A stretch of 64,000 nt of DNA, from contig NZ_CP007139.1 of the NCBI RefSeq assembly GCF_000724625.1, positions 310,001 to 374,000 on the forward strand, given 5' to 3'. Made by a program: the position numbers and the translations under genes. Positions 1-64,000 of the stretch are shown here, in pieces. Every line of letters begins with the position of its first letter. The stretch's first letter is position 1. This DNA is from Fimbriimonas ginsengisoli Gsoil 348. GTDB taxonomy: Bacteria > Armatimonadota > Fimbriimonadia > Fimbriimonadales > Fimbriimonadaceae. The notes under the pieces are model-generated. The model saw only the letters and a list, made by a program, of their open reading frames with translations. It was not told where the DNA came from and did not search any database.

Positions 1-64
1 CTAAGTGGACACAAGCGGCGCAAAAGTCGGCTAAGGAAACCACCATCGGTATTCTTTATCGAAC

Positions 65-2953
65 TTGCCAATGATCGGTTTACGCTCGCTTCTTATCCTA
101 ATCGCCGCTATTTCAACGCTGGTGGTGACCTCGTGGGCGGCTACCCAGTCTCCGCGCCAGCACCTCTTGCTCGACGCTAACTGGAAGTTTCATCTGGGCG
201 ACGAGTGGCCGGAGGCGCTGCATTTAGAAAGCTCCGGCACGGGCGCCGGGCCGGCAAGCGAGGGATTCGACGACACTTTTTGGCGGACCGTGGACCTGCC
301 GCACGACTGGGCGATCGAACTTCCATTCGATGCGGCCGCCGATGGTGGCCACGGATTTAAGGCGCTTGGCGCGAAGTATCAAGCCAACAGCATCGGTTGG
401 TACCGCCGAACTCTGACATTGACCGAGGCCGATAAGGGGAAGCGGATCTGGCTCACCTTCGACGGCGTGTTCCGAGATGCCAGCGTGTGGGTGAACGGCT
501 GGTTCGTGAGGCATCACGAAAGCGGCTACTACCCCTTCCGCGAGGACATAACGGACCTGGTGCGTTTCGGTAAGGGAAACACGATCGCGGTGCGCGTCGA
601 TGCCACCAAGCCCGAGGGGTGGTTCTACGAAGGAGCGGGCATCTATCGTCACGTGTGGCTAGACAAGACCGCTCCGATTGCGATCGCCCCCAACGGCGTC
701 TTCGTGCGCACCCTATTCGAGAAGAACGTTCCAAATAATCACCCCACGATAGTCGTGGAAGCGAGATTGCTCAATTCGACAGGTAGCGGCTCGAAAGTGA
801 CCGTTCGCGGCCAGATCGTGTCACCGGAAGGCAAGGAGATAGGCGCGTTTTCAAAGACGGCAAGCCTCGCACGCCAATCCGCGGGCATCGTGAACCTGAC
901 CTCCAAGATCGCCTCACCGATTTTCTGGTCTCCCGAATCGCCAAAGCTCTACGAACTTGTAACAACCGTTTCGACGGGCGGAGTGGTGGTCGACCGGCAA
1001 AGAACCGCCTTCGGAATTCGGACGGTAGGATTCGATCCCAATCGGGGCTTCTTACTTAACGGCAAGCCATATGTCTTACACGGCACCTGTAACCATCAAG
1101 ACCATGCCGGCGTGGGCGCGGCAATGCCAGACGCGCTGCAAGAGTTCCGCGTTCGGCGGCTTAAAGATTTCGGCTGTAACGCCTATCGAACCTCTCACAA
1201 TCCTCCCACCCCGGAATTGCTGGATGCCTGCGATCGTCTGGGCATGTTGGTTATGGACGAAAGCCGGCTCATGGGCAGCGATTCGGAAAACATGACGAAG
1301 TTGGATGAAAACATCCGACGTGATCGCAATCATCCTTGCGTCGCCATCTGGAACATCGCCAACGAGCAGTTCTTTGTGCAGGATACGCCGCAGGCCGCCA
1401 ACGTGGCCCGCACGATGCAGGATTACATCAAACGGCTCGACGGAACTCGGCCCGTCACCTACGCCGCGCCGGAGGGGAACACGTATCGGGGAGTTAACTC
1501 GGTCATCGAGGTGCGCGGGTGGAACTATCACTACGGGCCGGAAATGGATCGATACCATGCCGAGCATCCTTTTCAGCCAAACGTTGGGACTGAGCAGGCA
1601 AGCGTGGTGGGCACCCGCGGTATTTACACCAACGACTCGAAGCGTGGATATGTTTCCGCCTACGACGTGGTCTGGCCGGGATGGACCACTACGGCCGAAA
1701 GCTGGTGGAGCTTCTTCGCCGACCGACCTTGGCTATCGGGAGGCTTCGTCTGGACCGGCTTTGACTATCGTGGCGAGCCGACGCCGTACTGGTGGCCCTG
1801 CATAAATTCCCACTTCGGCATTCTCGATACATGTGGGTTTCCCAAAGACGCTTTTTATTACTACAAATCGTGGTGGACGGCAGCCCCCGTACTCCACGTG
1901 CTGCCTCATTGGAACTGGCCAGGGCGCGAGGGGCAATCGGTGCTCGTTGAAGTCTTCAGCAATTGCCCGCAGGTAGAGCTGTTTCTGAATGGACGGTCTC
2001 TGGGAAGAAAGAGAATGAAGGCCAATTCCAAACTGAGTTGGGAGGTCATTTACGCTCCTGGCACGCTGAGCGCAAAGGGCTTCGACGGCGCGGGCAAGAT
2101 CATCGGCGAATCAAAAGTGGAGACCACCGGCCCTGCCGTACGGCTCCAGCTCACGCCGGACCGCGAAACGATCGCGGCCGATGGCGAAGATATCTCAGTG
2201 TTCACGGTTTCCGCGCTCGATGCGGAGGGCCGTGCCGTGCCGGTTGCGCAAAACAACGTGCATTTCAATATCGAAGGCGCAGGAAGCATCCTCGGGGTGG
2301 GAAATGGCGATCCGAGTAGCCACGAACCGGACACGTACCTACCGACGCTCCCTTCGCGAGAAATACCGGTCCTCGATTGGCGTTGGCAACGTATGCCAAT
2401 CTCGAAGAACAAGACAAGTCTCCCCGAGTATGCAAACGATTTCACCGACTCTTCTTGGGCCGCGCTCAGAGCTCAAGCCGGCGGCAACGAATCGACGATC
2501 AAGACGGCGAATACCAGCGCGGTCTACCGTTCACATCTGGTCTTGAGCGAGAAAGACCTGAAGGCGGACAGGGCCCTCGCATGTTTCTCCGGATGCGACG
2601 ACGAGGGGTGGTACTTCGTGAACGGACACTTCGTGGGGGAGTCCCACGATTGGCAAGCGCGGCCAGTTTTCGATATCAGGCCCTTCCTCCACGCCGGTGA
2701 CAATGTGATAGCGGTTGGGGTCAACAATCTCTACGGCGAGGGAGGATTAAATCCAAACGTTACGGTTAGGCTCCTCGGAAAAGTCGTCGCTCCCCAGTGG
2801 TCGCGAAGCCTGTTCAACGGCTTGGCACAGGTTATTGTGCGCTCCACCCACGCAGCGGGCTCTTTTAGATTGACCGCAACCACCGACGAGCTCAAGCCGG
2901 CGACGGCGACCGTTAAGACCACGCCGCGCGCTCGACGACCATTTGTACCGTAA
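65..2953 (+). CDS. Secreted glycoside hydrolase family 2 protein (beta-galactosidase-like)
   Basis: Predicted exported GH2 enzyme that cleaves beta-linked galactosyl or related residues from polysaccharide side chains. A signal peptide covers about residues 1-26 (hydrophobic LLILIAAISTLVV, then SWA). The sugar-binding jelly roll lies at about 30-200, an Ig-like domain at 210-318, and the TIM barrel from about 320 (LLNGKPYVLHGTCNHQDH is the GH2 signature). The predicted acid/base is Glu434 in WNIANEQ; the likely nucleophile is Glu510 in VGTEQAS. A DUF4982-like domain follows (about 625-690), then a jelly-roll insert (about 775-900) inside the C-terminal Ig-like part. TTG at 65 and ATG at 71 are both possible starts; ATG 71 is more likely. 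It reads toward the GH42-GH5-GH39 cluster. Exact substrate cannot be told from sequence. Confidence 0.9.
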   Translation: MPMIGLRSLLILIAAISTLVVTSWAATQSPRQHLLLDANWKFHLGDEWPEALHLESSGTGAGPASEGFDDTFWRTVDLPHDWAIELPFDAAADGGHGFKALGAKYQANSIGWYRRTLTLTEADKGKRIWLTFDGVFRDASVWVNGWFVRHHESGYYPFREDITDLVRFGKGNTIAVRVDATKPEGWFYEGAGIYRHVWLDKTAPIAIAPNGVFVRTLFEKNVPNNHPTIVVEARLLNSTGSGSKVTVRGQIVSPEGKEIGAFSKTASLARQSAGIVNLTSKIASPIFWSPESPKLYELVTTVSTGGVVVDRQRTAFGIRTVGFDPNRGFLLNGKPYVLHGTCNHQDHAGVGAAMPDALQEFRVRRLKDFGCNAYRTSHNPPTPELLDACDRLGMLVMDESRLMGSDSENMTKLDENIRRDRNHPCVAIWNIANEQFFVQDTPQAANVARTMQDYIKRLDGTRPVTYAAPEGNTYRGVNSVIEVRGWNYHYGPEMDRYHAEHPFQPNVGTEQASVVGTRGIYTNDSKRGYVSAYDVVWPGWTTTAESWWSFFADRPWLSGGFVWTGFDYRGEPTPYWWPCINSHFGILDTCGFPKDAFYYYKSWWTAAPVLHVLPHWNWPGREGQSVLVEVFSNCPQVELFLNGRSLGRKRMKANSKLSWEVIYAPGTLSAKGFDGAGKIIGESKVETTGPAVRLQLTPDRETIAADGEDISVFTVSALDAEGRAVPVAQNNVHFNIEGAGSILGVGNGDPSSHEPDTYLPTLPSREIPVLDWRWQRMPISKNKTSLPEYANDFTDSSWAALRAQAGGNESTIKTANTSAVYRSHLVLSEKDLKADRALACFSGCDDEGWYFVNGHFVGESHDWQARPVFDIRPFLHAGDNVIAVGVNNLYGEGGLNPNVTVRLLGKVVAPQWSRSLFNGLAQVIVRSTHAAGSFRLTATTDELKPATATVKTTPRARRPFVP

Positions 2954-3357
2954 CGATCGAGTTTGTATCTCGCTGCATGCCTGGTGGTTGGGGCACTCGC
3001 GTTTTGTTGCGTCTTAGGAGCCGGGGCGTTTTCGCGACCGCATACGAGGGTCCCATGGCCCGCGACGCCGAGAGGTTTCCGCACGCCACTGGATTTCCGG
3101 CGACGATTCGAGGCAACTCCTCGCGCCGCCCGCTCACCCTTATCACGATCGGTAAAAACTTGACTTTAAATGGACTACGTTCACCTGCTACTAAGCTCAA
3201 CAGGTAGCGAACGGTAGCCTGAAACTGGAGGATTAACTTTGGAACGGTTCACCTGGCACCCGATCGACATCGCCTCGTGGTAAGCCGATCCCAGGCCGAT
3301 GGAAGCCGATCAACATGCGGGCGATCAAGCTCACCAAGAAGTCCTGACAGAGAAAAC
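2954..3357. other. Intergenic region between GH2 and GH42 genes
   Basis: About 400 bases without a long gene. It contains a short reading frame with a strong ribosome binding site (3239-3283, listed separately), and otherwise no clear hairpin or promoter. It may be the scar of a deleted gene. Confidence 0.5.
3239..3283 (+). pseudogene. Mini-ORF with strong RBS; possible remnant of a symporter gene
   Basis: GGAGG at 3227-3231 stands 7 nt before TTG 3239, which opens a 14-codon frame, MERFTWHPIDIASW, ending at TAA 3281. A start of this kind (aromatic/WHPID followed by hydrophobic residues) resembles the N-terminus of sodium:solute symporters, which often accompany glycoside hydrolases; this likeness is from memory. 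Another frame continues with KPIPGRWKPINMRAIKLTKK and stops just before the GH42 start. A deleted gene of which only the ends remain would fit, but so would a leader peptide or chance. Confidence 0.3.
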
Positions 3358-5457
3358 ATGAAGGCTCTATTCGTTATCGGATGCATGCTTGCGGGACTGC
3401 CGTCGCGCGCAGATACTCGCATGAAGAACCATCACAACCCGAACGAGGCTCGGGCTTTTCATTCGGGAGACCTCCCGAAGAGCTTCCCGGGTCCGGGGGA
3501 ATTGTTTGTGGGTACGTGTTACCAGCCGGTCGATAGAACCCCCAAGCAGATCAAGGCGGATGTGGCGATCATGCGGGGCGCGGGGTTCAACGTCGTAAGA
3601 ATCGGCGACTTGTCTTGGGACTACTTTGAGCCGGCGGAGGGGAAATTCGACTTCAAGCGGTGCGATCAGGTGTTCGACGAAATGCAGGCGAACGGGATCA
3701 AGGTCATCCTCGACATCCCGGGACTTCCCGCTCCTCAGTGGCTTCACCATAAGTATCCCGGCGTCGATCTCGTCAGCCAGAACGGGGTGAGGCTTCATGC
3801 GGCCGAGCGGTATATGGACAACATCAGCGATCCGGATTACCGGCGGCTGGCGAGCCGGATGGCCGACGAGCTGACGAGGCACTATGCCCACCATCCCGCG
3901 CTCTTCGCCCTGGGTTACGACAACGAGATTGGGAACGGCTTCATGTCGTACTCCGAGGCGGATCGCAGAAGGTTCGTTACGTGGCTCAAGGAGAGATACG
4001 GCGATATCGCGACCTTGAACAAGGTTTGGGCGAGGCAAAGGTGGTCCCGAATGTACACGACTTGGGACGAGGTGCAATTGCCGTACGGCGACGGCCCTGG
4101 CGCTCCCGAGCCGTTCTTGGACCTGCATCGGTATTGGTCCGACGTTACGGTCGGTACGTTGATGGATCTGGAGAAGATCAGGCGCAAGAACGTTCCGGAC
4201 AAGCCATCCATTTCCAACCTTTGGGACACCTCTTGGCGCAAAGGGTTCGACCTATTGGGCACACATCGAGGCTACGTTTCCTATGGAGCGATGGGTTTCT
4301 ATCCCGGCGAGCCCGTGAGCTCCAGCTTCGAAGCTTTGATGATGAAGGGAGCGCTGCCGACACCGATCTGGTTTAACGAATTTACGGCGGGAGGCGGAGG
4401 GTGGTTTGGCAGCAAAGGATGGTCGAGGATGTGGGCCTACATGGGCCTGCTAAACGGCGTCCAGGGAATCCTTGCTTGGACGTTCAATAGCCACCTCGGC
4501 GGAGAGGAGCAGGCACTTTTCGGACTCGTCAACCACGACGACACGCCGTCGTGGAAAGTTTCGGAGTTCGGTGAGATAGCCGCTTCGTTTAAGAAGCTTG
4601 CGCCGTTAGGATTCCCTCGCTACCCTCATCCGCAAGTTGCAATCGCTTATTCGTTCGACAACACGACGGCCACCCGATTCACGGGACCGTCTAATACGAT
4701 CAAGCAATACCTTACGACTTCTTACGAAGACCAGGCTCACAACGCGTTCAAGCCGCTGTTCAGAGAGAACATCGATGTGGCCGTGATCAACATCGGCCAT
4801 GAAGACCTCAGCTCCTATAAGATGGTGGTTGTGCCGGGTCTGTATCTCATGGATCAAGCGAGCGCGGATGCCATCCGGAAATATGTCTCGAAGGGCGGCA
4901 CTGTGATCATGACGGCTTTCTCGGCCAAGGTCGACGAGCACAACCAATGGTTCAACACTCCGCTACCCGGTCGGCTAAGCGATGTCTTCGGACTCAAGAC
5001 GAACGAGTTCTATAGTTGGGGAGAACCGACGGTCGAGTTAGAAGGCCAGCAGGCGAAGAGCTCGATCAAATACTTCGAAGTGCTGGAGCCGTCGACCGCC
5101 CACGTCATGGCGAAGTTCACGAGTTTTGGTGAAAATCCGCCCGCGATCACCGTGAACAAGTTCGGGAAAGGTCAAGCCATCTACGTCGCCACGCCGGCGT
5201 TCCCGTCCATCATGGACCTGCTCTACAAGAAAATCGGCCCCGAGATTGGAATCAAACCAGGCCCCAAGACGCCGGACGGTGTTTATGCGAGGGTGGTGGA
5301 TGACCGGATCTTGTATGTTAACTCGACGGGTAGCGATGTAGATATTCCGATCGAGGGAAAGATGAAAGGGTTGATCTCCGGTAAGACTTGGACAGGGGTT
5401 CTGCACCTCGGCGGGTTCAACGCGGACTTGCTGCAGAAGGAGTCGGCCGAAAAGTGA
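3358..5457 (+). CDS. Secreted GH42 beta-galactosidase
   Basis: GH42 family enzyme, 699 residues from ATG 3358, releasing galactose from beta-galactosides. The start is chosen because a signal peptide (MKALFVIGCMLAGLPSRA) begins there; the frame is open further upstream (3277) but that part is not protein-like. The TIM barrel carries predicted acid/base Glu190 (GYDNEIGN) and nucleophile Glu341 (IWFNEFTAG). The trimerisation domain follows at about 425-620 (VAIAYSF, VVVPGLYLMDQ), then a small C-terminal beta domain. It is the first of three genes joined by overlapping codons; its TGA shares a base with the ATG of the GH5 gene, which suggests translational coupling. Confidence 0.92.
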   Translation: MKALFVIGCMLAGLPSRADTRMKNHHNPNEARAFHSGDLPKSFPGPGELFVGTCYQPVDRTPKQIKADVAIMRGAGFNVVRIGDLSWDYFEPAEGKFDFKRCDQVFDEMQANGIKVILDIPGLPAPQWLHHKYPGVDLVSQNGVRLHAAERYMDNISDPDYRRLASRMADELTRHYAHHPALFALGYDNEIGNGFMSYSEADRRRFVTWLKERYGDIATLNKVWARQRWSRMYTTWDEVQLPYGDGPGAPEPFLDLHRYWSDVTVGTLMDLEKIRRKNVPDKPSISNLWDTSWRKGFDLLGTHRGYVSYGAMGFYPGEPVSSSFEALMMKGALPTPIWFNEFTAGGGGWFGSKGWSRMWAYMGLLNGVQGILAWTFNSHLGGEEQALFGLVNHDDTPSWKVSEFGEIAASFKKLAPLGFPRYPHPQVAIAYSFDNTTATRFTGPSNTIKQYLTTSYEDQAHNAFKPLFRENIDVAVINIGHEDLSSYKMVVVPGLYLMDQASADAIRKYVSKGGTVIMTAFSAKVDEHNQWFNTPLPGRLSDVFGLKTNEFYSWGEPTVELEGQQAKSSIKYFEVLEPSTAHVMAKFTSFGENPPAITVNKFGKGQAIYVATPAFPSIMDLLYKKIGPEIGIKPGPKTPDGVYARVVDDRILYVNSTGSDVDIPIEGKMKGLISGKTWTGVLHLGGFNADLLQKESAEK

Positions 5458-6557
5458 TGCGTCGTATGTTCGCCAAAACAACCCTGCTTCTCGGCGTGAT
5501 TCTGTCGGCATGCTCTGCTCAGGCAGAGCATCAGAAACTGGATCGGACCACCGCCCTGCGCCTCATGTCTCCCGGTATCAACTTCGGCAACACGTTGGAA
5601 GCGATCCCGAAAGAAACATCTTGGGGCAATCCCGAACCGAACGCGGCCGCGTTTCGCGCCATTCGCGCGGCAGGATTTAGAAGCGTGCGGATTCCGATCG
5701 CCTGGACGCAATACGCGGATACGGACAACAACATTGGCGCGGCTTGGATGAAGCACGTCACCGACGTTGTTCGCATGGCCGAAGGCGCCGACTTGTTCGT
5801 CGTCATCAACATCCACTGGGATGGCGGCTGGTTACAGCCCACTCCGCAAAAGCGTGAGGCGGCGACCAAGAAGCTGTGTAAGTTCTGGAAGCAAATCGCC
5901 GCAAACTTCGGGGAGTTCGACCAACGCCTCTTGTTCGCCGGAACGAACGAGACGGGGATCGAGGGTCAGTACGGTATTCCCGCCCCGGATAACGCCGAGA
6001 TTCAGAACAGCTTTAACCAGGCGTTCGTAAACACGGTTCGGTCGACGGGAGGTCGAAATCGCGACCGCTTCCTGGTCGTGCAGGCCTACAGCACGGACAT
6101 CGATTCGGCTATGAAGTTCAATACGGTCATGCCGACGGATACAGTGAAGGGGCGGCTCATGATGGAGGTCCACTTCTATTCGCCGTATAACTTCACGCTG
6201 AACGAGAAGAGCGATGTGTGGCAGTGGGGCGCCAACGCGACGGATCCGAAGGCGACCGATACCTGGGGGAACGAGGCGTACGTCGACGGGCAGTTTCTAA
6301 AGGTAAAGCAGGCGTTTGTCGACAAGGGGGTGCCCGTCATTCTGGGTGAGTATGCGGTAGGGCTCAAGCCCAAATTCCCCGGGATGAGGCGATATCAGAA
6401 GGATTGGGTGGCCTACGTCACCCGGTCGGCGTACCGGAACGGGATGGTGCCGATGTACTGGGATATCGGCGCGGAGAGCGGACTCTTTAACCGCGCTACC
6501 GGCGCCAGGCAAGATTCGGAGTTGATTGGGTCGATCGTGGGGGCAGTGAAAGGATGA
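5457..6557 (+). CDS. Secreted GH5 cellulase-like endoglycanase
   Basis: GH5 enzyme, 366 residues, likely an endo-beta-1,4-glucanase or mannanase. The chosen start ATG 5457 overlaps the GH42 stop (TGATG) and begins a signal peptide (MRRMFAKTTLLLGVILSACSAQA, possibly a lipoprotein via LSAC). The barrel begins with MSPGINFGNTLEA, typical of GH5; NIHWDGGW lies on a beta strand, Glu165 in AGTNETG is the predicted acid/base and Glu298 in LGEYAVG the nucleophile. Length matches a single catalytic domain without a binding module. The TGA overlaps the next gene's ATG (ATGA). Subfamily and substrate are not decidable by eye. Confidence 0.88.
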   Translation: MRRMFAKTTLLLGVILSACSAQAEHQKLDRTTALRLMSPGINFGNTLEAIPKETSWGNPEPNAAAFRAIRAAGFRSVRIPIAWTQYADTDNNIGAAWMKHVTDVVRMAEGADLFVVINIHWDGGWLQPTPQKREAATKKLCKFWKQIAANFGEFDQRLLFAGTNETGIEGQYGIPAPDNAEIQNSFNQAFVNTVRSTGGRNRDRFLVVQAYSTDIDSAMKFNTVMPTDTVKGRLMMEVHFYSPYNFTLNEKSDVWQWGANATDPKATDTWGNEAYVDGQFLKVKQAFVDKGVPVILGEYAVGLKPKFPGMRRYQKDWVAYVTRSAYRNGMVPMYWDIGAESGLFNRATGARQDSELIGSIVGAVKG

Positions 6558-8125
6558 GAAAATACGGATTGGCAGGCGCGCTTTCGCTTTGCCTCGTCGC
6601 TGGAGCGCTTGGCGCTCAGTCGGGAAATCGCACACGTCAGATCGACATCGACGTTAACGCGGTGCAAGGTCCACTTGGGGATGTGTTCCGCCGGTGCGTA
6701 GGCGCCGGGCGGGCGAACGAAGGGCTCCGAGCGGATTGGCAGCGACAGCTCAGGCAGGCGAAGGAGGCGTGCGGCTTCGAGTACATCCGCATGCACGGGC
6801 TCCTGACCGACGACATGGGGGTGTACCGGGAGGAGCGCGGCAAGGCGGTCTATAACTGGCAGTACATCGACGAGCTTTACGACTTCTTGGTCGACCTAAA
6901 AGTAAGGCCGTTTGTGGAGCTCGGCTTTATGCCGGGCGGCTTGGCGAGCGGCAACAACACGATCTTCTGGTGGCGCGGCAACGTGACGCCGCCGAAGGAT
7001 TACGGCAAGTGGTCCGACCTCGTCGCCGCCCTTACCCACCATTGGATCGAGCGCTACGGTCTGGACGAGGTCAAGAAGTGGTACTTCGAGGTCTGGAACG
7101 AGCCGAACCTCCGCGGATTTTGGGCCGCCGACCAGAAGGAGTATTTCCACCTGTACTCGGTGACGGCGAACTCGATCAAGGGGGTCAACCACGATCTGCG
7201 CGTCGGCGGCCCGGCGACGGCGGGAGCCGCGTGGGTGCCAGAGTTCATCCGGTATTGCGTGGACAACAAGACGCCGGTCGATTTCATTACGACCCACACG
7301 TATGGGGTCGACGTAGGGTATCTCGACGAGTTCGGCGGTCGCGGGACGGTGCTTAGCAAGAACCCCGAGTCGATCATCGGGGACGTGAAGCGGGTTCGCA
7401 AACAGATCAAGGAATCGGCGATCCCGTCGCTCCCGCTCCACATGACGGAGTGGAGCTCTTCGTACACCCCCGCCGACCCGGTGCACGACAGCTACGTGAG
7501 CGCTGCTTATATTCTGGAGAAGCTGAAGGGAGCAATTGAAGATGCCGACTCGATGTCTTACTGGACGTTCACCGATATCTTCGAAGAAGCCGGGCCGCGC
7601 ATGACGCCGTTCCACGGCGGGTTCGGGCTGGTCAACTACCAGGACATAAAGAAACCGGCCTTTCGGGCTTACGAATATTTGAACAAGCTCGGCCCCACCC
7701 GACTCCGGTGCGCGGATCCCAATTCGCTGACCGCTACCGACTCGAGAGGTGGCGTGCAGGCGCTCTTCTGGAATTTCACGAACCCGATTCCGGATAAGGT
7801 GAACAACCAGCAGTTCTTCGTGACGGACGTCAAGCCTCATTCAAAAGGCACGGCCAAGTTACGCTTCGCGAACCTCAAGCCCGGGGCCTACCGCCTGGTC
7901 GTGTACCGCGTCGGCTACCGCATCAACGACCCGTTCGCCGATTACCTGGATCTGAGCCGTCCGAGCCAGCTCACCCGACCGCAGGTCGCCAAGATCCAGC
8001 AACGAAACAATGGCAAGCCGGTCCACGAGGAGTCGGTGAGGGTCGGCCCTGGGGAAACGCTCGTCAGGGAATATCCGATGCGGGAGAACGACGTGTATCT
8101 GGTGACGGTCGAGCGGCGAGGGTAG
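6554..8125 (+). CDS. Secreted GH39 beta-xylosidase-like enzyme
   Basis: GH39 family, 523 residues, probably removing xylose (or a related sugar) from oligosaccharide ends. The signal peptide is MRKYGLAGALSLCLVAGALGAQ. The (beta/alpha)8 barrel has predicted acid/base Glu183 in VWNEPNLRGFW and nucleophile Glu299 in MTEWSSSY, both GH39 signatures; DFITTHTYG is also typical. A C-terminal beta-sandwich follows from about residue 390. ATG 6554 overlaps the GH5 stop by 4 nt with GTGAAAGG as a plausible ribosome site. It is the last gene of the coupled trio GH42-GH5-GH39. Confidence 0.9.
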   Translation: MRKYGLAGALSLCLVAGALGAQSGNRTRQIDIDVNAVQGPLGDVFRRCVGAGRANEGLRADWQRQLRQAKEACGFEYIRMHGLLTDDMGVYREERGKAVYNWQYIDELYDFLVDLKVRPFVELGFMPGGLASGNNTIFWWRGNVTPPKDYGKWSDLVAALTHHWIERYGLDEVKKWYFEVWNEPNLRGFWAADQKEYFHLYSVTANSIKGVNHDLRVGGPATAGAAWVPEFIRYCVDNKTPVDFITTHTYGVDVGYLDEFGGRGTVLSKNPESIIGDVKRVRKQIKESAIPSLPLHMTEWSSSYTPADPVHDSYVSAAYILEKLKGAIEDADSMSYWTFTDIFEEAGPRMTPFHGGFGLVNYQDIKKPAFRAYEYLNKLGPTRLRCADPNSLTATDSRGGVQALFWNFTNPIPDKVNNQQFFVTDVKPHSKGTAKLRFANLKPGAYRLVVYRVGYRINDPFADYLDLSRPSQLTRPQVAKIQQRNNGKPVHEESVRVGPGETLVREYPMRENDVYLVTVERRG

Positions 8126-8192
8126 CAGGATCTTGGGCTTCGGCGGCTCTGAAGTCGGCTTCGGTGACCTCGGAAAGTTGGGGAAACATTCC

Positions 8193-8327
8193 TTAGGTCA
8201 TCGTCCGTAGCGACCGCACCTGAGGAGCGTCATCTAGAATCCAGATTTCCACACGATGGCCATTCAGTTGGTGTCCGTGGCGGCGAGAAATTTCCTCCCA
8301 TTTGCCTAGAATCACTTGTTCTTGCAT
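8193..8327 (-). CDS. Small conserved-looking protein (GKWEEI motif), 44 aa
   Basis: A 44-residue protein, MQEQVILGKWEEISRR and on to the stop. The start is fixed by a perfect AGGAGG (complement of 8334-8339) 6 nt upstream of ATG 8327. The pattern G-[KT]-WEEI ... H..(E/Q)L.G.RV.(I/V)..L matches a type of very short protein I recall from several bacterial phyla, some annotated as antitoxin-like; no function is established here. It lies alone between GH39 and the esterase, on the opposite strand. A possible toxin partner is not visible next to it. Confidence 0.6.
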   Translation of the reverse strand: MQEQVILGKWEEISRRHGHQLNGHRVEIWILDDAPQVRSLRTMT

Positions 8328-8374
8328 GTCAATCCTCCTCGCTTGCATTCTGTCATGACCCCTGTTCCACTTAG

Positions 8375-9286
<912 letters not shown>

Positions 9287-9418
9287 GATTAGAGGTACTT
9301 GCCTCCCCTTGCGCGCCAGACTCGCACATCGGAACAGATCGAGAATCGGCAAGGTCCTCTAACTGGGCTCCCTTACTATCGACATTCCGGTCCTGAACGG
9401 ACGGAAGGTGGCTTAGTT

Positions 9419-9661
9419 ATGATGAATCTCAGTAAAGGCAATCTCGCCTTGATCGCCGGCGTTTTTCTGCTCGGCGCCATAGGCGTCGCGGCGACCCTTC
9501 GGTCGAGGGCTAAGACGAATATCCGAGAGGTAAAACTGGACGACGCTCTCGCCGATACCTTCCCCGCAAGCGATCCGCTCGCCCTTACGCCGCTTAATGC
9601 GAACCGACCCGGCGACCGATCGAAGAGCGTCGACTACGTTTCGACACCAGGTCTTCTGTAA
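9419..9661 (+). CDS. Small membrane-anchored protein with DDALADTFPASDP motif
   Basis: 80-residue protein. One N-terminal membrane segment (NLALIAGVFLLGAIGVAATL) is followed by a short soluble tail with DDALADTFPASDPLAL. That tail motif recurs, from memory, in many short uncharacterised bacterial proteins (often written LDEALEETFPASDPP). Either ATG 9419 or 9422 could be the start; ACGGAAGGTGG lies upstream. The frame is open from 9299 but that extension lacks protein character. Function unknown. Confidence 0.65.
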   Translation: MMNLSKGNLALIAGVFLLGAIGVAATLRSRAKTNIREVKLDDALADTFPASDPLALTPLNANRPGDRSKSVDYVSTPGLL

Positions 9662-9683
9662 ATCCGCTTCGCTTCCAGCCACA

Positions 9684-10427
9684 TCAGGCGGACTGTTGCT
9701 GGTCCAGTTCGTCGATGGCGGAGACGATGCCGGCGACTTCGGCGCGGGCGTCTCGGAGGTTGGCGAGAGGGTCGACGGGGGCGGAGCCGCTGGGCGCAAA
9801 TTGCGTGAGGCGGGCGAGGGCGGTGTCCATTTGACGCATTTCCTGCAGTAGCGGCAAAGCCCATCCGGAGTCGAATTCGAGCTCTTGGTTCTGGGCGTTC
9901 TCGATTGCGGCAAGCTCCATCAAACGGGCCATCGCCACCTCGAGCGCCTGAAACGCCCGGCGGTGGACCTCGGTAGAAGATTTTCGCTGAGCGTGCCTCA
10001 TGTAGATCGAAGCTGCTTCGTCGAGGACCTGCCCGACAACCGGCGAAATGACCGGCGAAGTTCCGATGAGGCTTCCGATCCCGTAGCGCCCCCAAATCAT
10101 GTGGGCCTGTCGCCGGATGTGCTTCTTCGCCGGCGAGAGGGACCGGTCGAGGAAATTGAATAGGATGCCAAGGCCGCCACCGACCACCGACAGACCGACC
10201 GCCCCAATATAAAACAGCGGGCTAAAGTTCATCGCTAACGGGACGAAGACCCCGTTGCCAACCACGATGCCGACGGGCGGCACGATCCGGGCGGCATAGA
10301 AATAGCCGCTGTGAGGCTGAGATGCCTCGGCTTCTAGCAACGCCTCCAAGTTCGGATATTCGGGCTGCGAGGAGAGCCCAACCGCCCGCCGTGCCGCTCG
10401 ATACCAAGTCAACGATCCCACAACCAT
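9684..10427 (-). CDS. Hypothetical membrane protein
   Basis: 247 residues from ATG 10427. After about 45 residues there are two close hydrophobic segments (VPPVGIVVGNGVFVPLAMNF and YIGAVGLSVVGGGLGILFNF), then a soluble, mainly helical C-terminal half (LQEMRQMDTALARLTQF, NLRDARAEVAGIVSAIDEL) that may be coiled coil. The frame extends to 10505 but that would run into the divergent gene, so the inner ATG is preferred. No family is recognised. It shares a promoter region with the divergent hydrolase gene. Confidence 0.6.
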   Translation of the reverse strand: MVVGSLTWYRAARRAVGLSSQPEYPNLEALLEAEASQPHSGYFYAARIVPPVGIVVGNGVFVPLAMNFSPLFYIGAVGLSVVGGGLGILFNFLDRSLSPAKKHIRRQAHMIWGRYGIGSLIGTSPVISPVVGQVLDEAASIYMRHAQRKSSTEVHRRAFQALEVAMARLMELAAIENAQNQELEFDSGWALPLLQEMRQMDTALARLTQFAPSGSAPVDPLANLRDARAEVAGIVSAIDELDQQQSA

Positions 10428-10495
10428 AGAATACGATTGGAAGTTGCATTGAGAGTGGAGATCTGACCGACCGGGCGCAATTTGTGAACGATCTA

Positions 10496-10507
10496 TATAA
10501 TCCAAGT
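10496..10507 (+). promoter_or_regulatory. -10 element of a probable leaderless promoter
   Basis: A perfect TATAAT at 10496-10501 stands 6 nt before ATG 10508, so transcription should start at or next to the A of the start codon. No Shine-Dalgarno fits in this gap. Confidence 0.6.
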
Positions 10508-11209
10508 ATGAGCTTCGCCTTCGCCGCCGCCTTTATCGCGCTCACCATTGCCAACCCGGCTACCGAAAAACCGAGTGGTTATTTGGCCGAGCCGAAGTCG
10601 GGACACGGCCACGGCGTTCTCGTGTTACACCCTTGGTGGGGGCTGAATGGAGACGTCAAGGCGTTCTGCCGTCGTCTCGCCGCCACCGGCTTCGTGGCTT
10701 TTGCCCCCGATCTCTTTCACGGCAAGATCGCCAAGACCAGGGAGGAAGCCAAAGCGCTCGTCCAAGCTCACGAATCGAAAGCGGCAGAGCTCAAGGCCCA
10801 GATCGGCGAGGCGGCGAAGTACCTTGCCAACCGAACCGGCCACGAACAGATCGGCGTCGTGGGATTTTCATTCGGCTCCTATTACGCTCTCTGGTTTTCC
10901 AACGCCGAACCCGAGCGGGTCAAGGCAACGGTGGTCTACTACGGGACTGGACAGGAGGATTTCACCAAGTCGAAAGCCTCGTACCTTGGCCACTTCGCCG
11001 AGAAGGACGAGTTCGAGCCGAAGGCGGGCGTCGACGCCCTATCGAAGCTCCTTAAGGACGCCGGGCGTCCGGCTACGATCTACACGTATCCCGGCACCGG
11101 CCACTGGTTCGTCGAGCCGAGCGTGAAACAGGCGTACAACAAAGCCGCGGCGGAGTTGGCTTGGAAGCGCACCGTCCGGTTCTTGCGGACGAACCTCGAC
11201 GCAAAGTAA
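10508..11209 (+). CDS. Dienelactone hydrolase family protein, exported
   Basis: 233-residue alpha/beta hydrolase of the dienelactone hydrolase family with an N-terminal signal (MSFAFAAAFIALTIANPA). The core is GVLVLHPWWGLNGDVKAFCR, then VGFSFGSYYALW, in which Ser takes the place of the Cys nucleophile of classical enzymes; Asp lies in FAEKDEFEP and His in GTGHWFVEP. Start ATG 10508 is supported by the TATAAT 6 nt upstream. An earlier GTG at 10484 in frame is less likely because it lies before that promoter element. Substrate unknown. Confidence 0.8.
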   Translation: MSFAFAAAFIALTIANPATEKPSGYLAEPKSGHGHGVLVLHPWWGLNGDVKAFCRRLAATGFVAFAPDLFHGKIAKTREEAKALVQAHESKAAELKAQIGEAAKYLANRTGHEQIGVVGFSFGSYYALWFSNAEPERVKATVVYYGTGQEDFTKSKASYLGHFAEKDEFEPKAGVDALSKLLKDAGRPATIYTYPGTGHWFVEPSVKQAYNKAAAELAWKRTVRFLRTNLDAK

Positions 11210-11230
11210 AGGCACCGAGACCTTTCGCAC

Positions 11231-11929
11231 CTAAGACGCGCGGTCGTCGATTCTAACCGAGAGGACGCGGACCGGTAGCGGGGCTTCGGACGCCGGGGCG
11301 TAGACGTGCTCCTCGGCGCTCCAGAAAGTGGCGGACTCGCCGCAGCCGAGGTCGAACGAGTTTTGTCCCACGGTGACCGTCGCCGTCCCCTCGAGAACGT
11401 ACACGAACTCCTCGCCCACGTGGCTGCGAGGTTCGCTCGCTTGATACAGTTCGATGACGGTCGGCAGCAGGCGTCCGGACTCTAGACGGCTCGTGAGAAT
11501 CAGGAGCGGCGTCTTCGTCCCCTTTTTCACCATGGCCGCCCTCTCCTGGGAACTAAGCGGCCGGTCCAAGCCGCCGAGTGGGCCGGCTCCGAAATCGGTG
11601 AGGTCGTACCAGCGGTCGTCGGAAGCGCGGTGGATAACGACGACTTCGTTTTCGGACCCGCTCGGCTTGGCAAGGCTGGCTACGTGGATACCGAGCGCGA
11701 CGCAGACCTTAAGGAGCGTGGTGACGTGGGGGGCGCCGCCTCCCTCCATTCTCACGACCGAATTCTTGTTGACATTGGCCATCTTGGCCAAGTCGCGAAT
11801 CGACAAACCCATCCTCAGGCGGGCTCGCCTCAGCCGCCCACCGAGCACCGTGCCGGGGACGTCGCGGATCAATGCCTGCGTCTCCGCCTCGTGCTTCAGC
11901 CATGCTTGCAGGTCCCGGTTCGGTTCCAC
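11231..11929 (-). CDS. XRE-family regulator with cupin sensor domain
   Basis: 232-residue DNA-binding regulator. Residues about 28-85 form an XRE helix-turn-helix (LRRARLRMGLSIRDLAKMANVN and following); residues about 165-228 form a small cupin barrel (HVGEEFVYVLEGTATVTVG), which in such proteins binds a small ligand. The start is GTG 11929; a minus-strand TATAAT (complement of 11938-11943) stands 8 nt upstream and a perfect palindrome lies just beyond. It is divergent from the TIKI-like gene at 12010, so it probably controls itself and that gene. Confidence 0.82.
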   Translation of the reverse strand: MEPNRDLQAWLKHEAETQALIRDVPGTVLGGRLRRARLRMGLSIRDLAKMANVNKNSVVRMEGGGAPHVTTLLKVCVALGIHVASLAKPSGSENEVVVIHRASDDRWYDLTDFGAGPLGGLDRPLSSQERAAMVKKGTKTPLLILTSRLESGRLLPTVIELYQASEPRSHVGEEFVYVLEGTATVTVGQNSFDLGCGESATFWSAEEHVYAPASEAPLPVRVLSVRIDDRAS

Positions 11930-11937
11930 TGAGGCAA

Positions 11938-11963
11938 ATTATAGACTGTCCCACCGCGGGACA
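11938..11963. promoter_or_regulatory. Promoter and palindromic operator of the XRE-cupin regulator
   Basis: ATTATA at 11938-11943 is a minus-strand TATAAT for the regulator. Next to it, TGTCCC (11947-11952), a 5-nt spacer and GGGACA (11958-11963) form a perfect inverted repeat placed between the -10 and -35 positions, as expected for an autorepressed promoter. Confidence 0.6.
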
Positions 11964-12009
11964 ACTTGGCGGGAACCATACATGTCCTACACATAGTACA
12001 GTCCCAACA

Positions 12010-13356
12010 ATGAGTCAGTTCTACCTCGCATCGTTGCTCGCTATCGGCGCCGCCTTGGCCACCCCGCAAACGCCCTCATCCCCAAAACCGGAGCCGAGTC
12101 TCCCGAATCCGTTTGTCTTGAAAAAGGACGAACTGCTGAAAGGGAATCCGCTTGCCCAGTACGTGGAGCTGATGCGCCTCGAGAACGACTTCCTGAAGGA
12201 TGTGGGCTTGGTCGAGGCGTTCAACGGTAAGCCGCTGAACAAAGGGATGGCAGCTACCTACGGCCAGGCCCGTGCCACCGTCGAGGGAAATCTCGGCGCG
12301 ATTCGAAGGAGCCTTCGATCTCAAACGATCGGCTGGTTCTACTTCCCCGCCAAGACGGCGACGACGGGATCCCCGCTCGACCGAATGAGACCGGTAAGCG
12401 CGGTGGACTACATTGTAAGACAGGCGGACAAACACCCTTACGTGATGATAGGCGAGGAGCACATGAAGCCGCAGACGCGGACGATTCTGCTTCCCCTGCT
12501 CCGCCGGCTGTACGCCAAAGGGTTCCGCTACTTTGCCGCCGAAACGTTCTATCAGGCGATCAAGTCGGCCCCCGTGAGGGGGTATCCGGCATGGGATGAC
12601 GGATATTACATCCAAGATCCGGTTTACGCGGAAGCCGTGCGCGAGGCGATCAAACTGGGCTACAAACTCGTCCCGTACGAGGCGGAGGAGCAACCGAAGG
12701 ACGCCCCGAAAGACGACCCGTGGTTCAACCAGAACTTCCGGGAGCACCTTCAGGCCGACAACCTCAAGACTCGGATCTTCGATCACGACCCTAAGGCGAA
12801 GGTGCTCGTCTGGGCGGGGCGATCGCACGTGGTGAAGGTCGCGAGCAAGCAGGACGGAGGCGAATTCCGGCCCATGGCCTACGAGTTCAAGAGGATGACC
12901 GGCATCGATCCGTTATCCGTTTATCTGCCGACCGACGTGGAAGCCGCCGCGCCGGAATACGAGCGCGAGGACTACAAGTACGCGGCGGACAAAGGATGGA
13001 TCCACGGGCCTACCATCTTCGTGGGCGCTCACGGCGGCGCTTACGGCCTGGACGAGAACGAGGCGACGGTTTTCTTTCCGCGCACTACCTACGTCCACGG
13101 CAGGCCAGATTGGCTGGCTCGGAACCTGGGCCGAGTTCCGCGAGACATTCCGGCTTCGATGGTCTCGCGGCCGGGCTATCTCCTTGCGCAGGCTTGGAAA
13201 GAAGGCGAGCCGGTTCAGGCGATCCCGATCGACCAGATTCTCATCACCCCCGGCGACCCGGTTCCGGTCCTAATGCTGCCCAGGGGTGGCAGTTTTTGGA
13301 TGAGAGTTATCGATCCAACCGGAAAAGTTCTAGGCACCTCGCGCTTGCACACCTAG
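12010..13356 (+). CDS. Exported protein of the EreA/ChaN/TIKI-like superfamily (tentative)
   Basis: 448-residue exported protein (signal MSQFYLASLLAIGAALA). The centre has VMIGEEHMKPQTR followed by FAAETFYQAI and, later, VLVWAGRSHVVK. A GExH motif followed by a conserved Glu and a distal (A/G)xxH is the pattern of the erythromycin esterase/ChaN/TIKI superfamily of metal-dependent or haem-binding proteins; assignment by pattern only. The C-terminal 150 residues carry no recognised motif. Start ATG 12010 follows TACAGT (11997-12002) by 7 nt. It is divergent from the XRE-cupin regulator. Confidence 0.6.
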   Translation: MSQFYLASLLAIGAALATPQTPSSPKPEPSLPNPFVLKKDELLKGNPLAQYVELMRLENDFLKDVGLVEAFNGKPLNKGMAATYGQARATVEGNLGAIRRSLRSQTIGWFYFPAKTATTGSPLDRMRPVSAVDYIVRQADKHPYVMIGEEHMKPQTRTILLPLLRRLYAKGFRYFAAETFYQAIKSAPVRGYPAWDDGYYIQDPVYAEAVREAIKLGYKLVPYEAEEQPKDAPKDDPWFNQNFREHLQADNLKTRIFDHDPKAKVLVWAGRSHVVKVASKQDGGEFRPMAYEFKRMTGIDPLSVYLPTDVEAAAPEYEREDYKYAADKGWIHGPTIFVGAHGGAYGLDENEATVFFPRTTYVHGRPDWLARNLGRVPRDIPASMVSRPGYLLAQAWKEGEPVQAIPIDQILITPGDPVPVLMLPRGGSFWMRVIDPTGKVLGTSRLHT

Positions 13357-13393
13357 CGAGGATCTACTGGCGACGACCTACTGCGCGGCCGCC

Positions 13394-14110
13394 TCAAAGG
13401 CTGGCCGCCACCCGGCGGAGTTGGCCGAGCGGGTCGTCGGTGACGAGGCCGCCGTGGTAGGTTACGATGGCATTCACTTCGGGAAGGGCGGCCAACTTCT
13501 TTACCGACTCGACTGCCGTCGAATAATCGGGAGTCGCGCCGACGGAAGGGCCTGCGAGTTGGCCGTCGGCAGAAGTTAGCGCGTCACCGCTGATGAGTGT
13601 TTTCGAGCGCTCCAAGAACAGGCTGATGTGGCCGGGAGTGTGACCGGGAGTGTGGATGACGCGGGTGCCGCCGCCGATCTCGAGAAGGTCGCCGTCTTCG
13701 ACCAACCGGTCGACGGGGGCGAAGCCGATCTGGTCGAAGATCTCCTTCATACCAGGGTTCTGATCGAGCCTCTCTTGGCTCGGATACTTCACTAGCCGCT
13801 CCTTTCCTTCGATGTAAGGGGCCTCGATCGAATGGGCGATCACGGTCGCGCAACTGCGGATCTTAATCGCCGCCAATGACCCGATGTGGTCCACGTCCTG
13901 GTGGGTAACTACGATTTGCCGTAGGTCATCCATCGAAAAGCCATCCGCGGCGAGCGCGGCGGCTACCTCGTCGACATGTCCTGGCATCGAGGCGTCGACA
14001 AGCGTCGTGTCCCGATCGGGACCGACGATCAGGGCCAGGTTGAGCACCATCGACCCCAGCGGCCCGACAAAGGTGACCGGAATCACGTACAAATCGTCGT
14101 TCACTTTCAC
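13394..14110 (-). CDS. MBL-fold metallo-hydrolase
   Basis: 238-residue metallo-beta-lactamase-fold hydrolase, cytoplasmic. The metal motif is VVTHQDVDHIGSL, the HxDxDH variant seen in YflN-type proteins, with Asp in place of the second His; HTPGHTPGHISL and ISGDALTSAD supply the further ligands and YHGG the last His. The start is GTG 14110. It is divergent from the GH51 gene with only 35 nt between. Substrate cannot be predicted. Confidence 0.82.
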   Translation of the reverse strand: MKVNDDLYVIPVTFVGPLGSMVLNLALIVGPDRDTTLVDASMPGHVDEVAAALAADGFSMDDLRQIVVTHQDVDHIGSLAAIKIRSCATVIAHSIEAPYIEGKERLVKYPSQERLDQNPGMKEIFDQIGFAPVDRLVEDGDLLEIGGGTRVIHTPGHTPGHISLFLERSKTLISGDALTSADGQLAGPSVGATPDYSTAVESVKKLAALPEVNAIVTYHGGLVTDDPLGQLRRVAASL

Positions 14111-14133
14111 GGTTCTAGGATGGCACGGGCCGG

Positions 14134-14145
14134 TATTGTGATCGC
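14134..14145 (+). promoter_or_regulatory. -10 element of a probable leaderless promoter for GH51
   Basis: TATTGT at 14134-14139 stands 6 nt before GTG 14146 (with ATG directly after at 14149). No ribosome binding site is present in the gap. Confidence 0.5.
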
Positions 14146-15681
14146 GTGATGATTCGCCGCACCTTGCTTCTCGTCGCTGGACTGCTCGCTTGCTCGGCTA
14201 AACCGAACGAGGGCGCCATGGAATTAACGATCCGAGGCGATCTGCCGGGTTCGAGCATTCAGCCGGAGATTTACGGCGCGTTCGCCGAGCATCTGGGATC
14301 CGGGGTGTACGACGGCCTTTGGGTCGGCAAAAAGTCGCCCATCAAGAACGTCGGTGGGATCCGGTCCGACGTGATCGACGCGCTTAAGGCGCTCCATCTG
14401 GGAGTTCTGCGGTGGCCGGGGGGCTGCTTTGCCGACCAGTACCACTGGCGGGACGGGATCGGACCGCAGGAGAGTCGTCCCAAGCGGCTGAACGTCATAT
14501 GGGGAGGCGAAGAATCGAACGAATTCGGCACCCACGAATTCTTCAAATTGTGCGATTTGATCGGCGCAAAGCCGTATCTCGCCGCCAACGTGGGTTCGGG
14601 TACTCCGATGGAGATGCGCGATTGGCTGGAGTACTTGACCTCCGATTCCAACTCCGCCTTGGCCAACGAACGGCGACAGAACGGGCAAGCGTCCCCGTGG
14701 AAGGTTCCCTACCTCGGGATCGGTAACGAGTCGTGGGGTTGCGGCGGCAACATGCGGGCCGAATACTACGCGGACCTTTACCGCCAGTTTGCGACCTTCG
14801 CTCAGTCGCTATCCGGCAATCACGTCTCCAAGATCGCCAGCGGGTCGAGCGACGACGATTACAATTGGACGGAGACCCTGATGCGCCAGGCGGGCGGCCA
14901 TCTCGACGGGCTTTCGCTGCACCACTACTCGCTACCGACCGGCCAGTGGGGAACGAAGGGGCGGGCAACCGGCTTCAGCGAAAAGGAGTGGTATGACACG
15001 CTCCGGCAAGCGCTCCTCATGGAAACCTTGATCCAGCGCCACGGGGCGATCATGGACAAATACGACGCCAAGAAGCGAGTCAACCTGGTGGTAGACGAAT
15101 GGGGGACGTGGTACGACCCGGACCCTTCGATGAAGCTTGGCGCGCTTTCGCAGCCGAACACGATGCGGGACGCGGTGGTCGCGGCGATCAATCTGAACCT
15201 GTTCAACCAGCACTGCGACCGAGTTCGGATGGCCTGCATGGCCCAGTCGGTGAACGTGCTTCAGTCGCTGCTGTTGGTGAAGGGGAACCAGGTGGTGAAG
15301 ACGCCGACCTACTACGTTTTCGACCTGTTCAAGCAGCACGAGGGGTCGACACTTCTTCCGGTCGAGGGCCAGGTTCCGGGGGCGGACCCGATACCGAACG
15401 TGAGCGTTTCGGCATCCAAGGATGCTTCGGGGTCGATCCTCGTCACGATCGCCAACCTTAATGCGACGCAGCCGGTTCGGGTGAACTTCCATGTCGCCGG
15501 ACCCTCGATGAAGTCCGCTACAGGGCAGCTTCTGGCCGGGGATACTTTTCGTACCGGCAACGATTTCAACAATCCGAATGCCGTCGTTCCCCGGCCGCTG
15601 ACCGGTCTGAGCTTTAAGGAGGGAGTGCTCGCCTGCGACCTCCCCGCCGCCTCCGTGGCGGCGATCAGGCTAGAAAAGTAA
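14146..15681 (+). CDS. GH51 alpha-L-arabinofuranosidase, probable lipoprotein
   Basis: 511-residue GH51 enzyme that removes arabinofuranose from arabinan or arabinoxylan. A lipoprotein signal ends at LLAC, so it is probably anchored to a membrane. GVLRWPGGCFADQYHWRDGI is the GH51 signature; the predicted acid/base is Glu195 in IGNESWGCGGN and the nucleophile Glu318 in VVDEWGTW. The C-terminal beta-sandwich covers about residues 395-511. GTG 14146 or ATG 14149 may be used. It complements the galactosidases and xylosidase of the 3-9 kb cluster but stands apart. Confidence 0.92.
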   Translation: MMIRRTLLLVAGLLACSAKPNEGAMELTIRGDLPGSSIQPEIYGAFAEHLGSGVYDGLWVGKKSPIKNVGGIRSDVIDALKALHLGVLRWPGGCFADQYHWRDGIGPQESRPKRLNVIWGGEESNEFGTHEFFKLCDLIGAKPYLAANVGSGTPMEMRDWLEYLTSDSNSALANERRQNGQASPWKVPYLGIGNESWGCGGNMRAEYYADLYRQFATFAQSLSGNHVSKIASGSSDDDYNWTETLMRQAGGHLDGLSLHHYSLPTGQWGTKGRATGFSEKEWYDTLRQALLMETLIQRHGAIMDKYDAKKRVNLVVDEWGTWYDPDPSMKLGALSQPNTMRDAVVAAINLNLFNQHCDRVRMACMAQSVNVLQSLLLVKGNQVVKTPTYYVFDLFKQHEGSTLLPVEGQVPGADPIPNVSVSASKDASGSILVTIANLNATQPVRVNFHVAGPSMKSATGQLLAGDTFRTGNDFNNPNAVVPRPLTGLSFKEGVLACDLPAASVAAIRLEK

Positions 15682-15686
15682 AAGCG

Positions 15687-16457
15687 TTACCGGTGCTGGA
15701 CGAGCTCCTCGATTTCGTCCAGCACCCGGAACTGCTTCACCTCGGCGGGGCGGCTTCGGAAGCGGTCGAATTGCTTCGCCTCTTTCGCGGACGCCGGATT
15801 CTTTGTCCACTCTTCCAGGGCCTTGGCCGACCGCCAAACCGTGACGGTGATCACCTCTCCCTCTTGCGGCCGCTCCAGAAAGAACGAGTCGCGGACATCC
15901 TTTTCGTCTTTCCGGGCTTGGTGGACGATTTCGCGCTCGAAGGTGTCGCGGGCTTCCTTCCATCGCGCTTTATCGAAGAAATTCGTGGTGACCTCCACCA
16001 GGGTTCCCGGCTTCGGAATGAGAACCGGCTTGTGGTGACGGCGGATCGCCACCTCCGAGCCCATTCCCAACAGGTCGAACCGCTTGGCCTCAAATGGCTG
16101 GCTGCGGTAGTCATCGAGCTCCTTCAGGTGCTTCGCCCGCTCTGGCTGCTGCTGCCAATCGTCAAGGTCCTTTTTCGAGCGCCAAATCGTCACGCCCAGG
16201 ATCTCCGCCTCCTCCGGATTCTCGAGAATAAAGGAGTCGCGAAAATCCTTCGTATCGTTCTTGATCTCTCGATAGAACCGGCTCTGGAAAGTGGCCCGTG
16301 CCTCTTTCCATCTGTCTTTCTTGAAGCGGTGCACATACACGGCCACCACCGATCCCGGCTTGGGGGTGAACGATGGCAACCGATGCGTCTGCTCATCTTT
16401 CCCATATCCCAGCGTCAGTGCGAAACACGAAATTAGGCTCAATACCAGGGCTTTCAT
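15687..16457 (-). CDS. Exported protein with two tandem ABM-like domains
   Basis: 256 residues with a signal peptide (MKALVLSLISCFALTLGYG). The mature part is an internal duplication: PGSVVAVYVHRFKKDRWKEA with its following 85 residues is repeated as PGTLVEVTTNFFDKARWKEA. Each copy has a strand-helix layout with (F/R)DSF.LE.P.E.E(I/V)..VT(I/V)WRS...L..W, as in the antibiotic-biosynthesis-monooxygenase (ferredoxin-like) fold, normally found as single domains that dimerise. The two copies may therefore form an intramolecular dimer. Its end lies 5 nt from the convergent GH51 end. No enzymatic role can be inferred. Confidence 0.7.
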   Translation of the reverse strand: MKALVLSLISCFALTLGYGKDEQTHRLPSFTPKPGSVVAVYVHRFKKDRWKEARATFQSRFYREIKNDTKDFRDSFILENPEEAEILGVTIWRSKKDLDDWQQQPERAKHLKELDDYRSQPFEAKRFDLLGMGSEVAIRRHHKPVLIPKPGTLVEVTTNFFDKARWKEARDTFEREIVHQARKDEKDVRDSFFLERPQEGEVITVTVWRSAKALEEWTKNPASAKEAKQFDRFRSRPAEVKQFRVLDEIEELVQHR

Positions 16458-16800
16458 TACCTCTCACGATAACATGTCGCCACCTGGGGATGGCGAGGGA
16501 GATTCTAAATAGGGATGAACGAAAGGCTTCTTGCTCGGGCGGGCCGCCCGAGATACCCACGGGCGAGCCGCCCGTGCCACGTTAACTAGACAGTATTGTT
16601 AGTACTCTCTCGACGCGATCATCGCCATCGACTAGCAGGCGAACTCAAAACAGGGCGCGCAAATCCGCATCTGGGCAATAGGCTGAGGGGGTTCGTCATT
16701 AGAAGATTCGTGTTCGGTAATAGGCGGCCGGGATCGAACAAGCTGCACATGGCGGTGTTTTTCGCCAGATAGCAGCGTGTAATCCAGGTATAAGCTCTTC
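16458..16800. other. Intergenic region with GC palindromes and a leaderless promoter
   Basis: Two palindromes lie at 16536-16550 and 16558-16576; both are listed as a repeat. The right part ends with TATAAG at 16789-16794, 6 nt before ATG 16801. No other gene is supported; the minus-strand frame at 16632-16919 is taken as a shadow. Confidence 0.5.
16536..16576. repeat. Paired GC palindromes (CCCG type)
   Basis: CGGGC...GCCCG at 16536-16550 is followed by CACGGGC/GCCCGTG (16558-16576). The second has the same arms as two units of the array at 19376-19522, so it belongs to the same dispersed palindrome family. Confidence 0.6.
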
Positions 16801-17154
16801 ATGTCCGGATACAGGACGCAGGGGACGACCCTCCTTGCCGTAATACTCGTTATGGGCGTCGTCGCTCCTAGCTTTGCGCAGGGAAGGAAGGTGAGGCGAG
16901 CACCCAACCCCAAACTCATTCACCGGTTTAACTCCGGCATGAAGGGCCTCGCGGGAAAGAGAGTGACCATATTATTTCGAAGAAATCCCGGACTGATTTT
17001 TCCCGAATCAAACGGACGACCTTCTCCTTACAGAGATCCTATGTTTGGCGATATGTCCCTTGGCGCATGCTATCTTTCCGCATCTGTGAGGGACAGCAAG
17101 ATACTCTTGAGAGACCTGAGAAAGAGGGGCGTGCGATTTCAGGTTGTACATTAG
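16801..17154 (+). CDS. Small exported protein, unknown
   Basis: 117 residues with a clear signal peptide (TTLLAVILVMGVVAPSFAQG). The mature part is basic and short, with KRVTILFRRNPG and RGVRFQVVH at the end. Start ATG 16801 is supported by TATAAG 6 nt upstream, the same spacing as in other leaderless genes of this window. No family recognised. It is just left of the IS110 element. Confidence 0.5.
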   Translation: MSGYRTQGTTLLAVILVMGVVAPSFAQGRKVRRAPNPKLIHRFNSGMKGLAGKRVTILFRRNPGLIFPESNGRPSPYRDPMFGDMSLGACYLSASVRDSKILLRDLRKRGVRFQVVH

Positions 17155-17564
17155 GCACTGAAATCGTTCGCTAATCTCGGACGAGGGCACGGGCGAACAC
17201 CGCTGGTGCACGCTGGCGGCGTGAGGGTGCATCGGCATTGTATTACTGGCGGTTGGGACGCCGAAGAATATTAGGTTATGCTGCCCTTTCCGGGCTGGAG
17301 GGATGAGTCGCCTCCACCCACGGCTGACGCCCTGGGCTGGCGGATGTCGCCTCTAGTAAGTTGTTTTTCGACCCGTCGGGATGCAGTTCGCGTTGTGAGT
17401 CGCCTCTGAAGTTAAGCTTCGCCTCGAAGAATGCGACCCCGGCGGCGTCTGTGGGTTCGCATACCACCCTGGGAAGCCCCGCCGTTTGTTTTTCGGCATC
17501 GACGGGGACGTTCCGTTTTCATGTACTAGGTTGATCCGCAGACGCTTGGGTCTTTGGAGAAACC
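17155..17564. other. Non-coding left flank of the IS110 transposase
   Basis: About 410 nt without a gene. 17280-17350 contains GGGCTGG and CCTGGGCTGGCGGATGTCGC, resembling the 21895-21960 repeat. Nearer the transposase, short inverted repeats (CCCCG at 17475-17480 and CGGGG near 17501) could form a hairpin. In IS110-family elements a non-coding end encodes the bridge RNA; this is a candidate site, unproven. Confidence 0.4.
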
Positions 17565-18521
17565 ATGACAAGTGTATCTGTAGAAGTAGGAATCGACGTC
17601 GCCAAAGATTGGCTGGACGTCTCGGTAAGCGGCGGGAAGGTATTTCGAGTGCCGAATACGGCGGACGGAATCAGGGGGCTCATCGCGGGTCTTTCTAAAG
17701 GATCGGTCGTTCATTTAGAAGCAAGCGGCGGGTACGAGCGGGTTCCAAGGCGGCTGCTTCAAGGAGCCGGCCTAGAGGTGCGCACTCACGATCCTTTGCG
17801 GGTGAGGCGACGGGCGCAGTCGGATTCCCATCGGGGGAAGACAGATGCGCTGGACGCTCGCCACCTCTCAAATACGGGCGCGTCTTTAAAGGCGACGGCG
17901 CCAAAGAGCCCGACGCGCGAAGCACTGTGCGATCTCTCCCGTAGCATCCAGACGCTCAAGCGGTTCGTTTCGCAAACGAAGGTGCGGGCGGGGGTGCCGG
18001 GCCTTGAGCCGTACGTGAAGCAGGCGCTTCGGGACACCGCCGCCCTCGTCGAGGTCCGGATTCGCAAGATGGAGAAGGAGTTCGCGCAGCGGGTGAAGAA
18101 GACGGCTTTGCGCACAAGATACGAACTGGCGATGAGCGTGCCAGGGGTGGGACCGATCCTGTCGCGGGTGGTGACGAGCGAGCTCCCAGACGATCTGAGT
18201 CCGTTCTCGATCTCCCAACTCACCTCCTACGCAAGCGTCGCGCCCATCGACGACAGCTCCGGCAAGCAGACCAAGCCGGCGCGAATCCAACGAGGGAATC
18301 TGCATCTGAAAGCGGCTCTCTATATGCCCGCCCTGGGATGTATCCAGCGCCAGAAGTGGGCGAGGGAGCTCTACGCCCGGTTGATGGCCAGAGGGAGAAA
18401 GCATGAGCAGGCAATCGTCGCGGTGATGCGCCGGCTCCTAATACGCATTCTCGAGGTGCTTAAGCGGGGAACTCCGTGGGTGGTGAAGCCGGACGAGGAG
18501 GCGAGCGTGGCTACCCCCTAG
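17565..18521 (+). mobile_element. IS110-family transposase gene
   Basis: 318-residue DEDD transposase of the IS110 family. The N-terminal RuvC-like domain has Asp11 (GIDVAKDWLD), Glu52 (HLEASGGYE), Asp94 and Asp97 (KTDALDARHL), the four expected acidic residues. The C-terminal Transposase_20 domain runs from about 190 (LAMSVPGVGPILSRV) through YASVAPIDDSSGKQ to GNLHLKAALYMPAL, with the serine of the SG motif that is expected to act as nucleophile. The frame is intact. A normal length and all catalytic residues suggest that it could be active. Element ends could not be fixed, as this family lacks long terminal repeats. Confidence 0.9.
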
Positions 18522-18848
18522 ATATAACGCCTCGCCCGAAAAAGAAAGCATGCCAAAGGCCCCGTTAAAGGTTCAGGCGGGAGCAGCCCGTCAACGCGCC
18601 TAAACGGACCGCCTCCTGCAAAACACCCCTCCGGAAAGGGCGCACCCCTACTTCCAGGCGGTGGAGCAAGGTCTCACTAAGCGGGGGCTCGACTTCGCAG
18701 GTCGAGCCAAAATGCTTGACAAAACGACATACCATCTTCGAGGCTGGCTCACAACAATCGGTCGTACGCACCTTCGATCCTTCGCCGGCGTTCACAAGGA
18801 TAAAGGCAATGCAACAGACTCCAACGGAGGCGGCGTTTTCCCTGGGGT
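18522..18848. other. Non-coding right flank of the IS110 element, structured
   Basis: About 330 nt with several possible stems. The clearest is GGCTCGAC (18686-18693), a 7-nt loop and GTCGAGCC (18701-18708), followed by TTGACAAAACGACATACC, which may mark the end of the element. The stretch 18535-18680 is GC-rich and looks structured. In the IS1111 subgroup the bridge RNA lies downstream of the transposase, so this is the other candidate for that RNA. Confidence 0.45.
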
Positions 18849-19364
18849 CTACACCGGTACTTCGTACATCCAGTAGCTTACGTTGTGACGGCTGATCTCG
18901 GTGACGAGGCGCATGCCGATTTTCTCGGCCACTCGGCGGGAGGGTTCGTTGCCGACGCGGATGAGGCTGATCAGTCGGGGGAGGCGGAGGCGGGCGAAGG
19001 CGTGGTCTCGGACGGCGGTGGCGGCTTCGGTCGCGTAGCCTCGATTCCAATGGGAGCTTAGGAAGTCGTAGCCGAGCTCGTGGACGATCTGTCCGTCGAG
19101 CTCCATTCTCTCCAAACCGCAGTTGCCGATCAGGGCGCCATCGCTCTTTTGGAAGACGCTGAATAGGCCGTAGCCGTATTCGATCTGATGCTTCAGATTC
19201 CGGTCGATCCACTTTCGCATCTGGTCTTGGCTGAATGGGGGTGCGTGAAAGGCCGCCATCACGTTTGGATCGGTGAAGATCGCCAAGAGCGCCGTCTCGT
19301 CCGACGCAGTCATCGGCCGTAGGGAGAGTCGGGGGGTCTCTAGAGAGGTGTTATTGGTCGGCAT
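18849..19364 (-). CDS. GNAT acetyltransferase, RimJ/RimL type
   Basis: 171-residue N-acetyltransferase. The start ETPRLSLRPMTASDETALL and the core IGNCGLERMELDGQIVHELGYDFLSSHWNRGYATEA are typical of the RimJ/RimL group; the acetyl-CoA loop is HWNRGYATEA and the C-terminal part is GNEPSRRVAEKIGM. Cytoplasmic. It acetylates an amine of a protein N-terminus, an antibiotic or a small molecule; the target is unknown. Its stop is at the edge of the IS110 flank, and a palindrome array lies 12 nt before its start. Confidence 0.85.
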   Translation of the reverse strand: MPTNNTSLETPRLSLRPMTASDETALLAIFTDPNVMAAFHAPPFSQDQMRKWIDRNLKHQIEYGYGLFSVFQKSDGALIGNCGLERMELDGQIVHELGYDFLSSHWNRGYATEAATAVRDHAFARLRLPRLISLIRVGNEPSRRVAEKIGMRLVTEISRHNVSYWMYEVPV

Positions 19365-19375
19365 TTAGTTGTGGC

Positions 19376-19522
19376 ACTGGCTTCCAGCCAGTGGGTCCCA
19401 TGTCCTTCCAGGACATGGACCGATCACACGACCAGGATGGTCGTGATACACACGGGCTGGAAGCCCGTGCCACGGTTCATCGGCTGGGAGCCGATGCGTT
19501 TACACGGGCTGGAAGCCCGTGC
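19376..19522. repeat. Array of six short palindromes with different stems
   Basis: Six hairpins in about 150 nt: ACTGGC/GCCAGT (19376-19392), CATGTCC/GGACATG (about 19399-19417), CACGACC/GGTCGTG (about 19427-19445), CACGGGC/GCCCGTG (about 19453-19471), ATCGGC/GCCGAT (about 19478-19495) and CACGGGC/GCCCGTG again (about 19504-19522). Each has a 5-nt centre, mostly TTCCA or TGGAA. Stems differ while each remains self-complementary. It separates the GNAT gene from the MmcQ gene. Confidence 0.75.
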
Positions 19523-19926
19523 TACTGCGTCGAGGTGTCGTATTGCTTAACCAAGGCGGGGGGTGCTTTGCAGCGCCAGGCTTCGACGATGAGGTCTTCG
19601 AGCTCTTCCGGGTCGACGGCGTCTAGCCTCACCAGGACGGCCGGGAAGCCGTTGTAGTGGGGGTCGATGATGTACTTGTCGGGGTCGGATTGGTTGATGG
19701 CGTCTTTGGCGGCGAGGCCGGGGACGATGATGGCCAGGACGGAGTCGTTGACGACGCGCGCCTTTTTTGGATCGATCCGTTCGGCCCAGGTCCAAAGGAA
19801 ACCCTTGAATTTCCCTTTGACCTCGACGGAAAAGCCAAACCGATCCACCCCTTCCACCGCGCCCGGGAGCCGGGAGCAGATTCGCCGCACGTCGTCATGG
19901 GTCGTCATGGCCACATTTTGCGCCAT
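19522..19926 (-). CDS. MmcQ/YjbR family protein
   Basis: 134 residues with the fold of MmcQ/YjbR proteins (DNA-binding-like double-wing). Typical elements are the N-terminal DVRRICSRLPGAVEGVDRFGFSVEVKGKFKGFLW and the C-terminal KYIIDPHYNGFPAVLVRLDAVDPEELEDLIVEAWR. Such proteins are of unknown function. Start ATG 19926; an internal ATG at residue 7 is also possible. TAATCC stands 6 nt upstream, possibly another leaderless promoter. The stop codon lies in the edge of the palindrome array. Confidence 0.82.
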   Translation of the reverse strand: MAQNVAMTTHDDVRRICSRLPGAVEGVDRFGFSVEVKGKFKGFLWTWAERIDPKKARVVNDSVLAIIVPGLAAKDAINQSDPDKYIIDPHYNGFPAVLVRLDAVDPEELEDLIVEAWRCKAPPALVKQYDTSTQ

Positions 19927-20022
19927 CGACTTGGATTACGGAAGTCGGCTTCTCCCGTAGTGCAGTGTCTCGCAATAGATCGACGCCGTCTTTCTGGGAC
20001 CGCCTATCGGGGTCCGAGGAGG

Positions 20023-20385
20023 TTAGGGCGTCTCACCCCGGGTCTGCGACCCGCGGCTAAGTTCTGGAGACCCCTCCGGGGTCGGAATGGTCCGTCCATT
20101 TGGTGTCCAGGCAAACCCACACTCGACGGCAATCTCGGCGAGGGTTCGCCGCTTCCCTTCCATGAGTCCGATCGCTTTCTGAAGCCTCAACCGGCGAAGA
20201 AACGTGTGCGGCGCTTCGCCGACGTACGCCTTGAAGAGGCGGTGGAAATGAAACGGCGAAAAGTGGGCGATGTCGGCCAACCGCTCCAGTGGGAGCGGAG
20301 AGTCGAAGTTCTGCTCGACGTAGTCGAGCACGTCGTTCAGACGCTGCTCGTACTGGGCTAGGGAACGCTTTTCGCTCGTTGCCAT
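20023..20385 (-). pseudogene. AraC-family regulator truncated in the second helix-turn-helix
   Basis: Residues 1-90 read as the DNA-binding part of an AraC protein (VLDYVEQNFDSPLPLERLADIAHFSPFHFHRLFKAYVGEAPHTFLRRLRL). The sequence breaks off just after LAEIAVECGFA, where the second recognition helix (usually DQSHFSRAFK) should follow. Instead there is WTPNGRTIPTPEG and a Pro/Gly/Thr-rich tail, encoded by a palindromic repeat (GACCCC/GGGGTC at 20069-20082). AraC proteins of this type normally continue into a GyrI-like domain to about 290 residues. The protein is therefore probably non-functional. Confidence 0.75.
20028..20112. repeat. Palindromic repeat element inserted in the AraC gene
   Basis: A GC-rich element with nested inverted repeats: CGGGTC/GACCCG near 20040-20053 and GACCCC/GGGGTC near 20069-20083. 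It supplies the aberrant C-terminal codons of the AraC gene and its stop. The surrounding style matches the other palindromic repeats of this window. Confidence 0.55.
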
Positions 20386-20461
20386 GGCGTCCGAGTTTAC
20401 GGCAGGGACGGGCGGGACGCCCGGGGTCCGGGTAGCGGACGGGACGTCCGCGCTCCAATGG

Positions 20462-21652
20462 TTATCGTACGCAAGCGGCCAGGATAGCGACGTCGGTTTC
20501 GAAGGAGTCGGCTTTTAGGGGGCCGAAGGAGAAGCGGATGAAGGGGGACAGGGGGGATGAGGGGCCTCGGCGGAGCATGTCGCAGAGGGGGCCGGGGAGG
20601 ATGGCGGCTTGGTGGGCGAACAGGCGTTCGTTGAAGGCATCGGCGGTAAGGCCGCCCGGGAGGCGAGCCCAGTGGTAGAAGCCACCGTCGCCGGTGAATA
20701 GCTCGAAACCGAGGTCCGCCAGCGCGGCTTCATAGCGCTTACGCTGGCCGCCATAGTAGGTACCAACGGCGCGGCGGGCCTGGGCAACTCTTTCGAGTTC
20801 CAGCATTCCGGCGACGCAGATCTGGGATGGGCGGGCGACGCCGCCCATGGCGATGCTGGAGAAGTTGCGGAAGAGCTCGATATTCGCCTTCGACGCAGCG
20901 ATCCAACCGACCCGTAGGCCGGGGGCTTGGAGCCCTTTGGTGGCGGCGCTCACCACGAAGAGGTTTGTGCGGTCAATATCTTCGACGTACCGAAGGGCGC
21001 TGTCCGGCTCCGGCTCATGGAAGAACTCGTACGCTTCGTCGATCAATCCAGCCCAGCCGGGCTGGGAGCATAGGGCGACGAGGGATCGGAGCCGCTCGCC
21101 GGTCCAGGTGACGCCGGTCGGGTTGCTGGGATTGCTCTTCAACACTAAGCCGGGCCCGGCCATTTCGTAATCTTCTATTCCGGGGCGGAAGGCGTTCTCC
21201 GGGTTGCTGGGGATGAGCGTGGGCGACTTCGAGAGGAGGCGCAGGGCGTCCCAGTACGGCGTGTATTCGGTCTCCTCCACCAACACGCGCATCTCGGGTT
21301 TGAGGAAGGCGAGGGTGGCGTAGATGGCGGGGCGGCCGCCGGCGAAGATGGCGATGTTGTCGGTGGTGAGGTTCGCGCCGTAGAAGTGGCGATAGTAATC
21401 GCGCAGAGCGACGAGGAGCTCCTGCCCGCCGGTCGCCTGCGGGTACTTGAGGTCTTGGTGGGTGAAGTCGATGCGCGTCGGGATGTCCGGTCCGCCGGGA
21501 AGTGGGGTGGTGAGCGGGAAGCCTTGCGCCCAGGGGTGGGTTCCTTCCGTCCCCATGTACTTTCCGGTTGCGTCGAGGAACTTGAAGAGGGTCTCGTAGA
21601 CTCCCATCGGCGGGAAGTGGCAGAGGGCGGAATCTCGTTGGCCACTCGTCAT
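20462..21652 (-). CDS. PLP-dependent class I aminotransferase
   Basis: 396-residue fold-type I aminotransferase. The PLP lysine is in SAATKGLQAPGLRVGW; the aspartate contacting the pyridine nitrogen is in LIDEAYEFFHEP; SNPSNPTGVTWT carries the conserved Asn-Pro. The N-terminal part (YPQATGGQELLVALRDYYRHFYG) is typical of the aspartate/LL-DAP aminotransferase group and, from memory, close in layout to capreomycidine synthase-like enzymes. Start ATG 21652; Met16 is an alternative. It lies upstream of the broken AraC gene on the same strand with a 76-nt gap. Substrate not determined. Confidence 0.85.
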   Translation of the reverse strand: MTSGQRDSALCHFPPMGVYETLFKFLDATGKYMGTEGTHPWAQGFPLTTPLPGGPDIPTRIDFTHQDLKYPQATGGQELLVALRDYYRHFYGANLTTDNIAIFAGGRPAIYATLAFLKPEMRVLVEETEYTPYWDALRLLSKSPTLIPSNPENAFRPGIEDYEMAGPGLVLKSNPSNPTGVTWTGERLRSLVALCSQPGWAGLIDEAYEFFHEPEPDSALRYVEDIDRTNLFVVSAATKGLQAPGLRVGWIAASKANIELFRNFSSIAMGGVARPSQICVAGMLELERVAQARRAVGTYYGGQRKRYEAALADLGFELFTGDGGFYHWARLPGGLTADAFNERLFAHQAAILPGPLCDMLRRGPSSPLSPFIRFSFGPLKADSFETDVAILAACVR

Positions 21653-21892
21653 TGATGGCCTCGGTGGGTTCGGTTCACGTGAGGATATTAGCAGGCGATC
21701 ACTTTGGGTGCGGACATCGGCTGGGGTACCGACGCGACGGGTTCTTCGCTTTACACATCTTTAGGTTCGGGAGCCAAGGACCTCCCTTCAACAGATTAGC
21801 CTGCTCTTATCGCATTGCCTTCCCCGAATACGAGGGCTCGTCATATTGTTAGGCTGATATCGCCGCTTTCAGGGCTCGAGGGGTTTGTCGGC

Positions 21893-21953
21893 CTTTACCC
21901 AGGATTCCGCTTCGCTCCACCCTGGGCTATGGGATGTCGCTCCCATGGGGCTG
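21893..21953. repeat. Dispersed palindromic repeat, degenerate
   Basis: ACCCAGG (about 21897) pairs with CCTGGGCT (about 21922) and is followed by the small palindrome GGGATGTCGCTCCC. A related CCTGGGCTGGCGGATGTCGC occurs near 17330 next to the IS110 element, so at least two copies exist here. Confidence 0.5.
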
Positions 21954-22241
21954 GCTCAGGACATGGAATCGGCCGCACCTTTATCGGCAGGCGGGTTACC
22001 GCGTAAAAAGTGCGATACGACGGCCTGCGGAAGGAGGTGAACTTGGTGCGTTCAATGAAACCGCTGCGGGGCTCCGGCCAAACCGTTCTTCGGCTCGAGG
22101 AGCGTTTGAGGACAAGGGTTCGGGTTTGTTTGGATGCCAAAGGAGGACGTGCGGGATGTCGGGGCTCTCCGAGAAAAATTCTGTCGATATTGTCCGGCGC
22201 GGGTGGAGGTGAACGTTGAGGGGATGAAGGTTAGACTTCAG

Positions 22242-22254
22242 GAGGAATTGGACG
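22242..22254 (+). promoter_or_regulatory. Ribosome binding site of the DGPF gene
   Basis: AGGAGG just upstream of ATG 22255 with optimal spacing fixes that start; unusually strong for this window. Confidence 0.6.
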
Positions 22255-22596
22255 ATGAGTGAATTCGTTTTTCTTTACCGTGGCGGCGACAGGGCGACTT
22301 CGCCCGAGCAGGGACAGCAGATGATGCAGAAGTGGATCGAGTGGTTCAAGGAGCTGACGGCGGGCGATCATGTCGTCGACCGGGGGCAGCCGCTCGAGTG
22401 GAGCGGGAAGGTTGTGCAGGCGGGCTCAAAGACCATCGTCGACGGCCCGTTCGCCGAGGCGAAGGACCTCGTCGGCGGTTTCACCATCATTAAGGCGAAC
22501 GATCTCGACCACGCGGCTGAGCTCGCCAAGAACTGCCCGATCCTCGACCGTAACGGACATGTGGAAGTACGCCCCGTGATGCGCCTGGATATGTAA
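22255..22596 (+). CDS. YCII-related DGPF-domain protein
   Basis: 113-residue ferredoxin-like protein of the DGPF/YCII group. The name-giving motif is KTIVDGPFAEAKDLVGGFTIIKA; the N-terminus EFVFLYRGG and the C-terminus CPILDRNGHVEVRPV are also typical. Such proteins are nearly always next to an ECF sigma factor with a TPR tail (ECF42 group), as here: its TAA shares one base with the ATG of the sigma gene. Function unknown; it may be a partner or a target of the sigma factor. Confidence 0.9.
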   Translation: MSEFVFLYRGGDRATSPEQGQQMMQKWIEWFKELTAGDHVVDRGQPLEWSGKVVQAGSKTIVDGPFAEAKDLVGGFTIIKANDLDHAAELAKNCPILDRNGHVEVRPVMRLDM

Positions 22597-23867
22597 TGGA
22601 GCACCCCGCCGGCCCGCTTGAACCGGGAGAAGACCCGATCGATCATCTGTTCCGGCGCGAGTCGGGGCGGATGATCGCGACGGTCGCCCGGCTTCTCGGG
22701 CTGCAAAACCTCGCCTTGGCGGAAGACGTCGTTCAAGACGCCTTCTGCCGGGCCGTTGAAGTGTGGAAGTACCGGGGAATGCCGCCGAATCCGGAGGCGT
22801 GGCTGATGGCGACGGCAAAGAATCGCGCGCTCGACGTGCTGCGGCGCGAGAGGACGGCGCGTAAGTTCGCGCCGGAGCTCGCCTCCGAATGGAGCTTGGC
22901 GCAAACGGTCGAGGAGTCGTTCACTCCCCATGCCATCAAAGACGACCAGCTTCGGATGATGTTCTCGTGCTGCGACCCGCGGCTCAAGGAGGAGGCGCAG
23001 CTCGCTCTGGTGCTCCATCTCTTGTGCGGCTTCGGGATCGACGAGATCGCGGCGGCGTTCCTGGTCTCGCACCACGCCATGGAGAAGCGAGTGATCCGGG
23101 CCAAGAAATCGCTGGCGGAGCTTGGCCTCATCTTCGATCTCGCGGACGCGGAGTTTTCGGCTCGGCTCTCCACCGTGTACCGGGCGCTTTATCTGCTCTT
23201 CAACGAGGGATACCACGGCGCGTCGTCGGTGTCGGTGGTGCGGGCGGAGCTGTGTCAAGAGGCGCTGCGGCTGACTTACCTCCTGATGGAGAATCCGCTC
23301 GGGGCGGCGCCGGCAACTTTCGCGCTGGGGGCGCTTATGTGCTTTCACGGGGCGCGGCTGCGGACGCGCATCGGCCCGTGCGGCGAGTTGGCGCCGTTGG
23401 TGGAGCAGGATCGAACGCAGTGGGATTCCTCCCTCATCGAGCAGGGGAAGCGGCTGTTGGCGAACTCGGCATCGGGCTATGTGCTGACCGAGTACCACCT
23501 CGAGGCGATGATCGCCTCGCTGCATATGGAGGCGCGAAGCGTGGAGGAGACGAACTGGCGGGCGATCGTGGAGCTTTACGACGTTCTGGTGGAAATGCGG
23601 CCTTCGCCGGTGGTCGCCCTCAACCGCGCGATCGCGGTGGCGCAGCTTCGGGGGCCGGCGGAGGGGATCGAAGAGATTCGGGCAATTTCGGAGCGCGAGC
23701 GGCTGGACCGATATCCTTTCTATTGGGCTGCCATCGGGGAGTTGGAATCGCGCCGAGGCGATTTCCCGGAAGCCAGGGAGGCGTTCTTAAAAGCGCGGGA
23801 CCTGGCGCGCAATCCGATGGAACGCCACTTCTTGTCCAAACGGATAGCCGACTATAGCGCCGTCTAG
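22596..23867 (+). CDS. ECF42-type RNA polymerase sigma factor with TPR extension
   Basis: 423 residues. Region 2 is at about 14-80 (GRMIATVARLLGLQNLALAEDVVQDAFCRAVEVW), region 4 at about 125-185 (ALVLHLLCGFGIDEIAAAFLV). The remaining 230 residues form a helical C-terminal extension with TPR-like pairs (GAAPATFALGALMCFHGARLRTR; YPFYWAAIGELESRRGDFPEAREAFLKA), the mark of the ECF42 group, in which the extension is known to be needed for activity. There is no anti-sigma gene nearby, as usual for the group. ATG 22596 overlaps the DGPF stop (TAATG). Confidence 0.9.
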   Translation: MEHPAGPLEPGEDPIDHLFRRESGRMIATVARLLGLQNLALAEDVVQDAFCRAVEVWKYRGMPPNPEAWLMATAKNRALDVLRRERTARKFAPELASEWSLAQTVEESFTPHAIKDDQLRMMFSCCDPRLKEEAQLALVLHLLCGFGIDEIAAAFLVSHHAMEKRVIRAKKSLAELGLIFDLADAEFSARLSTVYRALYLLFNEGYHGASSVSVVRAELCQEALRLTYLLMENPLGAAPATFALGALMCFHGARLRTRIGPCGELAPLVEQDRTQWDSSLIEQGKRLLANSASGYVLTEYHLEAMIASLHMEARSVEETNWRAIVELYDVLVEMRPSPVVALNRAIAVAQLRGPAEGIEEIRAISERERLDRYPFYWAAIGELESRRGDFPEAREAFLKARDLARNPMERHFLSKRIADYSAV

Positions 23868-24208
23868 CGTAGGTGCTCTTGGGAGAAAATGGCGTACTCC
23901 TCGCGGGACCAGATCTCGAAGAAGCGTCCCATTCCGATGACCAGGGCATCGGCCGTGAGGCCGGCATCTCGGGCGAGATCTGCCGGGATCGGCAGATAAC
24001 CGTCCGACCCGAGGTCGACCTGGACGTGTAGAAAGCCATGCTCGGCGACGGCTTCCAGCGCCTCATCGCGGGAGGCGACCCGGATCGCGCGATAGGGAGT
24101 GAGCCAAGCAACGAGGCGAGGAGTTAGGATCGCCGCAAAGCGGGGCGGCAGGCGGAGACGGCCGTCGTCTTCCAATTCAATCTCGTATTGCCCGAGCAGG
24201 GAGTTCAT
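23864..24208 (-). CDS. MraZ-like double SpoVT/AbrB-fold protein, orphan
   Basis: 114 residues with both halves of MraZ: GQYEIELEDDGRLRLPPRFAAIL and DGYLPIPADLARDAGLTADALVIGMGRFFEIWSREEY. True MraZ is the first gene of the division and cell-wall cluster; here no mraW/ftsI follows. The first half departs from the MraZ consensus after the second strand. It may be a paralogue with its own DNA target. Its last codon overlaps the convergent sigma-factor gene by 4 nt. Confidence 0.7.
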   Translation of the reverse strand: MNSLLGQYEIELEDDGRLRLPPRFAAILTPRLVAWLTPYRAIRVASRDEALEAVAEHGFLHVQVDLGSDGYLPIPADLARDAGLTADALVIGMGRFFEIWSREEYAIFSQEHLR

Positions 24209-24304
24209 CTAGGGAGTTTGATGATAACTCGATTCCTGCTTGACGAGGCCTTGGGGTGGTGTTCGGTGGGCGACGATCCGTTGGGGGTGAATGGCGAACG
24301 TATG

Positions 24305-24405
24305 TTCGCCGGGGGCCGCTCTGGAGAGTAGGGAAGCGGCACACGTAGGTGCCAGCTACACGTCCTTCGGACGTAGGGGAGGCCGCTCTGGAGAGCGGCG
24401 GTCCG
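24305..24405. repeat. GGCCGCTCTGGAGAG-type palindromic repeats
   Basis: GGCCGCTCTGGAGAG occurs twice (about 24314 and 24383); the second is a full palindrome, CCGCTCTGGAGAGCGG. Between them are AGCTACACGTCC and ACGTCCTTCGGACGT, another palindrome. The same hairpin-unit style is seen at 19376-19522. Confidence 0.6.
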
Positions 24406-24430
24406 CCGGACGGGACTCCCTCACCCCCAA

Positions 24431-24477
24431 CCCCCTCTCCCTCGTTCGGCACATACATCCGAAGGAGGGAGAGGGGG
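24431..24477. repeat. Long hairpin with 13-bp arms
   Basis: CCCCCTCTCCCTC (24431-24443) and GAGGGAGAGGGGG (24465-24477) are perfect complements around a 21-nt loop. Similar CTCCCTC/GAGGGAG hairpins at 34262-34318 and 34482-34552 point to a dispersed family. Confidence 0.65.
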
Positions 24478-24565
24478 CTCCGGAGGGTGGGATTGTCCAG
24501 CGATTGGTGGCGATTGTCCATTATTAAATGAGAGTCGTCCTTCTCTCTTCTCAAATTGTTTGCCT

Positions 24566-24583
24566 CGTTGTACAGTATCAACG
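24566..24583. promoter_or_regulatory. Probable operator and -10 of the GntR/LacI regulator gene
   Basis: CGTTGTAC-A-GTATCAACG is an imperfect inverted repeat of 18 nt (arms CGTTG/CAACG and TAC/GTA). It contains TACAGT, a likely -10, with TTGTTT at 24556-24561 upstream. The style resembles the TTGTAC..GTACAA operators of AraR-type GntR/LacI chimeras, so it may be an autoregulatory site. Confidence 0.45.
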
Positions 24584-24622
24584 TGGCTGTCGTAATCCGG
24601 TGCGGGTTTGTGCGGAGTGGGA

Positions 24623-25840
24623 ATGTCTAATCGTTCACGCCCAATGGTCGGAACGACGGCGGAGGGGCTTCGCGCTTGGATCCGGGAAGGACGGCTTCGA
24701 GCGGGGGATACGCTCGACTCCGAGCATCGGTTGGCCGAGACGCTGGGGGTTAGCCGTGGTACGATTCGGCTGGCGATCGACGTCCTCGTCTCCACCGGCG
24801 AGTTGACCCGCCGTCCGCACTCCCGGCCGGTTATCGGCATGCTGGGCGACCGGTCATCGGGGTCGGAAGGGCTCGACGTCTACGTGTGGGTTAGCCACCC
24901 GATCTCGGACCACGCTTCGCTCATGTTCATGCGCGGCGTCTCGCTCGGGCTCAAGGGTACGCCATACCGGATGATCGTTCGTGAGCCAACCCGTTTCTAC
25001 GGCGGCCATGTACCTTCCGACGAGCGCCAGTTCCTTATCGACTTGCTCGAAAACGAGGGGGCGGCAGGCGCGATTATTCAGCGGGATGCCGCGGGAAAAA
25101 ACGCCGAAGCGGCCAAAACTCTTCTGCGCGCGGGAAAACCTCTCGTCTTTGTAGACTCCCCGCCTCCTGAAGGAGTGGATGCCGACTACGTCGGCTCGAG
25201 CAATCTGGCGGCGGCTCGGCAATGCGTCGAGCACTTGATCGAGCTTGGGCACCAGAGAATCGCTTGTCTGATGGAAAGCGACGAAACGGACGTCACCAAT
25301 CAGCGGACCAAAGGATATTGGAGAGCCATGCGCTTGGGAGGCCTCGAGGATCGGGGCGTCTGCCTGATCGCCGGCGCTCTTGCAAACGAAGGGCGTCACC
25401 TTCACCCAGCCGGAAGGTTTGCCCCCCGGTGCGCGACCCACGGCGCCTATCTTGAATGGTCCCAGCGGCTAGTCGCCGCCGTGCTCGCCCTTCCCGAAAG
25501 GCCGACCGCGGTCTTCGTCGGCTGCGACGTGCTGGCCCACTCCGTCGGGGCGCTTTTGGAGGGTGCGGGAGTGCGCATTCCCGAGGATATGTCCATCGTC
25601 GGCTTCGACTGGCTTGCCCGGTGGGAATCGGCGCAAATAGACGACCTCACGACCGCCAGCCAGGATTTTGAAGGTTTCGGGCGGCAGTCGGCGGACCTTC
25701 TGCTCGACCGTCTTACCGGCGAGGCGTCCGCGACGCCCCGCCATGTTTTGCTACCGGCACCGCTTGTCGTGCGGTCCTCGACCGCCCCTCGGAAGGCTGC
25801 TATGCCCTCCGGCGATCATTTGGGCTCGAAGCCCCTTTAA
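24623..25840 (+). CDS. GntR-LacI chimeric transcriptional regulator (1)
   Basis: 405 residues from ATG 24623 (GGAG upstream). The N-terminal winged helix is of the GntR type ([42 protein letters not shown], about 12-60); the rest is a LacI-type periplasmic-binding-protein fold ([52 protein letters not shown]), which should bind a sugar. This is the AraR layout. The next gene, a prepilin-like protein, starts 4 nt after its stop, and the same pairing recurs at 58.4-60.4 kb. It probably controls the prepilin gene or a distant sugar locus. Confidence 0.9.
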
Positions 25841-25844
25841 CGTC

Positions 25845-26720
25845 ATGAATTCCAAGATCCGTTCTAAAGCCTTTACCCTCATCGAACTGCTCGTCGTGAT
25901 CGCGATCATCGCAATCCTCGCGGCGATCCTCTTCCCTGTTTTCGCCCAGGCCAAAGCCGCGGCCAAGAAGACCTCCTGTCTCTCGAACGACAAGCAGGTC
26001 TCCTTGGGCGCCGTTATGTACGCCGGCGACAGCGACGACGTATTTCCCTACGACCGTGGCGGCGACCCGGGCAACACCTACTACGGTGAGACCTACGTCA
26101 ACGGAGCGATGGACCCTAACGCGCCGACCAACTGGAGCCGGGGAATCTATCCATACACGAAGAACTTCGGCATCTTCGCCTGCCCAGTCGCGGTCGACCA
26201 AGACGGAAGCAATGGTTGGGGCTGCTTCGACGGAAACGGCAAGGCAACCTCCTACTGCGGCAGCACGGCGATGAACGCCATCGCCGAAGGTAAGACCGTG
26301 ACCGCGATGCCGGAACCGGCGAACACCGTACTGATGAGCGAGAAGTCGCAGAAGCAGAAAGTCTCGCAATCCGCTCCTTCGTGGAACGGATTCAACGACA
26401 GCTCGTGCCCGAACGTCATCGGAAAGCCGGCGACTAACCGGTGTCCGACCGGAACCGACGGTCCGACGACTGCCGTAAACCACGACGGTGGAAACTACGG
26501 CTTCGCCGACGGCCACTCGAAATACTCGAAGAAATCGGGGATGAAGTACAGCCAGTTCGGTTGGATCGGCATCTGCAAGTTCTACGGGAGCGGAGCGACG
26601 CCGCCCAACGTGAAGAACGTGGACGCGACGCTGACCCCGTTGCTGGATAAGAACCCGCTCACCAGCAGCGGATGGACGTACCGAAACTGGGACGTGGTTT
26701 GCGACGGCTCCGCGTTCTAG
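25845..26720 (+). CDS. Prepilin-type N-terminal cleavage/methylation (DUF1559-like) protein (1)
   Basis: 291 residues. [19 protein letters not shown] starting at residue 9 is the type IV prepilin/pseudopilin leader and spine; cleavage would follow Lys/Ala before Phe. After the helix comes [19 protein letters not shown], then a globular domain ending in [13 protein letters not shown], the FxDGH signature of the large Planctomycetes/Armatimonadetes families of DUF1559 type. Start ATG 25845 is inside a longer open frame; it has no RBS and lies 4 nt after the regulator stop, so translation may be coupled. A strong terminator follows. Confidence 0.9.
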
Positions 26721-26728
26721 AACGCTCA

Positions 26729-26770
26729 CCGGGAGCGGCTTTCTTCCCCGGAGAAGAAGGCCGCTCCCGG
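26729..26770 (+). terminator. Strong hairpin after the prepilin gene
   Basis: CCGGGAGCGGC (26729-26739) and GCCGCTCCCGG (26760-26770) form a perfect 11-bp stem; the loop itself can extend the stem (CTTCTT/AAGAAG-like). It is followed by CTCATTTAAT. It separates the prepilin gene from the small lipoprotein gene. Confidence 0.75.
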
Positions 26771-26792
26771 CTCATTTAATAGGACATCTAAT

Positions 26793-27023
26793 TTGAAAGT
26801 ACGCAATATCCTTTTAGTGGTGGGCCTGATATCGACCGGACTCTTCGGAGCGGGGTGCGGCGACTCGGTACCGGTGAATCCTAAACCGGCGGATGGCAGC
26901 AATCCGCACGTTTCCGGCACTCCCCAGGAGCGGATCAAGAACATCGAAGCCGACACCTCACTTACTCCGGAAGAGAGGGCGCGACGGATCGCCGTGGTTA
27001 AAGAGCGGAACCACCTCAAATAG
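26793..27023 (+). CDS. Small lipoprotein
   Basis: 76 residues; lipoprotein signal ILLVVGLISTGLFGAGC with lipidation at the Cys of FGAGC. The mature part is short and charged (LTPEERARRIAVVKERNHLK). Start is TTG 26793 with AGGA upstream. Such small secreted proteins after a prepilin gene are also seen at 60424. It may be co-secreted or interact with the pilin-like protein; not known. Confidence 0.65.
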   Translation: MKVRNILLVVGLISTGLFGAGCGDSVPVNPKPADGSNPHVSGTPQERIKNIEADTSLTPEERARRIAVVKERNHLK

Positions 27024-27027
27024 CCCC

Positions 27028-28887
27028 TTGGTTCAACGAATCGGCGCGGACATCGACTCGCACTTGCAGACCGCCCGCCGCGCTTACGGCGCAGGGGCGT
27101 TCGCGGACGCGAGCCGGGAATTAGAACAGATCCCGGAAGAAGGTCGAGGGAGCCCCGGATTCTTACTTCTCTACGGGGCTTGTCTGGCAAGAACGAGGCG
27201 CTCGGAGGAGGCGACGCGAGTCTTTACCGAGTTACTCGCCAAAGATCCCGAGTGCCATGAAGCGTTGACCTGGATGGCGCTTCTCAAGAAGAACCATCGA
27301 AGCATGCACGAATCGATCGCCTACGCCCAGCAGGCGGTCTCACTTAAGCCGGAGGACGCGGCAGGCTATGGCGTTCTCGGCTCGTGCTATCTCTCCGGCC
27401 GACTTCCGGATCTGGCGATCGAGGCGCTACTTCGCGCCATCGAGCTTTCGCCGGATGTGGCCGAACATCGGCACAATCTCGCATTGTCCTACCTCATGGC
27501 CCACCGGCACCGGGAGGCGATCATCCAGTTGCGGCACGCGATCGAGCTGGCGCCGATGAGCCCCGAGAACTACCTCGTGCTGGCATCCACCTATTCCCTA
27601 TTCGGCATGGCCGGGCCGGCGATCGAGTGCTTGCGAGAGGGACTGTCGAACCTTCCGGACTGCGCTCCGCTCCACTCCTCGATCGCGGGGATGTTCGCGA
27701 CGATTCGCAACGACGACGCGGCCGAAAAGCACCATCGCCGGGCGATGGAGCTCTCGCGAGAGAGCCGGGGCGGATTCGGAACCTGGCTGCTGAACCAAGG
27801 CAGGTTCGGAGAGGCGAAGGAGATCTTCGACGACATGATCCGCGAAGGGGCCGACCCGGCGTTCGCCTATTACGGCCTGATGCTGTCGGCGAAGCTTACG
27901 GATTCCGACTCTGACACCGCCTTCGTCGAGCGAATGAAGTCGCTGCTCGGTTCGAGCCAACTGCGTCCCCGGAGCGAGATGTACCTGAGGTACGCGCTTG
28001 GCCGAGCCGCAGAGCAGCGCAAGCTCTACGAGGAGGCGATGGGCCACTTCGACGCCGCGAACCGCTTGGCGCACACTTTGTACCACGCGGGAAGCCCGGT
28101 TTCCGAAGGGCGGTTCGCGGCAGAACACGCCGAGGTTCAGCGTCTTTACGAGTCGATACGCTCGCGTAGTCTCCAAACCGACTCGGCGGCGGCGCCAATC
28201 TTCATCATCGGGATGATCCGCTCGGGGACGACCCTTTTGGACCAGATCGTCTCGAGCCATTCGTCCGTTGCTTCGGGCGGCGAGCTCAGGTTTTGGATGG
28301 AGGAGGGTCGTCGCCTGGTGGTGCGGGATTCCGCTCCCACCGAGAAAGAGCTCGCCGCGCTGGCGGAAGAGTACGAGCGATACGCCCGTTTGCTAGCCGG
28401 TCCGGAAGAGCGCTTTACGGACAAAATGCCGCTCAATTTCGCCTACGCCGGGATCATCAACGCCGCGATGCCGAACGCGCACTTCCTGCACATCCGGCGT
28501 CACCCGATCGATACGTGCCTCTCGATCTGGACCACCTTCTTCGGCCAAGGTCCGCTTTTCGCCTACGACAAACGGCAGGTCGTGTCTTACTACCGGGAAT
28601 ATACGAGGGCAATGGATTACTGGCGGGGCGCCCTTCCGAAGGACCGGTTGCTGGAGATCGACTACGAAGCGCTGATCGCCGACCCCGGGAAGATCGTTCC
28701 ACAGATCGTCGAGTTCTGCGGCCTTCCGTGGGAAGAGGCGTGCCTCCACCACGACCAAAACCAGAGCGCGATCAACACGCCGAGCCGATGGCAGGCGCGG
28801 CAGCCGATCTACAAAACGTCGGTCGAGCGGTGGCGTCGCTACGAACCTTGGTTGGGCGAATTTGCCGAGCTACTGGAGCGCGAGTGA
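27028..28887 (+). CDS. TPR-sulfotransferase fusion protein
   Basis: About 619 residues if TTG 27028, 4 nt after the preceding stop, is the start; the frame is open from 26893. The first 300 residues are TPR repeats (YGVLGSCYLSGRLPDLAIEALLRAIELSPD and following); from about 390 there is a sulfotransferase domain. FIIGMIRSGTTLLDQIVSSH is the PAPS 5'-phosphosulfate loop and HIRRHPIDTCLSIW the 3'-phosphate motif; DKMPLNFAY is also conserved in this TPR-sulfotransferase family (PF13469-like). It would transfer sulfate from PAPS to a protein or small molecule. Convergent with the halogenase gene, 8 nt apart. Confidence 0.85.
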   Translation: MVQRIGADIDSHLQTARRAYGAGAFADASRELEQIPEEGRGSPGFLLLYGACLARTRRSEEATRVFTELLAKDPECHEALTWMALLKKNHRSMHESIAYAQQAVSLKPEDAAGYGVLGSCYLSGRLPDLAIEALLRAIELSPDVAEHRHNLALSYLMAHRHREAIIQLRHAIELAPMSPENYLVLASTYSLFGMAGPAIECLREGLSNLPDCAPLHSSIAGMFATIRNDDAAEKHHRRAMELSRESRGGFGTWLLNQGRFGEAKEIFDDMIREGADPAFAYYGLMLSAKLTDSDSDTAFVERMKSLLGSSQLRPRSEMYLRYALGRAAEQRKLYEEAMGHFDAANRLAHTLYHAGSPVSEGRFAAEHAEVQRLYESIRSRSLQTDSAAAPIFIIGMIRSGTTLLDQIVSSHSSVASGGELRFWMEEGRRLVVRDSAPTEKELAALAEEYERYARLLAGPEERFTDKMPLNFAYAGIINAAMPNAHFLHIRRHPIDTCLSIWTTFFGQGPLFAYDKRQVVSYYREYTRAMDYWRGALPKDRLLEIDYEALIADPGKIVPQIVEFCGLPWEEACLHHDQNQSAINTPSRWQARQPIYKTSVERWRRYEPWLGEFAELLERE

Positions 28888-28895
28888 AACGGAAA

Positions 28896-30605
28896 TCAGA
28901 CTCCATCGCCCCGGTCGGGCGTGTGCTGGTGGATGGCGGCCGTCTCCATAGGGAGCTCGTGTCGCACGGCGGGCGCCTCGCCGAACTTCTTCGGCCTTAC
29001 CCATCCCTCGCGAATCATTGCGTCGAGACACTCGGTGAGACGGGCGTGCAACTCGTGGTTGAACGCGTCTCCCATCGTTCGCTGGACGAAGCCGAAGGCC
29101 TCGTTCAGGAGCGGAGAAAACTTGAGAGCGTCGACCATGAGGCCGAAGAGGCCGTAGAGAGGGAGGAACTTACCATCGCGCCGAAGCGCGACCATCGCCT
29201 TGACGCCGCCGTTTTCGAAGCGGGCGACCTTCACCTGCTCCGCGCCCGACAGGTGCGGCAGAAAAACGCTGTATCCATCCAACGAGCTGGTCGCAGGCGC
29301 TTCGGACAATCGGCCGGTGAGCGAATGCAGTTGGTCGAGCCGGATCAGCGCCAGGCCGGCGACCTCCATATCTTCCTCGATGAACCCGCCGGTACCGAGC
29401 CACTGGAACGCTTGGTCGCCGCTGAGCTCCAGACCCGCGTCGCGGGCGATCTCGCTCGTGTATTCCTTCAGATCGGTGAAGTTGGTGTTGGCTTTGTACC
29501 AGTAGTCCGCGAACCGGATGTGCTGCCGGACGCGCCGCTCGTTTCGACGCTCATAATTTTCGGCCATCCACGGGACGTTCCCTCCGCGCGCCGCCTCCAT
29601 GATCAGGAACGCCGCTTCTCGCGCGCCCGCATGCGCGAGCGTCATCCCGGCAGAGAGGATCGGGTCGGCGAAACCGGCGGCTTCGCCGACGAGGAGCCAA
29701 TTGGGACCGGCCATCCGATTGGCGACGAACGACCAATCCTTGGTCGTGGTGAATCGATCTTCGCGCGTCGCGTTCTGAATGAGGCGTTGAAGCCGCGGCT
29801 CTTCGGCGATGGCGCGCCGATAGAGCTCTTCCATCGAAAGGCCGGACTTCTTGTAATGGTCCGCGGGGCAGACGAAACCGATGGAGGTGCGGTCGGGGCT
29901 AATCGGGATGAACCAGATCCAGCCGTAACCCAGCGAGAGGATCTGGATGCGGGTTCCGCCCACGCCGAGCGAGACCGCCCACTCGGCGTTCCGCCAGTAA
30001 TACCAGCCGGCGACGTTTTTCAGCGAGGACGGCTCGTCGATCTCGACGTCCATCGCCCGGCGCAACAATCCGGAGTGGCCAGTGGCGTCGACATACCACT
30101 TCGCCTCGATCTCCGTTCCGTCGGCAAGGACAAGTCCCTCCACCCGATCGCCTTTCCTGCGGACCTCTCGAACGGCCGATCGTTGACGGACCTCGCAGCC
30201 AAGCTCCTCGGCATAGTCGAGGAGGATCTTGTCGTAGGCGGACCGGTCGACTTGGAATGCGGTTCGTTTGCGCTGTCCTTCGTAGCGTCCGGGCCGGGGC
30301 GCGTCGTCGAATTGGCCGAATGGGAGGAAGTCGAAATCCCACAGATCGTCGGTGGTGCCCCAGCGGTAGGTGCCGCCGATCTTCACCGGGAAGCCGGCCG
30401 CCTCGACACGGTCCCAGACGCCGAGCTCGTCGAGAATGCGCCCGATGAGCGGAAGCTGGCTCTCACCGATGTGGTCGCGCGGAAACTGCTCGCGCTCCAG
30501 GATAAGCACCTTGCTATCCGGCTGGTATTTCTTCAAGAATCCGCCGCAAGTAGAGCCCGAAGGCCCACCCCCTATGATCGCTACATCGGTGGTCAAACTC
30601 TCCAT
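28896..30605 (-). CDS. Flavin-dependent halogenase-like FAD enzyme
   Basis: 569-residue FAD-dependent monooxygenase-fold enzyme. The FAD site is GGGPSGS (12-18); GESQLPLIGRILDELGVWDRV is typical of halogenases. Two halogenase hallmarks are present: Lys75 in AGFPVKIGGTYRWG, at the place of the lysine thought to form or steer the hypohalous species, and WIWFIP at 229-234, matching the WxWxIP motif that suppresses monooxygenase chemistry. LVGEAAGFADPILSAGM is the second FAD motif. The C-terminal 200 residues are not recognised. Substrate probably a phenol or a carrier-bound compound. Geranylgeranyl reductase-like activity is an alternative. Confidence 0.8.
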   Translation of the reverse strand: MESLTTDVAIIGGGPSGSTCGGFLKKYQPDSKVLILEREQFPRDHIGESQLPLIGRILDELGVWDRVEAAGFPVKIGGTYRWGTTDDLWDFDFLPFGQFDDAPRPGRYEGQRKRTAFQVDRSAYDKILLDYAEELGCEVRQRSAVREVRRKGDRVEGLVLADGTEIEAKWYVDATGHSGLLRRAMDVEIDEPSSLKNVAGWYYWRNAEWAVSLGVGGTRIQILSLGYGWIWFIPISPDRTSIGFVCPADHYKKSGLSMEELYRRAIAEEPRLQRLIQNATREDRFTTTKDWSFVANRMAGPNWLLVGEAAGFADPILSAGMTLAHAGAREAAFLIMEAARGGNVPWMAENYERRNERRVRQHIRFADYWYKANTNFTDLKEYTSEIARDAGLELSGDQAFQWLGTGGFIEEDMEVAGLALIRLDQLHSLTGRLSEAPATSSLDGYSVFLPHLSGAEQVKVARFENGGVKAMVALRRDGKFLPLYGLFGLMVDALKFSPLLNEAFGFVQRTMGDAFNHELHARLTECLDAMIREGWVRPKKFGEAPAVRHELPMETAAIHQHTPDRGDGV

Positions 30606-30947
30606 TCCGATAGGAGTTTACGACCCTTAAAACGTTTTTGAGTGTGGAACGACGATATGTCGCAATAATTAGTATCAGTAGCTACTATGAGTAGTTACTG
30701 CGTCTCGGTGGCGCCAATTGCGAGGGTTCGATAGGCTTATGCGATAAGCCGGGCCGGCTCACTGTTCCGTCTTTCGAGTTCTCTAACCAGCCATTGAGCG
30801 TCGACTTAGATCCTGAGAGATTTACCAGAACTGAGGCGATAAACTTAAGCTGAGGGTCCGATTTCGTACGCAGTGGGGAGGAATTCGCTACATTCGGAAG
30901 GTAGCGGTTACTTATCACCGCTCAGTTTGTACTCATTGGAGCCGAAT
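30606..30947. other. Divergent intergenic region with a palindrome
   Basis: 340 nt between the halogenase gene and the next plus-strand gene. The palindrome at 30676-30700 is listed separately. The base composition is more AT-rich than in the neighbouring genes. A TTGGAG ribosome site precedes ATG 30948. Confidence 0.5.
30676..30700. promoter_or_regulatory. Imperfect 25-nt palindrome, possible operator
   Basis: CAGTAGCTACT (30676-30686), 3 nt, AGTAGTTACTG (30690-30700): 10 of 11 positions pair. It lies 71-95 nt upstream of the halogenase start, without a T-run, so an operator is more likely than a terminator. Confidence 0.5.
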
Positions 30948-31961
30948 ATGTCGCCAGATCTACCGAACCTCATCGTTGCCGCCAAATCGCCTAAGGAACA
31001 TTTCGCGGCCATTCTGCCACTTCATTACGACGACCCCAACCATCCAACAGACCGTGAGCGCTCACGGCTCGAGAACTCGGTCATCCTGCTTTGCAGTAAA
31101 TGGGAGGATCTCGTCGAACTGCTAAACGATCCGGTTCAATACTTTAAGGATAAGCAAACCGAGTGGAGTCAAGCACTGCCCTACGGCAAAGCCAGGTACG
31201 AGTTCAATCTCAAGGCGCCGGTGACGGCCCTGATCCAACCCGGTAAAGTCGAACCTCGAAAAAGAGCTCAATTCAATACTTTCCTTGCTCAAAAGGCGGC
31301 ACTCGATTCCGGCATGGAGTTCCTTGACTTCGTCGATCATCCCGACAGCGCCGCCGCATTAACGAGAGCCCAATCTCAATTCGAGACTATCGGAGGGTTC
31401 ATCGCCGAATTCGCGCTTGGGACCTCGGTTCTCATCATTCACTACTGGCCTCCCAAGAATCCTGGCGAGCCGCGTCTCAAAGATTGTTTTACAAGAGCTA
31501 CGGTTGGCATGATGCCTGGCCCAAAGGGCGTGTCACCCGATGATCCGGATGCGTCGGGAACCCTTCATATCGACATTGAGCACAAAAAATGCGACATTGC
31601 CAGGGACACCGCAAACCTTATCGTCGACATGCTCGAGTCTCGGGAGAGCCTACTCGCCTTCTTAAACACTGAGGATAACGTCGAATCGGGGGTGGTTAAC
31701 ATGGAGCCACTCGGCAGCACTATCCGCATTCCGGACCACGGTGAACCGGTTGGTCTACCCGCATCAGGTGGGGACCCCGTCTTCGCGATCGACACGACGG
31801 TGCCGTTCACCATTTATGTGGAAGAGCTCTCGGCAGAGAAGCGAGGGTGCACTTGTTGCAACCACTTCGTAGTGCAAAAAGACGGGCGGTTCTTCCTTAG
31901 CCACGCCACGCTCAAGGGTTATCCCCTCTGCAACTGCGCGCAGACGGGGACGAACGCCTAG
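30948..31961 (+). CDS. Hypothetical protein with Cys-rich C-terminus
   Basis: 337 residues from ATG 30948 (TTGGAG upstream). No signal peptide and no membrane segment. Visible features are an N-terminal region rich in charged residues (RSRLENSVILLCSKWEDLVELL), a central segment SVLIIHYWPPKNPGEP and a C-terminal set of Cys in RGCTCCNHFVV and YPLCNCAQTG, which could bind a metal. Codon use looks less GC-biased than in the neighbours, which would fit a recent gain. No family recognised. Confidence 0.55.
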   Translation: MSPDLPNLIVAAKSPKEHFAAILPLHYDDPNHPTDRERSRLENSVILLCSKWEDLVELLNDPVQYFKDKQTEWSQALPYGKARYEFNLKAPVTALIQPGKVEPRKRAQFNTFLAQKAALDSGMEFLDFVDHPDSAAALTRAQSQFETIGGFIAEFALGTSVLIIHYWPPKNPGEPRLKDCFTRATVGMMPGPKGVSPDDPDASGTLHIDIEHKKCDIARDTANLIVDMLESRESLLAFLNTEDNVESGVVNMEPLGSTIRIPDHGEPVGLPASGGDPVFAIDTTVPFTIYVEELSAEKRGCTCCNHFVVQKDGRFFLSHATLKGYPLCNCAQTGTNA

Positions 31962-31989
31962 GCCTATTCAAGACATTCTAAGTGATGAG

Positions 31990-32048
31990 CATCGGCGAGG
32001 GCGCCGACGCTACTAGTCTCTCCCCGGATTGCGGGGAGAGATCGGGCA
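31990..32048. repeat. Short repeat remnant (CTCCCCGGATTGCGGGGAG)
   Basis: CTCCCCG/CGGGGAG palindrome (about 32019-32038) between the hypothetical gene and the methyltransferase gene, of the same CTCCC/GGGAG style as the repeats at 24431 and 34262. It may end both convergent transcripts. Confidence 0.5.
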
Positions 32049-32051
32049 GGG

Positions 32052-32876
32052 TCAGATCTTAACGGTGACGAGTAGGTACGTGGCCGGGATGGTGGTGTGG
32101 TGGGGGCTGGCGCCTTGGTTCTGGCTCTCGAAGAGGGCTATCAGTTCCTGCTCCAACTCCGCATCTCGGCCGGCTTTTTCGGCGGCGGCGAAGGCGTTCA
32201 TGGTCGGGCCGTAATAGTTCCGGAACTCCGACACGAACTCCGCCGCCGAGCCGGGATAGTCGAACACCCACTGTTCCTGCGCGAACGAGATAGAGCTGCG
32301 AGCGACGCCGGCGACGGCGAACCGCTCCACGACTTCGCGCTCGACGCCCCAGGTCATCGGGCTGACGAACCCCTCCGGCGGGGGCGGCGAGTAGGCGGAG
32401 CTGATCTTCAAGATCTGCGCCACCAGCGTGGGATCGTTTGGTATCCAGTTCCCCATGACAATCCGGCCACCGGGCCGGGTCACGCGCTTCATTTCGCGGG
32501 CAACTTCGAACGGCTTCGGCGCAAACATCGCGCCGAAGATCGTTACGACGAGGTCGAACGATTCATCGTTTAAGCCGTCCAGTTGGCTCGCGTCCCCTTC
32601 TTGGAATCGGCAGTTCGTTAAGCCCAAGTCCTGTGCACGACGGTTTCCGGCCTCCACCAAGTTGGCGGCGATGTCGACGCCGAGGACGCGCGCCCCAAGT
32701 AGGGCGCTCGGGATCGCGGTCGTACCATCACCGCAGCCGAGGTCGAGGACCCGCATGTCGGGGGTGATCTCGAGACTCTTTACGAACGCCTCGCCGCTCT
32801 GCCGCATGGTCGCCGCGATTCGAGTAAAGTCGCCCTTTTCCCAAAGGGCCTTGTTCGGATTCATTTGTACCGTCAT
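32052..32876 (-). CDS. Class I SAM-dependent methyltransferase
   Basis: 274 residues. Motif I is VLDLGCGDGTTAIPSAL, followed by VLGVDIAANLVE (motif II), FQEGDASQL, FDLVVTIFGAMFA (motif IV) and RVTRPGGRIVMGNW, the UbiE/Methyltransf_11 set. It methylates an unknown small molecule. Start ATG 32876 with AAGGAAAAG upstream. It is 7 nt downstream of the GFA gene, so both form an operon divergent from the HxlR regulator. Confidence 0.9.
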   Translation of the reverse strand: MTVQMNPNKALWEKGDFTRIAATMRQSGEAFVKSLEITPDMRVLDLGCGDGTTAIPSALLGARVLGVDIAANLVEAGNRRAQDLGLTNCRFQEGDASQLDGLNDESFDLVVTIFGAMFAPKPFEVAREMKRVTRPGGRIVMGNWIPNDPTLVAQILKISSAYSPPPPEGFVSPMTWGVEREVVERFAVAGVARSSISFAQEQWVFDYPGSAAEFVSEFRNYYGPTMNAFAAAEKAGRDAELEQELIALFESQNQGASPHHTTIPATYLLVTVKI

Positions 32877-32883
32877 CTTTTCC

Positions 32884-33321
32884 TTATTCGGCTATAAGTT
32901 CGCCGGAGCCTCCGAGCTCCTTCGGGAAGTCGTGCATCTTGGGCAGTCCGTCTTTCATCGGTAGCACGGTGGCCGCGTAGTTCACGTGTACACCCGGAGT
33001 AAATGGGAAGTCCGGAATACTTGCCGCGTAAACGTCGACTAGACTCCAAAGCGGATGCTCGGTCATCAGGTGGCCGCCGCAGACGGTGCACCATTTGCGG
33101 GAGCTTCTCTCGGTCTTGTTGTAGACCCCGATAAGATTTTCACCCTTCGTGATCGTTACCGATTCCGGACTCCAAAGCGTGAACGCATTTACCGGCCCCG
33201 CAGACCAGCTCCGGCACGACTCGCAGTGGCAGTATCCCGCGCCAACCGATTCCCCAGTCACAACGAATTCGACGGCGCCGCAAAAGCACTGTCCTTGGTA
33301 GCTATTCTCAAGTACGCTCAT
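32884..33321 (-). CDS. GFA-family (CENP-V/GFA domain) zinc protein
   Basis: 145 residues with the GFA zinc-binding layout: GQCFCGAVEF, then YCHCESCRSWS, then WCTVCGGHLMTEH. The family was named for glutathione-dependent formaldehyde activation, but most members have no proven activity. Start ATG 33321 with AAGGAGAG upstream. First gene of a two-gene operon with the methyltransferase, divergent from the HxlR gene that probably controls it. Confidence 0.88.
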   Translation of the reverse strand: MSVLENSYQGQCFCGAVEFVVTGESVGAGYCHCESCRSWSAGPVNAFTLWSPESVTITKGENLIGVYNKTERSSRKWCTVCGGHLMTEHPLWSLVDVYAASIPDFPFTPGVHVNYAATVLPMKDGLPKMHDFPKELGGSGELIAE

Positions 33322-33443
33322 GTTCTCTCCTTTTAAGTGAAGGGCGGCTTAACCCAGTGGGTCAAAGGTCGCCACCTAGAAGCGTATCGCCGTTAGCGCT
33401 GCCAATTCCGTTCAAAATCTGTACCAATGAGGTCGCAATAAAG

Positions 33444-34136
33444 ATGGCTGGGAGAGCGAGCTATGGGCAGTTCTGCCCAGTCGCCAAAGCGTGCGAAGTG
33501 TTCACTGAGCGGTGGACGCCGCTTATCGTGCGCGAGATGGTGATGGGAAGTGAGCGGTTCAGCGACATCCATCGCGGGGTTCCGCTCATGTCGAGAAGCC
33601 TGCTTTCGAAGCGGCTACAGGAGCTGGAACGAGCGGGCGTCATCGAGCGGACGGAGGGAGAAGGGAGCCACGATGTGTACCGTTTGACTTCGGCGGGCAA
33701 GGAATTGGGGCCGATCGTGGTGCAGTTGGGACAGTGGGGCAAGCAGTGGATCCGGAGCGAGTGGACGCCCCGCGAATTGGACCCCGGACTGCTCATGTGG
33801 GACATGCGACGGCGCATCGATTTCCAGGCGTTGACCGATGAGCGGATTGTTGTTCATTTTCTGTACCAAGACGCTCCGATCAGCCGCCGGCGATGGTGGC
33901 TTATACTCGATCAAAAGGAGGTCGACCTGTGCCTGGTAGACCCGGGCCTCGAGCCTGATCTGCACGTCACGACCCAGGTGAGCACGATGACGTCGATCTG
34001 GATGGGCGACCTTTCCTACGGAACCGCGCTCCAAAACGGCGACCTTCAATTGGCGGGTCCGGCCAAGCTGCGCAGCCGGCTCCCGTCCTGGCTCCGGCTC
34101 AGCACCTTCGCCGACATAGATCGGCGGGTGCATTAG
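33444..34136 (+). CDS. HxlR-family regulator with SCP2-like C-terminal domain
   Basis: 230 residues from ATG 33444 (GAGGT upstream). The winged helix at about 10-100 is of HxlR type: FCPVAKACEVFTERWTPLIVREMVMGSERFSDIHRGVP, then LLSKRLQELERAGVIERT. The remaining part (VVHFLYQDAPISRRRWWLILDQKEVDLCLVDPG) resembles SCP2 sterol-carrier folds, which in such regulators may sense a lipophilic ligand. It is divergent from the GFA-methyltransferase operon, its likely target. Confidence 0.85.
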   Translation: MAGRASYGQFCPVAKACEVFTERWTPLIVREMVMGSERFSDIHRGVPLMSRSLLSKRLQELERAGVIERTEGEGSHDVYRLTSAGKELGPIVVQLGQWGKQWIRSEWTPRELDPGLLMWDMRRRIDFQALTDERIVVHFLYQDAPISRRRWWLILDQKEVDLCLVDPGLEPDLHVTTQVSTMTSIWMGDLSYGTALQNGDLQLAGPAKLRSRLPSWLRLSTFADIDRRVH

Positions 34137-34261
34137 GCGGATGACCGCAGTAGAGACGGAATGGAAAGTAACAAGCTCTCCTCCTTGGCGAGGGAGTCCG
34201 GAAAGCATTCTCCCAAATTCTTGAGCCACCCGACCCCGTGTACCTGACCCATTGGGGGTCC

Positions 34262-34552
34262 CTAAGCGGCCCTATCTCTCTCCTCCGCGAGAGAGGTCGG
34301 TGAGCTTGCGAACCGGGAGAGAGGGACGTCCGGTTCATCAGCGCCAAGAGTCCGCTAGTATTGAGGCGTGGTTCGCTTCCCCAACTGGGCCGTCCTCAAC
34401 CGCATCGACATCGTGCTGGACGAGGCCTTTGTTCATTGCCAAGGCCATGTTGAAGTGGACTCCTCAGGTACGGCCTAGTCCCTCCCCACTGGTTCGGCTT
34501 GGCTCGTGCAACTCGCCGAGTCTCACCGACTCCCCTCGCGGAGGAGGGGAGT
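34262..34552. repeat. Two CTCCCTC-type hairpin repeats
   Basis: The first unit (about 34262-34318) has TCTCTCTCC and CGAGAGAGG followed by CGGGAGAGAGGG; the second (about 34482-34552) has CCCTCCCC ... ACTCCCCTCGCGGAGGAGGGGAG. Both resemble the 24431 hairpin and frame a short gene fragment. Confidence 0.5.
34368..34478 (+). pseudogene. Possible gene fragment, 36 codons
   Basis: GTG 34368 follows TAGTAT (34356-34361) by 6 nt, the same arrangement as at intact genes of this window. The frame reads MVRFPNWAVLNRIDIVLDEA and stops within the start of the second hairpin repeat. It may be the N-terminal remnant of a gene cut by the repeat. Evidence is slight. Confidence 0.3.
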
Positions 34553-34605
34553 TTGGTACTACTTGTTCTCCACTCCTTGAGCTGCCTTTGAGACGTGCGG
34601 GATGA

Positions 34606-34992
34606 CTAGCGCTTCAGGTGCGGGGAAGGCGGCGAGAGAAGGACAAAAAAATTTGCGCTACTCCCAGGAAGGTCCGGAAGCCGGCTGAGCCACTGAAGGT
34701 ACGTTTCTCGTGGGATTGGCTGCTCGCGAAGGGCATGCCAGATCTCCCGGGAAGCTAAGTTCGCGAGGAACATCTTCGAGTCAAATGCGGAAATACCTTC
34801 GGCGATGAGGCGATCGTAGGCGGCTTTGGTCTCCGGGTCGTCGCGAAGGCGATCGTCGACGGTTTCAAGTAAGGCTTCGCGAAGGCCGATGCGGTGTTCA
34901 TCGCCGCCAAGGTCCGGATTGGGGTCGAAATAGCCGGTCGTTTGGGAAGCCGTTTGCGATTGCCAGACGCTTTTAAGCCATTTTTTCCCCAT
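34606..34992 (-). CDS. Hypothetical protein, 128 aa
   Basis: 128 residues from ATG 34992 (an upstream extension of the frame overlaps the next gene). Mostly helical, acidic in the middle (DDPETKAAYDRLIAEGISAFDSKMFLANLASREIWHALRE). No signal peptide. I do not recognise the family. It lies 65 nt after the lipoprotein gene on the same strand. Confidence 0.5.
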   Translation of the reverse strand: MGKKWLKSVWQSQTASQTTGYFDPNPDLGGDEHRIGLREALLETVDDRLRDDPETKAAYDRLIAEGISAFDSKMFLANLASREIWHALREQPIPRETYLQWLSRLPDLPGSSANFFVLLSPPSPHLKR

Positions 34993-35057
34993 ACAGAATC
35001 TTAGCGCAGTCGTTATGCCCGGCTTCTTCCCTATTGTGTTGCGTGACGACCGCGCGA

Positions 35058-35678
35058 TCAAAGTCGCTGCCAGGTGACCTCGGCATCGCTCTTGGCAGTC
35101 GACTGCCAAGCCATGCCGTCCGACAAGTCAAGCAATACGGACCGTGTGCCGGGGCGTTTTCGGCTCCCCCTCGAAAGCACAAAACTATCGTCGATCTTGG
35201 CGAAAGTTCGATTGCCGATGTGCCGAAGGCCAATGAATTGGAAGTGGGAATCCAGGATGACCCTGCCGTTCTCAATTATTTGATGCTTGGACCATGTCGC
35301 GCCAGGCAGGACAGGGTCACGAGGTAGCTGGAAAACTGGGAATTGGCAGTTCGGGGCATCTTCCGGCATCGCGCCCATGCTGTCGATGGGAATGGTCGCG
35401 AACTGCGGAACACACACTCCGTTCTTGCACCCGAGGCGGACTTCGGCGGTAGTGCGCCCTCCGATCACAGGTCCAATTTTGACATCGATTACTCGCTCCG
35501 AAGTGAACGGTTTGCCCTGATTCGGGTCTACGGTGGTCATCGCGTAGTGAAGTTCGCGGCCGGCGACCCATCGATATCGGAGCAATTGCGGAACGGCCTT
35601 AGCCTGATTCGGCTCTCGATGGCAGCCGGCGGCGAGAAGCGAGATTCCGATGCAAGCAATTGCGAGTCTCAGGTTCAT
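35058..35678 (-). CDS. Lipoprotein, unknown function
   Basis: 206 residues. Lipoprotein signal LAIACIGISLLAAGC with the lipidated Cys at LAAGC. The mature part looks like an all-beta domain with LRYRWVAGRELHYAMTTVDP near its start and YCQF/FQLPRDPVLPGATWSKHQII in the middle, as in secreted proteins that bind a hydrophobic ligand; no family assigned. Start ATG 35678 with CAGGAG upstream. Confidence 0.6.
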   Translation of the reverse strand: MNLRLAIACIGISLLAAGCHREPNQAKAVPQLLRYRWVAGRELHYAMTTVDPNQGKPFTSERVIDVKIGPVIGGRTTAEVRLGCKNGVCVPQFATIPIDSMGAMPEDAPNCQFPVFQLPRDPVLPGATWSKHQIIENGRVILDSHFQFIGLRHIGNRTFAKIDDSFVLSRGSRKRPGTRSVLLDLSDGMAWQSTAKSDAEVTWQRL

Positions 35679-35733
35679 GTTGCTCCTGCATCTTCAGGAC
35701 GTAAACGACGGTGGCAGTAGTTCTTAGGGCAGC

Positions 35734-36324
35734 CTAAGTTGGCTTCTCTTTCTCGATCTCTTTCGTGAGCTGCTGGTCGGTGCGGAGCGACCGAACGACT
35801 TCCGGGGAGACTTGGCAGTTTTGGTGTTTCATTAGCTGGATGATCAGGTCCGTTTGGTGCTCCAGATGGCGAAGGATCATCGTCACCTCCTTCTCGGCTG
35901 TTTGGTTGATCTCGAAATCGAGCTGCGCCCGGATCTCGGCATGCCGGCCTTGCAAGTTTTGACCAACCATGATGAGCGGAATCAGCAATATCTGGATCAC
36001 ATTGCAGATCAAAAGGTAGGAAACGAACGCCGGAAACGGGTCGAACGCCTTCCAGTGAAGGCTGGGGACCCGGGATGCGAGGATGTTGTAGCCGCACCAA
36101 AGAACGGTCCAGGCAAAGATGGTGAGGAAGAAACCCATCGTGCCCACCTGATCGGTAATGACGACGGCCAGGCGGTCGAGCGCGCTTAGCTGCTGCCCCT
36201 GAACGTCGTTGGCGTTCTTGACCAGCCGCTCGGCCCGCTCGCTTGCCGGTAAACGTAACGAGCTCCAGACGTCGGTCGTCAAGTCGGGCGAACCTTGAGC
36301 GCTATCGGTGTCGTTCGGCATCAA
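35734..36324 (-). CDS. DUF1003 membrane protein
   Basis: 196 residues. The DUF1003 core has two membrane helices, GTMGFFLTIFAWTVLWCGYN and FVSYLLICNVIQILLIPLIMV, joined by PFPAFVSY, followed by a cytoplasmic helix (EIRAQLDFEINQTAEKEVTMIL). The family is widespread and of unknown function. TTG 36324 or ATG 36321 may be the start. It is divergent from the dioxygenase gene. Confidence 0.85.
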   Translation of the reverse strand: MMPNDTDSAQGSPDLTTDVWSSLRLPASERAERLVKNANDVQGQQLSALDRLAVVITDQVGTMGFFLTIFAWTVLWCGYNILASRVPSLHWKAFDPFPAFVSYLLICNVIQILLIPLIMVGQNLQGRHAEIRAQLDFEINQTAEKEVTMILRHLEHQTDLIIQLMKHQNCQVSPEVVRSLRTDQQLTKEIEKEKPT

Positions 36325-36396
36325 TCACTGAGACTGCCCTGAGCCCGATGTGGATCAAAGAGATTCACCACGCTCCGGGCTCGAACCAAGAACGGG

Positions 36397-36408
36397 TAGG
36401 GTCCCTAC
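36397..36408 (+). promoter_or_regulatory. -10 element of a probable leaderless promoter
   Basis: TAGGGT at 36397-36402, 6 nt before ATG 36409; no ribosome binding site in the gap. Confidence 0.4.
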
Positions 36409-37239
36409 ATGCGGGCTAACGGACACAACGAGGTGCGGTCGATCGGCGACACGGTTTACCGGGGCGAGATTCCTAATCTCCCCTATCCGGCCGAATTTCA
36501 CGTCGAAGCGGCGATCGAAGGGATGCATCGGGACGGGTATTGCATCCTGCCGCGCGTGCTCGACGCGGACGGAGTCCGGAGGCTACGCGACAAGATCGAC
36601 GGCTCGGGCGGACCCGACGAGCAGTACGAGGTGGCGAAATGGTGCTTTAACAAGCACCTGCCATCCGATTACATGCACGATCCGGAGATGTTGCAATACA
36701 TCGACCCGCCGGACATGATCGCGGTGCTGGAGGGGTGTATGGGGCAGTTCTTTCAGGTGATTGGCGGCACGCTTTGGGTCACCGGGCAAGGACGTCAAAT
36801 GCCGCTCCACGTCGACTTTCTTCCCTTCCCGCTACCCGAGGACGTCACCCACGATCCGCGGATCACGATTCCGATCTTTTTCGCCACCGCCCACTACTAT
36901 CTCGACGACCTGACCCTCGATCTGGGCCCGACTACGATCATCCCCGGCTCACATCGCGCCGGCCGCCCACCGACGAACGAAACCTCGTACGAGGGGGTGG
37001 TGCCTCACGCGGTGATGCTGAAAGCGGGAGATGTGTGTCTTTTTCGAAGCGACCTTTGGCACGCGGCGGCGATGAATACCAGCGAGCGGCGACGGTACAT
37101 GGTGCAAGTCCACTACGCCCACTCCACGATGGGCAAGTGGTTCCCGCCGATCGAGTTGGAGCAATATTGGTCTGCCGAGGTGCTCACCGCCGCCACCCCG
37201 CAGCAGCGGCGGTTGTTGGGCCAACCGCGGCATCCTTGA
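36409..37239 (+). CDS. Phytanoyl-CoA dioxygenase (PhyH) family protein
   Basis: 276-residue Fe(II)/2-oxoglutarate-dependent dioxygenase. The iron ligands are His and Asp in PLHVDFLPF and the distal His in LWHAAAMNTS; the 2-oxoglutarate Arg is in SERRRYMVQVHYAH. GPTTIIPGSHRAGR is a typical PhyH loop. It would hydroxylate an unknown small molecule. No clear operon partner. Confidence 0.85.
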   Translation: MRANGHNEVRSIGDTVYRGEIPNLPYPAEFHVEAAIEGMHRDGYCILPRVLDADGVRRLRDKIDGSGGPDEQYEVAKWCFNKHLPSDYMHDPEMLQYIDPPDMIAVLEGCMGQFFQVIGGTLWVTGQGRQMPLHVDFLPFPLPEDVTHDPRITIPIFFATAHYYLDDLTLDLGPTTIIPGSHRAGRPPTNETSYEGVVPHAVMLKAGDVCLFRSDLWHAAAMNTSERRRYMVQVHYAHSTMGKWFPPIELEQYWSAEVLTAATPQQRRLLGQPRHP

Positions 37240-37262
37240 TGGCTACGACTAGGGTTCAACGG

Positions 37263-37760
37263 CTAGTTCGGTATTTGGGTTATGTCGCGCCAAGATCTTC
37301 CCGATTGGGTCTCTATCTCCGTCGCTAGGATCGAGCGGTGGCAGGCGTCGGGGTGACCCTCGACGCAAAACAAAACCAGCCGCGCATCCTCCGGAAACTC
37401 TCCCAGAAACCGGTTCGCGTCGAATCCGGCAAGGACCTGGGACCGGTAACGCTCCACAAATTCGTCGCTAAGATGCTCTCTCGCCCTCTGGCTTGTTCCG
37501 CTCGCCGCATCCACGACGAGCTGAGCGGTCCGGATCTCATCGGTCGGCGAAAGATCGATTCGGTGAACGTACTCGATCCCAAGCGTGGCGAGCCGCGCCT
37601 GAAGAGCGTTCGAGTTGCCGTAGGCGTACTCATGGCCGCGCAAGCCCCGCCGCCGCCTAACATCCACGAAATGCGTGACGCCATGAGATACGAGCGATTC
37701 GAAGAACAAAGCCTCGGTCGTTCCATACACCCCGATCGTGAATATCTGTTGCTCCGCCAC
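37263..37760 (-). CDS. DUF488 family protein
   Basis: 165 residues from GTG 37760; TACGAT on the minus strand 7 nt upstream supports this start, while the frame extends to TTG 37823. DUF488 elements are IFTIGVYGTTEALFFESLVSHGVTHFVDVRRRRG, then RLATLGIEYVHRIDL and RLVLFCVEGHPDACHRSILA. The Cys-His pair in the last motif is conserved and may form an active site. Function unknown. Confidence 0.8.
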   Translation of the reverse strand: MAEQQIFTIGVYGTTEALFFESLVSHGVTHFVDVRRRRGLRGHEYAYGNSNALQARLATLGIEYVHRIDLSPTDEIRTAQLVVDAASGTSQRAREHLSDEFVERYRSQVLAGFDANRFLGEFPEDARLVLFCVEGHPDACHRSILATEIETQSGRSWRDITQIPN

Positions 37761-37959
37761 TCCTGAGATCGTAGCAGAGGCGGTTCGGCATCCTAGCTCC
37801 GACGCGAGACAAGAACCACGCAAAAGAGTCCAAGCGCGATTTCTGCATCTGACCGCCTAGAAATCCCGATCGTAACGCAACAGAGATCGTCTCAGGGCGA
37901 GCCTATTCAAGCGCTGGATTAGTCTAGGACGGTTTACAACCAAGTGCCGACAACGGCGA

Positions 37960-40380
37960 TTACGGCCAGGCTTTCGAGCAGAGGCGATCCTTGGTGACCG
38001 TTCCGTCAACCGTGAACCAAGTTTCCTTCGACATGTTATACGCCTTCCACCACCGACCCGGCTCGTCCAACAGCAATTTGGTTGGGCGCAGCGCCACCGG
38101 GATGGTAAGCACTTGGCCCGCTTTCATTTTCGGCAAGACGATGGTGCTCTCGTAAAGCACCACATGCTCCTTAGGCGTGTTTTTTGGATCTAAGGAGTTT
38201 TGATCTTCGGAGTACCAAGACTCGACTCGGATCGTCACCGGTCCCCCACCCCCGTAGGCGCCGGAATCGCTGGAGGCGTACTTCACTCGCAATCTCATAA
38301 TCGACGGTTTGGCGGCAAAATCCGGGTCGGGGATGATCATGGGCGCGCTTGGATCGTTCATAGCGGTTCCCTGCTTTGCCATGTCCGTGAGGCCGGACTG
38401 GATGAGACCGGAGGCTTGGTCCCGAAGGGCATCGCCTGCGCCGGTCGCATCTAGAATTTCTCCCGCAAGATAGTCCGACCCGAGCGAAGTCATCCCGCCA
38501 AAGTCCATCGGGTTGCTTGGCACCCCCATCGAATCGCAGGCGATTTCGATTCCGAACTTCACGATTTCGACTGGGATTCCGGTGGCGCTACTGATCCCCT
38601 CGGCTGCGGACTGCTTTACCTGGTCGTAATACGAGTTCAAGGAGGAAGCGGCTCCTTCCGCCCAAGTGGCGATCGACGCGACAAAGTTCACGCCGTCCGA
38701 AACGTAGTCGGACCAAGACTTGCCGTTGTCCGGCTTCGGCGGCAGGTAGATCTTGTCCCCTTGGTGTGGCGACGGATGATTAGTCAGTGCCGCAAAGAAC
38801 TTGTACATCTCGTCGTCGACGATCGTCCCCTGGTTGGGCTCGCGGGCCAAAACATAGCGGTACGGTTCTTCGAGCTTCAGCGGCTCATAGTGGTCCACCG
38901 TCACAAAGCAGTTGAACGAAGCCGTCGGCGGCTGCTTGGGGGTAGGCAGACCCTGCAACGGACCCTGCGCGGACACGTTAATGAAAACCTTGGCCTCTTC
39001 GGCCGCCGGCTTTCCGCCGGAATCGACGGGGCTTACCTTGATTTCGTAAAATCGGCCGGGCAAGAGCAAAGGCTTGATATCGAGAGCGAACGGCCCTTGG
39101 TGATTGACCGTACTCTCGTTGACAACGTCGTTGCTCCAGTCGTCGATGCGCCGCACGAGGACATTCGCCTTCGTAACGTTCGTCTTCGTCGACCAACGGA
39201 AGGTGATGGTGTCCAGAAAGCTAAGGTCGGTCGAGCTCCCCCAAATCGGCTTCTCCGCCGTTTCACCGTGGGTAAAGGCGGAGTTTGTCCAAATCTCGAG
39301 TTGGGTGGAAGCTAGCGGAGTGGCATCGGCGGCCACCAGGTGAAGCAGCACTTCGTTGGAGGGCTGAGCGGCCAAGTCGCCGTTTGGCTTCAATGGAACC
39401 ACCCGAAGGTAATAGTCTCCCTTTGCGCGAGGCCCGCCGACCAGATAATTTGCCAGGCTGAGCCCGAATAGGTTGATCCCGTCGGACGATCCGGCCGGGA
39501 CGGGGCCGCAATGCCCGAGGCCGGAGAGGCGCCAGGTTCGGGGGTCGTCCGAGAACGGCTTCTGCGAAAGTTGGAAGACGGCGGAGGACGCTCCCGGCGC
39601 CAGCGTCCACCACTTAAGGCTATAGACCGGCAGCGTGCTGGTGATGGTGGTGAGCCAAGGATTGGCATTGTTGGAGGTCTTCACCCGCAAGTTTGAGCTC
39701 ACGTCGGACGGAAGGGCTTCGCCGTACTCGATACAGGCATTGGTGGACGAAGCTCCTTTCGGATTTACGACCCGAGCGTAATATCGCGTATAGCCGAGGG
39801 CTTGGATCTTTGCAACCGCCAGCTTGGCGGCGGAAGACGATTCTCCATCCACTGCCGCGCCCGCCGGCTTTCCGATTAGGGCAAAGGCATTGCCTTTCGC
39901 CTTGGGTGCAAAGGCTCCGAAGTTGACGGTAAACGTCCCATCTTGCCCGGTCGTGATCGGAATCTTGTAGAGCAATTCCGGCGGCGTCGCCTTGATTTGA
40001 TTGACCGATGACAACCCGGCCCCGGCGGGCGCATTCGTCAGGGCGGGAGCAATAGCATAAACCTCGAACGTTCCCGTCTTTGGAAACGGCCCCGCGCCAT
40101 TTAGCTTAAATTCCACCGCCGGCGCGGCGGACCGCCATGAGACGCTGGCGGTCGAGGAGAACGAGGTGTCGTCCAACTTCCCCGGTCTTCCGTTAGGAGA
40201 CGGGGCCGGCGTATCGACCTTGGGTCGCGCCACGAGGGAGTCGCGGACGGACAGTCCACGCTGTTGACCGACCAAGATCGGGCGCTGACCGCGCTTGATC
40301 GGCGCCTTGATTTCCTGGCCGAACGCCCCGGCGGCGATCGCGCAAGCCAGAGTGACCACTAACCATTTGTCCCCACGCAT
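37960..40380 (-). CDS. Large secreted protein, unknown, with beta-sandwich repeats
   Basis: 806 residues from ATG 40380, where a signal peptide starts (WLVVTLACAIAAGAFGQ); the frame is open to 40524. Residues 60-500 consist of fibronectin/Ig-like stretches (SVSWRSAAPAVEFKLNGAGPF; ITFRWSTKTNVTKANVLVRR). The part 570-690 is helical and small-residue-rich (ASSLNSYYDQVKQSAAEGIS; YLAGEILDATGAGDALRDQAS). The C-terminus returns to beta. It looks like a cell-surface or extracellular protein of this lineage. No enzymatic motif seen. Confidence 0.6.
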   Translation of the reverse strand: MRGDKWLVVTLACAIAAGAFGQEIKAPIKRGQRPILVGQQRGLSVRDSLVARPKVDTPAPSPNGRPGKLDDTSFSSTASVSWRSAAPAVEFKLNGAGPFPKTGTFEVYAIAPALTNAPAGAGLSSVNQIKATPPELLYKIPITTGQDGTFTVNFGAFAPKAKGNAFALIGKPAGAAVDGESSSAAKLAVAKIQALGYTRYYARVVNPKGASSTNACIEYGEALPSDVSSNLRVKTSNNANPWLTTITSTLPVYSLKWWTLAPGASSAVFQLSQKPFSDDPRTWRLSGLGHCGPVPAGSSDGINLFGLSLANYLVGGPRAKGDYYLRVVPLKPNGDLAAQPSNEVLLHLVAADATPLASTQLEIWTNSAFTHGETAEKPIWGSSTDLSFLDTITFRWSTKTNVTKANVLVRRIDDWSNDVVNESTVNHQGPFALDIKPLLLPGRFYEIKVSPVDSGGKPAAEEAKVFINVSAQGPLQGLPTPKQPPTASFNCFVTVDHYEPLKLEEPYRYVLAREPNQGTIVDDEMYKFFAALTNHPSPHQGDKIYLPPKPDNGKSWSDYVSDGVNFVASIATWAEGAASSLNSYYDQVKQSAAEGISSATGIPVEIVKFGIEIACDSMGVPSNPMDFGGMTSLGSDYLAGEILDATGAGDALRDQASGLIQSGLTDMAKQGTAMNDPSAPMIIPDPDFAAKPSIMRLRVKYASSDSGAYGGGGPVTIRVESWYSEDQNSLDPKNTPKEHVVLYESTIVLPKMKAGQVLTIPVALRPTKLLLDEPGRWWKAYNMSKETWFTVDGTVTKDRLCSKAWP

Positions 40381-40462
40381 AGGACATTTAACAACATCAA
40401 TGCAGTCGTCATGGGTCGAATGGAAGAACGAGTTTTCCGACTCAGTTGTGAGAGCAATGGGG

Positions 40463-41059
40463 CTAGCGGGAAACGGGCTCGGTACCTGCCCATCTGGCCA
40501 AGTGCTCACCGAGATCGTCACCACGGATGAGGCCGTGCGGTCCCCAGAAGACGTCGTAACCAGCCAACGACGGCCCGGGATTCCCTCCCGAGAACGAAGT
40601 CCAACTGCTCCATGGGCGAACGTCGATCCATTTATGCGGTGGCGTCTTGTGAACGATTAGCCCCTGTCGCGGCGCCGTCTCGGTTCGTCCAAGGTACGTG
40701 AAATTAACTTGGCTTTCGCCGAGAACAATCCGATTGCGGCCTGCGGGCAATGCCACGAATAAGGCGCCCACCGCAAAGAAAAAGAGGGCGAGAGCGATTC
40801 GCCCGAAAATGCTCTCCGGATCCCTTAGGATGAAAGGTAGGAAGCTAGCGAAGAGGCATGCACCGCCGATCACCCATTGGAATGGGATCCCGATTGCCGA
40901 CAAAATTAAAAAGTAGGCGGCGGCCGCGGCCGGCCGGGCGACGAAAACCGGTGTGTACCCCGGCCTCAGCTTTTGCCAGCACCTTAGGAGGAAGAACGGA
41001 GTCGGCAAGAGGGCGAAAATCCACGAAGCCTCCGTTCCGACCAGCGTATACGTTTCCAC
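40463..41059 (-). CDS. Membrane protein, unknown
   Basis: 198 residues with about four hydrophobic segments (SWIFALLPTPFFLLRCW; AAAAAYFLILSAIGIPFQWV; GGACLFASFLPFIL; IALALFFFAVGALFVALP) and a soluble C-terminal domain of about 90 residues. No family recognised. 82 nt upstream of the large secreted protein on the same strand. Confidence 0.55.
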   Translation of the reverse strand: METYTLVGTEASWIFALLPTPFFLLRCWQKLRPGYTPVFVARPAAAAAYFLILSAIGIPFQWVIGGACLFASFLPFILRDPESIFGRIALALFFFAVGALFVALPAGRNRIVLGESQVNFTYLGRTETAPRQGLIVHKTPPHKWIDVRPWSSWTSFSGGNPGPSLAGYDVFWGPHGLIRGDDLGEHLARWAGTEPVSR

Positions 41060-41158
41060 CGCTTAAACCCCTCTAGACCCGCATGCCAGTCTATCAATTG
41101 CAAAGTCCCATTGGGTTGTCGGATTCCCGCCGGGCTTTCGTTCATCATTGTTACGGCA

Positions 41159-42019
41159 GTGGATCAAAGCAGCGTTTTAGTGGAGCGGTTCGAGGAGAAT
41201 CGGGCGCAACTGCGGGCGGTGGCGTTTCGGATGCTGGGCTCTCTGAGCGAGGCGGACGACGCCGTGCAGGAGAGCTGGCTGAGGCTAAATCGCTCCGACC
41301 GCACGGAAGTGGAGAACCTTGGCGGGTGGCTGAAAACGGTCGTCGCCAGAGTCTGCCTGGACATGCTCCGCGCGCGGAAATCACGGCGCGAAGATTCACT
41401 GGATAGCCGGACCTCCGAGGTTAAGGCAGGCGGCGCAGATCCGGAGGAGGAGGCGCTGCTTGCCGACTCCGTTGGTACGGCTCTGCTTGTGGTGCTTGAA
41501 ACACTCGCCCCCGCCGAACGGGTCGCGTTCGTCCTGCACGACATGTTCGACGTGCCGTTTGAGGAGATCGGAATGGTCATCGGGCGGTCACCGATGGCGG
41601 CCAGGCAGCTCGCCAGCCGCGCCCGACGAAGGGTAAAAGGGGCCGAGGAACCTCCGGAAGCCGACCTTACGCTACAGCGGAATATCGTGGCCGCCTTTAT
41701 GGCCGCCTCCCGAGCAGGCGATTTCGAAGGTCTTCTCGCGGTACTCGATCCCGACGTGGTGGTCCGCGCCGACCGGCTGGCCGTTTCGTTCGGGGCCGCC
41801 CCGGAGGTTCGCGGGGCGGCCGAGGTTGCCGGCACCTTCTTGGGTCGCGCTCAGGCCGCGCGGCCGGCGCTGGTGGACGGAGTCGCCGGCCTCGCCTGGG
41901 TCGTGGATGGACGGCCACGGGTCGTCTTCGAGCTCACGTTCGTCAATGGCCGAATCGCCACGATCGACCTCCTCGCCGATAACGAGGTCCATCAAGCAAT
42001 GGACCTCGTTGTCGAGTGA
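41159..42019 (+). CDS. ECF41-type (SigJ-like) RNA polymerase sigma factor
   Basis: 286 residues from GTG 41159 (CATTGT 7 nt upstream); the frame is open from 41111. Region 2: LRAVAFRMLGSLSEADDAVQESWLRLNR; region 4: LETLAPAERVAFVLHDMFDVPFEEIGMVIGRSPMAARQLASRARRR. From about 180 there is a SnoaL-like domain (NIVAAFMAASRAGDFEGLLAVLDPDVVVRAD), which in ECF41 factors replaces an anti-sigma factor as regulator. It is convergent with a carboxymuconolactone decarboxylase gene, a known companion of this group. Confidence 0.85.
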   Translation: MDQSSVLVERFEENRAQLRAVAFRMLGSLSEADDAVQESWLRLNRSDRTEVENLGGWLKTVVARVCLDMLRARKSRREDSLDSRTSEVKAGGADPEEEALLADSVGTALLVVLETLAPAERVAFVLHDMFDVPFEEIGMVIGRSPMAARQLASRARRRVKGAEEPPEADLTLQRNIVAAFMAASRAGDFEGLLAVLDPDVVVRADRLAVSFGAAPEVRGAAEVAGTFLGRAQAARPALVDGVAGLAWVVDGRPRVVFELTFVNGRIATIDLLADNEVHQAMDLVVE

Positions 42020-42094
42020 CGCTGACGCCAAATCACTTTTGAGGGTTTGACGATGGACTTTTCACTCGGGACGAGCCGACCGCGACACGTCGAT

Positions 42095-42484
42095 CTATGT
42101 AAATTTCGCCCCTATCTCTGCGAAGAATGCTTGGGATAGCCGTTCGAATTCCGGTTCGGTCAGCTTGATCGCTTTCCCTAATTCGATACCTAAGACGGAC
42201 TTCGCAGGGTTGTACTTGATGGTCTTATCGGCCGTCATGACGCCTTGGCTTTCCAGGATCGAGTTACACATCATCCGAACCTCGTTCAATGGATTGCCGT
42301 CCTTCCCTTCCAAGGAACGGGTCCGGTGGACGAACATCCGATCGAGGGCTAGAACAAGGTTGTTCAAGAATAGCGTTTCAAACGTGCCCTCAGATGGCAA
42401 CTGGCGGTAGGCGGCCAGTTGCGATTCCATGAGAGAGCGGCATTGGGCGACGTACTCTTTCTCGTATTTGTTGACGCAAAGCAT
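42095..42484 (-). CDS. Hypothetical protein, 129 aa
   Basis: 129 residues from ATG 42484, 4 nt after the stop of the CMD gene, hence co-transcribed with it. The start MLCVNKYEKEYVAQCRSLMESQLAAYRQL and the middle LVLALDRMFVHRTRSLEGKDGNPLNEVRMM look like a conserved helical protein; no function known to me. No signal peptide. Confidence 0.65.
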   Translation of the reverse strand: MLCVNKYEKEYVAQCRSLMESQLAAYRQLPSEGTFETLFLNNLVLALDRMFVHRTRSLEGKDGNPLNEVRMMCNSILESQGVMTADKTIKYNPAKSVLGIELGKAIKLTEPEFERLSQAFFAEIGAKFT

Positions 42485-42488
42485 GGAG

Positions 42489-42941
42489 TTACCACCCCCC
42501 GGGCGCCTGGCGAGTGGCGGCGTTGACTCGGTTGAACAGGTTGGTCGTGGCGATCCAAAGAACGATGGCGGCGAGCGCCGGCTCCTCGAAGTGCTTGGCG
42601 GCTTCGTTCCAAATTTCATCCGGAACGGGGTCGGATCGATCGCTGAGCCGAGTCATCGCCTCGCTTAGCGCGAGCGCCGCTCGCTCCGCGTCCGAAAAAT
42701 AAGGCGTGTCGCGCCAAGCCGCCACGGCGAAAAGCCGCTCGTCGGTTTCGCCCGCCTTCTTCGCGTTTCGCGCCCCACCATCGACGCATGCGCTGCACCC
42801 GTTGATCTGACTCGCCCGGAGGTGCACAAGAGCGAGAATCGGCGCAGGCGCCGCGCTCTTATGAACGGTCGAAACGAGCGACATGATTGCGGGCATAGCA
42901 TCGGGGAGGAGGGTGGCGGGATTGCTCATTCGTGATTGCAT
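42489..42941 (-). CDS. Carboxymuconolactone decarboxylase/AhpD-family protein
   Basis: 150 residues from ATG 42941 (CTGGAGAAAA upstream). The AhpD-like core is LVHLRASQINGCSACVDGGARNAKKAGETDERLF: the CxxC is present, but the His normally four residues after the second Cys is Gly here, so peroxidase-type chemistry may be altered. Later LSEAMTRLSD and VLWIATTNLFNRVN are typical of the family. Convergent with the ECF41 sigma gene, which in other bacteria controls such a gene. Confidence 0.85.
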   Translation of the reverse strand: MQSRMSNPATLLPDAMPAIMSLVSTVHKSAAPAPILALVHLRASQINGCSACVDGGARNAKKAGETDERLFAVAAWRDTPYFSDAERAALALSEAMTRLSDRSDPVPDEIWNEAAKHFEEPALAAIVLWIATTNLFNRVNAATRQAPGGW

Positions 42942-43041
42942 GGTCAGTTTTCTCCTGGCGGGCTCTCGGCGGAGCCCTTCACCGCCATGACGAAACTCGC
43001 TTGCGGAATGTGACAAGACCCTGAGCCCCGGCCTTTGAAGC

Positions 43042-43521
43042 TCAATGCTCGGCGAGTCCCTTGGGATATCGGTCGGCCACGAGGTTGAGCTGGAGGCCGT
43101 GTTCTAGAAACGCCTTGGCGCCCGCGAGAACGAGGGTAAATCCTTGGGTGGAGTCGGCCACCTGCCTCACTAGGTCGTCGCCGGAGCCGGTGAAGCCGGA
43201 GTGGGTGATGTCGACGAACGTGCCGTCATCCCGAGAGGTGAACCGCCACTCGACGGATGTGGGGCCGCCTGCGCCGGGGAACTCGATCAGGATGCGATGG
43301 TCTGGCTCGACCTCCTTCACGGCAATGGGAACGGAAATGCCGAACATCTCCCAATCCCACTGAACCTGGGCGCCAGCCACCAATCTCCCGCTCCCCTTGG
43401 TGAACCAAAACTTCGTGATGATTTCCGGGTTGACGAACGCCTCGAACACTTCGCCGACCGGCTTGCGGATGAGCATGCCGGTCTTCATGATCGGGATCTG
43501 TGTAAGCTGAAATTCGACCAT
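43042..43521 (-). CDS. SRPBCC (AHSA1/START-like) protein
   Basis: 159 residues with the AHSA1-type fold: IRKPVGEVFEAFVNPEIITKFWFTKGSGRL, then VKEVEPDHRILIEFPG and VDITHSGFTGSGDDLVRQVADSTQGF. The fold binds hydrophobic ligands; activity unknown. Its ATG 43521 is 3 nt after the serine hydrolase stop and lies inside a perfect inverted repeat (43518-43540) that may lower translation. Last gene of the run that begins with the Cys-rich protein; it may or may not belong to that system. Confidence 0.85.
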   Translation of the reverse strand: MVEFQLTQIPIMKTGMLIRKPVGEVFEAFVNPEIITKFWFTKGSGRLVAGAQVQWDWEMFGISVPIAVKEVEPDHRILIEFPGAGGPTSVEWRFTSRDDGTFVDITHSGFTGSGDDLVRQVADSTQGFTLVLAGAKAFLEHGLQLNLVADRYPKGLAEH

Positions 43522-43540
43522 GGCTTATTTTAAGCCATGG
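43518..43540. promoter_or_regulatory. Perfect 10-bp inverted repeat over a stop/start junction
   Basis: CCATGGCTTA (43518-43527), 3 nt, TAAGCCATGG (43531-43540). It contains the stop of the serine hydrolase and the start codon of the SRPBCC gene. In mRNA it would form a hairpin that hides the start codon. Confidence 0.6.
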
Positions 43541-45351
43541 CCCTGAGGCAAAGCCGATGGCTTCTCTGCTTCGATCGCTCGCGCCAAGGCGGCGATGGCG
43601 GCAGGTTCCTTCAGGTCGTAGTCTTGCTCAGTCCAGCTCCAAAAGTTCTTTTGAAGCCTCACGATCACCATTTCCAGATCGGGGAAGATCGTACAGTTGT
43701 TCGAGTAAGCGCCCCGCATCCCGATCCAATGAGTCCGGTATTTTTTGGGCAGCTTTCTGGAGTAGTCGTCGAGATAGAAGAGATCCGAATACGCTCCACT
43801 TGAATCGTAGGCGACCGTTTGAATCCAGTCTTCGGGGATCACCTGCGTCCCTTGCCACTTCCCTTTCGCTAAAACGACGGCCCCGATTCGAGCGAGCTCC
43901 CGGGCTCGAAACTTAGCGCCCGTAAAGAGATCGGTATTTCCGAACGGGTCGGTATCGAAGCCGCTATCGCGACCGATTCCCAAGGGACCGAAAAGCCGTT
44001 TTCGGGCGAATTCGTGGACGGGTTTGCCGAGCACCTGCTCCAGGATCGGATCCAATAACTGGACGCCGTAGCTACAGTAAGCCCAGTCGCCGCGGTCGTG
44101 GATCGGCTTCAGACCAAGGGCATTTCGGTCGAGATCGGCGGTCAGCGGAATACCGCGACTGTACAACTCGCTGTCGTCCGGAAGGCCGGCGGTCATGTCG
44201 AGCAGGTCTTGAACGGTCACCTCATCCCGCATCCCTCCCCTCCAGTCCTTTAGGTACTTGGCCACTTTCTCGTCGGAGTTCAGCTTGCCGTCTCCCTCCG
44301 CGATGGCGGCGACTAATCCGGTAATCGATTTCGTCGACGAATAGATGTTGATCGGCTGGCCGGAATACCGGTCCGAGTACCACTCGGTGACAAGGTGGCC
44401 ACGTAGCAGGATCAGGCATGCGTCGGCTCCGGTGCGTTGGCAGAGGCTTAAATAGGTTCCTAGAGCCCCATCCGCGTTCGAGCTCAGTCCAATCTCCTCG
44501 CGTTTCGCCCGCGTATCCGCCGCAGGAAACATAGAGTCTTCAGCCGGTCGGAAACTCCGCCCGGGCGGGGCGTGCGAGAGGCCGAACCGGCGCAGCCAAT
44601 GATCCATGTCCTCCAGAAGGCACTCACGGCGATAGCGGGTCTCCGAGTCGGAGATGGGAGCCGCGGCAAGCTTTCGAACGGCCGAAGCCAGGCTCGACGC
44701 GGCGCTCAAGCGCCCCGCAAGCCCTTCGACGCGAACAAGGGCGGTTAGCGCCATGAGGTACGTCACCGACCCGGGGCCCGAAAGGCCGATCGGAGTATTC
44801 AGCATCGTCCAAGCCCGCTTTCTTACCACGGCAGCGTTGGGGCTGAGGAGCTCCATGAAGTTCGACAACTCCCGGTCTTTCGAAACGAACTTCTCGAATC
44901 CGTCTCGCGCATTCGGGCCGAATCGGCGCTTCAGGCTGTATACGAGATCCAAGGTTTGCATCTGACGACGCGGCTCCGCAAGCGAATCTCCACTCTCGGT
45001 CCTTTCGATTTCCCTCTTGGCGCGAGCGGCATCGATTCGCTTGCCTTGGGCCAGGCAAGCCTCGTACAGCAGAAGATTGCCGAGGGTACGGAACCGCCGG
45101 GTGGGTTTTCCGGGGCGCCGAGACCGCAATGCGGAGCGAACGAATCGCTCCGCACCGGCCCAGTCGCTACCGTAGGCGAATTTTATGAATCCATCTTGCA
45201 ACGCCTGAAACGGATCGGCTTTCAAGCTGGCTGAGGAGGCTAATCTTTGTTGACGCAAGCTTGGAGCTCCACTCGTTACGCAAACGAAAGTTGCGAAAAG
45301 GACCACCCCAACGGCCGCGACGCGCCACCTACCTAGACTGCTCCTATTCAT
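43525..45351 (-). CDS. Secreted serine hydrolase, class C beta-lactamase fold
   Basis: 608 residues. The N-terminal hydrophobic signal (VAAVGVVLFATFVCVTSGA) is followed by about 230 helical residues without a known domain, then a beta-lactamase/transpeptidase-like fold from about 280. The nucleophile is in SSTKSITGLVAAIA (SxxK), the second motif is YCSYG (Tyr as in the YxN/YxS class), and WIGMRGAYSN lies near the third motif. It may be an esterase or peptidase. It starts 9 nt after the kinase-LanC gene, so it probably belongs to that operon and could act on the exported product. Confidence 0.8.
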   Translation of the reverse strand: MNRSSLGRWRVAAVGVVLFATFVCVTSGAPSLRQQRLASSASLKADPFQALQDGFIKFAYGSDWAGAERFVRSALRSRRPGKPTRRFRTLGNLLLYEACLAQGKRIDAARAKREIERTESGDSLAEPRRQMQTLDLVYSLKRRFGPNARDGFEKFVSKDRELSNFMELLSPNAAVVRKRAWTMLNTPIGLSGPGSVTYLMALTALVRVEGLAGRLSAASSLASAVRKLAAAPISDSETRYRRECLLEDMDHWLRRFGLSHAPPGRSFRPAEDSMFPAADTRAKREEIGLSSNADGALGTYLSLCQRTGADACLILLRGHLVTEWYSDRYSGQPINIYSSTKSITGLVAAIAEGDGKLNSDEKVAKYLKDWRGGMRDEVTVQDLLDMTAGLPDDSELYSRGIPLTADLDRNALGLKPIHDRGDWAYCSYGVQLLDPILEQVLGKPVHEFARKRLFGPLGIGRDSGFDTDPFGNTDLFTGAKFRARELARIGAVVLAKGKWQGTQVIPEDWIQTVAYDSSGAYSDLFYLDDYSRKLPKKYRTHWIGMRGAYSNNCTIFPDLEMVIVRLQKNFWSWTEQDYDLKEPAAIAALARAIEAEKPSALPQGHGLK

Positions 45352-45360
45352 TCGAGCGCT

Positions 45361-47793
45361 CTACGACTCGCGTCCGAACATGGGGAGGCACGCGTATTCG
45401 GGGAGCGTTAAATCAGATGCCATCACCACGATGCCGCCCATGCTCTTGTAAAGCGAGTAACCGGTTTGGCCGCTGCCGATCGCATCCATTCCCACCTGCT
45501 CCGCCCGCTTCAGCCATCTTGGATCCTTGGACACATTGTACATATCCATCAGGGCGTACGCTTTGCCTGCGGATCCGCAGCAGAGCGACGCGATCCCTTC
45601 CCGGTCCTGCCAAGTGCTGGACGCGGCCCCTTCGGCAAGGGCCATGTAGCGGTCGTCACCGTACGTTTGCGCGGCTTCGATCCAGAGGTGCACCCAGCCG
45701 GCATGGCCGTTGCACCAACCCGTCGACGAGTGTTCGTGGGCGATGGAGTAGGGCCAGCGGAGACCTTTTTGATAAACTTGGGCAAGCTCGACCAGTTGCT
45801 CGAGGCGGGTCTGAACGGCATCGATCGGCGGGGTTCCGGTCGCGTTGTGCCACCGCAAAGCGCCGTAGCAAAGCCCCGACCAGCCATGCGCGATTCCGAG
45901 CAGGTCGATTTTTCTGTCTTCGCCCACCGCGCCCATTTCACCAAGCTGCGCCCAGATCCCCTTGAACATCTGATCCCCCAGAGCCCAAATGGGACGGAGA
46001 TCGATGTGGCTGGATTTGCGAAAGTGCTCCAGCGCGATGGCGCACGAGAGGAGGACGCCGGTCCGGCCGATGGTGAGGTCCGGGTTGTCGCATGGCGCGG
46101 CCGTGGCGGCCTCGACAAACTTACCAAGGGCGCGGTTGCACACTTCGAAATCGCCCATCGCCTCGCTTATGAGCGCCTGCACCATGTAAACGCCCGAGGG
46201 TGAGTGCAGCGGGCAGATGTCGCCCACCGTTTCGTGGGTGATCTGAACCTCGAGCCCGTGAAACGCCCTTGCGTCGTGGATGTGAGCCACAGACTTCGAG
46301 ATCCAGAGATCGGCGAGGGAGAGCAAATCGGCGCTCTCGTACCGAGCTCCGAGTCGATAGAGCGCATAAGCGATTCCGGCACCGCCGTATTTGATGCTGC
46401 AAGAGGGATGGCGGCGGAAAACGATGTCGAACCAATCTTGCTCGGGCCCGCACCAATCCACGAACTCTCGGATATAACGACCACCCGGGCGATTCGCCTG
46501 ACTACCGAGGCGGAATGAAACCCGGTCGCCGTAATCCGGCGCCTCCGGCTCCGGCCCCATCGATTGCACGAAGGTGCCGTGAAACGCCCGCATGGATGGG
46601 TGCCGGTCCGCCGGGTCTTTCGCGAGCCCTTTTAAGATCGCCGACTCGAGTCTCGGATTGATGCGGTCGAAATACGAAGTGAGGGGTAATGGCGGCTCCT
46701 CCACGATTTGGCGCATCTGCTCCGGCAATTCCATTGAAAACGGGAGGTACTGGCCGTTGGCGATGTTCTCGTCGCTTAGAACTTCGTAGGCCATTACCGC
46801 CACCGTGTACTGCTCGCCCAACATGCTGGCCGGGGGAGGGATGACGTTTTCGTGGCGCGCGGCAGCGAACTCGGGCTCGAAGTATCGCGAGACTCCGGCG
46901 CGCGCCGGAATATCGTCCAGGTCTTCCACGAAACGGCCGAAGCCGAAGTCGATGAGTCGAACGGTATTGTCCTCCATCACGAGGATGTTGCGAGGGTGAA
47001 CGTCGCCGTGGACGCACCCGCGGTCATGGAGGCGGGCGTAAGCGTCGATGACCCTTTCGGCCAGCGCCGCGCGAAGCGTCTTCAACTGGATTAGGTCCGC
47101 TTGGCGGGTGAGGTTGCCGCTCTTCTTTTGATAGATCTGGCTAACCTCGCTTAACGACATCCCTTCCAGCCATTCCATCACCAGGTAGGCGCGCTCCTCG
47201 AACCGGCCCACCTCGCGGAGCTTCGGCGTCGGATCTCCCTCCAGGCGGGTCAAGATGCGCCCTTCCCGCTCGAACAGCTCGTTCATGTAGGCGTTCGCAC
47301 TGCCAGCCCGTACGATCTTAAGCGCGTAGAAGTCCGCCTCACCCTCGCGCACCAAGTAGACCTCGGTGTCTTCCAGCAGTTGGCAGCAGCGGACCACCTC
47401 GAAGTCTTTGAACTTCTCTCCTATTTGGAGACTGGGTTTAGTCAGCAGGGCCTGATCCGACCCTTCGCGGGTTAAGCAATCGTCCTCCACGAGGGCAAAG
47501 AGCATGGAGCTTGCGGAATCCAAGACCGGTATCGGGTCGGCATCGAGCGAGTCGCTGAACGCGATAATCCCGTCGACGAGCGTTCGAGGAGTTCTAAACT
47601 GCTCTAAGAGAAGACCGGCGTCTTTCGAAAGAATTTTAGTGCCCCCACGAGCGTATCGCCGGGTGAGGGCATAGTCCGATTCCTTGTACTCCATGAACGA
47701 CCGGATCGCCTTGGGAAGGGCAAGCACCGGGGACAGGACGACGTCTTCCGGAAGGACGAACAGGGCGTCTTTGGCTTCTTCGATGGTTAGCAT
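45361..47793 (-). CDS. RRE-kinase-LanC fusion, lanthipeptide-synthetase-like
   Basis: 810 residues. About 40-110 resembles a PqqD-like RiPP recognition element (YALTRRYARGGTKILSKDAGLLLEQF ... LFALVEDDCL). About 130-410 is a complete protein kinase domain: Lys159 in FYALKIV, HGDVHPRN (262-269), Asp282 in IDFGFGR. About 440-810 is a LanC cyclase with its repeated signatures: GGAGIAYALYRLG, GIAHGWSGLCYG (His636), WCNGHAGW (Cys693) and CCGSAG (Cys738-Cys739), giving a three-Cys zinc site of the CCG kind. Class III/IV synthetases have lyase-kinase-cyclase; here a lyase domain is missing. It is flanked by a Cys-rich candidate substrate. Confidence 0.85.
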   Translation of the reverse strand: MLTIEEAKDALFVLPEDVVLSPVLALPKAIRSFMEYKESDYALTRRYARGGTKILSKDAGLLLEQFRTPRTLVDGIIAFSDSLDADPIPVLDSASSMLFALVEDDCLTREGSDQALLTKPSLQIGEKFKDFEVVRCCQLLEDTEVYLVREGEADFYALKIVRAGSANAYMNELFEREGRILTRLEGDPTPKLREVGRFEERAYLVMEWLEGMSLSEVSQIYQKKSGNLTRQADLIQLKTLRAALAERVIDAYARLHDRGCVHGDVHPRNILVMEDNTVRLIDFGFGRFVEDLDDIPARAGVSRYFEPEFAAARHENVIPPPASMLGEQYTVAVMAYEVLSDENIANGQYLPFSMELPEQMRQIVEEPPLPLTSYFDRINPRLESAILKGLAKDPADRHPSMRAFHGTFVQSMGPEPEAPDYGDRVSFRLGSQANRPGGRYIREFVDWCGPEQDWFDIVFRRHPSCSIKYGGAGIAYALYRLGARYESADLLSLADLWISKSVAHIHDARAFHGLEVQITHETVGDICPLHSPSGVYMVQALISEAMGDFEVCNRALGKFVEAATAAPCDNPDLTIGRTGVLLSCAIALEHFRKSSHIDLRPIWALGDQMFKGIWAQLGEMGAVGEDRKIDLLGIAHGWSGLCYGALRWHNATGTPPIDAVQTRLEQLVELAQVYQKGLRWPYSIAHEHSSTGWCNGHAGWVHLWIEAAQTYGDDRYMALAEGAASSTWQDREGIASLCCGSAGKAYALMDMYNVSKDPRWLKRAEQVGMDAIGSGQTGYSLYKSMGGIVVMASDLTLPEYACLPMFGRES

Positions 47794-47813
47794 GGCGGTT
47801 GAAAACGGGGTGA

Positions 47814-49037
47814 TCAGGAAAGCGTTTGAAGAAGGTGCTCCTTGGGGCGCCAGAGCGAGGCGTCGATACCGGCGAACTCTGCCTTCGCCTTGGCGAAATC
47901 ACGAGCTTCGGCAAGCGAAAGGTCGCGCTTCGATGCGGTAACGAGAGCGTTTCCCAGCACTTCGGAGACCCAGACTCTCCAACTCGACGACGTGCGCCGC
48001 CCGGCCGATTCGTCGGCCGGAGTATCGGAGCCCCAGGAGAGGAGTCCGTCTCCAGTGAGGTCGGCCGTGAAGGGGACTCCCTGGGCTTCGGCCGTTCCCA
48101 ACCCCTTCGCGAGGACAGCAGCCGTGTCCAAGAGGTCGGCCGCGTTAGCGAAGTAGACCACCATTTTGTCGGGTCGCAACAGGCCGGGCATGCTCGCTCC
48201 GATTTTCATGCCGACAGCGTCGGATCCCATGACGATCGGGAGTGAAGCCGACAGCACCCTTGGCAGATCCGCAACGACGGGACTGATGTAAAGCTTTGCG
48301 TCACCTTCCCAAGTTCGATCTCGCAAAGTGTCGATGGCGTTTCGAGCGTTTTCGGTTCGGCCAGGTTGCCAGTGGTGCCACCAACCGCCACGTTCGGCGG
48401 GGTGGAAGGTCCAAGAGCGGGACGAAGGGGACGAGATGACCGGCTCGTTCTTATCGATATTCAGGAAGCTCAATACCGATTCCTCGGTCGAGAGGAGCGC
48501 TCTCGATGTCCGGGATGGCGGAACGGCGTTGTATTGATAAAGCCGCTGAATCACGCTTCGGGTAAGGCCCGCGCGGCTAGGCGCATGAGAAGCCGCCTGC
48601 AGGAAGCGGTATCCGTAATCGAGCGCGGCGTCGGAGATCGCCGCGGTGCGGCTTTCCGGCCTGGACTTGCCCTGAATACCCGCCTCGAGCAATCGAATGG
48701 CGCGGAGGCCAGTGACGAACTCACCGTTGCACTCGACGTCGAGAATGCCCGCCAAGAGGAGATTACCGACCCGGTCGCTCATCGGGACGGTCAACTGGCT
48801 TCGCAGGTGGAACGGCAGCCTGGCCGGTTTCCGGACCGAAAAATAGAGGAGGGCCGCTTCGGCGGAGGCGCGCACCGTCTGCGTCCACCGGTCCGCTCCA
48901 CGTTTCGGCACAAAGAGCCCGAAATGTCCCGCCGAGGCGGATCCAAACGTGAACCGCTCGGGCAGCCGGTCGGCTGCCACGAGCGTGTAGTTCGGATTTA
49001 CCCGGAAGATTTTGTCATCCAGAGAGAGATCCAGCAT
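47814..49037 (-). CDS. Unknown protein between Cys-rich gene and LanC fusion; candidate lyase
   Basis: 407 residues, no signal peptide. A middle segment (about 205-345) has the only notable pattern: WHHWQPGRTENARNAID, then GMKIGASMPGLLRPDKMVVYF (275-296) and QGVPFTADLTGDGLLSWGSD (319-338), then SSSWRVWVSEVLGNALV. The order K ... (R)PD..V.Y ... PFT ... G(L) recalls HopA1-like proteins that serve as phospho-Ser/Thr lyases in class V lanthipeptide loci, but this is a weak likeness from memory. Its place, 9 nt after the Cys-rich gene and 20 nt before the kinase-LanC gene, argues for a role in the same pathway. Confidence 0.6.
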   Translation of the reverse strand: MLDLSLDDKIFRVNPNYTLVAADRLPERFTFGSASAGHFGLFVPKRGADRWTQTVRASAEAALLYFSVRKPARLPFHLRSQLTVPMSDRVGNLLLAGILDVECNGEFVTGLRAIRLLEAGIQGKSRPESRTAAISDAALDYGYRFLQAASHAPSRAGLTRSVIQRLYQYNAVPPSRTSRALLSTEESVLSFLNIDKNEPVISSPSSRSWTFHPAERGGWWHHWQPGRTENARNAIDTLRDRTWEGDAKLYISPVVADLPRVLSASLPIVMGSDAVGMKIGASMPGLLRPDKMVVYFANAADLLDTAAVLAKGLGTAEAQGVPFTADLTGDGLLSWGSDTPADESAGRRTSSSWRVWVSEVLGNALVTASKRDLSLAEARDFAKAKAEFAGIDASLWRPKEHLLQTLS

Positions 49038-49046
49038 TTGTCTTGG

Positions 49047-49697
49047 CTACGAGATGATTTTTTCTTCGAGGCGAGCCCGCATCTTCCCGCGCATCGCATC
49101 GAGAAGCTGGGTTTGAAGAGCCTTCTTCGGGTCTTCCGGCGTCGGTACCGGCCACGAGGCTTTTTGGGTACACGGCTTCGTCGGCTCCTTCTTGCACGGG
49201 TGGGTATTTTCCCACTCCGTGCAGCCACATCCGGCCGTGTTGGGACTATCTTTGGCGCACGTGTTGTCGGTGTTACAGTTCACCGTGTTGATTAGACATG
49301 AGGGCTTCTCACCCTTACAGTCCGCGCCGGTCTTGACGTTCGAACAGTGGCATTCGGTCGTCTGGCGGGTACACACGCCGCAGATCTGGGTCTCGTCGCA
49401 CTTGGTATGGTGGCCGTTGCACACCGTATCTTCGTCGCAGTGCTCTTTAGTTGGCGAAGCTACCGGGCATTTGCCTCCGTGGGGGGGCCTCGTCGCACTA
49501 ACGAGGGTCGGACACGCGAGGATACATGGAACTTGATAAGTCCCGATGTTCGTGCACCAGATAGTGCACGCACCGAGAGCCTCTACGATAGGCCCAGACG
49601 GGTCGCCGTCAACCTCCGGATAAGCCTTGATCGCTAGATTCTTAAACTCGAAGCTGAGCTTTATTTCATCTCTAGAATTGGAAGTAGTGTCTTTCAC
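49047..49697 (-). CDS. Cys-rich protein, candidate RiPP (lanthipeptide-type) precursor
   Basis: 216 residues from GTG 49697. Residues 1-43 have no Cys (EIKLSFEFKNLAIKAYPEV, ending in EALGA) and resemble a leader. Residues 44-176 contain 20 Cys (44, 48, 58, 62, 77, 87, 93, 100, 106, 109, 116, 118, 127, 134, 141, 147, 157, 159, 168, 176) and about 25 Ser/Thr, many shortly before a Cys (TVC, TKC, TTEC, TGADC, NTC). Residues 185-216 form a Cys-free, charged helix. Adjacent kinase-LanC and unknown genes fit a modified peptide. It could instead be a disulfide-rich or metal-binding protein, since it is far longer than known lanthipeptide precursors. Confidence 0.7.
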   Translation of the reverse strand: MKDTTSNSRDEIKLSFEFKNLAIKAYPEVDGDPSGPIVEALGACTIWCTNIGTYQVPCILACPTLVSATRPPHGGKCPVASPTKEHCDEDTVCNGHHTKCDETQICGVCTRQTTECHCSNVKTGADCKGEKPSCLINTVNCNTDNTCAKDSPNTAGCGCTEWENTHPCKKEPTKPCTQKASWPVPTPEDPKKALQTQLLDAMRGKMRARLEEKIIS

Positions 49698-49749
49698 GGT
49701 TTTCTCACAGATTTAAAGTTGTCTTGACTCATGATCGAATTTGAGATCG

Positions 49750-52542
49750 CTAGCAGATCTGCAGATACCTCTCGGGAATCGAGGCCGAGCCGGAGGGGAT
49801 ACTGATCGTTATCCCGTCGAGGACGATGTTTCCGGGAAGACTGGTCAGCACGCCCGTCGAGTATCGAACCACTCCGAACGAGTCGAACAGGCACGTTCCG
49901 ATGGTGGCGACGGAGCTGTTCGTCGATAGGAACGGTCCGCCGATCACCGCGTCGGCGAAGTAGGAGCCACTGACGGCCACGATCCGGTTCGGTCCCTGGA
50001 TGTATCTCGCGATTTCCGCCCAAGTTCCCGAGGAGATCGGTTTTTGGCTGGCGATCAGAACCCGTCCTGCGAGCAAGCCGGTGCCACAGGCAAACCGAGT
50101 TATCGTTCCCAGGACGTAGTCCTTGTACCAAGCAAGGCAACCGTCCGGGTCGTAGGCAAACTCGTAAGCCAACACGCCCCCGCTTCCGTAGTTACGGGAG
50201 ATGCTGAGGAGCTTTCCGTCCTCATAGTAGTCCAGCTCCCGCGTGTACCCCGGCCCGGGGAACGAAGCCAAGGTGGCATCGTGGTACCAGGTGTAATTCT
50301 CCGTGGTCGACGTGGCGCTATCCACAACCTGCGTGAGATATCCGGCCGCCGAGTACGTATAGGCTCCGTTATGGGAGGTCACACCGTTTTCCGAACGGAC
50401 CGCGGTCTGGATCTGGCCATGCGAATTGTAGGTGTACGATCCCTGGTAGATCGAGGTACCGGTTCGCGTCTCCTGGGTCAGCCTCCCATAGCTGTCGTAG
50501 CTGAAGGAGGTAACCGCGCCGCTTGGCTGTTCGGTGATTTGCGAGATCAGTCCGGTGGTCGAGTTGTACGCCGCCGTGTAGGAGACGATGAGCGCGCTCG
50601 TGCTCGCAACCTTGTTCGAGACGCTGACCAGCCGCGACGTGGTGTCATAGCCGTACTGGATCACCATCCCGTTACCGGGCGTACAACTCAGAACCTGATT
50701 ATTGGAGTTATAGGTGTATTGAACCGGACCCGTTCCGTCGCTGAGAGCGATAGAACTGATCGCGTTGTTCGAGCCCCAGTTGAAGGTGTGGCTTCGACCC
50801 GCGGTGTCGGTGACGGTCGACGGCCGGTTACTAGAATCGAAGGTAGCGGATACGGTTCCTTCGGGTCCGGTTTTCGACGTTCGCTTACCTAAGTTGTTGA
50901 GAACGTAGCTGTACGAGCCGGCCGCGTTGGAGCCTGAGGTGAGGTTGCTCTGCACGTTGTAACCCCAAGACTCGCTCGTATGCCCCGTCGTTGGGAATGC
51001 GACGGCGGTGACGCGCCCCCAAGCATCCCTCGTATAGTTGGTGATTCGCCCCCTCGCGTCGGTTTGGGACGAGAGCAGGTTGTTCGTATAGGAGAAGCTC
51101 TCGCTGTATCCCATGACGTTCGTCATCGCGGTCATCTTGCCGCTCGAATCGAAAGTCGTGAGGGCTTGGGCGCCGGTCGTCGTATCGGTGAACGAGGTCG
51201 GGTTTAGGTTGCTGTCGTAGGCGATCGTAAAGGAATCGCCGCCGCCGCCCGAGATCGAGGTGATTTGGGAGTTTGAGTCGAACGCCCTTGTCGGAGTGGA
51301 GATTCCCCCCGTCGACTGGGCGGTCGTTCGGCCGGCCGAATCGAGCGTGTAGGTCGTAACGACTCCGCTGGGATCCGTAGCGGTTAGCGGGCGGCCGACG
51401 GAGTCGTGCGTCCAACTCCAACCGCCGCCGCCGGCGAGGGTTTGGGAGGTCAGATTATTGTTCGCGTCATACGCATACACCGATCGGTCGCTGGAGACCC
51501 CGGCGTAAGCCACTAGCCGGCCGTTGCCGTCAAAGCCGTACTGGTCCGCGCCGGCCGGAAGGGTGACCACGCCGGCGGCGACCACGTTGAGCGGCCATCC
51601 ACCACCGGAGACGGGATTTGAGTTACCGCAAACATACGTGGCGGAATTACCGGCAGCGTCCGTGGTCCCGGTAAGCAGGCCGGTCGAACTGAACGTATAG
51701 CTGGAGGAGTTGCCGGCGTGGTCGGTAATTTGGTTGACGACCCCTTGCGCGTTGTAGGCAAATTGGGTGGTGTAAACCGTGCCCCCCAGTGACGGCAGAC
51801 TGTGACCGGTAAGCACTCCGCTCGTGTAGGTCAAGGTGTGGACGGCCCCCGTTAGGTCGGTGACCGACGTTAGAAGGCCGCTGGTATAGCCGAACGAGAG
51901 CGTGTCGCCGCCTTTCTGAACGGAGGTCAACTGGCCTGAGCCGTTGTAGGTGCATTGGATAAGCACCGCCCCGGAGAGCGAGTTCCGCACCGCATCGAGG
52001 GCTCCGTTCGAGAGGAAGTGAATGTTCAGCGTGCCCTGAAGGTCGGACAAGGTCCAAGTGCCGTCGAGGTTGTGGACGAGAGATTTCCAGCAACCGACCG
52101 GGGCGGTGTATGTCGACCCGCTCACCGCAAAATCGTAAGTGGAACCATCCGCGGCGATATAGGTCGCCTTGCCAAGCGAGGTAGTGATTTGGCCGGAGAA
52201 AGAGTGTCGCCACTTCGCGCCGAGCGGACCGCCGGTAGCGGTGCTCGTGCTGTTGTGGTACAGGATAAAGTCGAGCGAATCGGCGCAGGCAACCGGATAG
52301 GTGAAGAGGTAGTTGCCGGTAAGCAGGTTATAGGACCCGTAGTCTTGAGTCACCCCACCTTGCCATGGGCGAGGCTCGCCCTTGGGGTCGATCGCTACCG
52401 TTTTGCCGGTGGCGTGGGCGAGTTCTGGCAGGCCGAGAATCGATACGGCGCCCAGGCCAACGGCTACGGAAATGGAGTTCTTCAGGAATTGCCGGCGCGA
52501 TTGTTCAAGCGCCTCATCGTAGTTGCTCTTTCGGTTGCTCAC
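49750..52542 (-). CDS. Tat-exported YD/RHS-repeat protein without core or toxin
   Basis: 930 residues. The N-terminus has a twin-arginine signal (SRRQFLKNSISVAVGLGAVS). After a DUF6531-like start (LLTGNYLFTYPVACADSLDF) come some twenty YD repeats (YDSNLNPTSFTDTTTG; YDTTSRLVSVSNK; YDSYGRLTQETRTG; YDPDGCLAWYKD). The usual RHS-associated core (GLYYxRxRYYDPxxGRF) and a C-terminal toxin are absent; the protein ends in SIPERYLQIC. It may be a surface shell or adhesin rather than a toxin. It lies 52 nt upstream of the Cys-rich gene, same strand. Confidence 0.82.
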   Translation of the reverse strand: MSNRKSNYDEALEQSRRQFLKNSISVAVGLGAVSILGLPELAHATGKTVAIDPKGEPRPWQGGVTQDYGSYNLLTGNYLFTYPVACADSLDFILYHNSTSTATGGPLGAKWRHSFSGQITTSLGKATYIAADGSTYDFAVSGSTYTAPVGCWKSLVHNLDGTWTLSDLQGTLNIHFLSNGALDAVRNSLSGAVLIQCTYNGSGQLTSVQKGGDTLSFGYTSGLLTSVTDLTGAVHTLTYTSGVLTGHSLPSLGGTVYTTQFAYNAQGVVNQITDHAGNSSSYTFSSTGLLTGTTDAAGNSATYVCGNSNPVSGGGWPLNVVAAGVVTLPAGADQYGFDGNGRLVAYAGVSSDRSVYAYDANNNLTSQTLAGGGGWSWTHDSVGRPLTATDPSGVVTTYTLDSAGRTTAQSTGGISTPTRAFDSNSQITSISGGGGDSFTIAYDSNLNPTSFTDTTTGAQALTTFDSSGKMTAMTNVMGYSESFSYTNNLLSSQTDARGRITNYTRDAWGRVTAVAFPTTGHTSESWGYNVQSNLTSGSNAAGSYSYVLNNLGKRTSKTGPEGTVSATFDSSNRPSTVTDTAGRSHTFNWGSNNAISSIALSDGTGPVQYTYNSNNQVLSCTPGNGMVIQYGYDTTSRLVSVSNKVASTSALIVSYTAAYNSTTGLISQITEQPSGAVTSFSYDSYGRLTQETRTGTSIYQGSYTYNSHGQIQTAVRSENGVTSHNGAYTYSAAGYLTQVVDSATSTTENYTWYHDATLASFPGPGYTRELDYYEDGKLLSISRNYGSGGVLAYEFAYDPDGCLAWYKDYVLGTITRFACGTGLLAGRVLIASQKPISSGTWAEIARYIQGPNRIVAVSGSYFADAVIGGPFLSTNSSVATIGTCLFDSFGVVRYSTGVLTSLPGNIVLDGITISIPSGSASIPERYLQIC

Positions 52543-52971
52543 GGGAAAAGTCTCCTGTCGTGTTCGGTCAGTTGCGCGAGTCTTGGTCGGGAAGCCGGTT
52601 CGGCAGAGGTACTGAAAAATCGGCTTCTGGTTTCGAACGGTTCATCCAGGTGTACTGGGGTGTCACTCACAACCCGACAAGGCATCGGATTGAAGCGCGG
52701 TTTAGCAAAAATTGGGGGTAGGGCTAGGCGAAAAAAGACGGATCGTGGGTTACACGCATCGTATAAACGCGGGCTTTGTAACCACTACAGCTATAAAGAG
52801 ACTACTGTTCAAGTCGATAGCGGATTCTATCACGAAGTATTTACAACCCCAAGGGTTTTTTATTCTTTGGGAAAATTTGTTAAAGAACAATTATGTCTTT
52901 TCATGAAGTGGTCGATAAGGGTCGTTTTTACCGGGGCGCCACAAGAGCAAATTCGATGGATAATTGGGGCT
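52543..52971. other. Intergenic region, AT-rich
   Basis: 430 nt upstream of the RHS-like gene and of the DUF6159-type gene, clearly more AT-rich than its surroundings (52840-52900). CCCAA/TTGGG around 52850-52872 could form a hairpin. The last part has GATAAT at 52959-52964, 7 nt before ATG 52972. It should hold promoters for both divergent genes. No gene supported. Confidence 0.5.
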
Positions 52972-53841
52972 ATGGGAACCTTTTCGCAAAGCTGGGCGCT
53001 CGCCAAGGACAGCTATTCGGTGCTTCGCCGGACGCCGTCGTTGGCGTTGTTCCCGATTCTTTCGGCGATCGCCACGATCGTTGTCTCGATCAGCTTCTTC
53101 GTGCCCGTTTTTGTCGTGACCGGCGGGAAGAGCCTGGAGAAAATACGCCCCGAGATCGGATACCCGCTAACATTCCTGTTCTACTTTCTCACTTACTTCG
53201 TGGTGATCTTCTTCAACTCTGCCATGGCCGCGTGCGCGTACGAGAGTTTCCAGGGGCGGGAGACCTCCCTTTCCTACGGGCTTTCGGTCGCCGGTCGCCG
53301 GATCGGCGCGATCCTTGGTTGGACGGCGATCGCCGCGACCGTCGGAGTCATCCTTAAGACCATCTCGGAGCGAAGCGGAATCATCGGCACCATCGTGGTC
53401 GGGATCGTCGGCTTTGCGTGGAACGTGGCCACCTACTTCGTGGTGCCGGTTATCGTCATCGACCAAGGTTCGCCGGTTGCCGCGGTCAAGAAGTCGTCGA
53501 GTTTGCTTAAGCGAACCTGGGGTGAGAGGTTGGTGGCTTCGGCCGGCATGAACCTCGCGATGATGCTGCTCTTCTTCGTGGGGTTTGCCATCGTTATCGG
53601 CGCCTTGGTGATCGGCTCCGTAACCGAATCGCTTCCCTTGGCGATCGCCGTAGGAGGGTTTGGGATTCTGTACTTGCTGGTGGTCGCAACCGTCGCCGCC
53701 GCGCTGCAAGGGATCTTCCAGACCGCGCTCTATCTGTATGCGGAGACGGGGAACGTTCCGAGCGGATTCGACCCCGCGATGATCCAGGGAGCATTCGCCA
53801 CCAAAGAAGGAACGATCGGCAAACTTCGGAACCGGTTCTAA
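52972..53841 (+). CDS. DUF6159-type membrane protein
   Basis: 289 residues with about six membrane segments (ALFPILSAIATIVVSISFFV; LTFLFYFLTYFVVIFFNSAM; IGTIVVGIVGFAWNVATYFVV; MNLAMMLLFFVGFAIVIGAL; LAIAVGGFGILYLLVVATVA). The N-terminal TFSQSWALAKDSYSVLRRTPSLALFP is typical of the DUF6159 family. The start is ATG 52972, 7 nt after GATAAT; the long open frame before it is not coding. Function unknown. Confidence 0.82.
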   Translation: MGTFSQSWALAKDSYSVLRRTPSLALFPILSAIATIVVSISFFVPVFVVTGGKSLEKIRPEIGYPLTFLFYFLTYFVVIFFNSAMAACAYESFQGRETSLSYGLSVAGRRIGAILGWTAIAATVGVILKTISERSGIIGTIVVGIVGFAWNVATYFVVPVIVIDQGSPVAAVKKSSSLLKRTWGERLVASAGMNLAMMLLFFVGFAIVIGALVIGSVTESLPLAIAVGGFGILYLLVVATVAAALQGIFQTALYLYAETGNVPSGFDPAMIQGAFATKEGTIGKLRNRF

Positions 53842-53860
53842 TCTCGCGACCTAAAGAAGA

Positions 53861-53878
53861 GGAGCCGCTAGCGGCTCC
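53861..53878. terminator. Bidirectional terminator hairpin
   Basis: GGAGCCGC-TA-GCGGCTCC, a perfect 8-bp stem followed by CCTTTCT on the plus strand and preceded by AAAGAAGA. It lies between the convergent DUF6159 and DUF899 genes. Confidence 0.8.
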
Positions 53879-53883
53879 CCTTT

Positions 53884-54483
53884 CTATTTGTCCCCGTACG
53901 AATACTGCGGCTCCCATCCGTTGGCGCCGTTCTCGAGCATGTCGAGGAGGGGCCAGACCGCGCAGAAATCGTCGCCGGGCCCAAAGGTGGCCTTGGCGAT
54001 GCGATTGATGGAACCGTCCGGTTCGCGTCGGAACGTGGAGACACCGGGCCATGGACCGGGGTACGGGCCGTCGGTAGCCCAGAATCCCATATCTTTGTAG
54101 AAGCTGGAGTCGTGGGAGGAGACCATCTTGAAGTTCCAGTCCCGCTTGGCGGCGAACCGCTTCTGGACTTCCGGCTTGTCGGGCGAGCAAAGCACAAGGG
54201 CGGCGCGATTGGTAAGGTGCGGGACGAGACCGGTGAAGCCATCGGCCCACAAGGTGCAATGCGAACAGCTGGTTCCCATGTTGTGGATGACGATCAGGTC
54301 GTCCTTGTCCCCGAACAGCTCCGAGAGACGGACCTCGTTACCGTCCGAGTCTTGAAGCACGTAATCCTGAATAGGCTCCTTCGGCCTCCTCTTTCGAACC
54401 TCCACGAGGCGCCGTTTCGCGGCCTCTATCTCGTTTTGCAGCTCATCGATTTGTTTATCGACGTCGGTTATCGTCTCGGTCAT
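53884..54483 (-). CDS. DUF899 thioredoxin-like protein
   Basis: 199 residues. An N-terminal coiled coil (VDKQIDELQNEIEAAKRRLVEVRKRRPKEP) precedes the DUF899 thioredoxin-fold domain: LIVIHNMGTSCSHCTLWADGFTGLVPHL with a CxxC at CSHC, then VSSHDSSFYKDMGFW and a C-terminal PLLDMLENGANGW. Such proteins are probably redox-active; target unknown. Start ATG 54483 with TGGAGAAC upstream. Confidence 0.85.
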   Translation of the reverse strand: MTETITDVDKQIDELQNEIEAAKRRLVEVRKRRPKEPIQDYVLQDSDGNEVRLSELFGDKDDLIVIHNMGTSCSHCTLWADGFTGLVPHLTNRAALVLCSPDKPEVQKRFAAKRDWNFKMVSSHDSSFYKDMGFWATDGPYPGPWPGVSTFRREPDGSINRIAKATFGPGDDFCAVWPLLDMLENGANGWEPQYSYGDK

Positions 54484-54549
54484 GAGTTCTCCAGAATTGT
54501 TCGTGTGCTCTCATGATACGGCTGATTCCCAGCTAAACTCTTGCTCGGC

Positions 54550-55083
54550 ATGGCTATGGCGGGTCGGATCTGTTGTACGAAGAAGCTACTTACCGAGCTG
54601 GGGTTGACTCCGGCCGGCGTGTCCGTGCCTAGTGCGAATTCAGATCCCTTGTCGATTTGGTATGGAGATCTGTTCTATGTCGCGGGCCGAAAAAACGTCG
54701 TGGTGATGAATCCGGCAAGCGGCTACTCGGTGCTTTTCGCTGTAGTGAAGCGCAACGATATCCGGCAGCTTTCCAATCGGCTGAGCAGTGAGATAGGAAC
54801 CTTGATGTTGGACCACGGCTTTGAAGCGGACGCCGTCGCGCGGGTTACCGATTCTCTGATCGATGCGGTTTACTGCCGCACGGTCGACCGAAGTCCGCTC
54901 GCTTACCTCCGGGATTACATTCGACATTCCAAGTTTAAGATCGAGCAGCAGATGGCGAGAGGCGAAGTCAACGCCCGATTGATTTCCGCCTCGATTAACC
55001 ACGGCCCCTTCGGCCCGGGATGGAATCCGGCGAAGTCGCTTGCAAACGTTCTGGTCGGGAAGCCCGTGTCTCGGAAGCAATAA
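54550..55083 (+). CDS. Hypothetical protein, DUF6933-like (tentative)
   Basis: About 177 residues from ATG 54550; TTG 54541 and ATG 54556 are also possible. The start RICCTKKLLTELGL, then IWYGDLFYVAGRKNVVVMNPASGYSVLFAVV, matches the layout I recall for DUF6933 proteins (short Leu-rich start, then GR+hydrophobic+N). The rest is helical (LSSEIGTLMLDHGFEADAVARV). No signal peptide, no catalytic motif. Confidence 0.6.
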   Translation: MAMAGRICCTKKLLTELGLTPAGVSVPSANSDPLSIWYGDLFYVAGRKNVVVMNPASGYSVLFAVVKRNDIRQLSNRLSSEIGTLMLDHGFEADAVARVTDSLIDAVYCRTVDRSPLAYLRDYIRHSKFKIEQQMARGEVNARLISASINHGPFGPGWNPAKSLANVLVGKPVSRKQ

Positions 55084-55132
55084 GGTCACCCGGTTCGGGC
55101 ACTTCCAAGGAGAACGCCCCGCTGATGCGGGA

Positions 55133-55157
55133 CCCTCCAGACGGCGCGTCTGGAGGG
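55133..55157. repeat. Palindrome CCCTCCAGACG/CGTCTGGAGGG (copy 1)
   Basis: Perfect 11-bp arms around GCG. The same palindrome occurs at 60673-60697 and, with one extra base, at about 60747-60772, so it is a dispersed repeat. Here it lies between the hypothetical gene and the end of the sugar ABC operon. Confidence 0.8.
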
Positions 55158-55222
55158 ATCTGTGCCGGCATGGTTCAACTGAAAGTAATCCAAGCGGGCA
55201 ATCGGACTTTCGCCCATTTCCT

Positions 55223-56038
55223 TCACCCCTTCAAACCGCCGAGCGCGATCCCCTCGACGAAGTAGCGTTGAGCGAAGAAGTAGACGATGAGCACCGGGAT
55301 GACGACGAACGAAGCGCCGGCCATCAGCAACGGCCAGCTCATCACGTAGTGGCCGGCGGAAAGGGCGGAGATCGCGAGGGGGAGGGTTCGCATCTCGTCG
55401 CTTTTGACCACGATGAGCGGGCCGAGGAAGTCGTTCCAAGCACCGAGGAAGGTGAAGACGGCGAGGGTCGCCATCGCGGGTTTGACGAGCGGCAACACCA
55501 CCCGGCGGTAGATCGCGTACTCCGACGCCCCGTCCAGCCGCGCCGCGTCGAGGTAGTCGTTCGGGATCGTGAGCATCGTCTGTCGAAGGAAGAAGATCCC
55601 GAAAGCGCTGGCGAGGCCGGGGACGATGAGACCGGGATAACTGTCCAGCCAGGCGAGCTGCTTCAGGAGCAGAAAACTCGGGATCATCGTGACCTGAAAC
55701 GGGATCATGAGCGTCCCCAGTAGGCATAAAAAGAGAAAGTTTCTTCCACGAAACTCATACTTCGCAAAGCCGTACGCCGCCAGGGAGTTCATCACCAGGC
55801 TTCCACACGTCACGCAGATGCTCACGAAGAAGCTGTTGAAGAAAAATCGTCCAAACGGCGCGATTCCCCAAGCATCGCTCCAGTTGTGCCACTGGGGAGT
55901 CGTGAGCAGTTTGGGCGGAACGGCGAACGCCTCTTGGTCGGTCCGCAACGACGTCAGCACCATCCACAAGAACGGGACCAGCATTCCAAGCGCGCCGGCG
56001 AGGACGAGCGCCCACACCAGACCGCGGGCCAGTTTCAC
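55223..56038 (-). CDS. Sugar ABC transporter permease (MalG/CUT1 type)
   Basis: 271 residues from GTG 56038, which overlaps the upstream permease stop by 4 nt (GTGA). Six membrane segments; the EAA loop that contacts the ATPase is IPNDYLDAARLDGASEYAIYRRVVLPLVKPA. It imports an oligosaccharide across the inner membrane together with the partner permease and the binding protein. No ATPase gene is present here, so a shared MsmK/UgpC-type ATPase encoded elsewhere is expected, as often in this family. Confidence 0.9.
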   Translation of the reverse strand: MKLARGLVWALVLAGALGMLVPFLWMVLTSLRTDQEAFAVPPKLLTTPQWHNWSDAWGIAPFGRFFFNSFFVSICVTCGSLVMNSLAAYGFAKYEFRGRNFLFLCLLGTLMIPFQVTMIPSFLLLKQLAWLDSYPGLIVPGLASAFGIFFLRQTMLTIPNDYLDAARLDGASEYAIYRRVVLPLVKPAMATLAVFTFLGAWNDFLGPLIVVKSDEMRTLPLAISALSAGHYVMSWPLLMAGASFVVIPVLIVYFFAQRYFVEGIALGGLKG

Positions 56039-56904
56039 TGCCACGTCCGCAGCCTCCGGCCGTAGAAGGCCCATTGCAACCCGGTGAGAACCATAACGAT
56101 GGCGAACAACAGTACCGCCATTGCGGAGGCATAGCCGAACTCTAGGTTCTGAAAGGCAGACTGGAAGATGTAGAAGAGGTACACGCGGGTCGCGTCGAGA
56201 GGGCCGCCGCCGGTCATGATGTACACGCTCTGGAAGACCTGAAATCCGGCGATCACCCCCATGATCGTGAGGAACATGGTGGTCGGCATCAACAGCGGCC
56301 AGGTCACGCTTCGGAACGTCGGCCAAGGCCCGGCGCCATCGATCTTCGCCGCCTCGTGCACCTCTTCGGGGATCCCTCGCAGACCTGAGAGATAGATGAG
56401 AATCGTGAAGCCGAGCCCCTGCCAAACGCCGACCAGTGCCACGGACGGCATGGCGAGGTTGGGGTCGCTGAGCCAGCCAAGAGTCGACATCCCCACCCGC
56501 CGAAGACCCGCGTTCAGGAGGCCAAACTCCGGGTTCATCAGCCACTGCCAAACGAAGGCGACCGCGGCCAGGCTCGTCACGTTGGGCAAAAAGTACAAGC
56601 CTCGAACGAAATTCCTGCCTTTAAACCACCTGGCGTTGAGAGCTAACGCAATCGCCAACCCGAGCGCGAGTCCGGTGGGCAAACTGTAAATAACGTAGAG
56701 AGCCGTCCGCTTCAGGGTTAACGGCACCATCGGGTCGCCGGCGAGGCGGCGAAAATTATCGACCCCAGCGAATCGGGCGGGCGCGATGGCGTCGTAGTGC
56801 GTGAAGCTCATACCGATCCCCCACACGCACGGGAGGACGACGAACGTTACGATAAGCAGCGCGGCGGGAGCTATGAACTCCCATCCGTAGCTTGCCCGCT
56901 TCAC
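56035..56904 (-). CDS. Sugar ABC transporter permease (MalF/CUT1 type)
   Basis: 289 residues from GTG 56904, overlapping the binding-protein stop by 4 nt (GTGA). Six membrane segments starting with IAPAALLIVTFVVLPCVWGI; the EAA loop is IPEEVHEAAKIDGAGPWPTFRSVTWPLL. The frame is open much further upstream, but that lies in the binding-protein gene and is not coding. Partner of the MalG-type permease. Confidence 0.9.
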   Translation of the reverse strand: MKRASYGWEFIAPAALLIVTFVVLPCVWGIGMSFTHYDAIAPARFAGVDNFRRLAGDPMVPLTLKRTALYVIYSLPTGLALGLAIALALNARWFKGRNFVRGLYFLPNVTSLAAVAFVWQWLMNPEFGLLNAGLRRVGMSTLGWLSDPNLAMPSVALVGVWQGLGFTILIYLSGLRGIPEEVHEAAKIDGAGPWPTFRSVTWPLLMPTTMFLTIMGVIAGFQVFQSVYIMTGGGPLDATRVYLFYIFQSAFQNLEFGYASAMAVLLFAIVMVLTGLQWAFYGRRLRTWQ

Positions 56905-58241
56905 CGGGCGTCGCCCCGCTTCGATTCCGCGATATCGGCGTTGGTATCTTTCGCCGCCTGGTGGAGCGCTACCGCGGGGTCGCGGTTTTGCAGCAGCACT
57001 TCGTCCACAGCCTTGTTCAGCCGCGTCATCATCCGATCGGTGTAGGGGCTTGCGTATTCCAGCGTGGTCCAGCGGTGTTCGAGGACTTCGGGGATCCAGG
57101 CGCACTTGTCCTTGAACATTTCCGGCGTCGGCACCCCGGGGATCTGACCGGGTATCCCTTTCACGTCGTGGAATTCCGCCGAGCGCAACGCCGACCACCG
57201 GGAGGGAGGCGCCACCCAAAGGGTCTGCCAGTATTTCTTGAGCGCCCACTCGCTGCTGAGGAACTTCACCAGCTTCCACGCCTCGGCCGGATGCTTGGTG
57301 TCGCGATCGATTCCCCAAATGCACGAGCCGCTGATCGACATCGCCTTCAAACCTTTGGGAAGCGGCGCCACCCCGAAACGTAAGTTCGGGGCTCCCTTCG
57401 AGATCGACGGCGTCATCCAGCTTCCGTCGATATACATCGCCACGTTCCCGTTCTGAAAGAACTTGTCCGGTCCGAGCCCGCCTCGGTCTTCAGTCGACCG
57501 GGTGAGGCTGTAGCTCTTCATCAGGCTCCGGTAGAACTTGAGCGCCTCGATTCCCGAGGGGGAGTCGAAAACCGCCCGGCCACCGTTCCATACCCGCCCG
57601 CCTGCCTCGTAAAGAAACGGGCGGAAGGTTGCCCCACCCCAGCCCATATCGAGCCCCTTTTGCTCGGGATGGCCGTCCCCATTGCGGTCGATGGTGAGCC
57701 GGTCGATGGCGGACTTGAGCTCCTTCCAGGTCCACGTCGAGTCTGGATACGTAAGACCGGCCTTGTCGAAGAGATCTTTGTTGTAGAACAGGCCGAGGAT
57801 GTTGATGTCCTGGGGGACCCCGTAGGTTTCGCGTTTGTAGGCAAGCCCATCCCAAAGCATCGGTATGAAATCTTTGCGATCGATCCCGTCCGGACCGTCG
57901 ATGAACCGGTTGAGCGGTAGGTTCAGTCCCCGGCGCGTCCACGCTTGGCTGGTTTCGTACCCTTCTCTCATCACGTCCGGCGCAATCCCTCCGGCATGGC
58001 TTAACAGAACCCGGTTCGGATAATCCTCGAAGTGGTGGAACCGCACCTTGATGCCCGGATTCTGCCGCTCGAACTCGGGAATATAGACGTCGGTGTACAG
58101 CGCGTTCTCGAACGGCATCCCCCAGACGCTCATTTCGACGGTCACGACGCCCGCGCTCTTTGGCGACGTGGGCGATGCGACGAACGCAATTCTGCCGATG
58201 AGCAACAGCAGCGCGGCCAGCGTCAGCAAGCGGATCGTCAT
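56901..58241 (-). CDS. Sugar ABC transporter substrate-binding protein
   Basis: 446 residues from ATG 58241 with a signal peptide/anchor (LLTLAALLLLIGRIAFVAS). Type 1 extracellular solute-binding fold (SBP_bac_1): VTVEMSVWGMPFENALYTDVYIPEFERQNPGIKVRFHHFED, then LGLFYNKDLFDKAGL, FQNGNVAMYIDGSWM and HPAEAWKLVKFLSSEWALKKY. It delivers an oligosaccharide to the two permeases downstream. The gene is divergent from a GntR/LacI regulator, which probably controls it. Confidence 0.92.
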   Translation of the reverse strand: MTIRLLTLAALLLLIGRIAFVASPTSPKSAGVVTVEMSVWGMPFENALYTDVYIPEFERQNPGIKVRFHHFEDYPNRVLLSHAGGIAPDVMREGYETSQAWTRRGLNLPLNRFIDGPDGIDRKDFIPMLWDGLAYKRETYGVPQDINILGLFYNKDLFDKAGLTYPDSTWTWKELKSAIDRLTIDRNGDGHPEQKGLDMGWGGATFRPFLYEAGGRVWNGGRAVFDSPSGIEALKFYRSLMKSYSLTRSTEDRGGLGPDKFFQNGNVAMYIDGSWMTPSISKGAPNLRFGVAPLPKGLKAMSISGSCIWGIDRDTKHPAEAWKLVKFLSSEWALKKYWQTLWVAPPSRWSALRSAEFHDVKGIPGQIPGVPTPEMFKDKCAWIPEVLEHRWTTLEYASPYTDRMMTRLNKAVDEVLLQNRDPAVALHQAAKDTNADIAESKRGDAR

Positions 58242-58350
58242 CTCAACTTCCCAGCCGTATTGAACCGCCAAACCGGAAGCGGTGTCCAATGAGGGTCTCG
58301 GGAAAGGGGTTCGACATTGAACATAAGCTCTCGTTAACTCGCTTGATTCA

Positions 58351-58418
58351 ATTATAGAGAAGCATATTTGTTTTGCATAGGGAAAATGCGCCCCGAGTAA
58401 TCAAACCCGTCGTATAAT
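58351..58418. promoter_or_regulatory. Divergent promoters of the ABC operon and regulator 2
   Basis: ATTATA at 58351-58356 is a minus-strand TATAAT, about 100 nt before the binding-protein start. TATAAT at 58413-58418 on the plus strand lies 9 nt before GTG 58428. The 56 nt between both would hold operators; no long palindrome was found there. Confidence 0.55.
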
Positions 58419-58427
58419 CCCGCTGTA

Positions 58428-59546
58428 GTGCAAAAAATGACTTGGCGAAAGATCGCCGATGAGCTCACGGGGCGGATCGAGAGCGGAGAGTTGACTCCGG
58501 GCACCCGGGTGGAATCCGAAGAAGAGATGGCGGCACGCCTCGGCGTCTCCCGACATACCGCGCACCGCGCCATGCACGAGCTGCAGCGGCAGGGGTTGGT
58601 CGTTCGGCAACGCCGATGGGGGACCGTCGTCGCCGCGCCCAAGTTGGATGAGAAAAAGCGGATCGCCTACCTCGTCGACTTCGCCGCCAACCGGTTCCAA
58701 GCCGACATCATGACCCACATCGAGCATGCGCTCGAAGATGGCACCCGCTTAATGGTTGCCACGTCCCGAAACGATTTAGAGCGGGAGGCCGAGCACCTGA
58801 TGAAGCTTCAGGGCGAGGTCGACGGAATCATCTGTTACCCTTCCGATGGAGACGCGAACGCCCAGGCGTTCCGCAACCTCGCCGACAGCGGCTACCCGAT
58901 CGTGCTGGTCGACCGGGCTCCCCGCGGGTGCGAAGATCTGGTTGTTCTTACCGACAACGTGTCGGCTTCTCAGGAAGCGGTTGCCGACCTGATCTCCCGC
59001 GGCCACCAACGCATCGCGTTCTTCGGCAGCAACAACGATTACGCGCTGAGCATCCGCGAACGGTTTATCGGATATCGGGCCGCGGTGGAGCCGCTCGGCT
59101 ACCCCACCCGGCCATACGAGCGCTGGATCCCGCTCCACTTGGATGAGAACTCCGAGATGATGTACCAATCGATCTCGGACGCCCTCATCGCCCTAAGAGC
59201 GCTCCCCGAACCGCCGACGGCGGCGTTCTGCGTTCAGGATTGGCTGACCGTCGGACTCCTCGAAGCGTGCGCCCAGCACGGTCTCGAGGTCGGCGTCGAT
59301 TTCGGAATCGCGACGTTCAACGACTTTGGCCCGATGTTCTTCCGCCAGAGTTGGCGGCTCGACCGGATCGTCCAGCAAATGGAAGCCGTCAGCGTTACCG
59401 CGGTCGAGCGCCTGCGAGCCCTTATGCGCGGAGAGTCGCTTACCAAGGGACCGGTCCGCGTCCCCGCTAAATTTCACCCCGCCGAGGACTCTGCGGAGAT
59501 CCTCGCTTCGTCACTTAACTCCCCTATGGGAGCCATAACCCGATAG
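58428..59546 (+). CDS. GntR-LacI chimeric transcriptional regulator (2)
   Basis: 372 residues from GTG 58428 (ATG 58437 is an alternative). GntR winged helix at about 5-72 ([51 protein letters not shown]), then a LacI-type effector domain ([56 protein letters not shown]). It is divergent from the sugar ABC operon and directly upstream of a prepilin-like gene, exactly as regulator 1 is. It probably represses both until a sugar binds. Confidence 0.9.
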
Positions 59547-59574
59547 TTCGTTCGGGCTATCCGGAGCAGCAACG

Positions 59575-60411
59575 ATGCACTCTGTACATAAAGCATTTAC
59601 TCTTATCGAACTTCTCGTCGTCATCGCCATCATCGCGATCCTTGCCGCCATTCTCTTTCCTGTCTTCGCCCAAGCCAAGCTAGCCGCCAAAAAGACGAGC
59701 GACCTTTCGAACCTCAAGCAGATAGGAACCGCCGAAGCGCTGTACCTCGGTGACAACGACGACATCTATCACTCGCCGGCTCACTACGGCACCCCGACGG
59801 GGGACGTGCTGTTCTACAGCATGCTGATGCCTTACGCAAAGAACGCGCAGATGTTCCACTCGCCGGTCTACGGCTTCCGGTGGACGTCGAACGACTTCAC
59901 CAGCACGTGGGATTGGAATCAGCTCATCGCCAATGGGCTGGCCAAGCGGGATGCGGGGGGAGTCGCCTCAATGGAGGTCTCCTACGGCGCAAACAACACC
60001 GAGCAATATGCCTGGGGCAACTGCGGGGGCGCGTTCCAAAACTGGGGGGACGGCTCCAACGGCGTCGGTCACTTCGGCTTGATCCGGCCCGACGGGCAAA
60101 ACGTCTCCGCGACGGCGGTGGATCAACCGGCGCAAACGTTCCTCTACATCAACGCGAAGTTCCCCGACCTGTGGAACATCGGCGACCGGGACCTGCTCTC
60201 AAACGGCCAATTGCCGTGCGGCTACATGTCGATCGGCTACTACGGCTGGAACATCACCGACGGGCAGAAGGCGGGCGCATTTAACGGCCTGAACAACATC
60301 TCTTTCGCAGATACGCACGCCAAGTCGAAGAAAATGTACACCTCTTGTCCCAACGAGTGGACGGCTCAGGACGACAAGGCGGTGGACCCGGTTCCGGCCT
60401 GCCGACAGTAA
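59575..60411 (+). CDS. Prepilin-type N-terminal cleavage/methylation (DUF1559-like) protein (2)
   Basis: 278 residues. The spine [19 protein letters not shown] is almost identical to that of prepilin 1; [22 protein letters not shown] follows. The C-terminal domain ends in [17 protein letters not shown], where FADTHAKS replaces FADGHSKY of copy 1. The globular part otherwise differs strongly. ATG 59575 follows GGAG and lies 28 nt after the regulator stop. Probably assembled or secreted by a type IV pilus/type II secretion-like machine. Confidence 0.9.
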
Positions 60412-60423
60412 AGGAGAAACAAG

Positions 60424-60615
60424 ATCAAGAATCCAATCCATCCGGCCGTCATTGCCGCGGTTCTCGTTGCCGTCGTGGCGATCTTAGCGCTCGTCATGCT
60501 TCGGGGCGTGAAGAGCGGTCCCCAGGTGGAAGGGGTCGAATCGATGCCGCCCGAAGTTCGAAAGGCCTTCATGGGCGCCCACAAAGGCGCCCCGGAGACT
60601 CCGCCGAAGCGGTGA
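60424..60615 (+). CDS. Small single-span membrane protein with apparent ATC start
   Basis: 63 codons read IKNPIHPAVIAAVLVAVVAI then LALVMLRGVKSG and a short tail ending in PETPPKR. AAGGAG at 60411-60416 overlaps the prepilin stop and lies 7 nt before ATC 60424; the frame is closed by that same stop, so no ATG, GTG or TTG precedes the membrane segment (the first is a GTG inside it). Either ATC is the start codon or a base is wrong. Compare the small lipoprotein after prepilin 1. Confidence 0.6.
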   Translation: MKNPIHPAVIAAVLVAVVAILALVMLRGVKSGPQVEGVESMPPEVRKAFMGAHKGAPETPPKR

Positions 60616-60672
60616 TTCCTGACGGCGTGGTGGCTTCGGTCTGCGGCGTTAGGCGTCGTTACCCGCACCGAT

Positions 60673-60772
60673 CCCTCCAGACGCGCCGTCTGGAGGGTCC
60701 CGCAGGAGCGGGGCCGCTCCGGGGAGATGTCCGACCAATGGTCGGACCCTGCCAGACGGCGCGTCTGGAGGG
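60673..60772. repeat. Palindromes CCCTCCAGACG/CGTCTGGAGGG (copies 2 and 3)
   Basis: 60673-60697 is a perfect copy of the 55133 palindrome (loop CGC instead of GCG). GTCCGACC/GGTCGGAC (60729-60747) and a third copy with one inserted G (about 60747-60772) follow. The stretch is 100 nt of nearly continuous inverted repeats. Confidence 0.75.
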
Positions 60773-60793
60773 ATCAACCGCTATTTCACTAAA

Positions 60794-61927
60794 TTGATAC
60801 TACTCCTTACCTACTTTGTAACCCGTCCTGCCGAGATCGTCGTTCGCGACGTTCAGAAGGTTTCGCAGGTGATCGGCGAGACCGATCGGCAGCGCAACGT
60901 GCCGGCGGATAATCGAACCGAGAGCCGGTTCGGACTTCGCGGTACCGACCTTGGGGCTTCGTTCGAGCACAAGGGGAGGCTTGTCTTTCTCTTCGGCGAT
61001 ACCTGGCCGGTCGGGCCCAACACGCCAGACCGGCCGGTCGATGGCGACGCGATCGCCTTTAGCGACGATCGGAACCCGGACGACGGTCTCACCCTCGATT
61101 TCGTCACCGCCGCCGATGGAAAGTACAAGGCGGTCGACATTCCCGGAGTCTCGCTAAAAGGATTCGAAGTCCCGAACGGCGGCTTCAGTGCGGGTGGGCA
61201 CATGTACGGGATCTACACGACCGATCACACTCATGTCCCGGCCGGCGAGATCATGGGGCGCTCGGTTCTGGGTCGTAGCGACGATGGCCGGACTTGGTCG
61301 CTGGTCTATTCCCTTTCCACCGATAAATTCATCAACGTTTCGCCGGTTATAGTTGACGCGTCGACGACGCCCGGGCTTCCGATCTCGCGCGGCAAGGCGT
61401 TGCTCATGTGGGCCGGCAGCCGCGAGTACCGGCGCAGCAGTCCCTATCTCGCCTTCGTGCCGCTCGACCGGGTCGAGGATCACTCCGCAATCCGCTACTG
61501 GGCGGGGCCGGGAAAATGGAGCGCGAGCGAATCCGACGCCACTCCGGTCGTCAACCATCCCGAGGTCGGCGAGCTCTCGGTAGCCTGGTGCGCGCCGCTT
61601 AAGAGGTGGCTGATGCTGTACAACAGCGGCCATCCGCGCGGGATTCAGATGCGGACCGCGCTTCAGGCGACGGGGCCGTGGGGCGAACCCATAACGCTTT
61701 TCGATCCGAAGGACGGATACGGAAAATTCATGCACATCTCTTGGCGGGACCGACATGCGGATTCCGTCCACGATCCCGGCCGGGAGAACGAATACGGAGG
61801 CGAATACGCCCCCTACATGATCCCGCGCTTCTTCCGCAAGACGAAAGACGGCGCGCGGATCTACTTCCTCCTGTCCACCTGGAACCCCTACGCCGTCGTC
61901 CTAATGCGAGCGGACCTCGTAGTGTAG
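60794..61927 (+). CDS. DUF4185-like beta-propeller protein
   Basis: 377 residues starting at TTG 60794. DUF4185-type features: FGLRGTDLGASFEHKGRLVFLFGDTWP (the FGDTW motif), GRSDDGRTWSLVYSLSTDKFINVSPV, and PVVNHPEVGELSVAWCAPLKRWLMLYN. Such proteins have a five-bladed propeller as in GH32/43/62 enzymes and are probably glycan-binding or glycoside-active. A weak hydrophobic start (MILLLTYFVT) may be part of an export signal. Neighbour of sugar-transport genes. Confidence 0.75.
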   Translation: MILLLTYFVTRPAEIVVRDVQKVSQVIGETDRQRNVPADNRTESRFGLRGTDLGASFEHKGRLVFLFGDTWPVGPNTPDRPVDGDAIAFSDDRNPDDGLTLDFVTAADGKYKAVDIPGVSLKGFEVPNGGFSAGGHMYGIYTTDHTHVPAGEIMGRSVLGRSDDGRTWSLVYSLSTDKFINVSPVIVDASTTPGLPISRGKALLMWAGSREYRRSSPYLAFVPLDRVEDHSAIRYWAGPGKWSASESDATPVVNHPEVGELSVAWCAPLKRWLMLYNSGHPRGIQMRTALQATGPWGEPITLFDPKDGYGKFMHISWRDRHADSVHDPGRENEYGGEYAPYMIPRFFRKTKDGARIYFLLSTWNPYAVVLMRADLVV

Positions 61928-61941
61928 CCTGCCTGGTCTGG

Positions 61942-64000
61942 CTACGTTGATTTGATGCGGCGCAACTCGGATTCGGCTCTTTCTACAATGGTAGGGTTAT
62001 AGCCAAGTCGTTTGGCAATATCGCGGGCCAACGTGTAGTGCTCACGGGCATTCTTAAAGTCGCTAAGATCCAAATAGACTTGCCCAAGGTTGAAGTGGAT
62101 TAACGCAGCCGATTCACTGTTCTCCTCCACTGCGGCTAGAGCTTCGAGGTGACATTGGATGGCTTTTTCGTCGGATTCTCTCTGGTGAGCGGTATTTTCA
62201 CCGCTCCAAAACCAGATAAAGCCCTCCATAGATTTGGCCGCGACCCAGTTTCGCGGGTGGGACTCCCTCGTGTAGTAGGACAGCGCCTTGAGACAATCTT
62301 GGCGGGCCGCTTCGTACCCCTCGGGGTAGGACGCTTGGATGCTCGCAAGGAGAAGGGACGCATAAGCGATCACGTCTTTGTTGCCAAGCCGATTGGCTAC
62401 ACTCTGGGCCGCTCTCATCGCGATGACCGCAGGGGCCATGGTCTGTTGGGACCTCGGCGAAGCGGATTTGGCCAGTACTTCGCCCAGCTGAAGTTGCGTC
62501 ATCATCCATGGAATCGGGTTCTTTTCCTCCGATAGTGCGGCAAGTGCCTGCTGAGCGGCGGCGACGGCCTCCACCTTTTTTCCCTGAAGCATGAGCAGAC
62601 GGCTCGTCACGACGTGAGCGTGCGCCCAGGGTTCTGGTTCGCGATCTTTGTCCATACCGCTTTCCACTTCACTAAGCAGATGATCGGCTTCGGTCATGCT
62701 TTCGTTTGCCGCTTTCAAGTCAAACATCGGGCGCCGTATCAAACAGTCAGCCAACAACACGCGACAAGAAGTCCATGTTATTTGATCCGTTTCCCTATGA
62801 ATATGGGGAAGTGCCTTTCGAAGTCCACGTATGGCCTCCTCCGAATTGGATTCGGAATCCCCGGTTGGACTATCGAATAATGCTTCAGCGAGGAAAAACT
62901 GAGTGTAGGCCCAAGCTTCAGGAAAGGAGTCTTCGGTAAAAACGGTGAGCGCGGCCCGGTGGTGCGGAAGGGCTTTGATACCTTTTAGTGCTCGGCCAAG
63001 GCTGTTTTGAAGCTTTGCCCAAAACTCGGCGTCATTCCGTTCTGAGACAATCGCCAGAGCAGATTCAAAGCAACTCGCGGCTTGCGTGTCGTCGACGTTA
63101 ACCAGCAAGATTCCCAACTCGTTGAGCATGATTGCCAACTCGTTCGAAGAAACCTTGTTCCGAGCCAACTCGATCGCCTGGGTTAGCATAGGGGCAGCTA
63201 TTCGCGCTGCTTCGGACGAAGAACTTTGGCTTTGAGCGACGGCTTTAGCGAATGTGGCTTGGGTACGAGCCCACTCGAGAGGGTGACTTTCCCTCGTGTA
63301 GTATCTTTGGGCTTCCTTCATGCAGTCGATCGCCCGAGCCGGGTCGCCCGGGCCGCCCAACATGGAATACATCGAACCGAGATTGGCAAGGGCTCTTGCC
63401 GCTAGCTCTGCTTGCCCATGTGAACGCATGAATGGAATGACCGACCGATATATGCCGATCGCAAGCGCGGCATTGGCGTCCGACCCTTTGGCCGTATCGA
63501 AATAGGCAGAGCCAAGCTCTCCAAGAATTCGAGCATGGTCGAGTGGGGCTTTCTTCTCATCTACGAGCGCTAACAAGACCTGAAGCGCCTTAATCCGGAG
63601 AAGCTTTTCGTTGCAGATTTCAAGGCTGCTCTGGAGGCGAGCGTCGTTGACGGTATCTGCCAGCGTCTCCTGCTCGTCATAAAGTGCACTCTTGGGTACG
63701 GCGAAGAGAAAAGATCCCCGGGCTACGGGTGTCCAGGGGAGGGCAATCTCCGAGCGGGCTCGTCCGAATAAGTCCTTGGCCGTTACCCAGCCTTGTTTGT
63801 ACTTGGTGAGAAATTCGAGCTCAGAAGAGAGACGACCGAGAAACCTAGTCGACTTAAGACTATCGTTAGTGATCGCAGCAGATACTGCGTCAGTCCCCGC
63901 CCAGATGGCCCGGAAGGGTAGTTGGGCCTGGTCTTTTACAGAAGCGTTCGGAGAGGGGACACCAACTCCTTCGTCGACGATCGAACCGGCGTAGCAAGCA
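61942..64000 (-). CDS. TPR-repeat protein, 5' end outside the window
   Basis: At least 686 residues; the frame stays open to the right edge, so the start lies beyond 64000. The part with TPR-like helices runs over about the last 540 residues (AALAIGIYRSVIPFMRSHGQAELAARALANLGSMYSMLGG; DPARAIDCMKEAQRYYTRESHPLEWARTQATFA; IHFNLGQVYLDLSDFKNAREHYTLARDIAKRLGY). YYTRESHP recurs twice, and a consensus of ESHPxxWA points to a regular array. The N-terminal part (WTPVARGSFLFAVPKSALYDE) is unclear; such arrays often come with a CHAT or sensor domain, which is not visible here. Confidence 0.8.
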   Translation of the reverse strand, partial: ACYAGSIVDEGVGVPSPNASVKDQAQLPFRAIWAGTDAVSAAITNDSLKSTRFLGRLSSELEFLTKYKQGWVTAKDLFGRARSEIALPWTPVARGSFLFAVPKSALYDEQETLADTVNDARLQSSLEICNEKLLRIKALQVLLALVDEKKAPLDHARILGELGSAYFDTAKGSDANAALAIGIYRSVIPFMRSHGQAELAARALANLGSMYSMLGGPGDPARAIDCMKEAQRYYTRESHPLEWARTQATFAKAVAQSQSSSSEAARIAAPMLTQAIELARNKVSSNELAIMLNELGILLVNVDDTQAASCFESALAIVSERNDAEFWAKLQNSLGRALKGIKALPHHRAALTVFTEDSFPEAWAYTQFFLAEALFDSPTGDSESNSEEAIRGLRKALPHIHRETDQITWTSCRVLLADCLIRRPMFDLKAANESMTEADHLLSEVESGMDKDREPEPWAHAHVVTSRLLMLQGKKVEAVAAAQQALAALSEEKNPIPWMMTQLQLGEVLAKSASPRSQQTMAPAVIAMRAAQSVANRLGNKDVIAYASLLLASIQASYPEGYEAARQDCLKALSYYTRESHPRNWVAAKSMEGFIWFWSGENTAHQRESDEKAIQCHLEALAAVEENSESAALIHFNLGQVYLDLSDFKNAREHYTLARDIAKRLGYNPTIVERAESELRRIKST

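What the first reader, a model, noticed from the sequence alone, without database searches (positions are those of the whole stretch)
43042..49697. Candidate new lanthipeptide-type RiPP operon
Directly seen: a 20-Cys, Ser/Thr-rich protein, an unknown 407-residue protein, a kinase-LanC fusion with an RRE-like start, a secreted serine hydrolase and an SRPBCC protein, all on one strand with gaps of 9, 20, 9 and 3 nt. Known: kinase and LanC together occur in class III/IV lanthipeptide synthetases, which phosphorylate Ser/Thr, eliminate phosphate and cyclise on Cys. Inferred: this operon makes a large, multiply bridged peptide or protein. The gene order and the size of the substrate do not match a class I know.
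Basis: partly seen in the sequence, partly recalled or inferred. Interest (0 to 1): 0.9.

Follow-up and report, generated by a model that had tools for sequence, protein, structure and literature searches.

The report
RRE-guided split-lyase lanthipeptide synthetase operon
This bacterial operon very probably makes a large, cysteine-rich protein stitched together by many sulfur bridges, using an arrangement of enzymes (a stand-alone phosphate-removing lyase plus a kinase-cyclase that carries its own peptide-recognition domain) that fits none of the described classes of lanthipeptide enzymes and that I also found in five other, distantly related bacterial genomes or plasmids.

Summary
The "unknown" 407-residue protein is, by predicted fold, a stand-alone phospho-Ser/Thr lyase. 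Its closest solved structures are LxmY (class V lanthipeptides) and HopA1, followed by class III/IV lyase domains and OspF/SpvC. It keeps a Lys-Arg-Tyr triad at CaoY's spacing. The kinase-LanC has a PqqD-like RiPP recognition element (RRE) at its start, confirmed by fold, plus intact kinase and zinc-cyclase (CCG) residues. The same core (Cys-containing precursor, lyase, RRE-kinase-LanC) occurs in five further loci: another Armatimonadota genome, a Chitinophagales MAG, an Elusimicrobia MAG, and Paenibacillus and Cupriavidus plasmids. Lyase and kinase-LanC were never found apart. Precursors share an N-terminal strand motif (F-K-x-x-D-L-x-V) and a C-terminal helix around very different cores, which reach 282 residues and 28 Cys or hold three leader-core repeats. 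Class II-V synthetases are reported to lack an RRE, and no described class has this architecture. The serine hydrolase and SRPBCC genes are not conserved. I judge it a new variant, plausibly a new class, of lanthipeptide synthetase; the chemistry itself is untested.

The parts
49047..49697 (-). Cys-rich precursor protein, 216 aa, 20 Cys, 36 Ser/Thr
   Evidence: counterpart genes directly upstream of the lyase in five other loci; no paralogue in the genome
49617..49652 (-). leader strand motif FEFKNLAIKAYP, counterpart of FKIRDLMVTI / FKVNDLMIQL / YKIKDLMVSM / FRTVDLAANV / FRAKRVRIQI
   Evidence: leave-one-out profile: rank 15 of 78,917 windows here; rank 1, 1, 1-2, 19 and 2 in the other loci
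49158..49607 (-). core region (aa 31-180): all 20 Cys, 6 Ser, 21 Thr
49056..49142 (-). C-terminal amphipathic helix (aa 186-214), similar in position and pattern to the helices of the other precursors
   Evidence: weak pairwise similarity
47814..49037 (-). 407-aa stand-alone phospho-Ser/Thr lyase (HopA1/LanY-like fold)
   Evidence: AlphaFold model; Foldseek and VIA-align; six-way alignment
48708..49037 (-). lyase N-terminal domain (aa 1-110), probable second RRE
   Evidence: VIA-align rows MibB 188-286, TigE 4-86, MccB 1-85 at Z 6.1-6.8; not confirmed by hhalign
47835..48665 (-). lyase catalytic domain (aa 125-401); invariant K248, K278, R288, Y295
   Evidence: spacing as CaoY K219-R229-Y236 (PMC9486802)
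45361..47793 (-). RRE-kinase-LanC synthetase, 810 aa
   Evidence: Pfam and NCBIfam; alignment of six
47458..47793 (-). RRE domain (aa 1-112)
   Evidence: AlphaFold model, mean pLDDT 83; PqqD, TbiB1, TigE, ThcOx, MccB and LanB RREs are the top matches
46588..47364 (-). Ser/Thr kinase domain (aa 144-402); K159, E177, H262, D264, N269, D282 invariant
   Evidence: PF00069 E 2e-20
45364..46401 (-). LanC cyclase domain (aa 465-810); H636 and C694, C738, C739 invariant (CCG type)
   Evidence: PF05147 E 3.5e-27
43525..45351 (-). serine hydrolase (beta-lactamase/esterase fold), N-terminal hydrophobic segment; possible accessory gene
   Evidence: PF00144; not present in the other loci
43042..43521 (-). 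SRPBCC/AHSA1 protein; possible accessory gene
   Evidence: PF08327; not present in the other loci

Best explanation
The operon encodes a two-enzyme, RRE-guided lanthipeptide synthetase and its large Cys-rich substrate. Inferred sequence of events: the precursor's N-terminal strand motif (and perhaps its C-terminal helix) docks on the RRE of the kinase-LanC and probably on an RRE-like domain of the lyase. The kinase phosphorylates Ser/Thr in the core. The HopA1/LanY-like lyase, acting in trans, eliminates phosphate to give dehydroalanine and dehydrobutyrine (K278 as base, K248/R288/Y295 assisting). The zinc LanC domain (C694, C738, C739, H636) adds Cys thiols to form lanthionine and methyllanthionine bridges, up to about 20 in one protein. 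Shown here: gene content, domain folds, conserved catalytic residues, conservation of the cassette. Inferred: enzyme activities, docking, number of bridges, export and function of the product.
For: Operon structure and Cys/Ser/Thr content. Kinase and LanC domains with all catalytic residues invariant in six homologues. The NCBIfam LanL model matches kinase through cyclase but not its first 189-235 positions, where the lyase domain of LanL lies, in the four homologues scanned. The lyase fold's best matches are LxmY (9dk1 Foldseek E 2.2e-5; 9dk3 Z 13.6) and HopA1 (4rsx Z 13.8), then class IV CuvL and class III ThurKC lyase domains (Z 9.8-11.5), then OspF/SpvC (Z 8-9). Invariant K278-R288-Y295 at spacings 10 and 7, identical to CaoY K219-R229-Y236, where K219A loses and R229Q impairs elimination; K248 sits near where SpvC has K104. 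RRE fold of the N-terminus, and in Cupriavidus the same domain fused to a 2OG-Fe(II) oxygenase. Cassette conserved in six loci. Lyase and kinase-LanC hit only the same two of 72,556 plasmids. The RRE profile and the lyase profile hit only the same two of 291 Armatimonadota genomes at convincing E-values. Shared leader motif.
Against: No sequence-level match of the lyase to Pfam HopA1 or any other family; the assignment rests on a model of moderate confidence (pLDDT 67.7). The RRE on the lyase has only Z 6-7 and hhalign gives it 6.5%. Precursor cores are not alignable between loci. No dedicated exporter or leader peptidase was seen among the flanking genes examined. No chemistry has been measured.
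Confidence: 0.86

Rival explanations
1. It is simply a class V (Vb) lanthipeptide pathway in which LanK and LanC happen to be fused, not a separate class.
For: The lyase's closest solved structure is the class V LxmY; class Vb uses kinase + HopA1-like lyase + LanC (PMC12328550).
Against: Class V kinases are APH-type (PF01636), whereas this kinase's best match is PF00069 (E 2e-20, against 2e-10 for APH) and its best NCBIfam match is class IV LanL over kinase and cyclase. Class V enzymes are reported to lack RREs (PMC10604976). Precursors and leaders are different.
Confidence: 0.1
2. The kinase, lyase and LanC domain dehydrate the protein and then add an external thiol, as eukaryotic LanCL proteins add glutathione, or leave dehydroamino acids; no intramolecular rings form.
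For: The best PDB sequence matches of the LanC domain include LANCL1; export and peptidase genes were not seen.
Against: The substrates carry Cys together with Ser/Thr in all eight precursors (15 of 20 Cys here have Ser/Thr 2-5 residues upstream, though the shuffled mean is 11), and leader-core repeats in Paenibacillus are a RiPP layout.
Confidence: 0.06
3. The Cys-rich protein is an unrelated metal-binding or disulfide protein, and the enzymes act on another substrate.
For: CxxC spacings and weak zinc-ribbon-like hits; cores differ between loci.
Against: A Cys-containing gene with the same leader motif lies directly upstream of the lyase in all six loci, overlapping it or within about 230 nt.
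Confidence: 0.04

Closest known systems
Class IV lanthipeptide synthetase LanL (VenL, CuvL)
   Same: Protein-kinase domain followed by a zinc LanC domain; SpvC/OspF-like lyase chemistry; best NCBIfam match (NF038150, 138-156 bits)
   Different: LanL carries the lyase at its own N-terminus; here that segment is replaced by an RRE and the lyase is a separate gene. Scores are far below the family cut-off of 650
Class V dehydratase LanK + LanY (LxmKY, CaoKY) with class Vb LanC
   Same: Separate HopA1-like lyase with the same Lys/Arg/Tyr spacing; kinase in another polypeptide
   Different: Kinase is PF00069-type and fused to LanC; RRE present; the lyase's catalytic helper is Lys248 rather than CaoY Arg187; no AviCys-forming decarboxylase seen
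Class VI LanKC-type synthetases of streptococci
   Same: Kinase-cyclase enzyme without a full-length lyase domain
   Different: Class VI has truncated lyase and cyclase domains and miniature peptide substrates (PMC10676316); here a full zinc LanC, a full trans lyase and very large substrates
Class I LanB / PqqD-type RRE enzymes
   Same: Leader recognition through a PqqD-like RRE
   Different: No glutamyl-tRNA dehydratase in this operon, although one sits beside the Cupriavidus homologue (L013)

Membership tests
Lanthipeptide pathway (general) | Ser/Thr-activating enzyme plus LanC-type cyclase with active-site residues | tested here: met
   Kinase K159/E177/H262xD264/N269/D282 and LanC H636/C694/C738/C739 invariant in six homologues
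Lanthipeptide pathway (general) | (Me)Lan in the product | not testable with these tools
   needs mass spectrometry or NMR
Class IV (LanL) | lyase-kinase-LanC in one polypeptide | tested here: not met
   N-terminal 112 aa is an RRE fold; LanL model unmatched before positions 190-236; 138-156 bits against a cut-off of 650
Class III (LanKC) | cyclase lacking the zinc ligands | tested here: not met
   three Cys ligands invariant; class III replaces them (PMC10604976)
Class V (LanK/LanY) | HopA1-like (PF17914) lyase | tested here: inconclusive
   fold and catalytic spacing match, but the protein gives no PF17914 match
Class V (LanK/LanY) | stand-alone APH-type (PF01636) kinase | tested here: not met
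   kinase is fused to LanC; PF00069 E 2.2e-20 against PF01636 2.2e-10
Class I (LanB/LanC) | LanB dehydratase | tested here: not met
   none in the operon or among the flanking genes scanned
RRE (PqqD-like) domain, kinase-LanC N-terminus | winged-helix PqqD fold | tested here: met
   pLDDT 83; TbiB1 Z 10.3 over 87 residues, PqqD Z 9.4, TigE, ThcOx, MccB, LanB
RRE domain, lyase N-terminus | winged-helix PqqD fold | tested here: inconclusive
   matches MibB, TigE and MccB RREs at Z 6.1-6.8; hhalign to the first RRE 6.5%
RRE domain | binds the precursor leader | not testable with these tools
   needs a binding assay
Class VI | truncated lyase and cyclase domains, miniature substrate | tested here: not met
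   LanC domain full length with zinc ligands; substrate 216 aa

The most novel reading that the evidence does not exclude
A further class of lanthipeptide synthetase: an RRE-lyase and an RRE-kinase-LanC working as a pair on protein-sized substrates (up to about 280 residues, up to 28 Cys) held between an N-terminal strand leader and a C-terminal helix. It would yield heavily thioether-crosslinked proteins rather than peptides, and it is scattered by horizontal transfer over at least five phyla.
Probability: 0.55. Interest if true: 0.85.

Novelty: new variant of a known kind. Interest (0 to 1): 0.74.

Why it matters
Published work states that class II-V lanthipeptide synthetases have no identifiable RRE (PMC10604976) and treats classes II-IV as RRE-independent (PMC7470986). 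A kinase-type synthetase with an RRE, and its lyase split off, would be a missing architectural step between LanL and class V. It would bring leader-guided dehydration to large substrates, widen the size limit of lanthionine-containing products to whole proteins, and give genome miners a handle (RRE-kinase-LanC next to the 407-aa lyase) that current curated models miss.

Tried and rejected
Pfam, NCBIfam and PDB sequence searches with the 407-aa protein and with its six-member profile gave no relatives. Pfam HopA1 in 221 Armatimonadota genomes gave only sub-threshold noise, not this gene. The weak hit in G055 (E 9e-4, one stop, L004) vanished with the profile and the weak RRE hit in G271 (E 0.007, one stop) is likewise taken as chance. 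Viral contigs gave no relative; phage records gave only ordinary kinases. A deeper look in 398 genomes of the Chitinophagales MAG's order and 248 of the Elusimicrobia MAG's phylum gave only the loci already known, so the cassette is rare. Rfam found no RNA in the window; promoter and terminator scans were at chance. hhalign between the two N-terminal domains was not significant. Literature searches for class VI/VII, RRE-kinase or this genus found no description; the library is open-access only.

Full report
OBSERVATION. The window lies at 310001-374000 of a 5.23-Mb single-contig Armatimonadota genome. Its size fits Fimbriimonas ginsengisoli, which I did not confirm. Five minus-strand genes occupy 49697-43042 with gaps of 9, 20, 9 and 3 nt. 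The first encodes 216 aa with 20 Cys. All 20 Cys and 27 Ser/Thr lie in residues 31-180, between a Cys-free start and a Cys-free helical end. Third-position GC is high in all five genes, so the small ORF is a credible gene. The genome has no second copy of it and only one LanC domain.

THE 407-AA PROTEIN. It has no match in Pfam, NCBIfam or PDB by sequence. Relatives with 26-32% identity were found in a second Armatimonadota genome (L003/L007), a Chitinophagales MAG (L005) and an Elusimicrobia MAG (L006), and on plasmids of Cupriavidus oxalaticus (L013) and Paenibacillus peoriae (L014). An AlphaFold model built from four of them (pLDDT 67.7) has as closest solved structures LxmY of the lexapeptide dehydratase (Foldseek E 2.2e-5; Z 13.6) and the HopA1 effector (Z 13.8). 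Next come the lyase domains of class IV CuvL and class III ThurKC (Z 9.8-11.5), then the phosphothreonine lyases OspF and SpvC (Z 8-9). In CaoY, K219 is essential, R187A nearly abolishes elimination, R229Q impairs it, and Y236 is the conserved Tyr (PMC9486802). Our protein has K278, R288 and Y295 at identical spacing (10 and 7) and K248 thirty residues before K278, near the place of CaoY R187 and SpvC K104; all are invariant in six homologues. I assign it as a phospho-Ser/Thr lyase. Residues 3-108 match the RREs of MibB, TigE and MccB at Z 6.1-6.8, which suggests a second RRE but is not conclusive (hhalign 6.5%).

THE KINASE-LANC. PF00069 and PF05147 are clear. The best NCBIfam model is class IV LanL (143 bits; cut-off 650), matched only from model position 190-236 onwards in the homologues scanned; that is, without LanL's N-terminal lyase domain. 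In its place is a 112-aa domain whose model (pLDDT 83) matches the PqqD, TbiB1, TigE, ThcOx, MccB and LanB RREs above all else (TbiB1 Z 10.3). In the Cupriavidus locus a close copy of the same domain is fused to a 2OG-Fe(II) oxygenase (L013 9167-10075). This is independent evidence that it is a portable recognition module. Kinase residues K159, E177, H262/D264, N269, D282 and LanC residues H636, C694, C738, C739 are invariant. The CCG motif provides three Cys zinc ligands, as I recall for ProcM-type cyclases.

CONSERVATION OF THE CASSETTE. All six loci hold precursor, lyase and RRE-kinase-LanC together: the window; L007 (two precursors, a membrane protein between lyase and kinase-LanC); L005 (overlapping genes); L006 (two precursors); L014; L013 (kinase-LanC on the opposite strand, plus LanB and RRE-oxygenase). 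In 72,556 plasmids the lyase and the kinase-LanC hit the same two records only. In 291 Armatimonadota genomes the lyase and RRE profiles hit the same two genomes only, apart from one marginal chance-level RRE hit. The cassette is rare, scattered over five phyla and on plasmids, as expected of horizontal transfer. The serine hydrolase and SRPBCC genes are found only here.

PRECURSORS. Cores differ greatly: repeats of CGACSHAAT in L007 (26-28 Cys, 270-282 aa), of NCTSCTHVT in L005, and three leader-core units with DC(G/T)ITCLASCG in L014. All share a strand-like motif before the core: FEFKNLAIKA here, FKVNDLMIQL, FKIRDLMVTI, YKIKDLMVSM, FRTVDLAANV, FRAKRVRIQI. A leave-one-out profile ranks the true sites 15th of 78,917, 1st, 1st, 1st-2nd, 19th of 9,617 and 2nd of 20,394. 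The motif was picked by eye, so these ranks are supportive rather than a formal probability. An alternating hydrophobic strand is what an RRE binds. A second shared feature is an amphipathic helix after the core (before and after it in L014), with weak but repeated pairwise similarity.

MECHANISM. RRE-bound leader; Ser/Thr phosphorylation by the kinase; elimination in trans by the lyase; zinc-LanC thioether formation. The steps follow from established class IV and V enzymology. Here they are inferred from fold, residues and gene linkage; none was measured. Export, leader removal and biological role are unknown. No transporter or peptidase for the product was recognised among the flanking genes scanned.

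PLACE AMONG KNOWN CLASSES. It is not class IV (lyase not in cis), not III (zinc ligands present), not V (kinase not APH-type and fused to LanC; RRE present), not I, not VI (cyclase complete, substrate large). Published statements that class II-V synthetases carry no identifiable RRE (PMC10604976) and that classes II-IV are RRE-independent (PMC7470986) make the RRE-kinase-LanC the most notable point. No paper describing this architecture was found in the open-access library; subscription journals were not searched. I therefore call it a new variant, with about even odds that specialists would grant it a class of its own.

Noticed in passing
L013 (NZ_CP038636.1, Cupriavidus oxalaticus plasmid) 4265-12467: A full-length class I LanB dehydratase, a Cys-containing precursor, the 407-like lyase, an RRE fused to a 2OG-Fe(II) oxygenase, and RRE-kinase-LanC lie together: possibly two dehydration chemistries plus hydroxylation on one substrate.
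   Followed up: partly
L014 (NZ_CP011513.1, Paenibacillus peoriae plasmid) 7032-7784: A precursor with three tandem leader-core-helix units (FRTVDLAANVAxANDCxITCLASCG), a multi-core lanthipeptide layout.
   Followed up: partly
L007 2366-4061: Two neighbouring precursors of 270 and 282 aa with 28 and 26 Cys in CGACSHAAT-like repeats and a coiled-coil-like tail; a 368-aa membrane protein of unknown family follows the lyase at 5385-6491.
   Followed up: partly
window 49750-52542, minus strand: A 930-aa RHS/YD-repeat protein with a twin-arginine signal ends 52 nt before the precursor start on the same strand; it may share the transcript but has no counterpart in the other loci.
   Followed up: partly
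window 37960-40524, minus strand: An 854-aa protein, with an N-terminal hydrophobic segment, without any Pfam match at E 0.01.
   Followed up: no
window 41111-42019 and 42489-43016: ECF sigma factor with SnoaL-like tail (SigJ-like) and an AhpD/carboxymuconolactone decarboxylase-like protein next to the operon's 3' end, a common SigJ-AhpD pairing (from memory).
   Followed up: no
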